From Cephalotus follicularis (taxonomy: Eukaryota; Streptophyta; Magnoliopsida; Oxalidales; Cephalotaceae): 64,000 bases of DNA. The translations under genes were made by a program, and so were the position numbers. Numbering within the stretch: the stretch's first letter is position 1; every line of letters starts with the position of its first letter. The notes beneath the pieces were generated by a model, which worked only from the letters and a program-made list of their open reading frames with translations, did not search any database and was not told where the DNA came from. Below, piece by piece: positions 1 to 64,000 of the stretch. The stretch covers positions 9,369 to 73,368 of the forward strand of contig BDDD01001662.1 in NCBI GenBank assembly GCA_001972305.1, given 5' to 3'.

Positions 1-625
1 ATTAAGAATTAACAATCTCTATGTTTCTAGGTACCGTTTGGTTTACTTGTTTCCTGATCTTCCAAGTAGGTAGTGATCTGGAGGTTTTGTGATTTAGGGT
101 TCTAAAATTTTATCTTGTTGTTATATTGTTTTGGTAATTTTTTCAGACTTTATACGTGTACTTATTCGCCCCATAATGTTACAACCTATACGGTAGTATC
201 CTAGGAACCACTAACCTTAACTCTTACTATTCTAACTTATTTTCACGATAAACCCCAGTAAACCTTTAATACCTCTATTCTCAAAGAACTTAATACTAAT
301 ACTTTACATATCGACTAAAAACAGAGAATATATCCCATCTTCATACCTTCCGGTAGTGCCTCTTATAGCGTTCTCCTCCGTCTCGTTCCGGTTGCCGATC
401 TGTCTGGGTTCGATTATCTCAACGCCTCCTTCTTTCACGCCGGGTTCTTCGTCTTTTACGAAAAGGATTGGTTCTTTCCGGGTTTCCAAAAGACTCCCTT
501 TATGTACGGTACTACCGGTCTTACTTACTTAAGTACGTTGCAGTGCCCCGACGTAGTCTCGTTTGGGGTCGGCTTTTTTAACAATCCGTATGCCGCCTTC
601 GTGGTCTCTTTTAAGTTCGTCTTTC
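1..625. other. String-reversed segment (assembly artefact) carrying Gypsy gag and Sirevirus gag-start sequence
   Basis: Read backwards without complementing, positions 36 down to 17 give GCCATGGATCTTTGTATCTC, identical to 18519-18538 at the gag start of element F. In the same reversed reading, about 480 down to 380 resembles the start of the Gypsy B gag (about 28600-28720), and a typical LTR end, TGTAATACCCCG, appears at about 179-168. Normal orientation resumes near 626 with ATGAGATAACC, the sequence that follows the gag start in F (18554-18564). The block is therefore reversed in place. DNA cannot be reversed without being complemented, so I read this as an error at a contig edge. ORFs called here, such as 304-489, are meaningless. 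Confidence 0.88.
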
Positions 626-636
626 ATGAGATAACC

Positions 637-648
637 GCTCTGATACCA
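637..648 (-). promoter_or_regulatory. Primer-binding site of Sirevirus F'
   Basis: The complement reads TGGTATCAGAGC, the initiator tRNA-Met primer site. It lies two bases from the LTR edge at 651, which marks the LTR to its right as the 5' LTR of a minus-strand element whose body lies off the left edge. Confidence 0.85.
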
Positions 649-650
649 CT

Positions 651-1932
651 TGTTGGAAACGAAATGTATGGCAACCTTAAACAACAAATATGTATGCGGA
701 AAATACAATTTAAGCTATGAACATAAGCAAGCACTCAATAACAAATAAATAAGAAGTTAAGGGATAGAGAGTGCAAACAAAATTTATAGTGGTTCGGCAA
801 AACCGTGCCTACGTCCACTTTCTCAAGAACTCCTTGAGATTCCACTAGAATCCTCTAGCCACCTTTGATTTTCGGCTTACGGGTGCAAATCAAACAAACC
901 ACCTTACAATTGATTTTGGGTTCCGGGTGCAAATCAATCAAACACCTTACACTTGATTTTGGGTTCCGGGTGCAAATCAAACAAACACCTTATAAGGGTT
1001 CACTCCCCTCTTTTACAATGAATGAGTTGTAAAGATAATGTGTGTTTACAAGTAACCTCTCAAAGGTTGGATATAAAAGTGTAAACAAAAAGGCTTGATG
1101 TAAATGTGCAAATTTGAGCTTGGATGTTTAGATGATCAAGAGTTGTGTTCTTCTCACTTTGTTTTTGTTTCTTGACCTCTATTTATAGCCTCATTCTCAT
1201 TATAGCCGTTGCGAAAGTCTTTGGGCATGTTGGATATGACATTTTGTTAATGCAGCCTTGTTTTAGTCTCTGCTGGCATAAAGACGTCGACTTCTTTGTG
1301 AAAGGCGTCGATGTCTTTTAGTTGGTAGCCGTTGGAAGTGGTTGAACTAGCCGTTCCTGTTTTCCCGGGTGTTGTCTATTTGAAAAGGCGTCGACTTCTT
1401 TTCTAAAGGCGTCGATGTCTTTTCTGGGAAATCTCCAGGTGCTGAGGCTTTGAGTGTCACGTCGATCTCTTCCTTGGAGTCGATGCTTTTTTTGGGAATA
1501 ATGAAAATGGCGTCGATCTCTATTGAAAGGCGTCGATGTCTTTTACTTGGACGTCGATGTCTTTGTCTGAGGATCGATGTCTTTGAGTGCAATTCCATAC
1601 AGTAGCTTCTGTCTTGAAAAGAGACTAAACGCGTCGATGTGTTCACTGAAGTAGTCGATGTGTTCTTTAATGTAGTCGACGTCTTCTGGAAGTAGTCGAC
1701 TTCTTTTGGTACGGACGTCGATGCCAATACTGGAAGGAAGATGTTTTCTTTGCAGTTAATCCTGTACAAAAGGCGTTGATGCTATTTGGAAGGAGTCGAC
1801 TTCTTTTTCTGCAGATTGGTTTTAGGCTTGATATTCAACTTGTAATTCTTTGCACATCAAGTAAACAAGTTAAATGCAATTTGTAATCATTAAAACATAT
1901 GATTGAGACTTATCATCAATAAAGTCCCAACA
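651..1932 (-). repeat. 5' LTR of a Sirevirus-type Copia element (F')
   Basis: The LTR begins TGTTGG and ends CCAACA, a perfect inverted terminal repeat, and is 1282 bp long. It shares the stretch around GTGGTTCGGCAAAACCG (about 790-840) with the LTRs of F and H. On the minus strand a TATA box (TATAAATAG) lies near 1180-1190. The 3' flank starts AATTT. The element interrupts a Gypsy-like LTR that continues at 1933. Only this LTR, the primer site and the reversed gag start are inside the window, so a target duplication cannot be checked. Confidence 0.85.
1283..1806. repeat. Array of about 18 GTCGA(C/T) motifs in the F' LTR
   Basis: A short unit of the form GCGTCGA(C/T)(T/G)TCTTT recurs about every 20-45 bases, for example at 1283, 1304, 1387, 1410, 1511, 1540 and 1634. 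Spacing is irregular and the intervening sequence is not repeated, so this is not a simple tandem repeat. On the element's own strand it lies upstream of the TATA box, where an LTR enhancer would be expected. Confidence 0.8.
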
Positions 1933-2639
1933 AATTTTAAAACATTTTTTATATTAGTAATATGGTAAAATGGTTTTGTTTGGAAAATAAATCCTTTTTA
2001 CTATTTGCTTTATATTTCTCCTCTCCCTCTCCCGTACGTTTTCTCTCTTTCTCCTCAAAACTGATTTTCTTCCTTCTTTCTCTCCCTCAATCCTGAAATT
2101 ACCACCCTATTTCCTTCTCCTATCAGATTGTGATTCTCTCTTACGTTATCTCAGCCGATTTTTGGCCTTTTTTACCCTATTTATGTATGTCAATAGCCAT
2201 TCTATATGCCACCACTATTTTTCTTGTATTAGTAGCCGAATCTGCAAGTTTAGAAGCTGTTGTGTCCTCCATTGTTCATCATATCAGGTTTGCTTTCCTT
2301 CTGTTATGGTTTAGTAATTGGTTTGGGTTTCAATGTCATCCGAATTCTATTTCATATAGGTTGCTAGTGTGGTTAGTTTGATTCCTGCAACTTTAAGTGC
2401 TATCATGGCTTCTGAACCTGTCAACATGCATTAGGTAGATGTTACATACTGGTTTTGTTAAAGGATAATGATAATTGACAAAAAATTGATCAGGTAGTTG
2501 TGTATGCAATTAATTGGAAATTGCTTTCCCTTAAAGTAAGATCACCATTGCATGATTCTTTGTGTTTAAATGAAATTGTTGTGTCACATAAGCCCCATGT
2601 AAATGATTATGATCCCCTGGTAATGTGGTAACTTTTTTT

Positions 2640-2690
2640 CACAGAAAATTGGGATATATATATATATATATATATCTGTGTGTGTGTATG
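2640..2690. repeat. TA/TG microsatellite
   Basis: A (TA)n run at about 2654-2673 is followed by a (TG)n run to about 2686, inside LTR A. Confidence 0.8.
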
Positions 2691-2910
2691 TATGTTTTGT
2701 TTAGAAGTCATCTCTCTTTAAAAGTCTAGCCACTGTCAGTACTCTCTCTTATGATTCTATGTTATATTACTGTTTTAAATGCCACATAGAGTCCCTTTAG
2801 GTGTTTATGGTACTCTGGTGTTGTAATATTTGAGTTTTTACAGCAAAATTGCTTAAAAACTGTTATGTTTTATTGTTCTATCGCCTATGACAGTTGCATG
2901 TCTATATAAA

Positions 2911-3098
2911 TAGTCGACTGTTACGCTTTGAGTAGTCAGCTGCCTTGAAAAACAGTCGGCTATTCTATCTCGCACAGTCGACTGGACCCCTATCACAGTC
3001 GACTGGATGTAGCTTTGTTTGTGCAGTCGGCTGGCCATGTGATACAGTCGACTCCCATGTCCCAAATAGTCGACTGGATTTTGTAACAGTCTACTGGT
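2911..3098. repeat. CAGTCGACTGG motif array in LTR A
   Basis: About nine copies of CAGTCG(A/G)CTGG or close variants occur in 190 bp (2912, 2935, 2953, 2978, 2996, 3024, 3044, 3068, 3087). Ten bases of the unit form a palindrome. The same unit occurs in the Sirevirus H LTRs, although the rest of the two LTRs does not look alike. Confidence 0.8.
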
Positions 3099-4905
3099 TT
3101 TGCCTAGTAAAATTATGGTTTCAAGTTTTGTTATTCGTTTGTCCTTCTAATGAATCGGAATATGTTTTAAACACTGTTTAACTTCTGTTTTGATATTCGG
3201 AAGCAGTTTTCGAATCTTTATGTGTATGATATTGTATCTTTTAGATTTCTATGCTACGAGGGACAATTAGAAATTTGTTGATCAATTCGTAAGCCATTTC
3301 TGTGATCGCTTAAGGTATGGATGTTTCATTCCTTGATACCCACCTATTGGTTTTATTATAGTAAAAAGATAGTTTTACTTTATGAATGATGTATGGATTC
3401 TTCGTTCTTCGCTTATTCCTTCGGTTTTAGTAAAATGAATTCAGTTTTGTTTTATGAATAGGATTCCTTTGATTTTATGAACTCCGTTATGCTCCGAATT
3501 TTGATATGTTTAGAAATAAAGTTGATATGATATTTTTGTGAAAATGAATTTTTTCTGACTTTATAATTCGATTCTGAAATGTGTACGAAATGTTGTGCAA
3601 TCGTCTCTTTATTTTGAAAATAAATAAGATGATTTTCCGATTATGAAAATATAATTATTTTGATAAGGAACATGACTTCTACTATCGAAGTATGTTAAAC
3701 AAAAATGACTTTCGCATTAGGAAGTATATTAACTTGAATAAGGATATGCAGAGATATTTCCCACCTATGGGGCATACCGAGGGCATGTCGTACCCCTGGC
3801 ACGGGGGCATGACACCTCCGTAGCGGTGTGATTAGTGTACGGCGTCTCTCTATGTTATGAATAAATCCCATGAGGTGGATTTATGGATCCGTTATGTATG
3901 ATAGAGGTGTATGGGTTGATCCAAGGATATGTTAAGGATTCGGATATTGGGGATTGATTGTGTAGTGTCGTACACGTCTTTCCGTCGGAGCATGCGGGCT
4001 TTGCAAACCCCTTGCACTTATGCATATGTGTATGTACTTTGGATCTCTATGTTGAGATTTCGGAATCGGATAAGTCTCTGTTATTTATTTTTGATCTCTA
4101 TGATGAGATTATGGAATCGGATAAGTTTTTGTTTTCAAATCTTTAACTCGGATAATGTTAAAGAAATTTTGAATATTGTTTCGGATACTGTTTTGAATTT
4201 TAGATTTGGCTTTGAAACTTGGATTATGATTTGAAACTTGAATATTGCTAGAAAATCAGATTCTGCCTTCGGATATCGAATTGAAAATTTTTCAAACGTT
4301 TTGAAATGCGAATATTGGTTTTGAATTGATAGAATTTTTTATGTGACTAATTTCCTATGTTTTTCTGAAATAAAGCTAATTTATTTTATACATGAGTTAT
4401 ATGACATTTAAAGGTTCAGGTATTTTCTATTCTTTAAAATTTCATTTTATGTTTTATGATTCTATATCCGTACTGAGGTTTGCTCAACCGCGTTTTTGTT
4501 TCCATGAGGCAGGTATTCTGGGACAGCATCCGGGCAACGTGTGATGAGCGAGTTGTCACCTATCTTTAAGGATCAGTTAGGAGATGGATCCGTTTCTTTT
4601 TAGTTATTTGATGGTCATGTTAGGACCCCCTTTCAACAATGTTATGCCTATTAGTTTATGATTTTGGATTATGTTTAAGCTTTTGGTTTATGTTTAAACT
4701 TTCAGTTTTTGAATAAGGCTTTCAGACTATGTCTTAGATGATGAATGTTATGTTAGACCATCACGCATTTTGAATAAAAGATAAGTTCAAACTTTGATAA
4801 AAAGGATTAAAGTCGAGCCTTGATATATGCATACGTTATGTTCAGTTTTGGATTAGGAAGCCGTAACGACTCCCACCGTTCGGGGGTGTTACAAACATAG
4901 TCTAG

Positions 4906-4917
4906 TCTCTGATACCA
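4906..4917 (-). promoter_or_regulatory. Primer-binding site of element X
   Basis: The complement reads TGGTATCAGAGA. It lies four bases from the start of LTR X at 4922, so X is a minus-strand element. Its internal region is cut off almost at once by LTR A, which ends at 4893. Confidence 0.7.
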
Positions 4918-4921
4918 ATGC

Positions 4922-5775
4922 TGTCATGCCCTGAACTGTGAGGGTACCCGACACGTGATATACACTCCGATCAGTCATATAAATCATATTTCAAAAGTGC
5001 TATGAATTTAAAACATGAAATCAAGGTCAAGCAAGAGGAATAATCATTCATGTATATATATTCTAACTCTTCTGATTTTAAAAAAATCGGGCATGTAGCA
5101 TCCATTTATCAGACAACGCCCCCTGTAAAGAAAACAGAATTCATATATTGGGATCATCCCTCAGCAAACCACACTCCCGTAGGAGGAAATCCATAAACAA
5201 TACAATACACATGCGGAGATAATTATTCAATACCTAGGATGATGAACCCCTTCATGTCCAATTCATCAACAAACATATATATGAAGCACTGCCACAAGTC
5301 GGAAGGTCAGTAGCAGAATTTAAAATATGTCTCTTATACATCAAGGCTTATGCCAACTTGTACAAGAAAATCCATATTCACAAGATAGATAACAAAATCT
5401 AAATTACTATCCAAGACCTGCCTTAGATATCTCATCAATCTTGATCTATCTCATTGCATTCCATCTCATGTACCTGACACATTATAATGAATGGGTCAGG
5501 TACATGTGATGGATCGCAATGAGATAGATCAAGATAGATGAGATATCTAGTGACCTATGGTCGTGTAGGCTATACTATATGCCATGTATGCAACAAATAT
5601 AACGATATGCCATGAATGCAACAGATATATATTAATGGGCCATGCGATTGAACATATATAACAATGTGTATGGCATGTCATATGTATGAATGACAATTGC
5701 GGACAACTTCACTATACCAACCGTCCCTAAGTGGTGGTGTACTTGGCTAGTCCTAACCACATCAAAAGCCATAGG
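4922..5775 (-). repeat. 5' LTR fragment of a minus-strand Gypsy element (X)
   Basis: It begins TGTCATGCCCTGAACTG next to a primer site, the same layout as the 5' LTRs of B (28867) and E (14294). The segment around 5090-5180 matches, in reverse complement, part of the LARD internal region (about 45130-45240), so the two families share ancestry. It contains the long hairpin at 5425-5548. It is cut at 5775 where another LTR begins. Confidence 0.65.
5425..5548. repeat. Inverted repeat with about 54-bp arms and a 16-bp loop
   Basis: The left arm (5425-5478) begins AGATATCTCATC and the right arm (5495-5548) ends GATGAGATATCT. The arms are near-perfect complements, with a few mismatches. The loop is about 5479-5494. 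Related Gypsy LTRs have only a short hairpin here (CCATTC..GAATGG, for example near 14609), so the long arms look like a local inverted duplication. Confidence 0.85.
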
Positions 5776-7417
5776 TGTAATAACCACAAATTTCAATTAA
5801 TGTATATTGTATGGTTAATGAATAAATTATACATTAAATTGAAAATAAATGTCCAATTATTATGTGAATTGTGATTATTGGATCAATTGAGGGCTTAATT
5901 GAATGGCTTAAAGGGTTAAATTGAAATAAATTGGAAGTTGTTTAAATGAAACTTAAAAACTAGATTTGGCGCCAAACCGTCGGCGCCAAGGAAACAAGCA
6001 TCGACGCCTTGTCCCTAACCTTTGACACTCAATAGAAACCGTTGATGTTTTTCACGAGGACATGTGTCTATGCCAGGTGATTAGGAGTAGAATGGTGGCA
6101 TGGCTGGCGTTTTAACATGGACTGGTGTTATGGAACGTGTCAAGCCAGAAGAAATCAACTGCCAACTACTGCCTGAAAGGGATTTGGACTGCATGAGTCA
6201 CCTGCCACCTACAAAATAGAAAGAAAGAAAATAAAAGTGAAGAGAAAACAAAAATAGTGAGCGAAAGAGAGGAAGAAACTGTTAATGGTTTGAGTTAATG
6301 AACTGATGAGTCACTGAGATACTTGATTCCCTATATCAGCTACGTTGTGAGTGAACTGAAAGTTAGAAAAACTTGAAAGGAGGAGAAATCATTCTGGAAT
6401 TTACTAGAGTTGCATGTTGAAGGAATTGGTTCAAAGTTGTGGTTGGGAGCTTGAAATTGTACTAGTAAGTTACTAATTCGAATTCAATTGTTGTTATCAT
6501 GGTTAAACAACTATATATACCTACTGATTTTCATTGTATATCTACTGTTAACATGCTAATATGGATTGAATTCTGAAATTTTTGAAGATTGATTGAATTG
6601 AAGGAGTTTGAGCTATAAAGTGAACAATCAATTCAAATTGATTATGGGAAAGCTACTGAGGTACGGATTATGACATGATTTTGAACCTATAGCATGTATA
6701 TCATGTTCAGATGGTTGTATATATGTTTTCATGTTGAATTGGACTTATTTATGTATGAAGAATACATGCTCTATTTTCATTCTGCTACTGCAAATTGCCT
6801 AGACGCCATAAACCGTCGATGCTTATAATTAAACTGTCAATGCTTAAGGCCAAATGGTCGATGCTTAAGGTAGAAATTCATCGATGCTTAAGTGAAGAAC
6901 ACTGTCGATGCTTTAAGATAACTGATGGCACTTTAGACATAACTGTCGACGCTTTAGTCAAAACTGTCGACGCTTAAGGGCCTGTTTCGCGTTTAATTTT
7001 CCAGATTTCACAGGCTTCCAAACGGGTTGATTTCTACAATAAGTCCTTGCTATGTGTATTCAAATTATAATATTTTAATGACTGATGCATCTACTGTTTG
7101 ACTCATATAAATTGATTTAGTGAGTGTACTGTTATCCACTATTATTTCTTGAACTGTTAATGGTACTGTGATGAAATTGCTTATTGCTTACCGTTATAGA
7201 TAGTTATATCTATCAAGTATTTTACATAACTACTACTATTTTCCAAGGATTTCCAAAAATAAGTGCTATATGCAAAATTAACTGTTTTCCCACTGTCCTG
7301 TTTTCTCCAAGTGAGAACTATTGAGTTGTTCACTATTTTCTTAAATGAAAACTTACTGTACTGTTACTGTTCCTCAAAATGGAAACCTACTGAACTGTTT
7401 TACTGTTTTCTTAAAAG
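5776..7417 (+). repeat. Truncated Gypsy-like LTR (Y)
   Basis: It starts TGTAATAACCAC and resembles the D LTRs in plan: a GGCGCC/TCGACGCC-rich upstream block (5965-6010), a purine-rich leader (6225-6290) and a stretch full of CTACTG/ACTGTT words (7080-7400). No coding region was found. It ends abruptly against the B LTR at about 7418 without a recognisable TTACA end, so one of the two was truncated at the join. Confidence 0.6.
6801..6978. repeat. GTCGATGCTTAAG motif array in LTR Y
   Basis: Seven to nine copies of a unit like CTGTCGA(C/T)GCTTAAG lie between 6801 and 6978, for example at 6813, 6849, 6874, 6903, 6943 and 6966, with degenerate copies between them. The last two read GTCGACGCTT exactly. 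Confidence 0.8.
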
Positions 7418-9574
7418 AGTATGGATATATACCCAGGTTCAACACAATACATATAAAATACACTGCCATAACCTGATAGAATATTGAAATAAAAAACATA
7501 ATTATCATCTGCAAATCCGTCCTCTGAAGCGCATTACCGAGGAGCAGGAACTTATACTTCTCTTTATCCTTGCTGCTGCTGAGGAGCTCCACTAAAGTCT
7601 GGACCTGTACTTGAACCTGACCCATTCAGAGTATGGGTCAGCAACCCAAAGGGTTATGTAGGAAACCACATGTACGGCACATACCAGAGGAGAAAGCAAT
7701 GAAAATAGAGGAAAGCGTGCATGCCATAAAATAAGCGGAGACCACAATTCATCAGTGCAGACCTTAATATATCCTAACTCATAAGCCATTCCTTTGTCCT
7801 CGGACTACTCTACTCAAGCCATACATATCAATCATATACATAAACATTACTCATAGGAGTCAAGTCTGGTATCCTATGGTCTAATCATCTGCAAGGTTCA
7901 CCTTTGGGCTCACCTGCCAGCAGAATTCACTCTCGGCATCCCCTGCCGAGCGAAATTCTCGCTTTGCTCATCTGCTCCGTGGAAGTCACCCTTGAGATCA
8001 CCTGCTATTGACGAAATTCACCCTTAGGTTCACCTTTCTAGCTAGTTCACCCGAGGATCACCTGCCTAGCAAAGTTCACCCCTTTGGTTCACCTGCTTGG
8101 TTGAATTCTCCTCATTTGGGCTCTCTGCTTGGGACGATCTCTATGTGGATTCACTCCTTAAGTTAACCTATCATAGGACGTCTTATATCAATCATATATC
8201 CTTTGGGCAGAGGAGGGACTCTGCTCGACAATGCACTGACCCTTCGACAAATCGGCACCCTTAGCGCTATGCATTGCTCCCCATTCTATACTTGGTCTAT
8301 CCTTATATATATCCTTTAGGTAGAGGAGGAACTCTGCTCTGCTTTGCTTGAACTCTTGGTCCGGATTTGCGCTCCTTAGGCGCTATACCTTACTCTTCAT
8401 TCTTTCTTGTACTTGGGGAAAAGATCCTCTCCAAAGCATTAGTCACCTCTGGGATTTATGACTTAGGAGGTCCTCGGACAAGTCATACTTGGGCACCTCG
8501 GTTCCTTGGGAACATTTTCTCCTTGGCAATATGCTCCTCAGTCGTTATGCTCCTCGGACATTTACCTCAATGTCCCTGGACGCGTGCTTGGTGTTCCTCG
8601 ATCACATGCTTGGGATCCTTGGAAGCATGCTTTGGGATCCTCTGACACAGGGTCAGGTATGCTTGGACAGATACTTTGGTGTCCTCGAAACCTTTGTACC
8701 CTGGCATTATGCTCCTCATGCATATGCTCCTTAGGCACACACTAGCGCTGGTTGGACACATAGTCCTCCTCGGGCACACTAGCGCTGCTCGGCATATACT
8801 TCATTTCTAAGTGCTTCCAAGCATAGAGGCATCGCCAGACATCAAATTTTGACAGAGAAGTGCAGAATCCTAGTCTAACAGTCACAAAAAAATAAGAAAA
8901 ACACACAACCACGCATACATTCAATAAATCAACCAAAGCAAACAACACACACATGCTGGTAGGCGCTTGAACATTAACCAACCTACCTGGAGAACTGTTT
9001 GAAATGGAGATGGAATGGTTCCTCCTTAAATTCTGGATTTCCTTCTGACCGAGGACTACTACATGCTTAGATCACCTTTTCGTTTACTCTTGTACAATTC
9101 CCCTTGCTTCCAGGAGATGGGTACTTATATATGGGAGTGTAGGAGGTGCGAGACTCCTCGAAAGAGTACCCATCTTGTCTTCTTCCGCCTCACATTGCCA
9201 ACATCTGGCCCCATCTTCCACCATTCTCGCCTTTCTCTCGATTTCTCTACAGAGTGTATAAGAAAATGGCAAAAAGTGTGTCTCCCGGCTATCACCAACA
9301 TTTTATACACATAAGCTGAAGGTTCTAGAATTCTCTAGGCAATCTCCAACGGTGCAGGCCATTTCCAGGACTTGGGCCGACCTCCTCCCTTGGGCCAACT
9401 TCACTCTTTCTTCCTTAAAGTTCAATTGCCACATGCTATAAACAAACTTGGACAAAAGGAGCGAAAGTAATCTCTTGAGCCCAATGTCATAAACCATACC
9501 CCATTTCGGTCCAAAAGAGAAAACAACTCGTTAAGGCCCAATAATAATACTTTATAATATTTATGGCCATTACA
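7418..9574 (-). repeat. 3' LTR of Gypsy element B (left LTR)
   Basis: It is collinear with 28996-31355 (the 5' LTR of B), apart from the solo LTR inserted in that copy. On the minus strand it begins TGTAATGG immediately after a polypurine tract. About 129 bp equivalent to 28867-28995 are missing at the left end. The last 780 bp (8794-9574) have no partner in the window because D interrupts the other LTR. It holds a series of related short words (GTTCACC, CACCTGC) between 7890 and 8110. The many ORFs at 8367-9500 are LTR sequence, not genes. Confidence 0.8.
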
Positions 9575-9678
9575 TCCTCCCCTCCTCATAGAAATCTCGT
9601 CTCGAGATTTCCAAAGATGAGAATAAATGGGGGTACTTAGCCTGCTTATAATATTCTCTTTCCGAGGTAGCTTCTTCC
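9575..9678 (-). pseudogene. Gypsy B pol, C-terminal chromodomain end, plus polypurine tract
   Basis: On the minus strand this continues the reading frame that stops at the C insertion point (24065). It encodes the chromodomain-like motif ending KYPHLF, followed by a stop and the purine tract GAGGAGGGGAGGA (about 9576-9588). It completes the integrase C-terminus, so C split the B pol gene only a few dozen codons from its end. Confidence 0.8.
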
Positions 9679-11854
9679 TGTTAGATATAGTGGCCGGACA
9701 AGCCATTAGAAGGGTTGTCAAATTATATCTTATCTTGTATGAAACAATCTTATTCCTTATATATATGATGCGTGCTAATTTTGTTATGGCTAAATCACTT
9801 GTGTTTTATCACTTAATTGAAGTAGTTTATTATTTACATGCTTACACTTGTGATGCCCTTACATAAGGTTGGATGCCTAGCATGGAGGCTGTGAGATTGG
9901 TTACCTTATTCCTTATGTCGAATTAGTTCCAAGTCATAGGTTCACCTTGTGGGCATCAGTGAACCGGATAGACTTGCGCGTATGTTGCCTGCTCATGGAA
10001 TTGGGGGATGGATTCTCTCACTACCATCTGTGTTGGACACTAGGGCAAATACGGGGTGCGCGCTGGGAGCGTGTACACTAAACAGGACCCGCGCGGGAGA
10101 TACTATTTGGATAGTCGCTATTCTCATGTCAGTAGTGACTCCTACTTGTTACGGTTATGTATAAGTGATCATCACTTAGCGAGTTCTTTAACTCATCTGA
10201 TCCTTAGACTTGAGCGACTACTCTATATTGTATGGAGACGGTTATGCTTTGATCTCCACCTTACCCAGTCCTTACACAGGGCTGGCAATCGGGTGGTCTT
10301 TGGGTATGATCGAATCTATACGAATATAAGTGAGTGCGCAATATGGGATTGTTACACCTGAGCGAAGGTGATCGGCTCTATTATGATCTGATTATACTTT
10401 GGACTTATGAAATCCTTGGACAAGGTTGAGGTAGACTGGAAATTAGATTTCTGGAGAGTATACCAAAGGTTCTAGTAATGATCAGATATTTTAGTCATTG
10501 AGGTATTATCTAGGGTTGACAGATATCCTTACCCTAGACCTCAATCGGGGCCAAGCATTGACAACGGATTTTAGTACACGTGAACCGGCGACTTAGAAAA
10601 TCCATGGTTTATAAGGTGTGTAATAAATTATGGGAAAATTAATTAGATTAATTTTTTCATCTGCATAATATTTGGATATTATTCCAATAGCATTTAAATT
10701 GGTCAAGGACCATTTAGAATGGCTAAACCAGACCCTAGGGGTATTTTAGTAATTTATGAACACCTCTTGTTTTAATCAAGATTTTAAAGGGTCCCTGCCT
10801 TATAATGATTAGTTCCTTGATATGTTGGACACATTAAGTCTTGGTGTCAATTATCAGCTATGTGGATTTTGCATTTTGTGGAAACACATATGTTTGATCT
10901 TACTTAACCAATATTTGAAGGGTACAGGAGATCACTAAAATAGTTAGACTCTTATTACTTAACTGGCCAGACAAAGCGTCGATGTCTTTTACAAAGACAT
11001 CGATGCTTAACGTTTTTTATAGGTGTCGATGCCTTTTAGAAAGATTCGATGTTCTTGGTACCACATTGCATAAGCATCGATCTCCTTTGGAAGGCATCGA
11101 CGTCTTTGAGCAGAACGTGCAACCTGTCCATGAGCTCACTTCGTGGGCACCTTTTCTCTCTCATCTCTAGAAGCTTTCTCTCATTCTTGCATGTTATGGG
11201 AACGTGGGGATCATGGCCATAGACTCCCGAGGAGTAAGGACCATGATCTTAAGTGAATGGGAGAGTGGGAAAGAGAAGGAGGAGGCTAGTTAAAAACATT
11301 TTCTGCAGAACATGTTTTGAGGGAAGTTGAGTTTTTGCTGGGCAAGTGACTTCAATTTTCTCTCTGCAGAGTGTTTTCCTTTCATCTGTGATACACCAAG
11401 CAAGTGCTTATCTAGGGTGGATTTATTATTGACTTCATTGGTCAATATCAATTTACTTTTTCTAAACTTAGTGAGAGAGAGAGAGAGTTCATACACTTTG
11501 TATTTGGTTCTTGCTGGTTGGATTACTTGTTGTTCCAGAGACTTGGAGAAGATTAAAGAGGGAATCTACTCAAGCGTGTAGCGGCAAAGAAAGAATGAGC
11601 CTTCACCCGCTGGTATATCTCTTGGTCCTTCTCTTCTTGCCATGCTTGTGTGTCACCATTATTTGATATGGTGACACCAATTCAATTCTGTTGATGATGT
11701 GGTGATCCATGTGGTCAGTGGACATGCCATAATGGATTGCATTTTTTTTATTGGGTGTTCTTCCGCTGCCATGTTCATATGTTTTTGTTTTGTTCTACAC
11801 CCTACACACCATAGTCCATTTATGGCTCTAGATTCGGTTCATCCGTTTCCATCA
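9679..11854 (+). repeat. 5' LTR of Copia C
   Basis: This 2176-bp LTR is bounded by TG..CA and by the target duplication. The first 310 bp and last 330 bp match the 3' LTR closely. The middle, about 1.55 kb, is absent from the 3' copy. It includes a motif array at 10977-11108 and a GA-rich stretch near 11470. Confidence 0.9.
10977..11108. repeat. GTCGATGTCTTT motif array in C 5' LTR
   Basis: Six copies of a unit of the type (G/A)(C/T)(G/A)TCGA(T/C)G(T/C)CTTT lie at about 10977, 11005, 11031, 11046, 11073 and 11093, in direct and inverted orientation. The array falls in the part of the LTR that the 3' copy has lost. Confidence 0.75.
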
Positions 11855-11855
11855 G

Positions 11856-11867
11856 TGGTATCAGAGC
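11856..11867 (+). promoter_or_regulatory. Primer-binding site of C
   Basis: TGGTATCAGAGC, complementary to the 3' end of initiator tRNA-Met, one base after the LTR. Confidence 0.9.
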
Positions 11868-12152
11868 GTCCCACATCATGCTTGATTAAATTTATGCCTT
11901 AGATGATGTACTGATTAATGGTTTAATTAATGGATGTGTTTTATGATCAAACTAGATTTTCAAAATGCCTTAGTGAAAAGTACATGAAATTGGATTTCAT
12001 TGTGTTTTTGACCTGGTGATTTTGATATAATGTGTTTAGAATTATGTTTGGAACATGCATAGTGCATTTTTGATTGCCAGATAGGAATGCCAAAGTTTAA
12101 ACCATTATTTTTCTGCATTTTTCGAAATGCCGAAACTGCCTAGGGGGCTATA

Positions 12153-12396
12153 GACGTCGACGTTCTTGATAGACGCCGATGTCTTGTTCATCTTTCCAGG
12201 AAACGCGTCGATGTTCTTGATAGACATCGATTCCTCGTTCATCGTTTCTAGGAAAAGCGTCGATGTTATTGATAAACGTCGACGCCTTTTTCAACAATTC
12301 TTGAGAAACGCATTGATGCTCGTGTTATGCATCGACGCCTTTTTCAGTAGTTTTCATAAAATGCGTCGACGCCTTCTGGGAAGCGTCGACGTCTTT
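12153..12396. repeat. GTCGACGCCTTT motif array in C leader
   Basis: Ten copies of a GCGTCGA(C/T)G(C/T)(C/T)TT-type unit occur within 245 bp (for example 12153, 12205, 12257, 12276, 12363, 12383), many in head-to-head pairs separated by about 20 bases. It lies downstream of the primer site, so unlike the LTR array it is transcribed but not part of the LTR. Confidence 0.8.
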
Positions 12397-13176
12397 AAAA
12401 AAAATTAAAAAAATTGTTATTTTATAAAATTGGATTTTATACATTTTGGCACTTAGAAAATCAAAAATCATTGCTTGATTTAGTGGGAGTTTGATCAGTT
12501 AACAATCCTTAAATCAAATTGTTTGATTGGTTATTATTTATGGCATTTGTTTTATTTCTGTTTTATTATATTGGATATAATATAAGTCTTATGCACAATG
12601 GATGGCCCAATAAGGACATAGACCTAGTTTGTGGTTTTTCTTGTGTTGATGGATTTATTTATTTATTTATTACTTTAAAGGTTTGTAATTAGGTGCCTGC
12701 GTGCATTACTTGTTTTTCCTTTTTTTTTTTTGTAATTTTTCCTTGTATTTTTAAATGTAATTTTTCTTTCAAAAATCTAAAGTTCTTTATGTAAAAGAAG
12801 ACCTTACAAGGAGAGATGGAGGAAAGGAGAAATGGAGTACAAGACTTTTGAAGGCCATGTATGCATGGTTATTTGTTGTAATAAATAGATTTAAATCGTT
12901 ACATCTAGGAAGACCTAGTAGTGATTTTGGGCTTAAGTCACTACTCATAATATCCTGGCCAATCCATTGACATATTTTAGAAATATGTCCAAGGTGCATA
13001 AGATACACGTCTTGCATGCTAAGCCGTAATTAATTGAAATTGGCTAATACAACCAATGAATTAATTAATGGCTCGGTAATTAAAATATGAGACCGCAAAT
13101 TCCCTCACTTTAATAATAAGTCTTAACGTAGGAACCCATGGAGTGGTTCCCCGCGGCCTTCCACAATTTTCGTTGA

Positions 13177-13239
13177 GTAGTGTTCCTGGGTTGTTGGTTT
13201 GTCATGCCCTAGCTGAGGCTGATGACTTGGGAATATTAT
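13177..13239 (+). promoter_or_regulatory. Leader hairpin 1 (shared 15-nt loop)
   Basis: 13183-13196 pairs with 13220-13233 over 14 positions, seven of them G:U wobbles. The pairing extends outward to about 13177/13239 and inward through 13197-13200. The apical loop is GTCATGCCCTAGCTG (13201-13215). Confidence 0.7.
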
Positions 13240-13356
13240 GTCAACGTCGGTGTTGGGCACCGTAAAGGGTGGCTATCTTTTAGCACTTGGACACGCCTAC
13301 GTGTGGGTGTTAAAACTAGTGCATTCCAATGAAAATTGTGGGTACTTGACTCATCA

Positions 13357-13402
13357 AGATTCTGATGGTTTGTCATGCCCTAGCCGAGACCATATTGAAT
13401 CT
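13357..13402 (+). promoter_or_regulatory. Leader hairpin 2 (shared 15-nt loop)
   Basis: AGATTC (13357-13362) pairs with GAATCT (13397-13402), and ATGGTTT (13365-13371) pairs with GAGACCAT or close to it (13387-13393), with a small internal loop. The apical loop is GTCATGCCCTAGCCG (13372-13386), one base different from hairpin 1. The stem sequence is unlike that of hairpin 1. Confidence 0.65.
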
Positions 13403-13465
13403 AAGGCCGAATACTATGATTGGATCTTGTATTGGATAAAAATTGGGAAGATAGCCTACCCATTG

Positions 13466-13510
13466 GATATATTATAGTTTGTCATGCCCAAGCTGAGGCT
13501 ATAATATGAT
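13466..13510 (+). promoter_or_regulatory. Leader hairpin 3 (shared 15-nt loop)
   Basis: ATATTATAG (13469-13477) pairs perfectly with CTATAATAT (13499-13507), and the inner pairs at 13478-13480/13496-13498 match those of hairpin 1. The loop is GTCATGCCCAAGCTG (13481-13495). The stem sequence differs again from the other two. Confidence 0.7.
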
Positions 13511-13691
13511 TGCGATGGATTCCAATCCCCACTAGGAAGTTAGAGTTCTCGAGTTCCATATGGGGGTATGGGATACGATTAGAATAGTGGGAGGAACCAT
13601 AAGCACTAAAGACCAAGTGTTATGGTTATCATATATTAAAATTGGAATAAATGCTAACTCATGCTTATATTTCCTTATCTAGGTTGCTACA

Positions 13692-13777
13692 ATGGCTTTA
13701 TCAAATGAAATGTCCCGTATTCTTGAGACAAAGAAACTTGATGGGCCCAACTTCAACGATTGGCACCGTAACCTCAA
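13692..13777 (+). pseudogene. Copia C gag, N-terminal fragment
   Basis: The ATG at 13692 opens a frame whose first 28 residues include the FNDWHRNL motif (W at about residue 24) seen at the start of plant Copia Gag proteins, which form the nucleocapsid shell. The frame runs into the N gap. About 100 residues of the capsid domain expected next are absent, and gag resumes at 19635 beyond E and F. The longer frame read through the Ns is a chimera with reversed Gypsy sequence and should be ignored. Confidence 0.8.
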
Positions 13778-13802
13778 NNNNNNNNNNNNNNNNNNNNNNN
13801 NN
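13778..13802. other. 25-base assembly gap (N)
   Basis: Runs of N of this fixed size usually mark a gap of unknown length. Copia gag lies to its left and string-reversed Gypsy gag to its right, so the two sides may not be truly adjacent. Confidence 0.95.
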
Positions 13803-14072
13803 GTTCTTCATGTTGGACGACGAGGACGGTCTCTCCTTGCGTCTCCTAAGTACTCTTCTTACGCGCGATACTATTTGGTTTACGTACTTAAAGAAGTTCC
13901 TGTTGGTCTACTCCTACTTGGTGGACGACGACTTGGTCGGTCTGCACGTCGTCTCAGAAGACTTGTCTGTAGTCGGCGAGCTGGTCGATCCGCTCGACAT
14001 CGGCGTTCTTCTAGTCAGCTGGTTGGAAGTGCTGCTCTTTTAGGAAACCAACCTAAAGACTTCAATTTGGGA
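13803..14072. other. String-reversed Gypsy gag segment (assembly artefact)
   Basis: Read backwards without complementing, 14037 down to 14019 is CTCGTCGTGAAGGTTGGTC, identical to 28413-28431 in the B gag. The match continues over the block: CAGCAGCAGGTGG at 13932 down to 13920 equals 28518-28530, and the end near 13803 corresponds to about 28660. Normal orientation resumes at about 14071, so the block is reversed in place next to the gap. In the given orientation no Gypsy similarity is visible on either strand. Confidence 0.93.
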
Positions 14073-14182
14073 GGAGGTGCATTAACTTCCCCTTGTTCTT
14101 CGGCACCTCTATTTGAACGGGTACGTCTAACTGACTGTCCAGATCTTTCTCCTCGTACGCTTCTACTTCGTCGTCCTTCCAT
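14073..14182 (-). pseudogene. Gypsy E gag start
   Basis: On the minus strand an ATG at 14182 opens an arginine-rich frame beginning MEGRRSRSVRGERSG, equivalent to the broken gag start of B at 28757. The capsid and later parts follow in the reversed block and then vanish into the gap. E belongs to the same family as B but is a separate copy with an intact N-terminal reading frame. Confidence 0.75.
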
Positions 14183-14293
14183 TCTGGTTCATATAAAAGA
14201 ACGGGTCAATATCCACACATATACCTTATTTCCACTTTTGCCGAGGGTCCTATCCCGGCGTATCCAGAATAGTACGGCTCTGATACCAAAAAC
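14183..14293 (-). promoter_or_regulatory. Gypsy E leader and primer-binding site
   Basis: The complement of 14277-14288 is TGGTATCAGAGC. The leader between it and gag matches 28758-28849 of B, including the shared TATCC(A)GAATAGTACGGCTC stretch. Confidence 0.85.
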
Positions 14294-15966
14294 TGTCACG
14301 CCCCGAATCGTGGGATGGGCCCCGCGATTCGACACGTGGCAATCCGTACAATCATCATAAAAATTTAAAACTTAATAAAAACTAAAAATAATAAATCAAA
14401 ATCCTTTATTTATTGTGTGGATTACAGACCCAGTTCAAATCATATAAATTACATCATCATGAACCAGAATAAAATAAAATAAAATAAATACATAATTTAT
14501 TTCTGCAATTGCGTCCATGGAAGCGTACTGTCGAGGAGGAGAACTTACTGTACCTTCTTATCCTTGCCGCTGCTGCGATGTGCCTCCGCTACCTGTACCT
14601 GTACCTGGCCCATTCAAAAGAATGGGTCAGCAACCCTGAGGGTTGTGTAGGTCACCCCATACACGGGCACATACCAGAGGAACAAGCAAACACAAGCAGA
14701 GAAGAAAAATAATATAAATGTGCATGCATATAAATCATAGTCATCGTCATCATTTATCCTAAGACTGCTCGACTAGAATCAGACATAAAAATCATATCGC
14801 AGAGGAGTATAGTACGTATCATCCTCATGGCACTGGAAAAAAGATCAAGGTCCTACCTTTAGAATCAACCATACCCACGCAATCCATGACCAACAGAACA
14901 CCAGACTGAGCGGTATAGTAAAATCGATCACCAAAAAGCGCTTCACACCTTGAATCACCATCCTTGGAAGGAGTTCACCCTTAGGTCCACAATTGGCGGT
15001 TCGCCCGAGGATCAACTGCCTCGACGGAGTTCAACCCGTAGGTTCACCTGCTCGGCGGAATTCTCCCCTGTTGAGCTCAAAAGCCTGGTATGTATCCTTG
15101 GATTTCATTTGCTAAATCCATTCATTTCTTTAACATTTTAAAATCATTCTTTAATTTCATCCCTTATGAGCATAGTAAAACACAATTGGAATTCACATAA
15201 AACGCATGCATTGGCATTTGCTTCTAAACGCACCGTACATAACTTAAATCCCTTCTTCTTTTCCTTCATTTGCAAGCAGGCTCAATATTTAAAAACTGGC
15301 GCCAAACACATCATCTTCGTCTAGCTTCATTTTTCATTCCAGTACCGTGGCGCTTGACACAGCGACCTTGAGACATGCGACAGAGGTCAGGGATCACCTC
15401 TGCACTTGGTCCTCGGAAGCTTGGCGTCATTACCGTAGACCAACTTCAAGGGTGCAGGTCGACCATAGCTTCCTGCAAGGGTGCGTTCTCGGACGGAGCA
15501 GAGGAGAGTGCAAGGCGCCTTCGTGGAAGGCTCGGGCGCTGTTCCAAGCGTGGGACGCATAGATTTGCTTCCTCGGACGCCTGGGATTTATGCTTCCTTG
15601 GCAGCGTCCTCGGAATGGCGCTGGAGCATCTCCCATGTTGAGGCAGAGAGTGATTGCGCATGGCAGAGGAAAATCGCGTCCCGTGGCCCAGGATGGTGCT
15701 CGCATCAGTAAGCTCGGGCCTTGCAGTAATGGCATCTCGGACCTGTAACCTCTGCACTAGACGTCTCGGGGATGACGGCAGAGGTACCTCGGACATACAA
15801 GCTATGCTCCACTCCCACTGGCGCCATGGCAGAGAAGTCATGAACTTCTCAGAGTGTTATCAAAAGAGCCAGAGGAGCTCAATGCATGCATGGTAACTCG
15901 ACTGACGCGTCCTTAGCATGTTTCCTTGGACACATGAGTGCTTGAAGGGCTATGCTGAGAAGGTCA
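14294..15966 (-). repeat. 5' LTR of Gypsy E, truncated
   Basis: It begins TGTCACGCCCCGAATCGTGG and follows the plan of the B LTR: a GGCCCATTC..GAATGGGTCAG hairpin at about 14607, then serial TTCACC words and CCTCGGA words. It is cut at 15966 by the F LTR and does not resume at the other side of F. GC content is higher than in B, giving several long but meaningless ORFs (15347-15896). Confidence 0.75.
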
Positions 15967-17015
15967 TGTTGGAAACGTATGGCAACCTTTAACTAATAAC
16001 TTTGTATGCGGAAAATACAAATTAAGCAATGAACATAAACAATCACACAAGCAACAAAATAAAATTAAAGAGTTAAGGGATAGAAGAGTGCAAACGAATT
16101 TATAGTGGTTCGGCAAAACCGTGCCTACGTCCACTTTCTCAAGACCTCTTGAGTTTCCACTAGAATCCCCTAGCAACCTTTGATTTTCGGCTTACGGGTG
16201 CAAATCAAAGAAACCACCTTACACTTGATTTAACTTCCGGGTGTAAATCAATGAAAAACCTTACAAGGGTTCACTCCCCTCAAATACAAAGAATGATAAA
16301 AGTAATTGGTGTAGTGTTTACAATAACCTCTCAATAGGTTGGATATGAAAGTGTAAACTAGTTGCAAGCTTTGGGTATGAAAGTGTAAAGCTTTAGCTTG
16401 ATGCTCTTTCTCTTTTGTTTGTAAATGTGCAAGTTGAGATTTTGTTGATCAAGAGTTGTTCCAAGTCTTTCAAGTCATTTGATCTTGTTTCTTGGCTTGT
16501 ATTTATAGCTTTATGTTGATTATAGCCGTTGGAGAAGAGATAGATCCGTTGGAGAAGTGTTGGAACTTGTTGCATAAAAAATGGCTCTTAAAAACAAGTT
16601 TTGATGTTGTTCCAGCAGTCCAAAGCGTCGACGGAGTAGCCTAAAGCGTCGACGGTCATGTGACCGTTGGGGCTCCCAATTTGAATCTTCAGCTCAAAGC
16701 GCAGGCGTCAACATGTTGGAGTCTGCTGTCAGACCTAAAGAGTCGACGCTTTACCTAAAGAGTCGACGCTTTAGCCATTTTGTAATTGCCATTTTGTTCT
16801 CTGCCTGAGAAGGTAGACGCTTTGCACAAAGAGCAGACGCTTTGTACCTCAAAGAGCAGACGCTTTGATCAAAGAGTCGACGCTTTGCCCTGTTTTTGCA
16901 CTTCTTAAATTTCCTTATATCTTTTCTTGCACAGAAAGATTCTTGCACATAAAGTAGCAAAGTTAAATGCAAATTTGTAATCATTAAAACTTAGGATTGA
17001 GACTAAAAGTCAACA
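15967..17015 (-). repeat. 3' LTR of F
   Basis: It starts TGTTGGAAACG and ends AGTCAACA next to a polypurine tract (complement of ATCTCCCCC at 17016-17024). The minus-strand TATA box TATAAATA is at about 16500-16507. The upstream motif array lies at 16622-16888. Confidence 0.88.
16622..16890. repeat. AAAGNGTCGACGCTTT array in F 3' LTR
   Basis: At least nine units of AAAG(A/C)G(T/C)(C/A)GACGCTTT or half-units occur (16623, 16642, 16739, 16757, 16812, 16827, 16849, 16869). Several have both palindromic halves. The array sits upstream of the TATA box on the element strand. The second LTR has the same array at 19241-19507. Confidence 0.85.
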
Positions 17016-17509
17016 ATCTCCCCCTTTTTGATGATTACAAAAATTTGCTATATTAAGGAAAAAATTTATACCAATATGAAAGTCTATATACCAATTTGAA
17101 GATAATAAGAAATTTGCTTTAGATACCAAGACAAAGATTTCTTTTAGATACCAACTTTAAAAATTTAGATAAACTCCCCTTAATATGACATTCAATTTTC
17201 AAGAATAAGGATTTATGCAAATAATCTTATCTTTACCATAAAATCCCCCTTAACACATTTTTCATTAAAAGCACATTTCTCTCCCCCTAAGCATAAGGTA
17301 TAAGTTTTTCTTTAAGCATAAGCATTCTCCCCCTTTTTGTTAGCATCAAAAAGATAAACAAAGATACCAATTGAAAATTAAAGATTAAAACCAAGAGAGC
17401 AATTTTATAATTAAAATGATACCTCCCCCTCAAATAAAGCTTTCTCTTCCTCAAACTTATGTACTTGAGCATATTGAAATTGATTTCAAGTACACCTACA
17501 AAACAAAGT
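17016..17509 (-). promoter_or_regulatory. Multiple polypurine tracts of F
   Basis: Besides the tract touching the 3' LTR (17016-17026), five more G-rich purine runs (seen here as CTCCCC(CT)-type runs) lie at about 17173, 17243, 17281, 17326 and 17422. Repeated polypurine tracts upstream of the 3' LTR are a known Sirevirus trait. No protein is encoded here; the short ORF at 17287 is AT-rich noise. Confidence 0.75.
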
Positions 17510-18544
17510 TTAAGCTTTTGGTACCCATTTGAACTTGGGTCCTTTCAAGTTAGTCACAAACGTTCCTTTCGGAACCCATATATTTCTAGTTTTACCATAG
17601 CAAAAATTATTTCTATATATGCAAGAAGTAGACACGTGTCCGAGTCTACCACAATAATTACAAGACATTTTAGGCTCACTTTTCTTGATAAAGAAATTTT
17701 GAAAATGCTTGACATTTTTCATTTCATCGTAGCCGAGACCGGCTTTGTCAAACACACATCTTTGAAGTCCTAAAAGATTGTCTAATTTAGCACTACTATT
17801 TGAAAAAATAGAGAAGGATTTCTTCAAAGCATCAATCTCAATTTTTAGTTTTTCATTTTCTTCTAAAGAATCGATTGATAGTTTTGAAGAAACATTTAAA
17901 ATGTCAATCTCATTCATATAAAAGCTATTTTTATCTTTTAGAGATTCAATTTCATTTAAGTGTTTGCTATTTTCATTCTTTAGAATCTCCAATTCTTTAG
18001 TCAGAGAAATAGCATTTTTCTTTAATGACTTCATTTTTAAACAAGCATTTTCATATTCATCATACAATTTTTCATAAGCGTTTTGTAATTCTTCGAATGT
18101 GAAATTTACCTCATTTTCGCTTTCATCTCCACTTGAATCTTCTTCCATAGCCATGAGACATGAAGTTACTCCTTCAACGTTCTTTTCTTTATGAAAATCT
18201 TCCAACTTATCCCATATCTCCTTTGCCGATTCACAAGAAGAAATACGATCAAATTCGTTAGAACTTAAAGCACAAAAAAGAATATGTTTGGCCTTAGCAT
18301 TTAGTTTTAACATTTCTTTTTCTTTTTCATTGTATTTAATTTTTGGTTTGGAGATATATTCCTTAGGCAATTCTAAACCAAAAACAATCATATCCCAAAG
18401 ATCATAATCAAGGGATTGGATAAAAGTGGACATCTTAATCTTCCATTGATTATAATCATTTCCATCAAAAAATGGTGGCATGCTAATAGACTTATTATCA
18501 TTAACACATGAAATGGTTGCCATGGATCTTTGTATCTCTAACAA
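17510..18544 (-). CDS. Sirevirus-type Gag, complete 344-residue ORF of F
   Basis: Gag forms the particle that packages the element's RNA. The frame is open for 344 codons; a second ATG at residue 8 (MATIS) is the likelier start by comparison with H (MASTS). Residues 24-110 resemble the N-terminal half of the plant Copia Gag domain (FFDGNDYNQWKIKM, IWDKLEDFHKEK). An acidic linker (133-146), a predicted coiled coil (about 150-255) and a CCHC zinc knuckle, CNYCGRLGHVSTSC (about 295-308), follow, ending in a WVPK motif. Compared with H, the second half of the capsid domain and the first zinc knuckle are missing through an in-frame deletion near residue 120. The lack of stops while neighbouring elements are riddled with them suggests youth or selection. 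Confidence 0.85.
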   Translation of the reverse strand: MLEIQRSMATISCVNDNKSISMPPFFDGNDYNQWKIKMSTFIQSLDYDLWDMIVFGLELPKEYISKPKIKYNEKEKEMLKLNAKAKHILFCALSSNEFDRISSCESAKEIWDKLEDFHKEKNVEGVTSCLMAMEEDSSGDESENEVNFTFEELQNAYEKLYDEYENACLKMKSLKKNAISLTKELEILKNENSKHLNEIESLKDKNSFYMNEIDILNVSSKLSIDSLEENEKLKIEIDALKKSFSIFSNSSAKLDNLLGLQRCVFDKAGLGYDEMKNVKHFQNFFIKKSEPKMSCNYCGRLGHVSTSCIYRNNFCYGKTRNIWVPKGTFVTNLKGPKFKWVPKA

Positions 18545-18565
18545 TTAAGAATAATGAGATAACCT

Positions 18566-18577
18566 TCTCTGATACCA
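18566..18577 (-). promoter_or_regulatory. Primer-binding site of F
   Basis: The complement is TGGTATCAGAGA, an initiator tRNA-Met site two bases from the 5' LTR at 18580. Confidence 0.88.
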
Positions 18578-18579
18578 CT

Positions 18580-19634
18580 TGTTGAAAACGTATGGCAACC
18601 TTTAACTAATAACTTTGTATGCGGAAAATACAATTTAAGCAATGAACATAAACACTCACACAAGCACATCAAATAATAACAATTAAAGAGTTAAGGGATA
18701 GAAAGTGCAAACGAATTTATAGTGGTTCGGCAAAACCGTGCCTACGTCCACTTTCTCAAGACCTCTTGAGTTTCCACTAGAATCCCCTAGCAACCTTTGA
18801 TTTTTGGCTTACGGGTGCAAATCAAAGAAACCACCTTACACTTGATTTAACTTCCGGGTGTAAATCAATGAAAAACCTTACAAGGGTTCACTCCCCTCAA
18901 ATACAAAGAATGATAAAAAGTAATTGGTTTTGTGTTTACAATAACCTCTCAATAGGTTGGATATAAAAGTGTAAACTAGTTGCAAGCTTTGGGTATGAAA
19001 GTGTAAAGCTTTAGCTTGATGCTCTTTCTCTTTTGTTTGTAAATGTGCAAGTTGAGATTTTGTTGATCAAGAGTTGTTCCAAGTCTTTCAAGTCATTTGA
19101 TCTTGTTTCTTGGCTTGTATTTATAGCTTTATGTTGATTATAGCCGTTGGAGAAGAGATAGATCCGTTGGAGAAGTGTTGGAACTTGTTGCATAAAAAAA
19201 TGGCTCTTAAAAACAAGTTTTGATGTTGTTCCAGCAGTCCAAAGCGTCGACGGAGTAGCCTAAAGCGTCGACGGTCATGTGACCGTTGGGGCTCCCAATT
19301 TGAATCTTCAGCTCAAAGCGCAGGCGTCAACATGTTGGAGTCTGCTGTCAGACTTAAAGAGTCGACGCTTTACCTAAAGAGTCGACGCTTTAGCCATTTT
19401 GTAATTGCCATTTTGTTCTCTGCCTTAGAAGGTAGACGCTTTGCACAAAGAGCAGACGCTTTGTACCTCAAAGAGCAGACGCTTTGATCAAAGAGTCGAC
19501 GCTTTGCCCTGTTTTTGCACTTCTTAAATTTCCTTATATCTTTTCTTGCACAGAAAGATTCTTGCACATAAAGTAGCAAAGTTAAATGCAAATTTGTAAT
19601 CATTAAAACTTAGGATTGAGACTAAAAGTCAACA
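18580..19634 (-). repeat. 5' LTR of F
   Basis: It is the near-identical partner of 15967-17015. Visible differences include TGTTGA for TGTTGG at the end, a small indel near 18668, and a few substitutions. The minus-strand TATA box is at about 19118-19125 and the motif array at 19241-19507. Confidence 0.88.
19241..19507. repeat. AAAGNGTCGACGCTTT array in F 5' LTR
   Basis: Same series of palindromic units as in the 3' LTR, with only single-base differences, so the array is conserved between the two LTR copies. Confidence 0.85.
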
Positions 19635-20742
19635 ATCTTCTATACTACTCCATCTTCAGGAGATGTATGGAGCTGAGTCTAGGACTCAAAGGTTTAATAT
19701 ATCTCGCAAACTCTTTAAGGCTCAGATGCAAGAGGGAGCTTCAGTCCATGAGCATGGATTGAAGAGGATAGACGTGATTGTGCATCTGGCTCAATTAGTG
19801 TTTTTCATGGACCATGATCTATATGTAGATCTTATCTTGACGTCCCTTCCTAAGTCGTTCTCACAGTTTTTGGTGAACTTTCACATGAACAAGATAGAGG
19901 TAACTCTATATGACCTGGTTGCTATTTTGAGGACTGTTGAGGTTGATTTTGACTCTGGGAAGCCAAAGACCCACTCCCTACTTCTTCCTTCTTCTAGGTC
20001 TGCCCAAGGAAAGCGCAGTGCCTCGTCTTCCTACAAAGGGAAGGGCGTGCTCATGCCTGTCAATACAAAAGGCAAGGGTAAGAAGAAGCAAAAGAAGAAG
20101 AAGGGGAAGCTTGGAGCTAGTGGGAATGTTGCCAAAGATCGGATGAAGAAGTTAGATGCTGAAGGTGCTTGTTTCCAGTGCGGTAAGGCCGGGCACTGGA
20201 AAAAGGATTGTCGTGTTGCTGTTGCTGCTGTCTCTGCTGATAACCCGCATGGTGCGAGTACATCAGGTATGTTCATGATTAAACTTAATCTAGCTTTGAA
20301 TAGTAGTTCTTCATGGGTATTAGATACTGGATGTGGAACTAACCTTTGCAATTCACTGCAGGGACTAAGAAAACTTAGAAAGCTTGGAGCTGGAGACCTG
20401 GACTTGAGGCTTGGCGATGGATCTAGGATCATTGCTCAAGCTATTCGTGTTTATGATATTAGTTTGTGTAATAATTTTATTTTGACGTTGGATCCTTGTT
20501 ATTATGTTATGAATATTGTTCGGAACATTGTGAGTGTTTCTCACTTATGTAGTTTGGGCTTGGAGCTTAGGTTCCAAGACATTGGATGTCTTATATATTC
20601 AAACAATGTTTATGTTGGTAATGGTGTTATCGACAATGGATTATATGTCTTAAATACTTCACAATCAAATATCTTGTCCATTGAGCAAAGTAATAATAAG
20701 AAAAGACAAAGAGAAACCGAGCTAAATAAAACCTATACCTAG
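19635..20742 (+). pseudogene. Copia C gag C-terminal part and protease
   Basis: The frame resumes with LLHLQEMYG and SRTQRFNISRKLF, the second half of the Copia Gag domain. A lysine-rich linker follows, then a CCHC zinc knuckle CFQCGKAGHWKKDC (about 20170-20211). The aspartic protease active site appears as LDTGCGTNLC near 20320; LDTGCG-type sites are usual in one branch of plant Copia. A TAG at 20740-20742 interrupts the frame where a tryptophan (WHCRFGH) is expected. The frame continues in register after it, so the break is a single-base nonsense change. Confidence 0.88.
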
Positions 20743-21726
20743 CATTGTAGATTTGGTCATCTTAGTGATGCTAGACTATCACAGTTGGTTAAGGATGATC
20801 TACTTGATATCCAGGACTTAGAGTCCTATCCAACTTGTGAATCCTGTTTATTAGGAAAGATGACCAAATCACCATTCTCTGGTCAAGGAGAAAGGTCTAT
20901 GGACTTACTGGGTCTAGTCCATACTGACGTATGTGGTCCTATGTCAGTCAGTGCGCGAGGTGGTTATATCTACTTCATAACCTTTACCGACGAATTATCT
21001 AGGTATGGTTATGTGTATCTGATGAAACACAAGTCAGAATCCTTTCAGAAATCTAAGGAGTTCAGACTTGAAGTAGAAAAACAAACAGGTAAATCCATTA
21101 AAATACTTTGGTCGGACTGAGGTGGAGAATACCTGTCAGCTAAATTCCTAGGTTATCTTAGAGATAACGGAATTCTATCTCAGTGGACTCCTCTTAGAAC
21201 ACCACAGCATAATGGTGTGTCCGAAAGGAGGAATCGGACCTTGTTAGACATGGTTCGATCGATGATGTCTTTTACTGACCTTCTTACCTATCTCTGGGGT
21301 TATGCCCTAGATACAGCTGCTTATATCTTGAATCAGATTCCTTCAAAATCTGTGCCTTCTACTCCATACCAGGTATGGTCAGGGAGGAAATCCAGCCTGA
21401 GCCATTTGAAGGTTTAGGGCTGTTCTGCTTATGTCAAGAGGCTTGACGCAGATAAGCTGGAAGCGCGGTCGGACCGCTGCAGGTTTGTGGGGTATCGTAA
21501 AGAAACAAAAGGATACTACTTCTATCACTCTAGCGAACAAAAGATATTTGTTTCGCGAAATGCTGTGTTTCTAGAGAAGGAATACCTTCTTGAAGGAAAC
21601 AGTGGGAGTAAGGTGGAACTCAAGGAGTTGCCACAGGTAGAAACCACACAGGGAATGGAGGAGTTGGAGGTTAGACCTTCAACAGACTCAGCTGAGATTG
21701 GATCTCAGGCTGAGAATAGTTCTTAG
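20743..21726 (+). pseudogene. Copia C integrase (with GAG-pre-integrase zinc motif)
   Basis: It begins with the HCRFGHLS...CESC zinc-binding motif, then the integrase core: HTDVCGP (first Asp, about 20923), the second Asp in ILWSD just before a TGA (21118-21120) that replaces an expected Arg, and the Glu of HNGVSERRNRTL (about 21220). Further in-frame stops are TAG at 21415-21417 (expected Trp) and TAG at 21724-21726. The enzyme would insert element DNA into the genome, but this copy is inactive. Confidence 0.88.
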
Positions 21727-22695
21727 TTAGGCAAAGCTCTTTTGAGGAGATCAGGCAGAATCCCATTAGCACCTGAGAGGTATGGTTTCCTCATTGATGG
21801 TACTGATGAGATAAACGTTATTAAAGATGACGAGCCTGCCAATAACTTAGAGGCAGTGCAAAGCACTGAATCTGAAGCATGGCTAGGAGCCATGAAATCC
21901 GAGATGGATTCCATGTATTCCAACCAAGTATGGAATTTGGTTGAAGCACCCGAAGGCATAGTGCCTATTGGCTGCAAATGGATCTTCAAGAAGACTTATA
22001 AAGCTCGATTAGTGGCGAAAGGGTATAGGCAACGACATGGGGTTGACTATACTGAGACTTTCTCACCTGTCGCCATGCTTAAATCCATTAGGATTTTGCT
22101 TATTATTGCCGCTCATTGTGATTATGAGATATGGCAAATGTATGTCAAGACGACATTCTTAAATGGGCGTCTTGAAGAGGATATTTATATGTCCCAACCC
22201 GAGGGGTTTACATCTTCCGAGCACCCACACATGGTGTGCAAGCTCGATCGGTCCATCTATGGACTAAAGCAAGCATCTCGTAGGTGGAATCTACATTTTG
22301 ATGAAGCAGTCAAAGCTTTTGACTTCGTTAAAAATATAGATGAGGCCTGTGTTTATCGAAATCAAGAGGGAACTAGTATCACTTTCTTAGTGCTATATGT
22401 AGATGACATTCTACTCATTGGGAATGATGTAGGGATGTTGCAGTCTGCAAAGATATGGCTAACTAAGAATTTTTCCATGAAAGATTTGGTAGAAGCCACC
22501 TATATACTGGGTATTCGGATCTTCAGGGATAGATCCAATAGGTTACTTGGGCTTTCCCAAAGCCAGTACATCAGCAAGGTGCTGAAGAGGTTTAGCATGG
22601 ACAATTCCAAGAGACGCCTATTGCCAATAGGTGAAGGAATTCGTCTTTCTCGAAAGATGTCTCCTCAGACATCTGAAGAGAGAGCACGCATGTGA
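21727..22695 (+). pseudogene. Copia C reverse transcriptase
   Basis: RT motifs appear in order: WIFKKTYKARLVAKGYRQ (a short in-frame deletion precedes YKARL), TFSPV, TTFLNG (usually TAFLNG), IYGLKQASRRW and the catalytic LYVDDILLIG near 22400. A TGA at 22693-22695 ends the frame just before the RNase H part. The rest of the domain is intact in register. Confidence 0.9.
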
Positions 22696-23388
22696 CGGAT
22701 ACCTTATGCTTCGGCAGTAGGGTCAATCATGTATGCCATGTTATGTACTAGGCCTGATGTCGCACTTGCCCTGGGTATGGCAAGTCATTTTCAATCTGAT
22801 CCTGGTGAGAAGCACTGAGAAGTGGTCAAGGGAGTCCTGAAGTACCTTAGAAGGACTCAGGATATGTTCTTGATCTATGGAAAAGATAGTGAACTAAAAT
22901 TGGAGGGATTCACAGACTCCAGTTTTGATAGTGATCCGGATGATCACAAATCTATCTCTGGGTACGTTTTTGTACTTAATGGTGGAGCTGTGAACTAGCA
23001 CAGTTCAAAACAAGGGACTATTGCATATTCTACCACAGAAGCCAAGTACATAGCAGCCTCATATGCTGCCAAGGAGGGTGTATGGATGCGCAAGTTCGTT
23101 ACTGAACTAGGAGTTGTTTCATCCGTTATTAGTCCAGTTGTTATATACTCTGCTAATAATGGGGTTGTAGCACAAGCCAAGGAACCGCGATCTCACTAGC
23201 GATCCAAACACATCGAGCAGCGCTATCATTTAATCCGGGAGATTATTGGTAGGGGAGATATACAGCTAGAGAAGGTCTCCTCAGAGGAGAACACAGCAGA
23301 TCCACTGACCAAGGCAATGGGCACCAAGGCTCTGGAGCATCATCATGGGACGATGGGTCTAGGCTATAAGAGTTCATGGCTTGAGGGT
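22696..23388 (+). pseudogene. Copia C RNase H
   Basis: It continues in the same frame with PYASAVGSIMYAML, TDSSF, SISGYVF and STTEAKYIAAS, the Copia RNase H signature. In-frame stops lie at 22816-22818 and 22996-22998 (both expected Trp) and 23197-23199 (expected Gln). RNase H removes RNA from the RNA:DNA hybrid during reverse transcription. Confidence 0.88.
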
Positions 23389-23400
23389 CAAGTGGGAGAT
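23388..23400 (+). promoter_or_regulatory. Polypurine tract of C
   Basis: CAAGTGGGAGAT directly before the 3' LTR at 23401, the usual plus-strand primer form for this kind of Copia. Confidence 0.8.
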
Positions 23401-24064
23401 TGTTAGATATAGTGACCCGACAATCCATTAGATGGGTTGTCAAATTATATCTTATCTTGTATGAAACAATCTTATTCCTTATATATATGATGCGCCCTAA
23501 TTTTGTTATGGCTAAATCACTTGTGTTTTATCACTTAATTGAAGTAGTTTATTATTTACCTGCTTACACTTCCGATGCCCTGACATAAGGTTGGATGCCT
23601 AGAATGGAGGCTGTGAGATTGGTTACCTTATTCCTTATGCCGAATTAGTTCCAAGTCATAGGTTCACTTTGTGGGCATCAGTGAACCGGATAGACTTGCG
23701 CGTCACCATTGTCGAATTAGTTCCAAGTCATAGGTTCATTAGTTCCAGAGACTTGGAGAAGATTAAAGAGGGAATCTAGTCAAGAGTGTAGCAGCAAAGA
23801 AAGAAGGATCCTTCACCCGCTGGTATATCTCTTGGTCCTTCTCTTCTTGCCATGCTTGTGTGTCACCATTGTTTGATATGGTGACACCAATTCAATTCTG
23901 TTGATGATGTGGTGATCCATATGGTCAGTGGACATGCCATAATGGACTGTATATGTTTTATTGGGTGTTCTTCCACTGCCATGTTCATATGTTTTTGTTT
24001 TGTTGTACACCCTACACACCATAGCCCATTTATGGCTCCGGATTTAGTTCATCCATTTCCATCA
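23401..24064 (+). repeat. 3' LTR of C, internally deleted
   Basis: The first 300 bp match 9679-9985 and the last 320 bp match 11530-11854. About 1.55 kb between them is missing. At the junction (about 23703-23750) a 40-bp filler repeats nearby LTR words (CGAATTAGTTCCAAGTCATA occurs twice). The outer end and the target duplication CTTCC are intact, so the deletion came after insertion. Confidence 0.9.
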
Positions 24065-24437
24065 CTTCCACTTCGTGGTATAGCCACAACACTTTCACTA
24101 GCGAAATCGTTTTACTCTTTAACTGTTTGATTCGTCGGTCGAGAATTTGGATAGGTATCTCTTCGAAACTCTTATCCGTTCTCAACTGCAATGGCTCCCA
24201 TTGCAAAACATGAGAAGGGTCAGGATGATACTTCCTCAGCATCGAAACATGAAACACAATGTGTACATCCGCCAGGTTGGGTGGTAAGGCAAGTCGATAA
24301 GCAACAGTCCCCACTCTCTCAAGTATCTCAAATGGTCCTATAAATTGAGGGGACAACTTTCCTTTCTTGCCAAACCTCATAATTGCTTTAGTCAGAGAGA
24401 CTTTAAGGAATACACGATCGCCCACTACGAACTCCAA
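24065..24437 (-). pseudogene. Gypsy B integrase C-terminus / chromodomain start
   Basis: On the minus strand the frame has VGDRVFLKVS, GKLSPQFIGPFEILERVG, VHIVFHVSMLRKY and the start of the chromodomain motif (VKVLWLYHEVE), cut at 24065 by C and continued at 9678. Chromodomains in this position are typical of chromoviruses and are thought to guide integration to particular chromatin. Confidence 0.88.
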
Positions 24438-25500
24438 CTCTAGCCTACGGTGGTCTGCCTAGCTTTTCTGTCTGCTTTGTGATTTAAGAAGTCTATCCCG
24501 TATAGACATCGTCTTCTCAGTTGTCTCTTGTACAAGCTTGGGTCCCATTAGACTCTGTTCACCCACTTCAAACCAAAATATCGGGGTTCTACATTTCCAT
24601 CCATAGAGAGCCTCGAATGGTGCCATTCCAATACTAGCATGATAACTGTTGTTATATGAGAACTTTACAAACGGTAGACGATCTTCCCAGCTACCTCCCC
24701 AATCCAAAACCCATGCTCGTAGCATGTCATCCAGACTCTGAATGGTTCTCTCAAACTATCCATCAGTTTGGGGATGAAAGGTTGTGGTGAAGTTAAGCTG
24801 AGTACCAAAAGCTTCATGCAGTTTCTTCTAGAGCCGTGATGTAAAACGAAGGTCTCTGTCAGACACCATGCTTATTGGTACTCCATGAAGCTTTATAATT
24901 TCATCGACATACAGATTTGCTAGCCGTGTGAGAGAATAATTCAACTTGATCGCAAAAAAATGAGCTGATTTGGTTAAGCGATCAACAAATACCCATATAG
25001 CATCATAGCTATTCCTCATTCTGGGCAGTCCTGATACAAAATCTATCGTAATGTGTTCCCATTTGCACTGTGCCACAAGCAACGGCTGGAATAATCAACC
25101 TTGTCTTTGATGCTCTACTTTAACCCGTTGGTATGTCAAACAGAAAGCAACATATGCAACTATCTCCTTCTTCATGTTATTCCACCAATAGCTCAACTTT
25201 ACATCTCGCTACATCTTTGTACTTCCCGAATGTACAGAGAAACTTGAGTGATGCGCTTGTGACAACAGTTCATCCTTTAGCTCTTTGTCATTTGGGACAC
25301 ATATCCTGCTATGATATCGGATCAGTCCGTCACCTTGAATAGAGAAATCTTGTTTCAGTCCTCCATGCTCACTCAAAGCTATCTTGAGCATATCTCCATC
25401 ATTACTCTGAGCCTCACGGATCTGGTCCATTAACCATGGACGCATCTGAATATGAGCAATTGTGAAGCAAGCCAATCGATGGCTACAGGCATCTGCAACA
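24438..25500 (-). pseudogene. Gypsy B integrase core and zinc finger
   Basis: Minus-strand pieces 25209-25475 (linker and H of the HHCC finger, AHHSSFSVHSGSTKM), 24828-25082 (WEHITIDFVSGLP with first Asp; VSDRD with second Asp) and 24459-24725 (WVLDWGGSWEDRLPFVKFSYNN; ALYGWKCRTP) are separated by stops and small indels. The catalytic Glu falls in the broken stretch near 24740 (SDDML/QTLDD region). Clearly inactive. Confidence 0.85.
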
Positions 25501-26184
25501 ACATTAGCTTTGCCTGGATGTTACTGTATTACACAGTTATAGTCATTAAGCAATTTCATCCATATTTGTTGTCTCATATTCAAGTCTTTCTGTGAGAACA
25601 AGTACTTTAGGCTTTTGTGATCCGGTTACACATCAAACTTCGTTCCATATAAATAATGCCTCCATTTACGCAGTGTGAACACTATTGTCGCTAATTCCAG
25701 ATCATGCGTGGGATAGTTCTCCTCATAGGGCTTAAGCTTCCTTGAGGCGTATGCGATCACCCTTCCATTTTGCATAAGGACACATCCCATACCACTACCT
25801 GATGCATCACTGTATATCACAAAACCTTCATTGCCCTCTGGTAAGGCTAGGACTGGCACAGTAGTCAGACGATGCTTCAATTCTTGGAAACTCTACTCAT
25901 GAGCATCATCCCATATAAACACAACATTCTTCTGCATCAATCTAGTCAGAGGTGTGGTTATCCTTGAAAATCCTTCCACAAATCGGCGGTAATATCCTGC
26001 CAAGCCAAGAAAGCTCCAGACTTCCCTTCACATTCGTTGGTCGCTTCCAGCCCTTTACCGCTTCGATTTTTGTAGGATCTACAGACAATCGTGCATTGGA
26101 TATAACATGACCAAGGAATGTTACCTCTGATAACTAGAATTCACACTTTATAAACTTGTCATACAGCTAGTGGTCTCTGGTAGT
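25501..26184 (-). pseudogene. Gypsy B RNase H region
   Basis: 25626-25880 encodes [43 protein letters not shown] and [19 protein letters not shown], the RNase H domain after Gypsy RT. Stops and shifts separate it from RT upstream and integrase downstream. Confidence 0.85.
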
Positions 26185-27300
26185 TCACAATGCCAAGTGC
26201 AAATGTTCTCCATGCTCTTCCATGGACTTAGAATATATCAGGATATCATCAATAAACACCAGTATAAACTGATCAAGATATGGACTGGATATTCTATTCA
26301 TCAGGCTCATGAATGCAGCAGGGGTGTTAGTCACCCCGAAAGGCATTACCACAAATTCGTAGTGTCCATATTGTGATCGGAAGGCAGTCTTTGGAATATC
26401 CTCTACTCTAACTCTGAGCTGGTGATATCCTGATCTCAGGTCCAATTTAGAAAACACTAAAGATCCCTTCAGCTGATGAAACAGATCATCAACGTGTGGC
26501 AGTGGATATTTATTCTTGACCGTCAATTTATTTAGTTGCCGGTAATCAATACACATCCGTAATGATCCGTCTTTCTTATTAGTAAACAAGATCGTTGCTC
26601 CCCATGGGGATACACTTGGTCTGATAAAACCTTTGTCCAACAACTCCTGTAATTGTACTTTCAATTCCTTTAACTTGGGAAGGGCCATCCGGTAAGGAGC
26701 TGTCGATATGGGGGTTGTTCCTGGCAAAAGATCTATAGCAAACTCCATATCTCTCTCAGGAGGTAAGGACGTTAGTTCTTTCGGAAACACATCCGGGAAT
26801 TGACAAACCAGAGGAACATCCTCCAATTTTGGCATCCATCTGATGTCATCCGTAACATGCGCTAGGTAAGCAGTACGACCCTGTCTCAAGAGTCTGTCAG
26901 CCTGGATAGAAGATATCATAGAAAGTGGTTGATGCTCTAACGTCCCTATAAACTGGAACAGAGACTGTCCTGGACAATGGAAGGTTACAACCTTCCTATT
27001 ACAATCTACATATGCATAATGTACTGACATCCAATCCATACGGAGAATCATATCAAGGTCGTCCATCGGCAACACTATGAGGTTTGCCGGAAGAACATGT
27101 CTGAAAATCTCTATGGCACAAGATCTACACACCCACCGGGAGGTAACCGACTCTCCTACTGGAGTGTTGACCTTTATTACAAAAGGTAAGGGCTCGAGTT
27201 CCACATTCATACGACTTATAAAATAGGAAGAAAAATATGAATCGGATGAGCCTGGATCAATCAAAGTTCATGCCAAAAGCTGAGATACAAATACCATACC
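26185..27300 (-). pseudogene. Gypsy B protease and reverse transcriptase
   Basis: The longest open stretch of B (359 codons, 26185-27264). It starts with the aspartic protease motif in the form [10 protein letters not shown] (usually DSG/DTG: Ser or Thr replaced by Pro, an unlikely active site). RT follows with [46 protein letters not shown], the [14 protein letters not shown] motif and catalytic [11 protein letters not shown] near 26245. Gypsy order (RT before integrase) is clear. Confidence 0.9.
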
Positions 27301-28757
27301 TCCAATCATTGAGGCTGATCCAGAAGCGGCTCGCTGATCCATAGCATATACTCTGCATTGTACCATAAGCGCCGGTCCCATCGGATATTTGCCACGGTCT
27401 CCTCGTGAACTAGTGCTAGGGCAGCCTTGCTAGAAATTTCCTTGTGATCCGTTCGAACCTTGTCCTGTTTGATCTCCCATGTTGGATATGTTAAGGGGAC
27501 ATTCCCCACCTATGTGCTACGGAGCTCCATAACTCCAACACCGACCATTCTTCGACCAACAGTCATCTAAAACATGGTTGGTACGTCCACAGTGCACACA
27601 GGGTTCAACAGTCTCATGTTCATCATCGGCAGGTCTAGAAGAACCTCATTGCGAAGTCATCCTTGCTGTCATCTTCGCCGTGAATCATGACCCGGTCTTG
27701 TTTGCTGAGAACCACAAGATTGCCTTCCCAACCTCAAAGGTCTTGCTGGGCTACCAATACTTCAGGGGGATTCACCCTGCCTTGGACTCTGTGATATCCA
27801 GACCAGTTAGATTTATTACTACTCCCCGAAATTCTTCCCGACTGCTCACCAGAAGGGGCAGGTCTCCAATTGCATGTCTGAATTTCCAAATTCTACAATC
27901 ACTGAGCCAAGGCTTCAAGTTCTCATGCCAGGTTAGATGGATCAAAGAAGGATCGTAAATGACGGGGCACTAACTTCTCTTAGATGTCAGGTCAAAGTCC
28001 TCCAAGAAACTTCTTAGCTTTCTTTGACTCAGTGTTTACCATGTACGGAGCTATCCATGATAACTCGATGAACTTAGCCTCATATTGGGCTACTGTCATA
28101 TCTCCCTGTGTCAGGCCTAGGAATTCAGCCTCTCTCTTATTAATTTTGACACCTCGAGATAGAATATGTCATTAAACTCTGCCTTAAAAGCATTCCAAGA
28201 GTACGTTTCCCTAGAAGACTTAATCATCTTCCACCAATGCTCCGATTTGAATTGTAACATATGCGTTTCAAACACAACCTTCTGCGAGTCAGAGCAATCC
28301 ATGACTCAAAAAATCTTATTCAATTGCATTAGCCATCTCTCAGCCGATATAGCATCAGGATCTCCTGTGAAGGCTGGAGGGTTTAGCTTTAAGAATCCGA
28401 TCAAGGGGTTCTCTCGTCGTGAAGGTTGGTCAACAGATCTTCTTGCTGCTTCAATCCGCCTAGCCGGTCTAACAGCTGATGTATGTTACTGTAACTCCGC
28501 TGCACACCTAGCTCGTACAGCAGCAGGTGGTTGTTCTTCTTCATCCGGTGCCCTTGCACAAATTCTTGCATTTGACTTATCATCGCACGCATTCTCCTCA
28601 TAAATCCTCTAGGTTCCTATCATGTAGGGGCAACATCTTTGGCTTCTTGAGCCATATTTACTTCTTCCTATCTTTCCGTATCTCTATTCACATGGGTACG
28701 CCTCGTCGACGAACCGGATCTCCCTCCTAGTGTAGCTCCACTTCGTCACCTTTCCAT
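27301..28757 (-). pseudogene. Gypsy B gag
   Basis: The start ATG at 28757 is followed at codon 4 by a stop. Open pieces at 28401-28601 and 28117-28302 carry MRRMRAMISQMQEF and the retrotransposon capsid motif WWKMIKSS...WNAFKAEFNDIFY. A CCHC zinc knuckle CVHCGRTNHVLDDC lies at about 27556-27597. Several stops and indels make it non-functional. The part at 28413-28660 provided the reference that exposed the string-reversed block of E. Confidence 0.85.
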
Positions 28758-28866
28758 ACAGATTCACATACAGGAACAAGTCAATATCCACACATATATC
28801 TTAAATCGACTTGCCAAGGGTCCTATCCCGGCATATCCAGAATAGTACGGCTCGGATACCAAAACT
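28758..28866 (-). promoter_or_regulatory. Gypsy B leader and primer-binding site
   Basis: The complement of 28850-28861 is TGGTATCCGAGC, an initiator tRNA-Met site with one change. The LTR begins at 28867. Confidence 0.8.
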
Positions 28867-29715
28867 TGTCAAGCCTTGAATCATGGGTTGGGCCACATGG
28901 CCCGACGCGTGGCAATTCATACATTTCCTTTACCCATTTCCATTATGCAAATACCAGCCAAGTGAAACTTAATATAAAATAATCAAAGTAGTGTGTGGAT
29001 ATATACCCAGCTTCAAAACAATACATATAAAATACACTGACACAACCCAGCATGATATAGAAATCAAATACATAATTATCCTCTGCAAATCTGTCTTCTA
29101 AAGCACACTGCCGAGGAGGAGGAACTTATACTTCTCTTTATCCTTTCTGCTGCCAAAGAGCTCCACTAAAGCCTGGACATGTACCTGAACCTGGCCCATG
29201 GAGAGAATGGGTCAGCAACCTAAGGTGTTGTGTAGGAAACCACATGTACGGCACATACAAGAGGAGCAAACAATGAAAATAGAGGAAAGCGTGCATGCCA
29301 TAACATAAGTGCATACCACAATTCATCAGTGCAGACCTTAATATATCATAACTCATAAGCCATTCCTTTGTCCGAGGACTACTCTACTCAAGCCATACAT
29401 ATCAATCACATACATAAACATTACTTAGAGGAGTCAAGTCCGATATACTATGGTCAGATCATCTAAAACGTTCACCTCTAGGCTCACCTACCAACTGAAT
29501 TCACTCTCGAGATACCCTGCCGAGTGGAATTCGCCCTTTGCTCACCTGCTCCGCAGAAGTCACCCTTAAGATCACCTGCTATCGACGAAAATTACCCTTA
29601 GGTTCACCCTTCTAGCTAGTTCGCCCGAGGATCACCTGCGTAGCGGAGTTCACCACTTTGGTTCACCTGCTCGGCGGAATTCTCCTCATTTTTGCTCAAT
29701 GCTTGGGATGATCTC

Positions 29716-30729
29716 TGTAGGAAGTCTAGAGGGGGGGTGAATAGACTTATAAAAATTAATCTAGCAAATATACCACCAATTAAAAATAAATCCACAAACA
29801 CACAATGCGGAAAGTAAAGAGTGTAGGGTTTAGAAGGTGCAAACGGATTTATAGTGGTTCGGCAAACCGCCTACGTCCACTCCCCAAGGCCTCCCCTTGA
29901 GTATTCACTAGTATGCCCCAATCCGGGCTTGGAACTCCAACCGAGCTCCAACAAACTTTCGCTCCAACCAAGCGAAATACAATTTGCTCCAACCGAGCAA
30001 TACAAGAGACAACCTCTCTTGTATGAGTGTAATAAGTGTTTTATGAAGTTACAAATTCGGATTGAATTTGTTTACAATAAAGCTCACTTGAACAAAGCTA
30101 AGAAATGTGTATAATGTAAAGTACAAAGCTTTGTGAATGTGTAAGATTTGCTTTGGATTTGATCTCTTGTGATTGATTGAATGATTGGTATTGAACTTGA
30201 GATAGCTTGAGAGTATGTGTACTTTGAATGCTTGATTATTCCTCTAAGAGTTCCAAATTTCTTTAAATAGGTAAGCCTCCAACGGATCTATTTTTAACTG
30301 TCATTAACAAAACCAGTCGGCTGGATTTGGACGGCAGCTGGCTGGATTAATGGCGCGTTTATTTGAATATAGCCGTTGGGAGTGGGCAGTCGGCTGGAGT
30401 GTGTAGGCAGTCGGCTGGAGTGTACGGCAGTCGGCTGATCCCCTGCTTCAGTCGGCTGATGAGGCTGATTTGAGAAGTTGCAAAGTTTCTGTAAAAGTCG
30501 GCTGGATCCTGGACAGCCGGCTGGACCAGCAAGGCAGTCGGCTGGAATTGGTGGCAGTCGGCTGGAATTGCCTGTACCTGCATACACAGCCTTGGCACAA
30601 CTTTGGACACAAGATTAAGTGAGTAAATGCATTTATAACTTAAAGAATTTATGCATACAAGTAATTTACGTTTGTTAATCATCAAAATAACATGTGGAAA
30701 ACATTTAATCGGGGTGGCAAAGGCCAACA
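29716..30729 (-). mobile_element. Solo LTR of the Sirevirus H family
   Basis: It runs from TGTAGGAAGTCTAGAGG to AAAGGCCAACA with target duplication ATCTC on both sides (29711-29715, 30730-30734). The empty site is confirmed by the B left LTR at about 8141-8147. It aligns with the LTRs of H (35849-37037, 52641-53828) but is shorter, 1014 bp, mainly because its motif array is shorter. A solo LTR arises by recombination between the two LTRs of a full element. Confidence 0.92.
30313..30566. repeat. CAGTCGGCTGG motif array in the solo LTR
   Basis: About ten copies of CAGTCGGCTGGA or close variants, including CAGCCGGCTGG, occur between 30313 and 30566. Nearly all have G in the centre (TCGG) where LTR A has TCGA. 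Confidence 0.8.
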
Positions 30730-31355
30730 ATCTCTATGTGGATTCACTCCTTAAGTTGACCTATCATAGGACGTCTTATATCTATCATACATCCTTTGGG
30801 TAGATGAGGGACTCTGCTCGCCAATGTACTGACCCTCGTTAGCTCGGCGCCCTTACCGTTATGCATTACTCCCCATTCTATACTTGGTATGTCCTTATAT
30901 GTATCCTTTAGGCAGAGGAGGAACTCTGCTCGGACTCTTGGTCCAGCTTAGTGTTCCTCAAGCGTTCTACCTTACTCTTCATTCTTTCTTGTACTTGGGG
31001 AAAAGATCCTCTCCAAAGCATTAGTCACCTCTGGCCTTTATGACTGAGGAGGTCCTTGGACAAGTCATACTTGGGCACCTCGGCTCCATGGGAACATTTT
31101 CTTCTCAATAATATGCTCCTCGGCCGTTATGCTCCTCAGACATTTACCTTAATGTCCTTGGACGCGTGCTTGGGAACCTCTTGACGCATGCTTTGGGATC
31201 CTCTGATGCATGCTTTGGGATGCTCTGCGCAGGGTCAGATATGCTTGGACGCATACTTTGGTGTCCTCGGCACCTTTGTGCCCTGACATTATGCTCCTTA
31301 GGCACACACTAGTGCTGGTTGGACACATAGTCCTCCTTGAACACACTAACGCTGC

Positions 31356-33885
31356 TGTAACGCCCAGGATTTTCATATGTTGTAAATTCATGATGTAAAT
31401 GTACTTTCATTGTGGAATTAATAAAATGATGGATTTCCTGACTTTGATGCGTTTTCTCTTTTGAACAATGTTGATTTTGGGATAAGAAATACCAAGAAAT
31501 GTTAAGCTTTTGCCTTACTTTCAAAATTGAATAAAGGGCAAAAGCGTCGGCGCCTTAAACCTATAGCGTCGACTCGTTTCCAACTAATGCGCGCGTATTT
31601 CAAACTTGTCAAAAGGATGACACACAGTATATGTGTCAATGCCTTTCGGGTAAATGTGTAAAGACGTCGATGTGGAGCAAAAGACGTCGAGGCCTTGTGT
31701 CGTATTCTTGATGCGCACTAACAGCCGATGGACGTGTCGCACAGAGGGTTTTTCCTGCCACTCATCCGGCATCTTGGCAGACACTTTGGGGACGTGTCAT
31801 GCATGCCTATAACACCTGACTTAACAGAGATAAAAAGAGACTGATGGGAGAGGGAATCTATGCGTGCATGAACTGGAAGGAAGAAGAATTTGACACCTAC
31901 TACACCAGTCTACATAGGAGAGAGAGGAAAAGAAAAACAGTGGGTGCATGCAGAGAAAACGAAAAATTGAACTGCATAAAACCGGTCCCTCTCATCCCTC
32001 TCATCTATTACTGAAGGATAAAACCAGAGATTTGGAGAGAGACACAGAGAGTGAAAGAAATCAGAAAAGGTTTGGAGAGAGAGATAGCTCAAAACTCCAT
32101 TGTTGAGCAAGGGAGAGCTTGGAGCTTGGACATCAATTGTTGGAACGAACCAGGGAGCGTTCAAGCCATACCTGGGAGCTCAAAAGGGACTGTGGATAGT
32201 AAAAGAGGTGTACTTTCGGCTTCTAACTTGAGGCCGAAGGTAGGGGAAGCCATAATTGAAATTTTGAGCTTAATATTCGTGCCTGGACAGTGATTTTTGT
32301 GCATAGTTTTCAGGGTTAATTGAACTGTTTTTGGTCACTGGATTTATGCCATGTTGTATTGGATGTGTAATATGATGTTGCATGTCGGTTTTCTGGGCTT
32401 AATGCATGGTTGTTTACATGTTGTTGAGTTGGAAGGGTTACAGTTTGTTATGTCATAAGGAAGAAGACGACTGATGGTCGGAAAACATCGACGCCTTCGA
32501 GAAACTTCGACACCTTTGGGTTATCTGCATGGATACTGACGTATTATACGTCGACGCCTAAGGTTCCTACCTTAACGCATCGATGCCTTAAGCGATACGC
32601 TGTCGTTTATTGTTCCATACCTTGAGCATCGACACGTATAAGTTGGACATCGACATCTTCGGAACAGTGGAAACCGCTGAAGCTAAGGAGTTGAGCGTCG
32701 ACGCTTATAGGACAAAAACATCGACGCCTAAGGATAGACGTCGACGTCTTCATGTACTGTTTGGGAAATTCTCACTTCATTGATACGAAATGATCAAGAT
32801 TCCTGTTAGGGTGCATTTGAGAATTCGTATGCATTGCATATGTACTGTTTACTGCCTGTTTATTAACTATTTATAAACTGTTTATGATTTCTAAATTGTT
32901 ATATTAATTTAGAAATGCATATATGAGTTTGAAAATCACTGTGTCTAAGTTCAAAAATATATAATGGATAATGACATATTTTTGAACATACTGGGAAAGC
33001 AATTTCCACTACTGTACTGTTTAAAGTAATACCTACTTACTGAAAATACAAATTTCAAGTGTTTATGACATTTAAAAATGTCTTGAAATGAACTGCCTTT
33101 TTACTGATCAATCGATCATTTGGTAAAATGACTTGAACGGTTACTGCACCATTACTGCACTGTTTTACTGTGACTGCTTTGTGCTTGGTTTGTGGTTGTG
33201 TTTCTGCCGTACTAGTTGCGTGGCGGGGACTGCCAGTGTTGAATAGTGGCAGGGTTTACCTAGGGGCCAGGAGTTGGCTGGGTAACTCACTGTACTATAC
33301 TATTGACTTGCTTGGTTGTCCAGAGATGGGATCAAAGCGAGAGTGCAACGTGGGGCCAGGAGTTGGCGGCGTTGTACATACTGACTGCCTGTTTGTTGGT
33401 CGCTTTGTGGACTTACTCTGTACTGTATACTGGTCCTATGCGGACGCTACTATGCCTGTTTGATGTAGCCTGACCGGGTTACTACTGTACTGTTGATGCA
33501 TATATATTTTCATATATATATCTCCACTGTTATTTTACTGTACTGCTAATATATATATATATAAACTGACATTTTTACTGCACTGCATCACTACGCATAC
33601 ATCTCATGACAGGCATGAAATGTTAATCCAAACTTACTCTTATGACTTAGCCAAGTGAGGACAAAGGCTAACCCTCTGCTTTACAGATTGACGTAGTGGA
33701 CTGGCTTTGGGAACCAACATGGACGAAGAACAAGTTTTAATAATGTTTTTACTTGGGGTTATGTCCTTTTGGGCTTTGTTCAGCTGGTTATGTATTTAAT
33801 GTATTTTGGATCACGTTCCATTTTGTGGGCTTTTAACTATGACAGACATGTATTTGGTAACGTGTAGTATGGGATGCATGTTACG
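31356..33885 (+). repeat. D LTR1, first part
   Basis: It aligns with 58259-60920 of LTR2. A GAGAGA leader region lies near 31910-32060 and the ACTGTT/TTACTG-rich part at 32830-33600. A (TA)n run near 33549 is short compared with LTR2. It continues at 54840 after the G insertion. Confidence 0.88.
32486..32751. repeat. GTCGACGCCTTCG motif array in D LTR1
   Basis: Nine or ten units such as ATCGACGCCTTCG, GTCGACGCCTAAGG and GTCGACGTCTTC occur. Two more lie upstream at 31545-31580 and 31665-31690. Confidence 0.8.
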
Positions 33886-33959
33886 TGTAATAACCAAAAT
33901 TTTTTGTTAAAGTTATAATATGGTTGCTATTGTTAAGGTTGGCTAATATTTCAGAGAAC

Positions 33960-34075
33960 AAGTACTATGACCCTAACGCTCGGGGGTTCAGGGGTTCCGC
34001 CCCCCGGTGAGTAGACGGGGGGTCCTGCTGCCCGGACAGTAGGCAGGGTCTCGGGGGCAACGCCCCCGAAAGGTA
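33960..34075. repeat. GC-rich island with stem-loops in LTR G
   Basis: About 110 bp of strongly GC-rich sequence lies in an AT-rich LTR. 34051-34069 is a perfect hairpin, TCGGGGGC-AAC-GCCCCCGA. GGTTCCGCCCCCCGG at about 33995-34009 has similar potential. Confidence 0.75.
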
Positions 34076-34205
34076 TTCGAAATTGGCTATATGTTTTGGA
34101 TTGGAAATTTTGTTAAAGTCATCATTTGTTGATATACGGTTATTTTAGGAGTTGTACTGTGTGTTGCAAGCATGTTTGCGCATGTTTTGAGTCTTGGAAT
34201 GTTTA

Positions 34206-34443
34206 AAGCGTCCACTGCATCTTTCAAAGCGTCGATAATTTTCTTTGTTCTATGGTGAAATGCCATAAAGCATCGACAGTCATATCAAGAATTTTGAGTT
34301 AAAGCACCGACGCTTTTAACACGTTTTGTCGACGCTTAAAGCATGTTTCCTTTCTTATTTCGTTAATCGGCGACGCTTAGACGGAAAGCGGTAGCGCTTT
34401 GGGGCTAAAGCGGTGACACTTAGCGCTTAACCTCTGACGCTTT
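34206..34443. repeat. Degenerate AAAGCGTCGACGCTTA array in LTR G
   Basis: About nine units occur (34206, 34226, 34268, 34303, 34328, 34366, 34386, 34406, 34434), most decayed at CG positions (AAAGCGGTGACACTTA, for example). Confidence 0.7.
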
Positions 34444-34750
34444 AAGAAAAAGGATGCAACGGACGAAGGAAGAGGAAGCGTGTCGTTATCTGGTTAAGGG
34501 AGCTGAAGAATGTGGGCGGCGGCGTGCAACGTGGCGACGTAAGAAGCGCCAGACTCTCCTATAAATATTGCTCTGCTCCAATGCTCAGTGCAGAGAGAAG
34601 GAGAAAATTCAGTAGAGAAAGGTAAAGAGAGAGAAGGAGAGAGAAGGAAAGAAAGAGAAAGTGAGAAGAGAAAATAAGGAGAATTTTGTGGAGATTTCGA
34701 TGTAGAAATTTCTTCAGTGTACAAAAAGAAGGAATGAGATTAAAGCAAGG

Positions 34751-35190
34751 TAAGGATTTCTAATCACCTTTCTAAAGTATTTTTTGGTGATAAGAAAAAC
34801 AATGTTATTTTTATACCAAAGTATTTTGACGAAAAATTCTATATTTTTATGCCAAAGTTATGTAAGGATTTCTAATCACCTTTCTAAAGTATTTTACGGT
34901 GATAAGAAAAAAAAAATGCTATTTTTATACCAAAGTATTCTAACGAAAAATTATATTTTTTTATGCCAAAGTTATGTAAGGATTTCTAATCACCTTTCTA
35001 AAGTATTTTATGGTGATAAGAAAAAAAATGCTATCTTTATAGCAAAGTATTTTAACGAAAAATTCTATCTTTTTATGTCAAAGTTAGGTAAGGATTCCTA
35101 ATCACCTTTCTAAAGTATTTTATGGTGGTAAGGAAAAATATTATTTTTATATACCAAAGTATTTTAACAAAAATTATTTCTAAAGTATTT
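34751..35190. repeat. Tandem repeat, about 113 bp, nearly four copies, in LTR G
   Basis: Units starting TAAGGATTTCTAATCACC begin at 34751, 34863, 34977 and 35089 (spacing 112, 114, 112). The fourth is incomplete. Each holds GGTGATAAGAAAAA and CCAAAGTATTTT. It lies just downstream of the TATA box and GA-rich leader. The 105-codon ORF at 34784 only reflects the repeat. Confidence 0.9.
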
Positions 35191-35848
35191 TATTAAGTAA
35201 TTTTACTCACTTTTTCAAAGTATTTTATTCCATAATTTATGCCAAAGTAATTTACCAAAACTATGCAGTAAATTCTTATGTTTTACGTATTTCGAAATTC
35301 TGCCAAATTTTTGATGAATTTTTATGTTTTAAAATTATTGCTTTTGTTATGCTATTATTTTCAATGAAATTATGAATTTATCATCGTTGAAATGTTTACC
35401 ATAATATTTACTGCTATTATGTAAATTCAGTTTTACAAATGTTGTTCGAATTTATGAATGCTTTGAGCTGATCACTCAAAGTATTGAAGAAAATGATTTA
35501 TGAAATGAGAAAATGCAACGAACTGATATGATCAACTACTGGATTGCGATCCAGGGAGGATTAATCTAGACAAGGATTAATGTTATGAGCGGAGAGTGCT
35601 CACGGACATGCATGTGATGTAAGGATTGTAATCGGGGAGTGCACAATGCCCCGGTGAAGCAATGGTTCAATTGGGTCTGTTTTTATGTTTTTATGACCCC
35701 TTGGTTATTTATGAAATGTTCTGATTCATGAAATATGATCAAAAAAAGAGAATGAAATGTTCTGTTTCGTGAGATATGAACAGAAAAGAATGAATGTGAT
35801 TTTATGAAACGTGCTGGTTTTTATACTAGAAAAGGATTTGAATGATGG

Positions 35849-37037
35849 TGTAGGAAGTCTAGAGGGGGGGTGAATAGACTTTTAAAAATTAACTAGCAAT
35901 TTAACAGGAACCAATTTAAATTCAATCACACAAATACGGAAATATAAAGAGTGTAGGGTTGAGAGAGATTGCAATTAGATGTGTAGTGGTTCGGCAAACC
36001 GCCTACGTCCACTCCCCAAGGCCTCCCCTTGAGTATTTCACTAGGTATGCCCCAATCCGGGCTTCAAACTCCAACCGAGCTTCAACAACCTTCGCTCCAA
36101 CCAAGCGAATACAAATTTTCTCCAACCGATCAAAACAAGATACAACCTCTCTTGTTTGTGTGTGAAAGTAAATGTTTAAAGGATTACAAATTGAACCGAA
36201 TTTGTTTACAATTTCGCTCAATTCGCACAAAGCTTCTAGTGTATAGGAAATGTAAAGTTTAGAGCTTTGTAATGTGTGTTGTAGCTTTGATGTGATCTCT
36301 TTTGATGTTTGAATGCTTTGGGATTGTACTTGAGATAGCTTGAATGAATATTCACTTTGAATGCTTGATCCATTGTGGAAGAGCTCCACTTTGCCTTATA
36401 TTGTTGTGCTTCCAACGAATCTATTTTTAAAGGTCTGTTACAAATCCAATCTGCTGGATTTATACAGCAGTCAGCTGGATTTGATGGCGCGTATTTTGAA
36501 TGTAGCCATTGGTGATGGACAGTCGGCTGCTTCCTCTGGGCAGTCGGCTGGTGCATCTGGCAGTCGACTGGTGCTCTGTTCCAGTCGGCTGTTGGAGCTA
36601 GAAATGGAGTTTTCAGAAGTCACTGCCTGAATTTGCACAAATGTGGACAGTCAGCTGGATTCCCTGGCAGTCGACTGGATCTCTTGGCAGTCGACTAATG
36701 CCCTACTTCAGTCGGCTGTCTTGGCCTGGCAGTCGACTGCTCCCCTGTGGCAGTCGGCTGGGTCATGTGTTCGTGCAGTTTCTGGAGTTGTTTGAAGAAC
36801 CAGTCGGCTACACAACCCATGGCAGTCGACTACTCAACCTTGGCAGTCGGCTGGATTGCTTGGCAGTTGGCTGGATTGCCCTGTACCTACAGAAATAGCC
36901 TTTTGCACATTTTGGACTTAAGATTAAGTGAGTATATGAAGTTGTAACTCAGAGAATTATGCATACAAGTAATATATGTTTGTTAATCATCAAAATAACA
37001 TATGTTAATGCAATTAACGGGGTGGCAAAGGCCAACA
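35849..37037 (-). repeat. 3' LTR of H
   Basis: It aligns along its whole length with 52641-53828. It carries the GTTCGGCAAACCGCCTACG core at about 35990 and the motif array at 36447-36878. Confidence 0.9.
36447..36878. repeat. CAGTCG(A/G)CTGG array in H 3' LTR
   Basis: Eighteen to twenty copies in about 430 bp, spaced 17-40 bases, alternating between the perfect palindrome CAGTCGACTG and CAGTCGGCTG. The same series is in the 5' LTR at 53239-53668. On the element strand it is upstream of the TATA-like box near 36400. Confidence 0.85.
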
Positions 37038-37660
37038 ATCTCCCCCTTTTTGATGATTGACAAAACATGCGTATTTTGCATAAATTCTTGACTAACTAAC
37101 CATTTTTAGTTTCCAAAGTTCAATTGTATCAATTCTATCTTATCCAATGCATTTGATAGCATAAACCAACAACGTATGCACCTTTAACCACTTAGCATTC
37201 TACAAATGCAATGCAATCTTAACATTATGCTACATTCCAAATGCAAGTGCAATGCAATCTTAACATTATGCTACATTCCAAATGCAAGTGCAATCTCAAT
37301 TCAAGATTCCAAACATTTATAACCATTATGCAATTTAACATATATCTCCCCAAACATTTTCTCCCCAAATGTAAACATTATGCAACCTTCAACCATATAT
37401 ATTTCTCACCAAATACAACTTTAAAATACATTTATGCAATATAACCATCTCCCCCTTTTCGTCAAACAACAAAAAGAAACACAGAAGCTCCCCCTCAATC
37501 AAAGCATGGATTGCAGAGCTCCCCCTCAACATATGCATACATATTCAATTAAGTAGAGAAGCAATAAAGTACAAAATTATATAAATCGCATTCATTCAAC
37601 ATAAGACAATAGAGATTGAAACACATTGTCATTAAACACTTAAAAACATCAAGTACATTA
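37038..37660 (-). promoter_or_regulatory. Multiple polypurine tracts of H
   Basis: The tract next to the LTR is the complement of ATCTCCCCCTTT (37038-37049). Further copies are at about 37448-37458, 37488-37495 and 37518-37526. A CATTATGCTACATTCCAAATGCAAGTGCAATG-like direct duplication lies at 37222-37290. No coding region here. Confidence 0.75.
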
Positions 37661-37760
37661 CCACACATTGTCTTTTACATAATTCATCAAAGATTGAAGA
37701 AAGACATTACATGACCAAGTTTGAAAATACAAAGAAAACATGACACGCAACAAATGTAGC

Positions 37761-38862
37761 TCAAGATGAATCGGGAGGAGGGTGCTGAGGGAATGCATTC
37801 TGGAACATTTGAAGAAGATTGGCTTGACCCTGAATAAGAGTGGCTTGACCCTCGTAAATCTGGTCCACTCTCCCTCGAAGATAGTCGATGTCAGCCTGGG
37901 CCAAGTCCATCCTAGCCTGAAGAGACCCAGGGTAGGTCTGCTGCTGCTGCTGCTCGTTCTGACATTTGCTCTCACCTTAAACTATTGAGCATCATCCTCA
38001 TCGTCATCCTCATCATCTCTAGTTCTAACATTAGCTTGTTCTCTCATTTGCTCTCTTTCCCAACCTTGTAGCTTAACCCACACTCCATCCTCAAATCGAC
38101 TATTACAAATTCTAAGCCCAGCCTTATTAATCAATTGCTTATGAGATGGTTTGACATACTGCTCATCATCAGGAATGTTTAGGTTTAGAGATTCAAAAAT
38201 CCTACTCAAAAGCATAGGATAAGGAGTGTGATTGGGTCTAGATAACAAGTGGTTGATTATAAGGTAAGGAAGGTTTACTAGATTTCCATTCTTAACACAA
38301 GCTATGAATTTAAGGTCTCGCTCCGAAGGGAGAGTGTGCGAGCCTTCTCTAGGTAGGAAAGTGTTTGTGACAAGCTAGAGAATGATCCTAGTGGCAATAG
38401 GTAGATGGCTACTAGTCACATTCATAATTGGGTTAACATTGGGTTGTTCCGAGCAAATCCCTACGGCCTCCACTTTATCAACATCATTAAAATGTGTTAT
38501 TCCGGAATTGGGAATTCCTAGGGTTTCAGCAATCAATTCAGGCGTTATGGATATGGGATTGCCTAGGACAAAAGAATTAGCAATGCATAAAACAACTTGA
38601 CTAGTCTAGGGTAAATGACATGTGATGAGCAAAGATAGTCAAACCAACCCATTCCTTCTAACCAAGTCATAACAATAGCTAGATTACTAAATAAAACATC
38701 TCTAGTTAACCATTTTTCAAAATGTAATTTCACAAAGCTAAAAACGGAATTATACCGAATTTCTTTCTCTTTGGAGAGAAAGAGGTTGTTGTTGTAGTCA
38801 AAAGTCGCTTGTGAAGCACTTGATTGCCTAGAAGCCATGCTCTTTTGTCTTTTTGGTGCCAT
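37761..38862 (-). pseudogene. Accessory gene of Sirevirus H (between pol and 3' LTR)
   Basis: On the minus strand an ATG at 38862 opens a frame beginning MAPKRQKSMASRQSS. It runs about 90 codons, shifts frame near 38585, meets a stop near 38373, and continues as 37982-38248 (EREQMREQANVRTRDDEDDDEDD, acidic linker) and on to a C-terminus HPPPDSS before a stop at 37761-37763. The part from PLHFEKWL-like motifs to LLSRPNHTPYPMLLSRIFESL resembles the 'putative plant transposon protein' domain found in extra ORFs of plant LTR elements. I am unsure of the family and cannot assign a function. Sireviruses often carry an extra (sometimes called env-like) gene here. No membrane segment is obvious. Confidence 0.6.
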
Positions 38863-38977
38863 TGGATGATTTGCAGGTTGAGAGTTGAGAGAATAGGGTT
38901 TTGGGCGTTTTTAAATTAGAGAGAAAGTGAAAAAATCAGAAGGGAATTCGGGTTTAATACCCTGATTCCCGCACTTC

Positions 38978-39050
38978 CAGTCGACTGGGCCTTTAATGCC
39001 AGTAGACTGGATGGCAGGCAGTCGACTAGACAAATTGTCCAGTCAGCTGT
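38978..39050. repeat. CAGTCGACTGG cluster upstream of the accessory gene
   Basis: Four units (about 38978, 38999, 39018, 39039) lie in the noncoding gap between the RNase H stop and the accessory ATG, the same motif as in the LTR array of this element. Confidence 0.8.
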
Positions 39051-39267
39051 TTTCTGCAGAATTTGGAAATACAGAAAATGCGAATCCAATTTGTTTTTCA
39101 AACCTTTGGTTAACTATTATGGACTAATAGCAACCTAGGTACATGAGCTAATTTATGTCATTGAGTTAAAAACTCAATGTTTAATGCATGATGATCTTTG
39201 AAAAACATTTTTCAAACCAATTCACACAACAATTAGCAAAGAATTTCAATTTCACACATATTGAGGG

Positions 39268-40369
39268 TTAGGAGGGATTTTGCATACCTAGCTCCCTTCG
39301 CAATGTACAGAATCTTTCATTGTCCAGCGGCTTCGTGAATATATCTGCAACTTGGTTCAAGGTGTCAATATATTCAAGGAAAATATCACCCTTTTCAACA
39401 TGGTCTCTAAGAAAATGATGTCTAATTTCAATATGCTTAGACTTAGAGTGTTGAACAGGATTTCTACTCAAATTAATAGCACTTGTATTATCACATTTTA
39501 TGCAAACATTGCTAATGCTAATGCCGAAGTCACAAGGTTGTTGCTTTAGCCACAAGACTTGTGCACAACAACTTCCCGCCGCTACGTATTCGGCTTCGGT
39601 GGTTGAAAGAGCTACACTATTTTGTTTCTTGGTAAACCAAGACACTAAAGAATTTCCTAGGAATTGGCAAGTGCCACTAGTGCTTTTTCTATCAAGCTTG
39701 CAACCACCATAGTCGGCATCGGAATATGCATGCAAATTAAACAATGAATCATGCGAATAAAACAAACCTAATATAGGGGTGTATGCAAGATATCTAAAGA
39801 TTCGCTTAACCGCAGTTAAGTGAGATTCTTTAGGTGATGATTGATACCTAGCACATAGACATACACTAAACATTATGTACGGTCTACTAACGGTAAGGTA
39901 AAGGAGAGATCCTATCATACTTCTATAAAGTTTTTGATCTACCTCTTTACCATTTTCATCCTTGTCAAGTTTGGTCGTTAAGCTCATAGGAGTCTTGCAA
40001 GGCTTTGAGTGTTCCATTCCAAATCGCTTGAGTAAGTCCTTTGTGTATTTGGATTGGTTGATGAAAGTGCCTTCATTTCCTTGTTGGATTTGAAATCCAA
40101 GGATATACTTGAGTTCTCCCATCATGCTCATCTCGAATTCACCTTGCATAGTGTTAGCAAACTCAACACAAAGAGAATCGTTAGTAGAACCAAATATAAT
40201 GTCATCTACATATATTTGTACAATAAGAATATCATCAAGTTTAGTTTTTACAAAAAGTGTTTTATCAACTAAACCTCTTTTAAAATCATTTTCCAAGAGA
40301 AATTTTGAAAGCCTTTCATACCAAGCTCTTGGTGCTTGCTTTAAGCCATAAAGTGCTTTAGACAATTTA
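39268..40369 (-). pseudogene. H reverse transcriptase (C-terminal part) and RNase H
   Basis: The frame contains FKLSKALYGLKQAPRAWYE, catalytic IYVDDIIFGSTND (about 40190), LKYILGFQIQQ, SMIGSLLYLTVSRP, and RNase H motifs AYSDADYGG and LSTTEAEYVAAGSC, ending ...LRRELGMQNPS at 39268. It is open over about 365 codons. It is separated from the upstream half by one extra base in a homopolymer at 40369-40374. Confidence 0.9.
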
Positions 40370-41301
40370 AAAAACATGATTGGGAAAATGCATATTTTCA
40401 AATCCCGGAGGTTGTTTAACATAAATTTCCTCATTTATAATGCCATTTAAAAATGCACTTTTGACATCCATTTGATGCAATTTAAAACCTTTAAAACAAG
40501 CAAAGGCCATTAACAATCTAATAGCTTCTAGTCTAGCTACGGGAGCAGAGGTTTCGTCATAGTCAATGCCTTCTTCTTGACTATAACCTTGTGCAACCAA
40601 TCTAGCTTTATTTCCAATAACCAACCCATTTTCATCCATTTTATTTCTGAAAATCCATTTAGTTCGGATGATGGATTGATTTTTAGGCCTAGGAACTAAT
40701 GACCAAACATTACTTTTGCCAAATTGGTTTAGTTCCTCTTGCATAGCCACAATCCAACAATCATCATTTAAAGCATCAAAAATATTTTTGGGTTCGATAT
40801 TGGAAATAAAAGCTACATTATCACAATACTCCCTAAGAGTGGAACGAGTTCTTACCCCCTCGGTCGGATTACCGATTACCTCGTTGTCTTTTACGTACTC
40901 TCTTTCTCTTCTTGCTATTGGCTCCTTGGTGACTTGAATTTGTTGAATTTCTTCTTCATGTCCTCCTTCTACTTCAACTTTGTCAACTTCACCATCTTCT
41001 TTGTTGATGTCCAAGCTTTCTATTTGCTCCAATATAACTACATCATCAACAATATCTCCCTTTCTCGGAGCACTATTAGACTCTTCAAACAATACATGAA
41101 TAGACTCTTCAATAATCAAAGTCCTTTTATTAAACACCCTATATGTCTTAGAATTTAAAGAGTAGCCTAGAAAGATTCCTTCATCACTCTTGGCATCAAA
41201 TTTTCCAAGATTTTCTTTCCCATTGTTTAAATTGAAAACTTTGCAACCAAAAGGTCTCAAGTATCTAACACTTGGTTTTCTATCATTAAAAAGTTCATAT
41301 G
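40369..41301 (-). pseudogene. H integrase C-terminus and reverse transcriptase N-terminal part
   Basis: Starting next to the LARD insertion, the frame has RPFGCKVFNLNNG (end of integrase), an acidic linker, then RT: WIFRNKMDENG, NKARLVAQGYSQEEG, APVARLEAIRLLMA and QMDVKSAFLNG. It ends PNHVF* at the T-run (minus strand) near 40370, beyond which RT continues in another frame. Confidence 0.9.
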
Positions 41302-43836
41302 TGTAATATCCCGTTTTTCCGTGTAGATTTTTGGGCTTTTCGATCTGTTTCGTATGGGCTATCGATTTTGTTTTGGTTTGTGGACTGCCTATTTTTCGGT
41401 TTGTTTTGCTTTTGGCTAGGCCAAGCGGGTTTTGGCATTAGCCTAGTGGGTTTTGATATTAAGTCTATGAATAAATAAAACAATTTTTGGCTTTTTATTT
41501 TTGTGTTAAAACCATTTCAGCATTGTAAAAACAAAAGGAAACCCTATTTTGTATTAAAAAATTATTTCTCTCCCACTCTCTCTCTCTCTCTCCCAGCCAA
41601 CCTCTCTCTCCCCCGTTCTCTCTCCCACCTCCACTGCTGTCACCGGTGTTGGTGCCGATATGGCGCCGGCGAATATACCGGTCGAACCCCTATGACATCC
41701 TGAGTCCACCGCACCCAACCCCTGCACCGGCCGACGTCCCCAGCGGCGTGCGCAACGACTTCTCTCCCCGCCACTGTCGAACGCTGTAGCTCCCTCTCCG
41801 GTGATCGTCACGACAAGATGATCACATATTCGGTATCCTGGCGTCGAGAGGAAGCGAACCCGACCGGCCTTGACCCTTGGCGACACCGGAAAAGCAGATC
41901 GGCGCAAAGTGAAGCCGCGGTCAAAAGCTTCTGTTCCGGCAAAACGCGGCGGTTTAATGGCAAACGCGCCTTGGATATGGAATCACCGGCCTCAAACGGT
42001 CCAAATCGGCCCCTTTTGGTGACTGGCCGGCGACGCGTGACAGACACGCACCGGCCAGCGATGGCGCGTGAGCCCACGTGATGCGTCTCTGGCGACATGT
42101 TTTCGGACAGTTTTCCGACTCCGTTCTCCGCATAGGTGTGATCCGCCCCAGTTTCGCGATGTGATTATAACTCAGTGCTCTGTTTCGACTGCTTTCGGTA
42201 AACTCTGAACCCTATTCTGTTAAATTCTGTTTTCAGTTTAATTATGTATTTATGTAATCGTTTTACGATATTATGAGCTGAACTAGTATTATGATTCGTA
42301 ATTGGATGAATTGGACAAATTGGACTTAGCTTAGTGGATTCGAAAATATGTTTAGATGAGACTTCTGTGAATTGGACTTAATAAACCTATAATTATGTTA
42401 TATGGTCATGAACAGTGTACAAAGACCCATGAGTTGAGGTATGATTTTATTTCAAGTCCTTATGAGAACGATTTTATTTCTGTTAGATGTTTGCAACAAC
42501 CGATGAGCGGTCTAGAGAAGTCTCAATATATATATCTTGAGGTTGTTTTGGTGATCGCATGAGGTACGGATTTCTATCTTTCCTTGGCTATATGGTTATC
42601 AAACTAAAATCAGTTTTATTCTATGATCTCGTTTTATAGACTTCGTTATGTTTTGTGATATGTTTCGGAAATAAAGTACGGATACTTTCGTTATTTGGCT
42701 ATCCTTCTGATTTGATCGTAAAAAATTCAGTTTCTATTTTGGAAGTACGGATTTTATCGTTCTTGGGCTATCCAACTTATTTGAAATAAACCCAGTTTTA
42801 TAAGTATGTTCCTTTGGATTTTATGAACTCTGTTATGTTTCGGGTTTTGACACGTTCTGGAACTAAAGTCGGTTTTGACATTTTTACCAAATTAAATGTT
42901 CTGACTTTATATATGCTTATTTATGATTTGTTTATGAAATGCTATGCGATCATCTCTTTTATGGTGAATTAAAATGAGTTGATTTCTGATTGTGAAAACG
43001 TTCGGATTTCTTCGTTTTTGGGTCATTATCCTCCGATTTTATTGAAATGAATTCAGATATGTTTTTCGTACGGATTCTCCTTTCTTTGGGTTCTCTATCG
43101 GTTTATTTAAAATAAACTCGGATTATGTTTTATTACGGATTTTCTATTCTTCGGCTATCTGATTGTTTCGTAGAGTGTTTCGTTTCGTAAAATGTTTTGT
43201 ATCGTATCGTGTTTGTTTCAGATACTGTATTGAGCATGATATTGTTTTGTTTCGGATATTGTTTCCTTTTGGTAAATTGCTTTATTTCGGATACAGTTTT
43301 GTTTCGTTCCATTATGATTCGTAACTGTTCTGTTTTATTTCGTAAACCGTTCTGTTTTGATTCGTATCTGTTTTGATTCGTATTTATGTTGTTTCGTAAC
43401 TGATTTGTTTCATAAACTGTTTTATGATTCTATATCCGTACTGAGGTTTGCTTAGCCGCGTTTTTGTTTTCCATGCGGCAGGTTTTCAGGGACAGCATGG
43501 GCAAGTGTGATAAGAGAGTTACCCTATGACAGAGGATCATCTAGGAGTTTGATCCGGTTATGTTTTTAGTAGTATTATGGTCGTGTATAGGCCAGTTATC
43601 TAAACAGTATTGTGATTTTTGGATTATGACATTTTGGTTTATGAAAGAGTTTTCAGATTATGTTTCAGATTCAGTTTATGTTTCATGATTATAAATGTTT
43701 TCAGACTTTTAGAACCACCACGTATTGATGATGATTAATACTAAGATTAAGATCTTTTATATGTTTTAGCTCTGTTTTGTGTGACACACCGATCCCGAAT
43801 CGGGAGTGATCCTGGTTCCGAATCGGGGGTGTTACA
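41302..43836 (+). repeat. LARD LTR1 (2535 bp)
   Basis: It matches LTR2 from the start, including a CT-rich tract (41570-41600) and a GC-rich block (41640-42110) whose ORFs on both strands are LTR sequence. It lacks the segment equivalent to about 47548-48595, a deletion of about 1.05 kb. Confidence 0.9.
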
Positions 43837-45689
43837 GTTATGGTATCAGAGAATAGTTTTTCTTTCCTTAGAAGACCTATCTAGGTTTGACCTGTGAGAT
43901 GGGTAGACATTTGGGTTAGGGCTATTCCTTAAGAGTCGTTTCGATATGTCCCTTGCATTCCAGTTTTCTGTCTCTCCTTGTTTTACTCCGTTTCGCTTTT
44001 GTTTCTTTGATGACACGAAGAGTCGGACGACTAAGGAATGTTGATCCGGAAGCTGAGTCAGTTGTTTCACAAGAGGATGCACGGTATGAGCCAACTGTAT
44101 AGCGATTAAAAGACCGACAGAATGATCTGTAATGGCTAAGCGTTTGATCGAATGGACCGAAAAGCATAAGTGTTGTCTGAATAGCTTTCGTATCGAATAG
44201 TGGTTGATTGAGATAGAATATGAATGGTCATTGTGAATGGATAGTGTATGGATGGCTAGTGTATCGTTATCGATCGCATAGTATCGTTAAGGACCGTTAT
44301 TGAACAGATAGTGATCGTAAGGACCGTTGTTAAACGGATAGTGATCGTGTAACCCGTTATAGAGCGGACAGTGATCGAATGGATCGTTATTGATCAGACA
44401 GTGACCGAATGGGTCGTTATTGAACGGTTAGTGATCGGATGGACTGTTATTGAATGGATGGGTATTGCATGGATGCTTGAAATAGTTTGTGAATCAACTG
44501 ATGTGACAGTTAACTACTTATACATGCTGGTATGAGACAGTATCTGTATTTAGTCAGCCCCTCGATGTTAACTACATATGGAGTTTACCTCTAGATTCAT
44601 AGTGGAGTGCTATATGGCTATGAATCATAAACGAATATGGATCGTCAATGGATATGGATCGCAAACGGATATGAAATGTAATAGATATAGTACGATCATG
44701 GATGGATATGGAACGAAGGCTTTGGGTGATAGGATGTGGTGGAGTTACTGATGATAGATTGTGTTATGGCTTATATGGATATGATATGACATGGTTCACA
44801 TTTTTTTTATGCTAGATATGCATCTCACATGATCGATATTATATATATCTGCTACACCTCTATACACATTTATTGCTTATGATAATGGATATGGATTTGT
44901 TTATATGATTTGTAAAGAGTGCCTTTTGTTCATAAACTAAATTGTATAGATTTATGAGACTTGTTATGTATTAGAGGTAACTTAAGAGATGTGTTTATTC
45001 AGTTATCGACCTGCCGACATATGGCAGTGCTTATGATATATGTGTTGATGTATTGGATATGCTTGAGTTCATACTTGAGAGACTGGAATGATGATTCGGA
45101 TTTAAATTGTAGTTTACTGAGGGCTGAGCCCATTTATAATTGATTGTTCCTCCTTCGGGAGTGTGGATATAAATTGTGTTTTCTTTACAGGGGGCATAAG
45201 TCTGATAAACGAATACTACATGCCCAATTTTCGGGAGATTATAAGAGTTAGAATGAAATCAATTGATTATTTCTTTGACATGATTATCTTTTGGATGCTT
45301 ATGATATTATTGGATATGATCAAGCTCATCTTTTAGAGTATTGAAAGGATTGTCCCTTCGCGTGCAAATGATATATTTGGTTTAGTTGTGATGTAGTCCG
45401 GTGCGGGTTGAACCCCAGCATATAGATTGTGATGAGATATGAGAATTGATCTTCAAACATATAAACTGTGGTTTATCAGGTGGTATGGAGTCTGATAAAC
45501 GAATACAACATGCCCGATTTTTGGGAAATCCTAAAGGGTATGGTTTGTAATGGTTATCCATACTGTTTTTACAAATGGTTTGAGGTTTCCATTAATATGA
45601 TATGGTGTGTTCCGTTGAGATAATCTGTTTGTTTCAGGTTAGTAGGGGTTTTAGATTTCGGGACGAAATCTTTTTAAGGGGGGTGGAAA
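43837..45689 (+). other. LARD internal region
   Basis: The primer site TGGTATCAGAGA-type lies at 43841-43852 and the polypurine tract AAGGGGGGTGGAAA at about 45676-45689. In between, a 30-codon frame (44010-44102) begins MTRRVGRLRNVDPE, like a Gypsy Gag start, then stops. The 30-bp tandem repeat (44279-44460) follows. The stretch 45130-45240 and its partial repeat at about 45480-45530 (GGTATGGAGTCTGATAAACG and similar) match LTR X in reverse complement. No other coding signal. Confidence 0.8.
44279..44460. repeat. 30-bp tandem repeat, six copies
   Basis: Unit TAGTGATCGTAAGGACCGTT plus ATTGAACGGA, repeated at exactly 30-bp spacing from 44281 to 44460 with scattered substitutions. Six copies align by position in the sequence. 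Confidence 0.9.
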
Positions 45690-48600
45690 TGTAATATCCC
45701 GTCTTTCCGTGTAGATTTTTGGGCTTTTCGATCTGTTTCTTATGGGCTATCGATTTTGTTTTGGTTTGTGGACTGCCTATTTTTCGGTTTGTTTTGCTTT
45801 TGGCTAGGCCAAGTGGGTTTTGGCATTAGCCTAGTGGGTTTTGATATTAAGTCTACGAATAAATAAAACAATTTTTGGCTTTTTATTTTTGTGTTAAAAC
45901 CATTTCAGCATTGTAAAAACAAAAGAAAACCCTATTTTGTATTAAAAAATTATTTCTCTCCCACTCTCTCTCTCTCCCGGCCAACCTCTCTCTTTCCCGT
46001 TCTCTCTCCCACCTCCACTGCTGTCACCGGCGTTGGTGCCGATATGGCGCCGACGAAGACACCGGTCGAACCCCCATGACGTCATGAGTCCACCGCACCC
46101 AACCCCTGCACCAGCCGACGTCCCCAGCGGCGTGCGCAACGTCTTCTCTCCCCGCCACTGTCGAACGCCGTAGCTCCCTCTCCGGTGATCGTCACGACAA
46201 GACGATATCATATTCCGCATCCTAGCATCGTGAGGAAGCGAACCCGACCGGCCTCAACCCTTGGCGACGCCGGAAAAGCAGATCGGCGCAAAGTGAAGCC
46301 GCGGTCAAAAGCTTCTGTTCTGGCCAAACGCGGCGGTTTCATGGCAAACGCGCCTTGGGTATGGAATCACCGGCCTCAAACGGTCCAGATCGGCCGCTTT
46401 TGGTGACTGACCGGCGACGCCTGACAGACACGCGTCGACCAGCGGCGGCGTGTGACCCCACGCGCGGCGTCTCCGGCGACATGTTTTTGGACAGTTTTCC
46501 GACTCCGTTCTCCGCATAGGTGTGATCCGCTCCAGTTACGCGATGAGATTATGACTTTGTGCTCTGTTTCGACGGCTTTCGATAAACTCTGAACCCTATT
46601 CCGTTAAATTCTGTTTTCAGTTGAATTATGTATTTATGTAATCGTTTGAAGATATTATGAGCTGAACTAGTATTATTATTCGTAATTGGACGAATTGGAC
46701 AAATTGGACTTAGCTTAGTGGATTCGAAAACATGTTTAGATGAGACTTCTGCGAATTGGACTTAATAAACCTATTATTATGTTATATGGTCATGAACAGT
46801 GTACAATGACCCATGAGTTGAGGTATGATTTTATTTCAAGTCCTTATGAGAATGATTTTATTTCTGTTAGATGTTTGCAACAACCGATGAGCGGTCTAGA
46901 GAAGTCTCGATATATATTCTTGAGGTTGTTTTGGTGATCGCATGAGGTACGGATTTCTATCGTTCCTTGGCTATCTGGTTATCAAACTAAAATCAGTTTT
47001 ATTCTATAATCTCGTTTTACAGACTTCGTTATGTTTTGTGATATGTTTCAGAAATAAAGTACGAATACTTTCGTTCTTTGGCTATCCTTCTGATTTGATC
47101 ATAATAAATTCAGTTTCTGTTTTGGAAGTATGGATTTTATCATTCTTGGGCTAGCCAACTTATTTGAAATAAACCCAGTTTTATAAGTATGTTCTTTTGG
47201 ATTTTATGAACTCTGTTATGTTTCGGGTTTTGACACGTTCTGGAACTAAAGTCGATTTTGACATTTTTACCAAATTAAATGTTCTGAATTTATATATGCT
47301 TATTTATGATTTGTTTATGAAATGCTATGCGATCATCTCTTTTATGGTGAATTAAAATGAGTTGATTTTTGATTGTGAAAACGTTCGAATTTCTTCATTT
47401 TTGGGTCATTATCCTCCGATTTTATTGTAATGAATTCATATATGTTTTTTGTACGGATTCTCCTTTCTTTGGGTTCTCTATCGGTTTATTTAAAATAAAC
47501 TCGGATTATGTTTTATTACGGATTTTCTATTCTTCGGCTATCTGATTTTATTAGAACTGTCCAGATTTACTTTTATGATTAAAGTACGGATCTTCGTTCC
47601 TTGAAACCCTCTTACTGATTCGATTCTGTTTTGAAAATAAATACAGATTCTTGATTTGGGTTATTATTCGATTTTATGAATATGCTTTCCTTGGTTTACG
47701 AATTCCATATGTTTGGGATTTAAGAAAAAAAGTCATTTGATATTTTATGAAGTAAATATTCTGACTTTATAAAATCAGTTATAATGTATTTACGAAATGA
47801 TATGCAATCATCTATTTATTGTGAAATTAGATGAATTGATTTTCTGATTATGAAAGTATGTGAAACTATATCGTTTGAGAACGATCTATGATTATGTTTT
47901 GGGAAACGTTTCAAAGTGTTTTAAATGATTTGATGAAATCATAGTTTTTGAAATGGTGATATACTGAGCTTTAATAACCACCTATAGGGGTACCATAGAC
48001 ATGATGTGAGCCTGGCAAGGGGGCATGACACTTTCAGTAACAGTGTGATTAGTTTACGGCGTCTCTCTGGGATATCCGTAGATCGAATTTGTGATAGAGG
48101 CGTATGGATCGATCCTAGTTATATGATTTGGGATATGTTATGATATGGGAATTGTATGTGTAGTGCCGTACACTGCAATTCTATTTGGCATGTGGAATTA
48201 GCTACTCCCTTGCTACATGGGTTTCGATATGTGATACGTTTTGGTGCTCAGTTATGGAACTTATGTTTTCAAAGGTTTCGTGTATGTTTTGAAAGTTATG
48301 GAACTTATGTTTTCAAAGGTTTCGTGTATGTTTTGAAAGTTATGGAACCTATGTTTTGGAAAGGTATGCTTTATGTTTTAAAAGCTATGAACTTGGTTAT
48401 ATGTTTTGCTATGGGCGTTTACAAAGCATGTTTTAAACTATTTTTCTTGCTTAAGATTTCTGCATTTAAAGTACTTTTGAAATCTTACTGCTTTCAAATT
48501 ATTGTTTAATGTTTTGTTTTGTTCTGAAATCTGTTTGTTTTAAACTATTCAGAAACTATTTTCTTTTGTTTCGTAAATTGTTCTATTCTGTTTCGTAGAG

Positions 48601-49782
48601 TGTTTCGTTTCGTAAAATGTTTTGTATCGTATCGTGTTTGTTTCAGATACTGTATTGAGCATGATATTGTTTTGTTTCGGATACTGTTTCGTTTTGGTAA
48701 ACTGCTTTATTTCGGATACAGTTTTGTTTCGTTCTGTTATGATTCGTAACTGTTCTGTTTTATTTCGTAAACCGTTCTGTTTTGATTCGTATCTGTTTTG
48801 ATTCTTATTTATGTTGTTTCGTAACTGATTTGTTTCATAAACTGTTCATAAACTGTTTTATGATTCTATATCCGTACTGAGGTTTGCTCAGCCGCGTTTT
48901 TGTTTTCCATGCGGCAGGTTTTCAGGGACAGCATGGGCAAGTGTGATGAGTGTAACACCCCCGGACGGCGGGAGTCGTCACAGGGTCGTATCATAACATA
49001 ACTCAACATAACAAATCATAAGTTTGCTTTATTAGCGAAAAATAGCCAAAAATGTGGCAGTCTTTATCAAAACATTAAAACTTAACATTTAACATATTAA
49101 GTAGTTGCAGAAAATTCAAAACATAAATCAATTCCAATTTAAAACTTAAAAATTCATGTTTCCGACCACTAAACATAACAAAAGGATCACTCTCCTAAGG
49201 ATCCAACATAAAGGGTGGTCATCACTCAATCACATTTTCCCCCGCTGCTCCAGAAAACCTGCCGCAAGGAAAACAAAAACGCGGCTGAGCAAACCTCAGT
49301 ACGAATAAGGGAAATAAACAAGTAAACGGTAATTTAAAAACAGTAATATTTCAATAATAACGTAACAGAAATCTTTAACAGATAAAACAGTTAAATCATA
49401 TTCAAATGAAAATTTCATATCTTTCGAAACAATTACGAAACAATTTAAAACGCTATAAATCGTAGTTCGTAAAACATACTGAGCCATATTCATATCACAT
49501 ATCATAATTTTGCCAAGGGAGTAGCTAATTCCACATGCCCACTAGAATTGAAGTGTATGGCACTACACAGTCAATTCTCACATATCATATATCAGATCAA
49601 CCATCTGATCACATATTTGATCATTCACTAGATCACATATATGTTTTCAGACTTTTAGAACCACCACGTATTGATGATGATTAATACTAAGATTAAGATC
49701 TTTTATATGTTTTAGCTCTGTTTTGTGTGACACACCGATCCCGAATCGGGAGTGATCCTGGTTCCGAATCGGGGGTGTTACA
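45690..49782 (+). repeat. LARD LTR2 (4093 bp)
   Basis: Collinear with LTR1, but retains the 1.05 kb that LTR1 has lost and carries an inverted LTR fragment (48951-49643) in place of about 180 bp. The short direct duplication TATGTTTTCAAAGGTTTCG occurs at about 48263 and 48307. Without insertion or deletion the family LTR would be about 3.5 kb. Confidence 0.88.
48951..49643 (-). repeat. Inverted LTR fragment inside LARD LTR2
   Basis: Its reverse complement reads like the 3' half of a related LTR, ending GTCCGGGGGTGTTACA (compare LTR A, 4876-4893), and matches nearby LARD LTR blocks (CATGTGGAATTAGCTACTCCC at about 48189 versus 49540). It begins exactly at an LTR end but is cut at the other side, so it is not a complete insertion. 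Confidence 0.8.
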
Positions 49783-50241
49783 ATATGGGGTTTTCTTTAA
49801 AATTGAACGAATCATGACTCTATTTATTATGTAACATGCGGTGTTCACGGCTTCCGCCCAAAGATATTTTGGCAAATTATTTTCACACAACATGGTTCTC
49901 CCCGTTTCTTCTAGGGTTCTATTCCTTCTTTCAACAACACCATTTTGTTGAGGAGTTGTAGGAGCCGAGAAGTTATGGTGAATACGTAGTTCATCACAAA
50001 AGTTTTCAAAACCAAGATTTTCAAATTCTTTGCCGTGATCACTACGTATGCTAACAATAGATAGACTCTTTTCATTTTGTATTCGTCTACCAAATTTAAC
50101 AAAGGAATCTAAGGCATCACTCTTTAAAGCTAAGAAAATAACCCAAGTAAACCTAGAATAATCATCTACAATAACTAGGCCATATTGTTTACCACCAAGG
50201 CTTAAAGTTCTTGTTGGTCCAAACAAATCAATGTGCAATAA
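49783..50241 (-). pseudogene. H integrase core
   Basis: Minus-strand frame with the three catalytic residues in place: Asp in HIDLFGP (about 50232), Asp in IRSDHGKEF (about 50050) and Glu in QQNGVVERRNRTL (about 49940). The frame runs on into the LARD LTR at 49782, giving a false C-terminus. Integrase inserts the element's DNA; this copy is cut in two. Confidence 0.9.
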
Positions 50242-50880
50242 TTATAAAATTCGAGTAGTAGAAACAACATTTTTTGCTTTAAAAGATGTTCTTGTTTGTT
50301 TGCCTTGTTCACAAGCATCACATAATTTATCATTTTCAAATTTCATTTTTGGCAAACCAATTACTAAATCTTTTCTAGAATGTTTGGCAAGAACATCCAT
50401 GCTAGCATGGCCTAACCTTCTATGCCAAAGATATTTGTCATTTGTATTTGCATTAAAACAAACATCTTTTGAAAACATTTCTTTTAGATAAATAACATAC
50501 ACATTGCCTTGCCTATGACCAACAAACTTCACATCAATGGTGCAAATGTCAATTATGTGACAACAAGAGGATTCAAAATTGATCTTAAATCCTGTATCAC
50601 ACAATTGGCTAACACTAAGTAAATTGTGCTTAAGGCCTACAACATATGAGACATTTTCAATTAAAGTATTAAATTTGTTACCTATTGAGCCAATACCAAC
50701 AATTTTGGCCTTGTTGTTATCTCCAAAGGTGACCTTTCCTCCATCAACTTCTTTAAGATCAATGAAGAGGCTTTTGTCACCCGTCATGTGCTTCGAGCAC
50801 CCGCTATCCACGTACCACGGTTGTTCCTCGTTGTGGTTTGCCCGCAAGCATTGTTCCACCTACAAAAATGTCAAAATATT
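50242..50880 (-). pseudogene. H protease and GAG-pre-integrase
   Basis: The frame has WYVDSGCSKHMTGDKSLF, the Copia protease active site (DSG), VSQLCDTGF, then the zinc-binding GAG-pre-integrase motif LWHRRLGHAS..CDACEQGKQ. An in-frame break separates it from integrase at about 50240. Confidence 0.88.
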
Positions 50881-51523
50881 TTGACCTTGGTACCCATTGT
50901 TTGTTGGGTCCTTTAATGTTACATTTTTGACTAATTGTTGGGAACCCAAACTTGTCTAAATGTAATTGGATTGTGATTTGGAGGTGGTCTAGTATGTGAG
51001 TGATGATTAGCAATCCTTTTAAAACATTTATTCCTAACATGTCCTATCTTATTGCAATAAGTACAATGAGGTCTAGTTTTAGTATTCTTTAACTTAGCCT
51101 TAACCTCTAGAGGAGCATAGCCTATACCGGTTTTATCTAGGTACGATCTTTGACTACCTAGCATCTCCTCTAATTTCTTGCTACCTAATGTGAATATACT
51201 AAATGATTTTTCTAAATTCACATTCTTTTCTTTTAGTGATTCTACTTCCTTTTCTAAGGCAATGTCATTAGATGAAGTAGGTTTAGCTATGTGATTATCC
51301 TTTTTAGCCAGTTCATGTTCTAAAATACCTATATCATTTTTCAAATGATCATTCTCAATGACTAGTAACTCTTTTTATTTTTCTATGCTAGCCATGTTTT
51401 TCTTAAGTAATGAACATTGAGAACATTTCTTTTTAAATTCAATAAGCAATTAATCAAAGCCAAATTGCAATTCACCAAATGTGTAAGAATCACCTACCTC
51501 ATTTTTGCTATCCTCATCGTCAC
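50881..51523 (-). pseudogene. H gag C-terminal part (coiled coil and second zinc knuckle)
   Basis: 50931-51344 encodes a heptad-like stretch (LEKEVESLKEKNVNLEKSF), the SIFTLGSKKLEEMLGSQRS motif, and a CCHC knuckle CTYCNKIGHVRNKC, ending near RQVWVPNN. 51345-51523 has stops. The same module, in the same order, forms the C-terminal half of the F Gag. Confidence 0.85.
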
Positions 51524-52582
51524 TCAATGCCATGAAGCAAAGGTTTCCACTTGCTCGGTGACTTCATCATCGGAGGATTCGTCATCACTACGGTGCCATG
51601 CTTTGAGGGCTTTGTTCTTGAAGAACTTCTTCTTCTTTAATTGTGGACAATCTATTTTGATGTGTACCGGCTTATTGCATTCAAAGCATGTGGGAGGATC
51701 CATCTTGCTTCCCTCTCCCTTGTTGAGATTCCTCTTTTGAAACCTTCTAGCTTTGTTCATCTTTGCGAATTTGGTGAACCGTTTCGCAAAGAGAACGTAG
51801 TCCTCTTCTTCTAGCTCCTCATCACTTGATACTTCCTCCTTGTGAGTGCTCTTGAGGGCTATGTCCTTCCTTCTTTCCTCTTGCGGCTTTGTCTCCACAA
51901 GGTTGGCGGATTTCTTGTTCAATTTTACCTCATGAGTCATGAGGGAGCCAAGAAGTTCTTCAATCTCCATGGTCTTTAGATCCTTTGATTCTTCAATTGC
52001 CATCACCTTGGGTTCCCACTCATCATTGAGACACCCTAGCAATTTGCTGACAAGTTCATCCTTTCCAAAAACCTTGCCAAGACCAAGTAAACCATTAGTA
52101 ATGTCAAGCAACCGATTATACAAATTCTTGATAGATTCATTCGGTTGCATTTTGAACAATTCATAATCTCTATTTAATAAAGCAAGTTTAGCATTCTTAA
52201 CTTGCTCGGTACCCTCATGGGTAAGGATGAGCAATTTCCACACTTCATGTGCGGAAGTACATCTCCTAACGAGATTGTATTCGGTTTTATCTATAGATAC
52301 TAGCAAAATATTAAGGGCTTTATTGTCTATAGTCAATTTCCTAAAATCATCCTCATCCCTTTCGTCTTCCGATTTGGAAACGAGTTCATTTTTGTCATTT
52401 AATTTCGTAGGGATGTGAGGGCCATTTTTCACACTAAGCCAATTTCTAAAGTCTCTATACTTAAGGTATATTTCCATACGACTTTTCCAATATGGAAAGT
52501 CATCACCACTAAAGAATGGTACCTTAAATTCGGAGACATCGTCATTATGTCTAGATTGGTTGTTGATGCTAGTTGAGGCCAT
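51524..52582 (-). pseudogene. H gag N-terminal part
   Basis: A 352-codon open frame starting MASTSINNQ. The plant Copia Gag domain spans about residues 20-240 (FFSGDDFPYWKSRM; EVWKLLILTHEG; LYNRLLDITNGL). A CCHC knuckle CFECNKPVHIKIDC lies at about 299-312, followed by an acidic tail. The end (ASWH*) is a frameshift; the next part continues in a different frame. Confidence 0.9.
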
Positions 52583-52626
52583 GATCTTTTACTCAAGATG
52601 TTAATCTTTGTAAAATGAGCACACTA

Positions 52627-52638
52627 GCTCTGATACCA
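52627..52638 (-). promoter_or_regulatory. Primer-binding site of H
   Basis: Complement TGGTATCAGAGC, two bases from the 5' LTR at 52641. Confidence 0.9.
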
Positions 52639-52640
52639 AT

Positions 52641-53828
52641 TGTAGGAAGTCTAGAGGGGGGGTGAATAGACTTTTAAAAATTAACTAGCAATTTAACAAG
52701 AACCAATTTAAATTCAATCACACAAATACGGAAATATAAAGAGTGTAGGGTTGAGAGAGATTGCAAACAGATGTAAAGTGGTTCGGCAAACCGCCTACGT
52801 CCACTCCCCAAGGTCTCCCCTTGAGTATTTCACTAGGTATGCCCCAATCCGGGCTTGAAACTCCAACCGAGCTTCAACAACCTTCGCTCCAACCAAGCGA
52901 ATACAAATTTGCTCCAACCGAGCAAAACAAGAGACAACCTCTCTTGTTTGTGTGTGAAAGTAAATGTTTAAAGGATTACAAATTCACTCGAATTTGTTTA
53001 CAATTTCGCTCAATTCGCACAAAGCTCCTAGTGTATAGGAAATGTAAAGTTTAGAGCTTTGTAATGTGTGTTGTAGCTTTGATGTGATCTCTTTTGATGT
53101 TTGAATGCTTTGGGATTGTACTTGAGATAGCTTGAATGAATATTCACTTTGAATGCTTGATCCATTGTGCAAGAGCTCCACTTTGCCTTATATAGTTGTG
53201 CTTCCGACGGATCTATTTTTAAAGGTCTGTTACAAATACAGTCGGCTGGATTTATACGGCAGTCAGCTGGATTTGATGGCGCGTATTTTGAATATAGCCA
53301 TTGGTGATGGACAGTCGGCTGCTTCCTCTTGGCAGTCGGCTGGTGGATCTGGCAGTCGACTGGTGCTCTGTTCAGTCGGCTGTTGAAGCTAGAAATGGAG
53401 TTTTCAGAAGTCACTGCCTGAATTTGCACAAATGTGGACAGTCAGTTGGATTCCCTGGCAGTCGACTGGATCTCTTGGCAGTCGACTAATGCCCTGCTTC
53501 AGTCGGTTGTCTTGGCCTGGCAGTCGACTGTTCCCCTGTGGCAGTCGGCTGGATCATGTGTTCCTTCAGTTTCTGGAGTTGTTTGAAGAACCAGTCGGCT
53601 ACACAACCCATGGCAGTCGACTACTCAACCTTGGCAGTCGGCTGGATTGCTTGGCAGTCGGCTGGATTGCCCTGTACCTGAAGAAATAGCCTTTTGCACG
53701 TTTTGGACTTAAGATTAAGTGAGTATATGAAGTTGTAACTCAGAGAATTATGCATACAAGTAATATATGTTTGTTAATCATCAAAATAACAGATGTTAAT
53801 GCAATTAACGGGGTGGAAAAGGCCAACA
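52641..53828 (-). repeat. 5' LTR of H
   Basis: It matches 35849-37037 with few differences. A TATA box (TATATAAGG on the minus strand) lies at about 53186-53194; the other LTR has a degenerate version. The motif array at 53239-53668 lies upstream of it on the element strand. Confidence 0.9.
53239..53668. repeat. CAGTCG(A/G)CTGG array in H 5' LTR
   Basis: The same series of units as in the 3' LTR. Differences between the two copies are mostly single C/T or A/G changes. Confidence 0.85.
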
Positions 53829-54044
53829 GATGGTTTATTTTCAAAGTAGGGCTATGTTATATGCCGGTAAAAGGATTTTAATGATGGTTTATTTTCAAAG
53901 TATGGCTATGTTATATGCCAGTAAAAAGATTTTAATGTTGTTTTATTTTCAAAGTATGGCTATGTTATATGCTGGAAAAAGGATTTTAATGATGTTTTGT
54001 TTTCAAAGTATGGCTACGTTATATGCCAGTATAATGTACGATTT
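53829..54044. repeat. 54-bp tandem repeat, four copies, in LTR G
   Basis: GCTATGTTATATGCC recurs at 53851, 53905, 53959 and 54013, exactly 54 bp apart. A further degenerate copy lies on the other side of the H insertion (about 35820-35848), so H landed inside the array. Because 54 is a multiple of three, a 75-codon ORF passes through, but it is not a gene. Confidence 0.9.
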
Positions 54045-54839
54045 GAAAGTGTTTTGATAAAGAATATATAAAAAAAAAAGAAATTTCTATAATGTTTTTA
54101 TAACTATAATCCTTACTGGGCTATTTGAGCTCATTCATTGCAATGTTTTGTTTCCAAATAAAATGTTTTCTAGGAAATGATAGAACGTGGAATTGCAAGC
54201 TTTAGAGAAATTTCGTAAAGGAAATTTTGGACAGAAATTATGCTATAAGGTTTTGTATCAACTGCTTTTGACATAACGAGTTTATGTTTCCGCTGTATAA
54301 CATTGTTATGACAAATCTATATTTCCCGCTGTGTAAAGTATTATGACAGATGACGTGTAGACATAAATGTATAGAAATAAATGCTATAATTACTACGTTT
54401 TCATAAAATGTTGTTGTTTACAAGTTGGTGCTGAAAGTTATAGAATATATTTGAGGTTTATAACTCTGTTGTAAATTGTTATCAGCATGAAATTTTTTAA
54501 GTAATAAGGATATTTGAAGATATCAAGTTATCAAGTATGATGTAATGTTTCCGCTGTTGTGTAACGTTGTTAGAAATGATCGTCATTGTGTCTAATGGTT
54601 TCAAGTGAGAAGTGTGATAATTCTAAAAGCTGGTGTTAAAGATTGTAAAGGTGTCCTGTGAAGTTTATGATAAAGATGATTAATAATAATTCTAAGTATA
54701 TTTTGAAGTTATGAGTTTATCGAATATGATATAAGCAATATATTTTAAAAGGTTAAAGGTTTCACCCCACGTAACGCACCGGATCCTTGAGGTTCTTTTT
54801 TAGTATAAAGTGAACTCGGATCAGGGTCGTTACATTACA

Positions 54840-54981
54840 TGCTTTTCAGCTTATGGGTTTTAATGCTTCCGCAACTGATATCATGTTTGAAAAGTTTAAT
54901 TTTATGGTATTTGCATAAGCTAAATCTTAAATGTTATTTGCCTTTACCATATCTTCTGTTTACTGAAAATGGGGTGTGATA
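54840..54981 (+). repeat. D LTR1, last part
   Basis: It continues LTR1 after the G insertion and matches 60925-61068, ending GGGGTGTGATA. The primer-binding site TGGTATCAGAGC follows at 54985-54996. Confidence 0.88.
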
Positions 54982-55086
54982 GAGTGGTATCAGAGCATAT
55001 TCTATACATGCTTAGCTGGATATATTCCTTGGCAATTAACGAAATGTTTCTTGATGATGGTTATATCATTTCCTTATAGGAGAAAA

Positions 55087-55716
55087 ATGGATCAAAGGAG
55101 GACCCGTGTGAGGGCTAGAGCAGATGAGGAGAATGCTCCTCAGGAAACAAATGATGGGAGAGATCCGTGGGATCGAATGGCCGACTACTTTAAACAGCAG
55201 ATGATTGTTAAGGCGGCCAATATAGAGGAGATGCGGCAATGGCACATGGATCATGTAAATGACCATTTCAAGCAACAGTTCACTGCTAGTACAGCTGACC
55301 TGGAGGAATTATGGCAGTTATGTGTTCAAACCCAACAAGCTAAACGGACTAGGGCAGCTCCGTTAGAGTGGCAAGATGGTGACTTTTCAACCAAGTTATC
55401 AAGGAACAATTCTCAGCAAACGGTCGCTCAAGGAACTCCTGGTCAAGGGAGTAAGGAGAAATCTGGGGGTCGCTTCCATTGTGGTCGTTCAGGCCACTTG
55501 CAGAAAGATTGTCGGAAGCTGAACGAGCTGTGCTTAAAGTGTGGAGCACTTGACCCTTCACGGAAGGATTGTCCGATGAGACAAGTAACAATACCCGCTG
55601 GACGTGAGAGTAATAGTGATGTTCCGGCTGGATCTTCACATCAGAGAAATACCTGTAAAAGCATCATGAGAGGTAAGGCTATCGCTCTTGCTTTTAGAAG
55701 CTTACCTTTACTATAA
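55087..55716 (+). pseudogene. D1 gag, internally deleted
   Basis: ATG at 55087 (MDQRRTRVRARADEEN) gives 209 codons. The N-terminal region goes almost directly to a zinc-knuckle region, RFHCGRSGHLQKDC and CLKCGALDPSRKDC. The central capsid domain of Gypsy Gag is absent, and the first Cys of the first knuckle and the His of the second are lost. The earlier in-frame ATG at 54976 lies across the LTR/primer site and is not the start. Confidence 0.8.
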
Positions 55717-55980
55717 AAGAACATTGTTGTGATGCTGATTGTACGTGGCTCGTGGATTTTAAGTTAGGACCTTTGGGACTAACTCATGAACAAAAGGATG
55801 ATTGTTCTCGGTAGTTAAGTGAATAAACGAATACACGCATATACAGTTTAGTATGTGACAATGCACACACTTAGCGAGCCTCTAGACCCCCTAATAGCGT
55901 GATAATTACATAGATTGTATCGCATCGGCATCGATTATATAGAATGGTTATCGGTAATGAGTCGATGAGACTTGCATGGA
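55717..55980 (+). other. D1 linker replacing protease and most of RT
   Basis: About 260 bp of noncoding sequence links gag to the tail of RT. Internal 2 has the same linker with scattered substitutions (61794-62064). No protease DSG or RT FVDD motif occurs anywhere in internal 1. Confidence 0.85.
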
Positions 55981-56720
55981 ATTATCGAATGTTGAACAAG
56001 GAAAGTACAAGTTTTGGCTTGATCATTTGATCTTTCTTGGTCACATCGTATCTAGAGAAGGCTTGACGGTGGATCCGTCAAAGACTAAAGTTGTGCGGGA
56101 CTTGCTACAACCGAAGAATGTGACGGAGGTGCGTAGCTTCCTTGGATTGGCGGGGTATTATCGGAGGTTCATCAAGAACATTTCGAGGATAGTCGTGCCT
56201 TTGACTAGACTGACCCAGAAGATGACTTTGTTTGTCTAGGATGATGATTGTGAGGTCAGCTTTTGAGAGCTGAAGAATCGGTTGGTTACTGCCCCTGTCT
56301 TGGCATTACCTGAGGGTAATGAGGGTTTTGCAGTCTACAGTGATGCATCGGGTAAAGGCTTGTGCTGTGTGTTAATGCAGCGGGGCAAAGTGATTGCATA
56401 TACCTCAAGGAAGTTCAAGCCCTATGTGGAGAACTACCCTACGCATGATCTTCAACTGGCAGCGATTATTTTTGCTCTTCAGAAATGGAGGCACTACTTG
56501 TATGGGGCGCAATTTGAGATATTTTCGGATCATAAGAGTTTGAAGTACCTCTTTTGCAAGGATACACTGAACATGAGGCAACGAAGGTGGGTAGAGTTCT
56601 TTAATGATTATGATTGTAGTGTTCAGTACCACCCGGGGAAAGCGAATGTGGTCGCTGATGCCTTGAGTCGCAAGGCCATGATTGCCAGTACGATGGTGTC
56701 GTAATGGAAGATGTTCGAAG
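55981..56720 (+). pseudogene. D1 RT tail and RNase H
   Basis: The RT C-terminus ([34 protein letters not shown]) is followed by a TAG near 56236, then RNase H ([41 protein letters not shown]). Stops at about 56237, 56264 and 56702. Confidence 0.88.
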
Positions 56721-58244
56721 ACTTCCAAGAGTGGACTCCGTCCTTACGGTCATCGGGCATTTTTGTGGCTAGCATGAGAGTACATCCAGCATTGCTTGAC
56801 GAAATAAAGAATACTCAAACACATGATCCTGAATTACAGTAGATTCGGGGGAATTTGGACTTGGATCCTGATTTTGTGGTACATGGCGATGGTATTCTGA
56901 GTTTTCGGGGATGGGTGTGTCTACCGGATGAACATGGATTGATGTGTGAGTTACTCTATACGGCTCACAAGTCTCAGTACAGTATCCATCCTGGTAGCAC
57001 CCAAATGTATCAGGATATGAAGAAGAATTACTGGTGGTCAGGTATGAAACGTGAGATTGCCGAATATGTTGCGAAGTGTCTGACTTGTCAGCAGGTCAAG
57101 ACCGAACACCAGAGACCAGTAGGATTATTACAGCTATTGCCAGTGGTAGAGTGGAAATGGGAACACATAACCTTGGATTTTGTCTCGGGATTCCCACTGA
57201 CTAGACATTGTCACAATGCAGTGTGGGTTATCGTGGATAGACTCACGAAGTCAGCTTATTTTCTACCCACTCATGTCTCGGATTCAGCGAGCAAGTTGGC
57301 TCGGTTATACGTCAAGGAGATTGTGAGGTTGCACGGTGTTCCCATGAGTATTGTTTGTGACAGAGATTCGATCTTCACTTCCAACTTTTGGAAGAGGTTC
57401 CATACAGCTTTTGGGACAAAGCTGAACCTGAGCACTGCCTTTCACCCACAGACCGATAGGCAGTCAGAGCGTACCATCCAGACCTTGGAGGATATGCTTC
57501 AAGCCTGTGTTATCGACTTTGCAGGTACTTTGGAGCACCATCTTTCCCTGATATAGTTTTCATATAACAACAACTACCACTCAAGTATCTGTATGTCCCC
57601 ATACAAGGCTCTATATGGGAGGAAGTGTAGGTCACCCGTTTGTTGGGGTGAGGTCGGTGAATGACCGTTGCTTGGATCTAATTTGGTTAAGGAGACTTCG
57701 GAGAAAGTCAAGGTGATCAAAGAGAAGCTGCTTGCTACTCAAAGCAGGCAGATGAGCTATGTGGACCGTGCCAAGAGGAGGCCTTTGACCTTCACTGTTG
57801 GTGATCATGTGTTCTTAAAGGTTTCACCATGGAAGGGCGTGCAAAGGTATGGGAAGAAGGGCAAGTTACCTCCGTGCTATATTGGTCCTTCTGAGATTCT
57901 GGAGAGAGTTAGGGAGGTTGCCCACTAGCTTGCCTTACGTCCTGCACTGTCAAACGTGCACGACATCTTCCATGTGTCTATGCTGAGAAGATATATCCAA
58001 GACCCAATGCATGTCTTGGATTATGATACGGTTCCTATGCGAGATGACCTTTCTTGCAAGGAGTTGCAGGTGCGGATCCTGGGCTGGAAGACGTAGCTAT
58101 TGAGGAACCGAACCATCTCTATGGTGAAGGTTCAATGGCAGATCCATTGATCAGACGAGGCCACATGGGAACGTGGGGATGATATCTGAGAGCGCTACCC
58201 GCACTTGTTCTAGTACTGTTATAATTTCAAGGATGGAATTCCTT
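56721..58244 (+). pseudogene. D1 integrase and chromodomain region
   Basis: The HHCC finger (AHKSQYSIHPGS..CLTCQQVK), core Asp in ITLDFVSGFP, Asp in VCDRDSIFTS and Glu in RQSERTIQTLEDM are all visible in one 233-codon frame (56855-57556). After a TAG, the C-terminus ([28 protein letters not shown]) and a chromodomain-type end (DEATWERGDD..RYPHLF) follow with several stops. Integrase is the best-preserved part of D1. Confidence 0.88.
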
Positions 58245-58258
58245 GAAGGAGGGGTGGA
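58245..58258 (+). promoter_or_regulatory. Polypurine tract of D1
   Basis: GAAGGAGGGGTGGA directly before LTR2, which begins TGTAACGCCC at 58259. Confidence 0.85.
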
Positions 58259-59394
58259 TGTAACGCCCGGGATTTTCATATTTTCTAAATTCAAGATGTA
58301 AATGTACTTTCATTGTGGAATTAACAAAATGATGGATTTTCCGACTTTGATGACGTTTTCTCTTTTGAACAATGTTGATTTTGGGATAAGAAATACCAAG
58401 AAATGTTAAGGTTTTGCCTTACTTTAAAAATTGAAGAAAAGGGCAAAAGCGTCGACGCCTTAAACCTATAGCATCGACGCCTTTCAAACTAATGCGCACG
58501 CATTTCAAACTTGTCAAAACAACGACGCACAGTATACGTGCCAATGCCTTTCGCGTAAATGTGTAAAGGCATCGACGTGGAGCAAAAGATGTTGACGCCT
58601 TGTGTCGTATTCCTGATGCTCACTAACAGCATATGGAAGTGTCACATGGAGGGATTTTGATACCACTCCTCCGGCATCTTGGCAGACACTTTGGGGATGT
58701 GTCATGAATGCCTGTAACACCTGAATGAATAGAAATAAAGAGAGACTGATGGTAGAGGGAATCTGTGCGTGCATGAATTGGGAGGAAGAAGAAATTTGAC
58801 ACCTGCTACACCAGTTTGCATGGGAGAGAGAGGAAAAGAAAAACAGTGGGTGCATGCAGAGAAAACAAAAGATTAAACTACATAAAATCGACCCCTCTCA
58901 TCCCTCTCGTCTGTTACTGAAGGATAAAACTAGAGCTTTGGAGACAGACACAGAGAGTGAAAGAAATCAAAAAAAGGTTTTGAGAGAGAGAGAGAGAGCT
59001 CAAAACTCCATTATTGAGCAAGGGAGAGCTTGGAACTTGGACAGCAATTGCTGGAACACACCAGGGAGCGTTCAAGCCATACCTGAGAGCTCAAAAGGGA
59101 CTGTGGATACTAAAAGAGGTGGACTTTCGGCTTCTAACTTGAGGCCAGAGGTAGGGGAAGCCATAATTGTAATTTTGAGCTTAATATTCATGCCTGGATA
59201 GTGATTTTTGTGCATAGTTTTCATGGTTAATTGAACATTTTTTTATCACTGGATTTGTGCCATGTTGTACTGGATGTGTAATATGATGTTACATGTCGGT
59301 TTTGTAGGCTTAATGCATGTTGGCTTACATGCTTTTGAGTTGGAGAGGTTACAGTTTGTCATGTCGTGAGGAAGAAGACGACAGATGCCCGAAA

Positions 59395-59662
59395 AACGTC
59401 GACGCCTTCGGGAAACATCGACGCCTTTGGGCTATCTGCATGGATCTTGACGTATTATACGTCGACGCTTGAGGTTCCTACCTTAATGCGTCATCGCCTT
59501 AAGCGATACGCTGTCGTTTATGGTTCCATAACTTGAGCGTCGACGTGTATAAGTTGGACGTCGACGTCTTCGAAACAGTGGAAAGCGCTGACGCTAAGGA
59601 GTTGAGCATCGACGCTTACAGGACAAAAACATCGGCGCCTAAGGATAGACGTCGATGTCTTC
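59395..59662. repeat. GTCGACGCCTTCG motif array in D LTR2
   Basis: About ten units with the same order and spacing as 32486-32751. Several that read ATCGAC in LTR1 read GTCGAC here, consistent with loss of CG sites by C-to-T change in LTR1. Confidence 0.8.
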
Positions 59663-60435
59663 ATGTACTGTTTGGGAAATTCTCACTTAAATGATATAAA
59701 ATGATCCAGATTCCTGTTAGGGTGCATTTGAGCATTCGTATGCATTGAACATGTACTGTTTACTGCATGTTTATTAACTGTTTATGAACTGTTTATGATT
59801 TCTAAATCGTTATATTAATTTAGAAATGCATATATGAGTTTGAAAATCACTGTGTTTGAGTACGAAAATATATAATGGATAATGACATATTTTCGAATAT
59901 ACTAGGAAAGCAATTTCCACTACTGGAGTCCTTAAAGTATTTCCTACTTATTGAAAATACACATTTCACGTGTTTATGATTTTTAAAAATGTCTTGAAAT
60001 GAACTGCCTTTTTATTGATCAAGCAATCATTTTCTAAAATGACTTGAACGGTTACTGCACTGTTTACTGTGACTGCTCTGTGCTTGGTTTGTGGTTGTGT
60101 TTGCGTTGTACTAGTTGCGTGGTGGGGACTGCCAGCATTGACTAGTGGCAGGGTTGACCTAGGCGCCAGGAGTTGGCTGGGTAACTCACTTTACTGTACT
60201 ATTTACTTGCTTGGTTGTCTGGAGACGGGACCGAAGCGAGAGTGCAACGTGGGGCCTAAAGTTGGCGGTGTTATACATACTGACTGCCTGTTTGTTGGTC
60301 CCTTCGTGGACTTACTATATACTGGCCCTATGCGGATGCTACTGTGCCTGTTTGTGTAGCCCTGGCCGGGTTACTACTGTACTGTTGATGCATATTTTTT
60401 TCATATATATATCTCCACTGTTATTTTACTGTATT

Positions 60436-60541
<106 letters not shown>

Positions 60542-61174
60542 TATTTATATAAACTGAGATTTTTACTGCACTGCATCACTACACATACATCTCATGACAT
60601 GAATGAAATGTTAATCTAGACTTACACTTATGACTTAGCCGAGTGAGGACTAAGGCTAACCCCCTACTTTACAGATGACGCAGTTGACCAGATTTTGGAA
60701 CCAACATGGATGAAGAACAAGTTTTAATAATATTTTTACTTGCGGTTATGTCCTTTTGGGCTTTATTAAGCAGGTTATGTATTTAATGGGTGTTGGGTAC
60801 CGTACTTCCATTTTACTTGTTTTATAATGTTGCTGGATAATGTATTTTGGATCACGCTCCATTTTTCCAGCTTTTAACTATGACTAACATGTATTCGGTA
60901 ATGTGTAGTGTGGGATGCACATTACGTGCTTTTCAGCTTATGGGTTTTAATGCTTCCGCAACTGATATCATGGTTGAAAAGTTTAATTTTATGGTATTTG
61001 CACAAGCTGAATCTTAAATGTTATTTGCCTTTACCATATCTTCTGTTTACTGAAAACGAGGTGTGACAAAGTGGTATCAGAGCATATTCCATATATGCTT
61101 AGCCGGGATATTTTCCTTGTCAATTAACGAAATGTTTCCTGATGATGGTTATATCATTTCCTTATAGGAGAAAA

Positions 61175-61793
61175 ATGGATCGAAGGAGGACCCGTGTGAG
61201 GGCTAGAGCCGATGAGGAGAATGCCCCTCAGGGAACAAATGATGGGAGAGATCCGTGGGATCGAATGGCCCACTACTTTCAACAGCAGATGACTGTTAAC
61301 GCGGCGAATATAGAGGAGATGTGTCAATGGCACATGGATCATGTAAATGACCATTTCCAGCAATAGTTGACTGCTAATACGGCTCACCTGGAGGAATTAC
61401 GACAGTTGTGTGTTCAAACCCAAAGAGCTAAATGGACTAGGCCATCTCCATTCGAGTGGCAAGATGGTGACTCTTCAACCAAGTCATCAAGGAAAAGTTC
61501 TCAGCGAACGACTGCTCAAGGAACTCTTTTTTTAAGGGAGTAACGGAAAATCTGGGGGTGGCTTCCATTGTTGTCGTTCAGGCCACTTGCAGAAAGATTG
61601 CCGAAAGCTGAACAGGTTGAGCTTAAAGTGTGGAGCACCTGACCATTCATGGAAGGATTGTCCGACGAGACAAGTAACAATACATACTGGATCTATAAGT
61701 AATAATGATGCTGTGACTGGATCTTCACATCAGAGAAATACCTGTAAAAGCATCATGACAGGTAAGGCCTTAGCTCTTGCTTTTAGAAGCTGA
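61175..61793 (+). pseudogene. D2 gag, internally deleted
   Basis: ATG at 61175 (MDRRRTRVRARADEEN). A TAG at about 61364 replaces a Gln codon, and a T-run near 61527-61533 shifts the frame. The second zinc knuckle is CLKCGAPDHSWKDC, with its His intact unlike D1. The capsid domain is missing exactly as in D1. Confidence 0.8.
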
Positions 61794-62064
61794 CCTCTAC
61801 TATAAAAGTACATTGTTGTGATACTGATTGTAAGTGGCTTGTGGATTTTAAGTTAGGACCTTTGGGACTAACTCATGAACAAAAGAATGATTGTTCTAGG
61901 TAGTTAAGTGAGTAAATGAATACACACATATACAGTCTAGTATGTGACGATGCACACACTTAGCGAGTGTCTAGACCCCCTAATAGCGTGATAAATACAT
62001 AGATCGTATCGCATCGGTATCGATTATATAGAATGGTTATCGGTAATGAGTCGATGAGACTTGC
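61794..62064 (+). other. D2 linker replacing protease and most of RT
   Basis: Same sequence as 55717-55980 apart from substitutions, so the two units derive from one deleted ancestor. Confidence 0.85.
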
Positions 62065-62890
62065 ATGGAATTATCGAATGTTGAACAAGGCAAGTACGAG
62101 TTTTGGCTTGATCATTTAACCTATATTGGTCACATCCTATCTGGAGAAGGCTTGACGGTGGATCCGTCAAACACCGAAGTTGTGCGGGACTGGCCGCAAA
62201 CGAAGAATGTGACAGAGGTGCGTAGCTTCCTTGGATTGGCGGGGTATTATTGGAGGTTCATCCAGAACCTTTCGAGGATAGCCGTGCCTTTGACTAGACT
62301 AACCCAAAAGAAGACTTTATTCGTCTAGGATGATGATTGTGAGGTCAGCTTTTGAGAGCTGAAGAATCGGTTGGTTACTGCACCTGTCTTGGCATTACCT
62401 GAGGTTAATGAGGGTTTTGCAGTCTACAGTGATGCATCGGGTAAAGGCTTGGGCTGTGTGTTAATGCAACGGGGCAGAGTGATTGCATATGCCTCGAGGA
62501 AGTTAAAGTCCTATGAGGAGAACTACCCGACACATGATCTTGAACTGGTAGCGATTATTTTTGCTCTTCAGAAATAAAGGCAATATCTGTATGGGGCACA
62601 ATTTGAGATCTTTACGGATCATAAGAGTTTGAAGTACCTTTTCTGCCAGGATACACTGAACATGAGGCAACGAAGGTGGGTAGAGTTCTTCAAAGGTGGG
62701 TAGAGTTCTTCAATGATTATGATTGTAGTGTTCAGTACCAGCCGGGGAAAGCGAATGTGGTCGCCGATGCCTTGAGTCGCAAGGCCATGATTGCCAGTAC
62801 GATGGTGTCGCAATGGAAGATGTTGGAAGGCTTCCAAGAGTGGACTCCGTCCTTACGGTCACTGGGTATTTTTGTTGGTAGCCAACATTG
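62065..62890 (+). pseudogene. D2 RT tail and RNase H
   Basis: Same organisation as D1 ([34 protein letters not shown]). The stops near 62326 and 62353 match those in D1 (56237, 56264), so they predate the split of the two units. A 22-bp tandem duplication (about 62683-62714, GGTGGGTAGAGTTCTTC twice) shifts the frame only in this copy. Confidence 0.88.
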
Positions 62891-64000
62891 CGTGACAAAA
62901 TAACGAATGCTCCAACACATGACCATGAATTGCAGTAGATTTGGGAGAATCTGGACTCAGAGTCTGATTTTCGGGTACATATCGATGGTATTTTGAGATT
63001 TCGGGGACGTGTGTGCCTACCGGATGAACACGGATTTAAGAGTGAGTTACTCTATACGGCTCACAAGTCTCGGCACAACATCCATCCCGGTAGCACCAAA
63101 ATGTATCAGGATATGAAGAAGAATTACTGGTGGTTAGGTATGAAACATGAGATTGCCGAATATGTTGCAAAGTGTCTGACTTGTCAGCAGGTCAAGACCA
63201 AACACCAGAGACTGACATGATTATTACAGCCATTGCCAGTGGCAGAGTGGAAGTGGGAACACATAACCATGGATTTTGTCTCAGGATTCCCACTGACTAC
63301 ACATCGTCACAATGTTGTGTGGGTTATCATGGATAGACTCACGAAGTCAACTCATTTTCTACCTACTCATGTCACGGATTCAGCGAGCAGGTTGGCTCGG
63401 GTATACATCAAGGAGATTGTGAGGTTGCACGGTCTTCCCATGAGTATTTTTTTTTTGCAGAGATTCGATCTTCACTTCCAACTTTTGGAAGAGGTTCCAG
63501 ACATCTTTTGTGAAAAAATTGAACTTCAGCACTGCCTTTCACCCACAGACCGATGGGCAGTCAGAGCGTACCATCCAGACCTTGGAGGATATGCTTCGAG
63601 CCTTTGCTATCGACTTTATAGGTACTTGGGAGGACCATATTCCCCTGATTCAGTTTTCATGTAACAACATCTACAACTATAGTATCTATATGGCCCCATA
63701 CGAGGCTCTGTATGGGAGGAAGTGTAGGTCACCCGTTTGTTGGGGTTAGGTCGGTGAACTATCGTTGCTTGGATCTAATTTGGTTGAGGAGACATCGGAG
63801 GAGACATCGGAGAAACTCAAGGTGATCAAAGAGAAGCTGGTTGATGCTCAAAGTCAGCAGAAGAGCCATGTGGATAGGGTCAAGAGGAGGCGTTTGACCT
63901 TCATTGTTGGTGATCATGTGTTCTTAAAGGTTTCACCATGGAAGGGCGTGCAAAGGATTGGGAAGAAGGGCAAGTTAGCTCCGCGCTATATTGGTCCTTT
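62891..64000 (+). pseudogene. D2 integrase (runs off window)
   Basis: HHCC finger (AHKSRHNIHPGS; CLTCQQVK), core ITMDFVSGFP, and GQSERTIQTLEDM with the catalytic Glu near 63565. A T-run at 63447-63455 disrupts the segment holding the second catalytic Asp (RD of FLQRFD-like reading). The window ends in the C-terminal domain (VGDHVFLKVSPWKG). Confidence 0.85.

Follow-up and report, generated by a model that had tools for sequence, protein, structure and literature searches.

How can a stretch of DNA beside an assembly gap resemble a retrotransposon gag region when its letters are read backwards, and on neither of its strands as given? The question is raised by the sequence next to the sole N run of the window, i.e. 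of the whole 64,000-nt stretch of DNA that was analysed and to whose positions all coordinates refer. The N run counts exactly 25 N (13778-13802), and the segment that follows it, hereafter block 2 (13803-14074), has its outer edge flush with the run, while its right edge lies at 14072-14074. From its alignment and base order, block 2 is a Ty3/Gypsy-like gag-region segment that is string-reversed without complementing. An earlier note, made from the sequence alone, had claimed such a block directly beside the N gap, with a gag match for 14072-13803 read as a reversed string and no gag resemblance on either strand as given; the results below bear out these claims, and the coordinates it gave hold to about 2 bases.

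The reference for the alignments was a relative in normal orientation, element B (28376-28894, minus strand), itself recognised by alignment within the window. Positions 13803-14072 were locally aligned in four forms to 27801-29300: the string-reversed form scored 237, as compared with 20 for the segment as written, 18 for its reverse complement and 19 for its complement. When the whole string-reversed window was searched with BLAST against the window, block 2 and element B provided the best match, 13803-14074 corresponding to 28376-28649 (276 columns, 77.9%, 211 bits, E 1.8e-54). As written or reverse-complemented, neither block 2 nor the second block described below (block 1) has a match of at least 60 bases at E 1e-10 within the window.

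These scores bear directly on ordinary inversion or chance resemblance, a reading to which practically no credence can be given. An inversion would be at odds with the reverse complement scoring 18 and the plain reversal 237. Concerning chance, 2000 segments of 270 bases were drawn, string-reversed and aligned to 28301-28900, and 59 of them that lay near either locus were dropped; the 1941 others had a mean of 19.2 and a maximum of 54, a maximum that may derive from block 1 segments, which were left in. The highest score among 2000 shuffles of block 2 was 29. Together with the base-order scores given further on, where the statistics themselves are reversed, the alignments have already refuted both inversion and chance.

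At the protein level, the translations of block 2, flipped or as written, had no match in Pfam, nor did they have one at E 0.001 in a protein database whose limits on length keep out full polyproteins, an outcome that weighs neither for nor against. All 90 codons of the complement of block 2 can be read without a stop, and so can those of one as-written frame; the openness of frames therefore decides nothing for this block. As for element B, its Ty3/Gypsy label comes from the earlier note, and this label fits the protease and reverse-transcriptase domains (Pfam RVP_2 and RVT_1) found in the neighbouring frame 26188-27264, on the minus strand.

To the right of block 2, positions 14075-14330 (minus strand) are, by alignment, the continuation of the same element in normal orientation, from upstream of the gag start into it. 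As written, 14081-14321 aligns normally to 28656-28894, position 14081 pairing with 28656, and in the flipped block position 13803 pairs with 28649. An edge at 14074 leaves six bases on each side of the joint, so that the lengths agree exactly (only 2/6 identical); an edge at 14072 puts the count two bases out. Flipped block 2 carries the right flank onward into the gap, within two bases, and the earlier note's claim that normal sequence from about 14071 joins the flipped block stands with this near-exact joint.

On the other side of the gap, the left flank (13692-13777, plus strand) is the start of an open frame in the ORF list, which we take to resemble a Copia gag start. This flank is not reversed, the base-order score of 13478-13777 being positive. 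A mechanical ORF of 222 aa, 13692-14360, runs from this Copia-like gag start across the 25-N gap and block 2, and gene-calling software might list it among the predicted proteins.

The earlier note had also suggested that other edges may be affected, which was encountered once in the window: another string-reversed block, not listed in that note, occupies positions 1-625, again as judged from alignment and base order, and its outer edge is window base 1. Once flipped, block 1 consists of a gag-region segment resembling the element of block 2, and then of a Copia-like leader. It is continued in normal orientation by 626-1211 (plus strand), which as written aligns to 18554-19149. A relative that crosses the joint of block 1 in a single orientation lies at 18514-18686 (plus strand) and overlaps the beginning of a frame for a Copia-type gag (17513-18544, minus strand; Pfam Retrotran_gag_2). 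Its part 18514-18552 is matched by positions 42 to 3 in flipped form, and its part 18554-18686 by 626-760 as written. At the joint itself, flipped base 3 thus corresponds to 18552 and as-written 626 to 18554, with one base surplus. In the BLAST search with the string-reversed window, 3-38 matched 18517-18552 over 36/36 bases (E 4.8e-11), an independent second match.

The interior of block 1 (61-625), when flipped, scored 162 with element B (28475-28957), the other forms scoring 46, 26 and 34; among 381 reversed control segments, the highest score was 79. Flipped, it scored 68 with 14093-14232, and 40, 21 and 22 in the other forms. Both taken as written, the two blocks match each other (444-544 with 13803-13903, score 63), as is expected of two equally reversed relatives; block 1 reversed and block 2 as written gave 34. 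Pfam returned no match for the as-written translation of block 1 and, for the flipped block, only a sub-threshold match (E 0.016), which we attribute to chance. Flipped block 1 turns from Gypsy-like gag to Copia-like leader and gag start somewhere between about 145 and 45; this change may reflect a real element that is nested (truncated) or has suffered a deletion, or else an extension that is chimeric. Since a random cut would hardly fall on the edge of a block, window base 1 probably coincides with a record start.

A second line of evidence needs no relative. DNA is roughly strand-symmetric but not symmetric under string reversal, and in a reversed block the word frequencies are therefore reversed as well. 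For CG:GC, block 1 has 30:11, block 2 has 20:11 and the remainder of the window 1712:2391; the corresponding figures are 25:48, 18:23 and 4822:3674 for TG:GT, and 18:38, 7:19 and 3817:3119 for CA:AC. A base-order score was calculated from three-base words, each test segment being excluded from training. For block 1 it is -64.7, and none of the 100 other non-overlapping 625-base segments is as low (mean 28.9, sd 18.3, minimum -8.9). For block 2 it is -22.0, and 0 of 230 other non-overlapping 272-base segments are as low (mean 12.5, sd 10.5), with the lowest of them rounding to the same value as block 2.

The normally aligning flank at 14073-14342 also scores low (-12.5). In a sliding scan of 270 bases at orders 2 to 4, other places score below block 2, which is not among the 25 lowest segments listed at order 2 and ranks 24th at order 3, behind 48511, 43081 and 33811; a segment of block 1 is the lowest at every scan setting. 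The low flank score and these ranks make base order weaker evidence than alignment for block 2. The case for block 2 rests on alignment, and that for block 1 on alignment and base order.

Eight places with low base-order scores were compared within the window for same-orientation relatives. Such matches, at E 1e-10 or better, were found for 48361-49020, 43081-43620, 32461-32760, 33541-34080, 29401-29670 and 33001-33540, which were taken as ordinary repeats. The matches of 32461-32760 and 33001-33540 fall in a single 2.2 kb repeat (31356-33546), that of 29401-29670 falls in a 727-base repeat, and 48361 and 43081 match one another as well as 4450 and, as reverse complement, 49307. A weak match (64%) of reversed 48361-49020 near 12722, at E 0.002, was taken as noise. 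No same-orientation match in the window at E 1e-10 was found for 21421-21750 and 52171-52530. At order 4 the former scores low in base order; when reversed, it matched 56262-56214 on the minus strand (49 columns, 75.5%, E 4e-4), the overlapping match in the whole-window search having an E of 0.99, and this is probably noise. Same-orientation repeats of the window include the pairs 41302-43164/45690-47547 (95%), 31356-33546/58259-60437 (89%) and 28990-29716/7416-8142 (87%).

What, then, could have produced the two blocks? We know of no DNA or cellular process that makes reversed, uncomplemented copies. A polymerase or a recombination event might nevertheless have made them in the organism, for instance by a "swinger" polymerisation exchanging A with T and C with G. 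Systematic-exchange RNAs have indeed been claimed, as far as published abstracts go. However, both blocks sit at an assembly edge (the gap and window base 1) and both extend their right-hand flank leftward, and besides blocks 1 and 2 the whole-window search gave no two-place string-reversal match below E 0.28, so that an origin in the organism appears scarcely conceivable. Slightly less implausible, while still very improbable, is an alteration made after assembly, in the database copy or during preparation of the window. That block 1 starts exactly at window base 1 would agree with it; block 2, however, is inside the window and abuts the 25-N run, and is an unlikely target of an arbitrary edit.

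The blocks are almost certainly a computer error of contig-end extension. More specifically, both are very probably additions to the left ends of contigs by a long-read gap-filling or extension program, pasted in backwards. The program would have reversed the added sequence without complementing it or, equivalently, complemented the outward-reading strand without reversing it. A contig-end extender must reverse-complement one class of its extensions, and half of that operation would yield blocks such as those seen here. Block 2 would extend leftward a contig that begins near 14073, the gap having stayed open and been written as 25 N; block 1 would likewise extend a contig beginning at 626, to the probable record start. 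The blocks are string-reversed, and they lie leftward of a right-hand contig, block 2 ending at the gap and block 1 at window base 1; once reordered, each continues its flanking contig, collinear within two bases at the joint. The earlier note's proposal of a fault in filling gaps or handling contigs is in this way supported: the sequence is string-reversed, it abuts the N run, and its joint is nearly exact. The Gypsy-to-Copia change within block 1 counts against this best explanation, as reversal alone does not account for it.

From these features, we infer an extension step as the cause and PBJelly, or something similar, as the program. PBJelly, which may reset unclosed or overfilled gaps to 25 N, is the leading candidate because of its 25-N gap definition and its extension of flanks; the 25-N run fits that definition, a threshold that is not peculiar to PBJelly. 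The same reversal might have come from another step, i.e. a different extender (e.g. the extend option of GMcloser) or a script that string-reversed small contigs during pseudomolecule building, which we consider unlikely. A separately placed small contig is normally parted from its neighbour by N, whereas both blocks meet their right flank without N and collinear within two bases, an argument that does not separate one extender from another. Which program was at work cannot be told from the sequence alone. GMcloser too extends scaffold ends with long reads, and the 25-N gap definition has also been used beside it (PMC6304105).

Whichever the program, the arrangement is an assembly artefact without biology, silent and possibly recurring, that serves as a quality-control alarm. 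It is conceivable, though we hold it to be somewhat less probable than the contrary, that a widely used gap filler systematically inserts left-end extensions as uncomplemented reversals and that many published assemblies are affected. If so, many assemblies would contain hundreds of non-biological bases where a scaffold starts or to the right of a residual gap, false "unique" sequence would be added to every assembly made in the same way, and the fault would have escaped notice since backward reading of strings is not part of standard homology searches. In such searches the blocks resemble orphan sequence, and they can feed false open reading frames. Detection would be cheap, by self-alignment of the string-reversed assembly, or by a base-order score, at gap edges and scaffold ends. 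A search for exact string-reversed 16S and 23S rRNA motifs in prokaryote genome contigs gave 0 matches each, in a design without a forward-orientation control. Among the papers listed on reversed uncomplemented sequence and on gap-filler bugs, the error is named in no title and in none of the abstract openings displayed.

As for known systems, PBJelly as described in the excerpted text of English et al. 2012 (PMC3504050) treats runs of 25 or more N as gaps and extends flanks into gaps that it cannot close, N being left where a gap is only reduced. Unlike the blocks reported here, string-reversed extensions are not mentioned in that excerpted description; its flank extension and "overfilled" gaps are like the blocks in that a contig end is extended into an open gap. 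Overfilled gaps and inflated sequence after PBJelly also appear in extracts of three other articles (PMC9635638, PMC7757076, PMC8848313). There, the sequence is excess or unbridged, whereas the blocks have a letter order that belongs to neither strand; common to both is wrong or excess sequence at a gap edge that is attributed to a gap filler.
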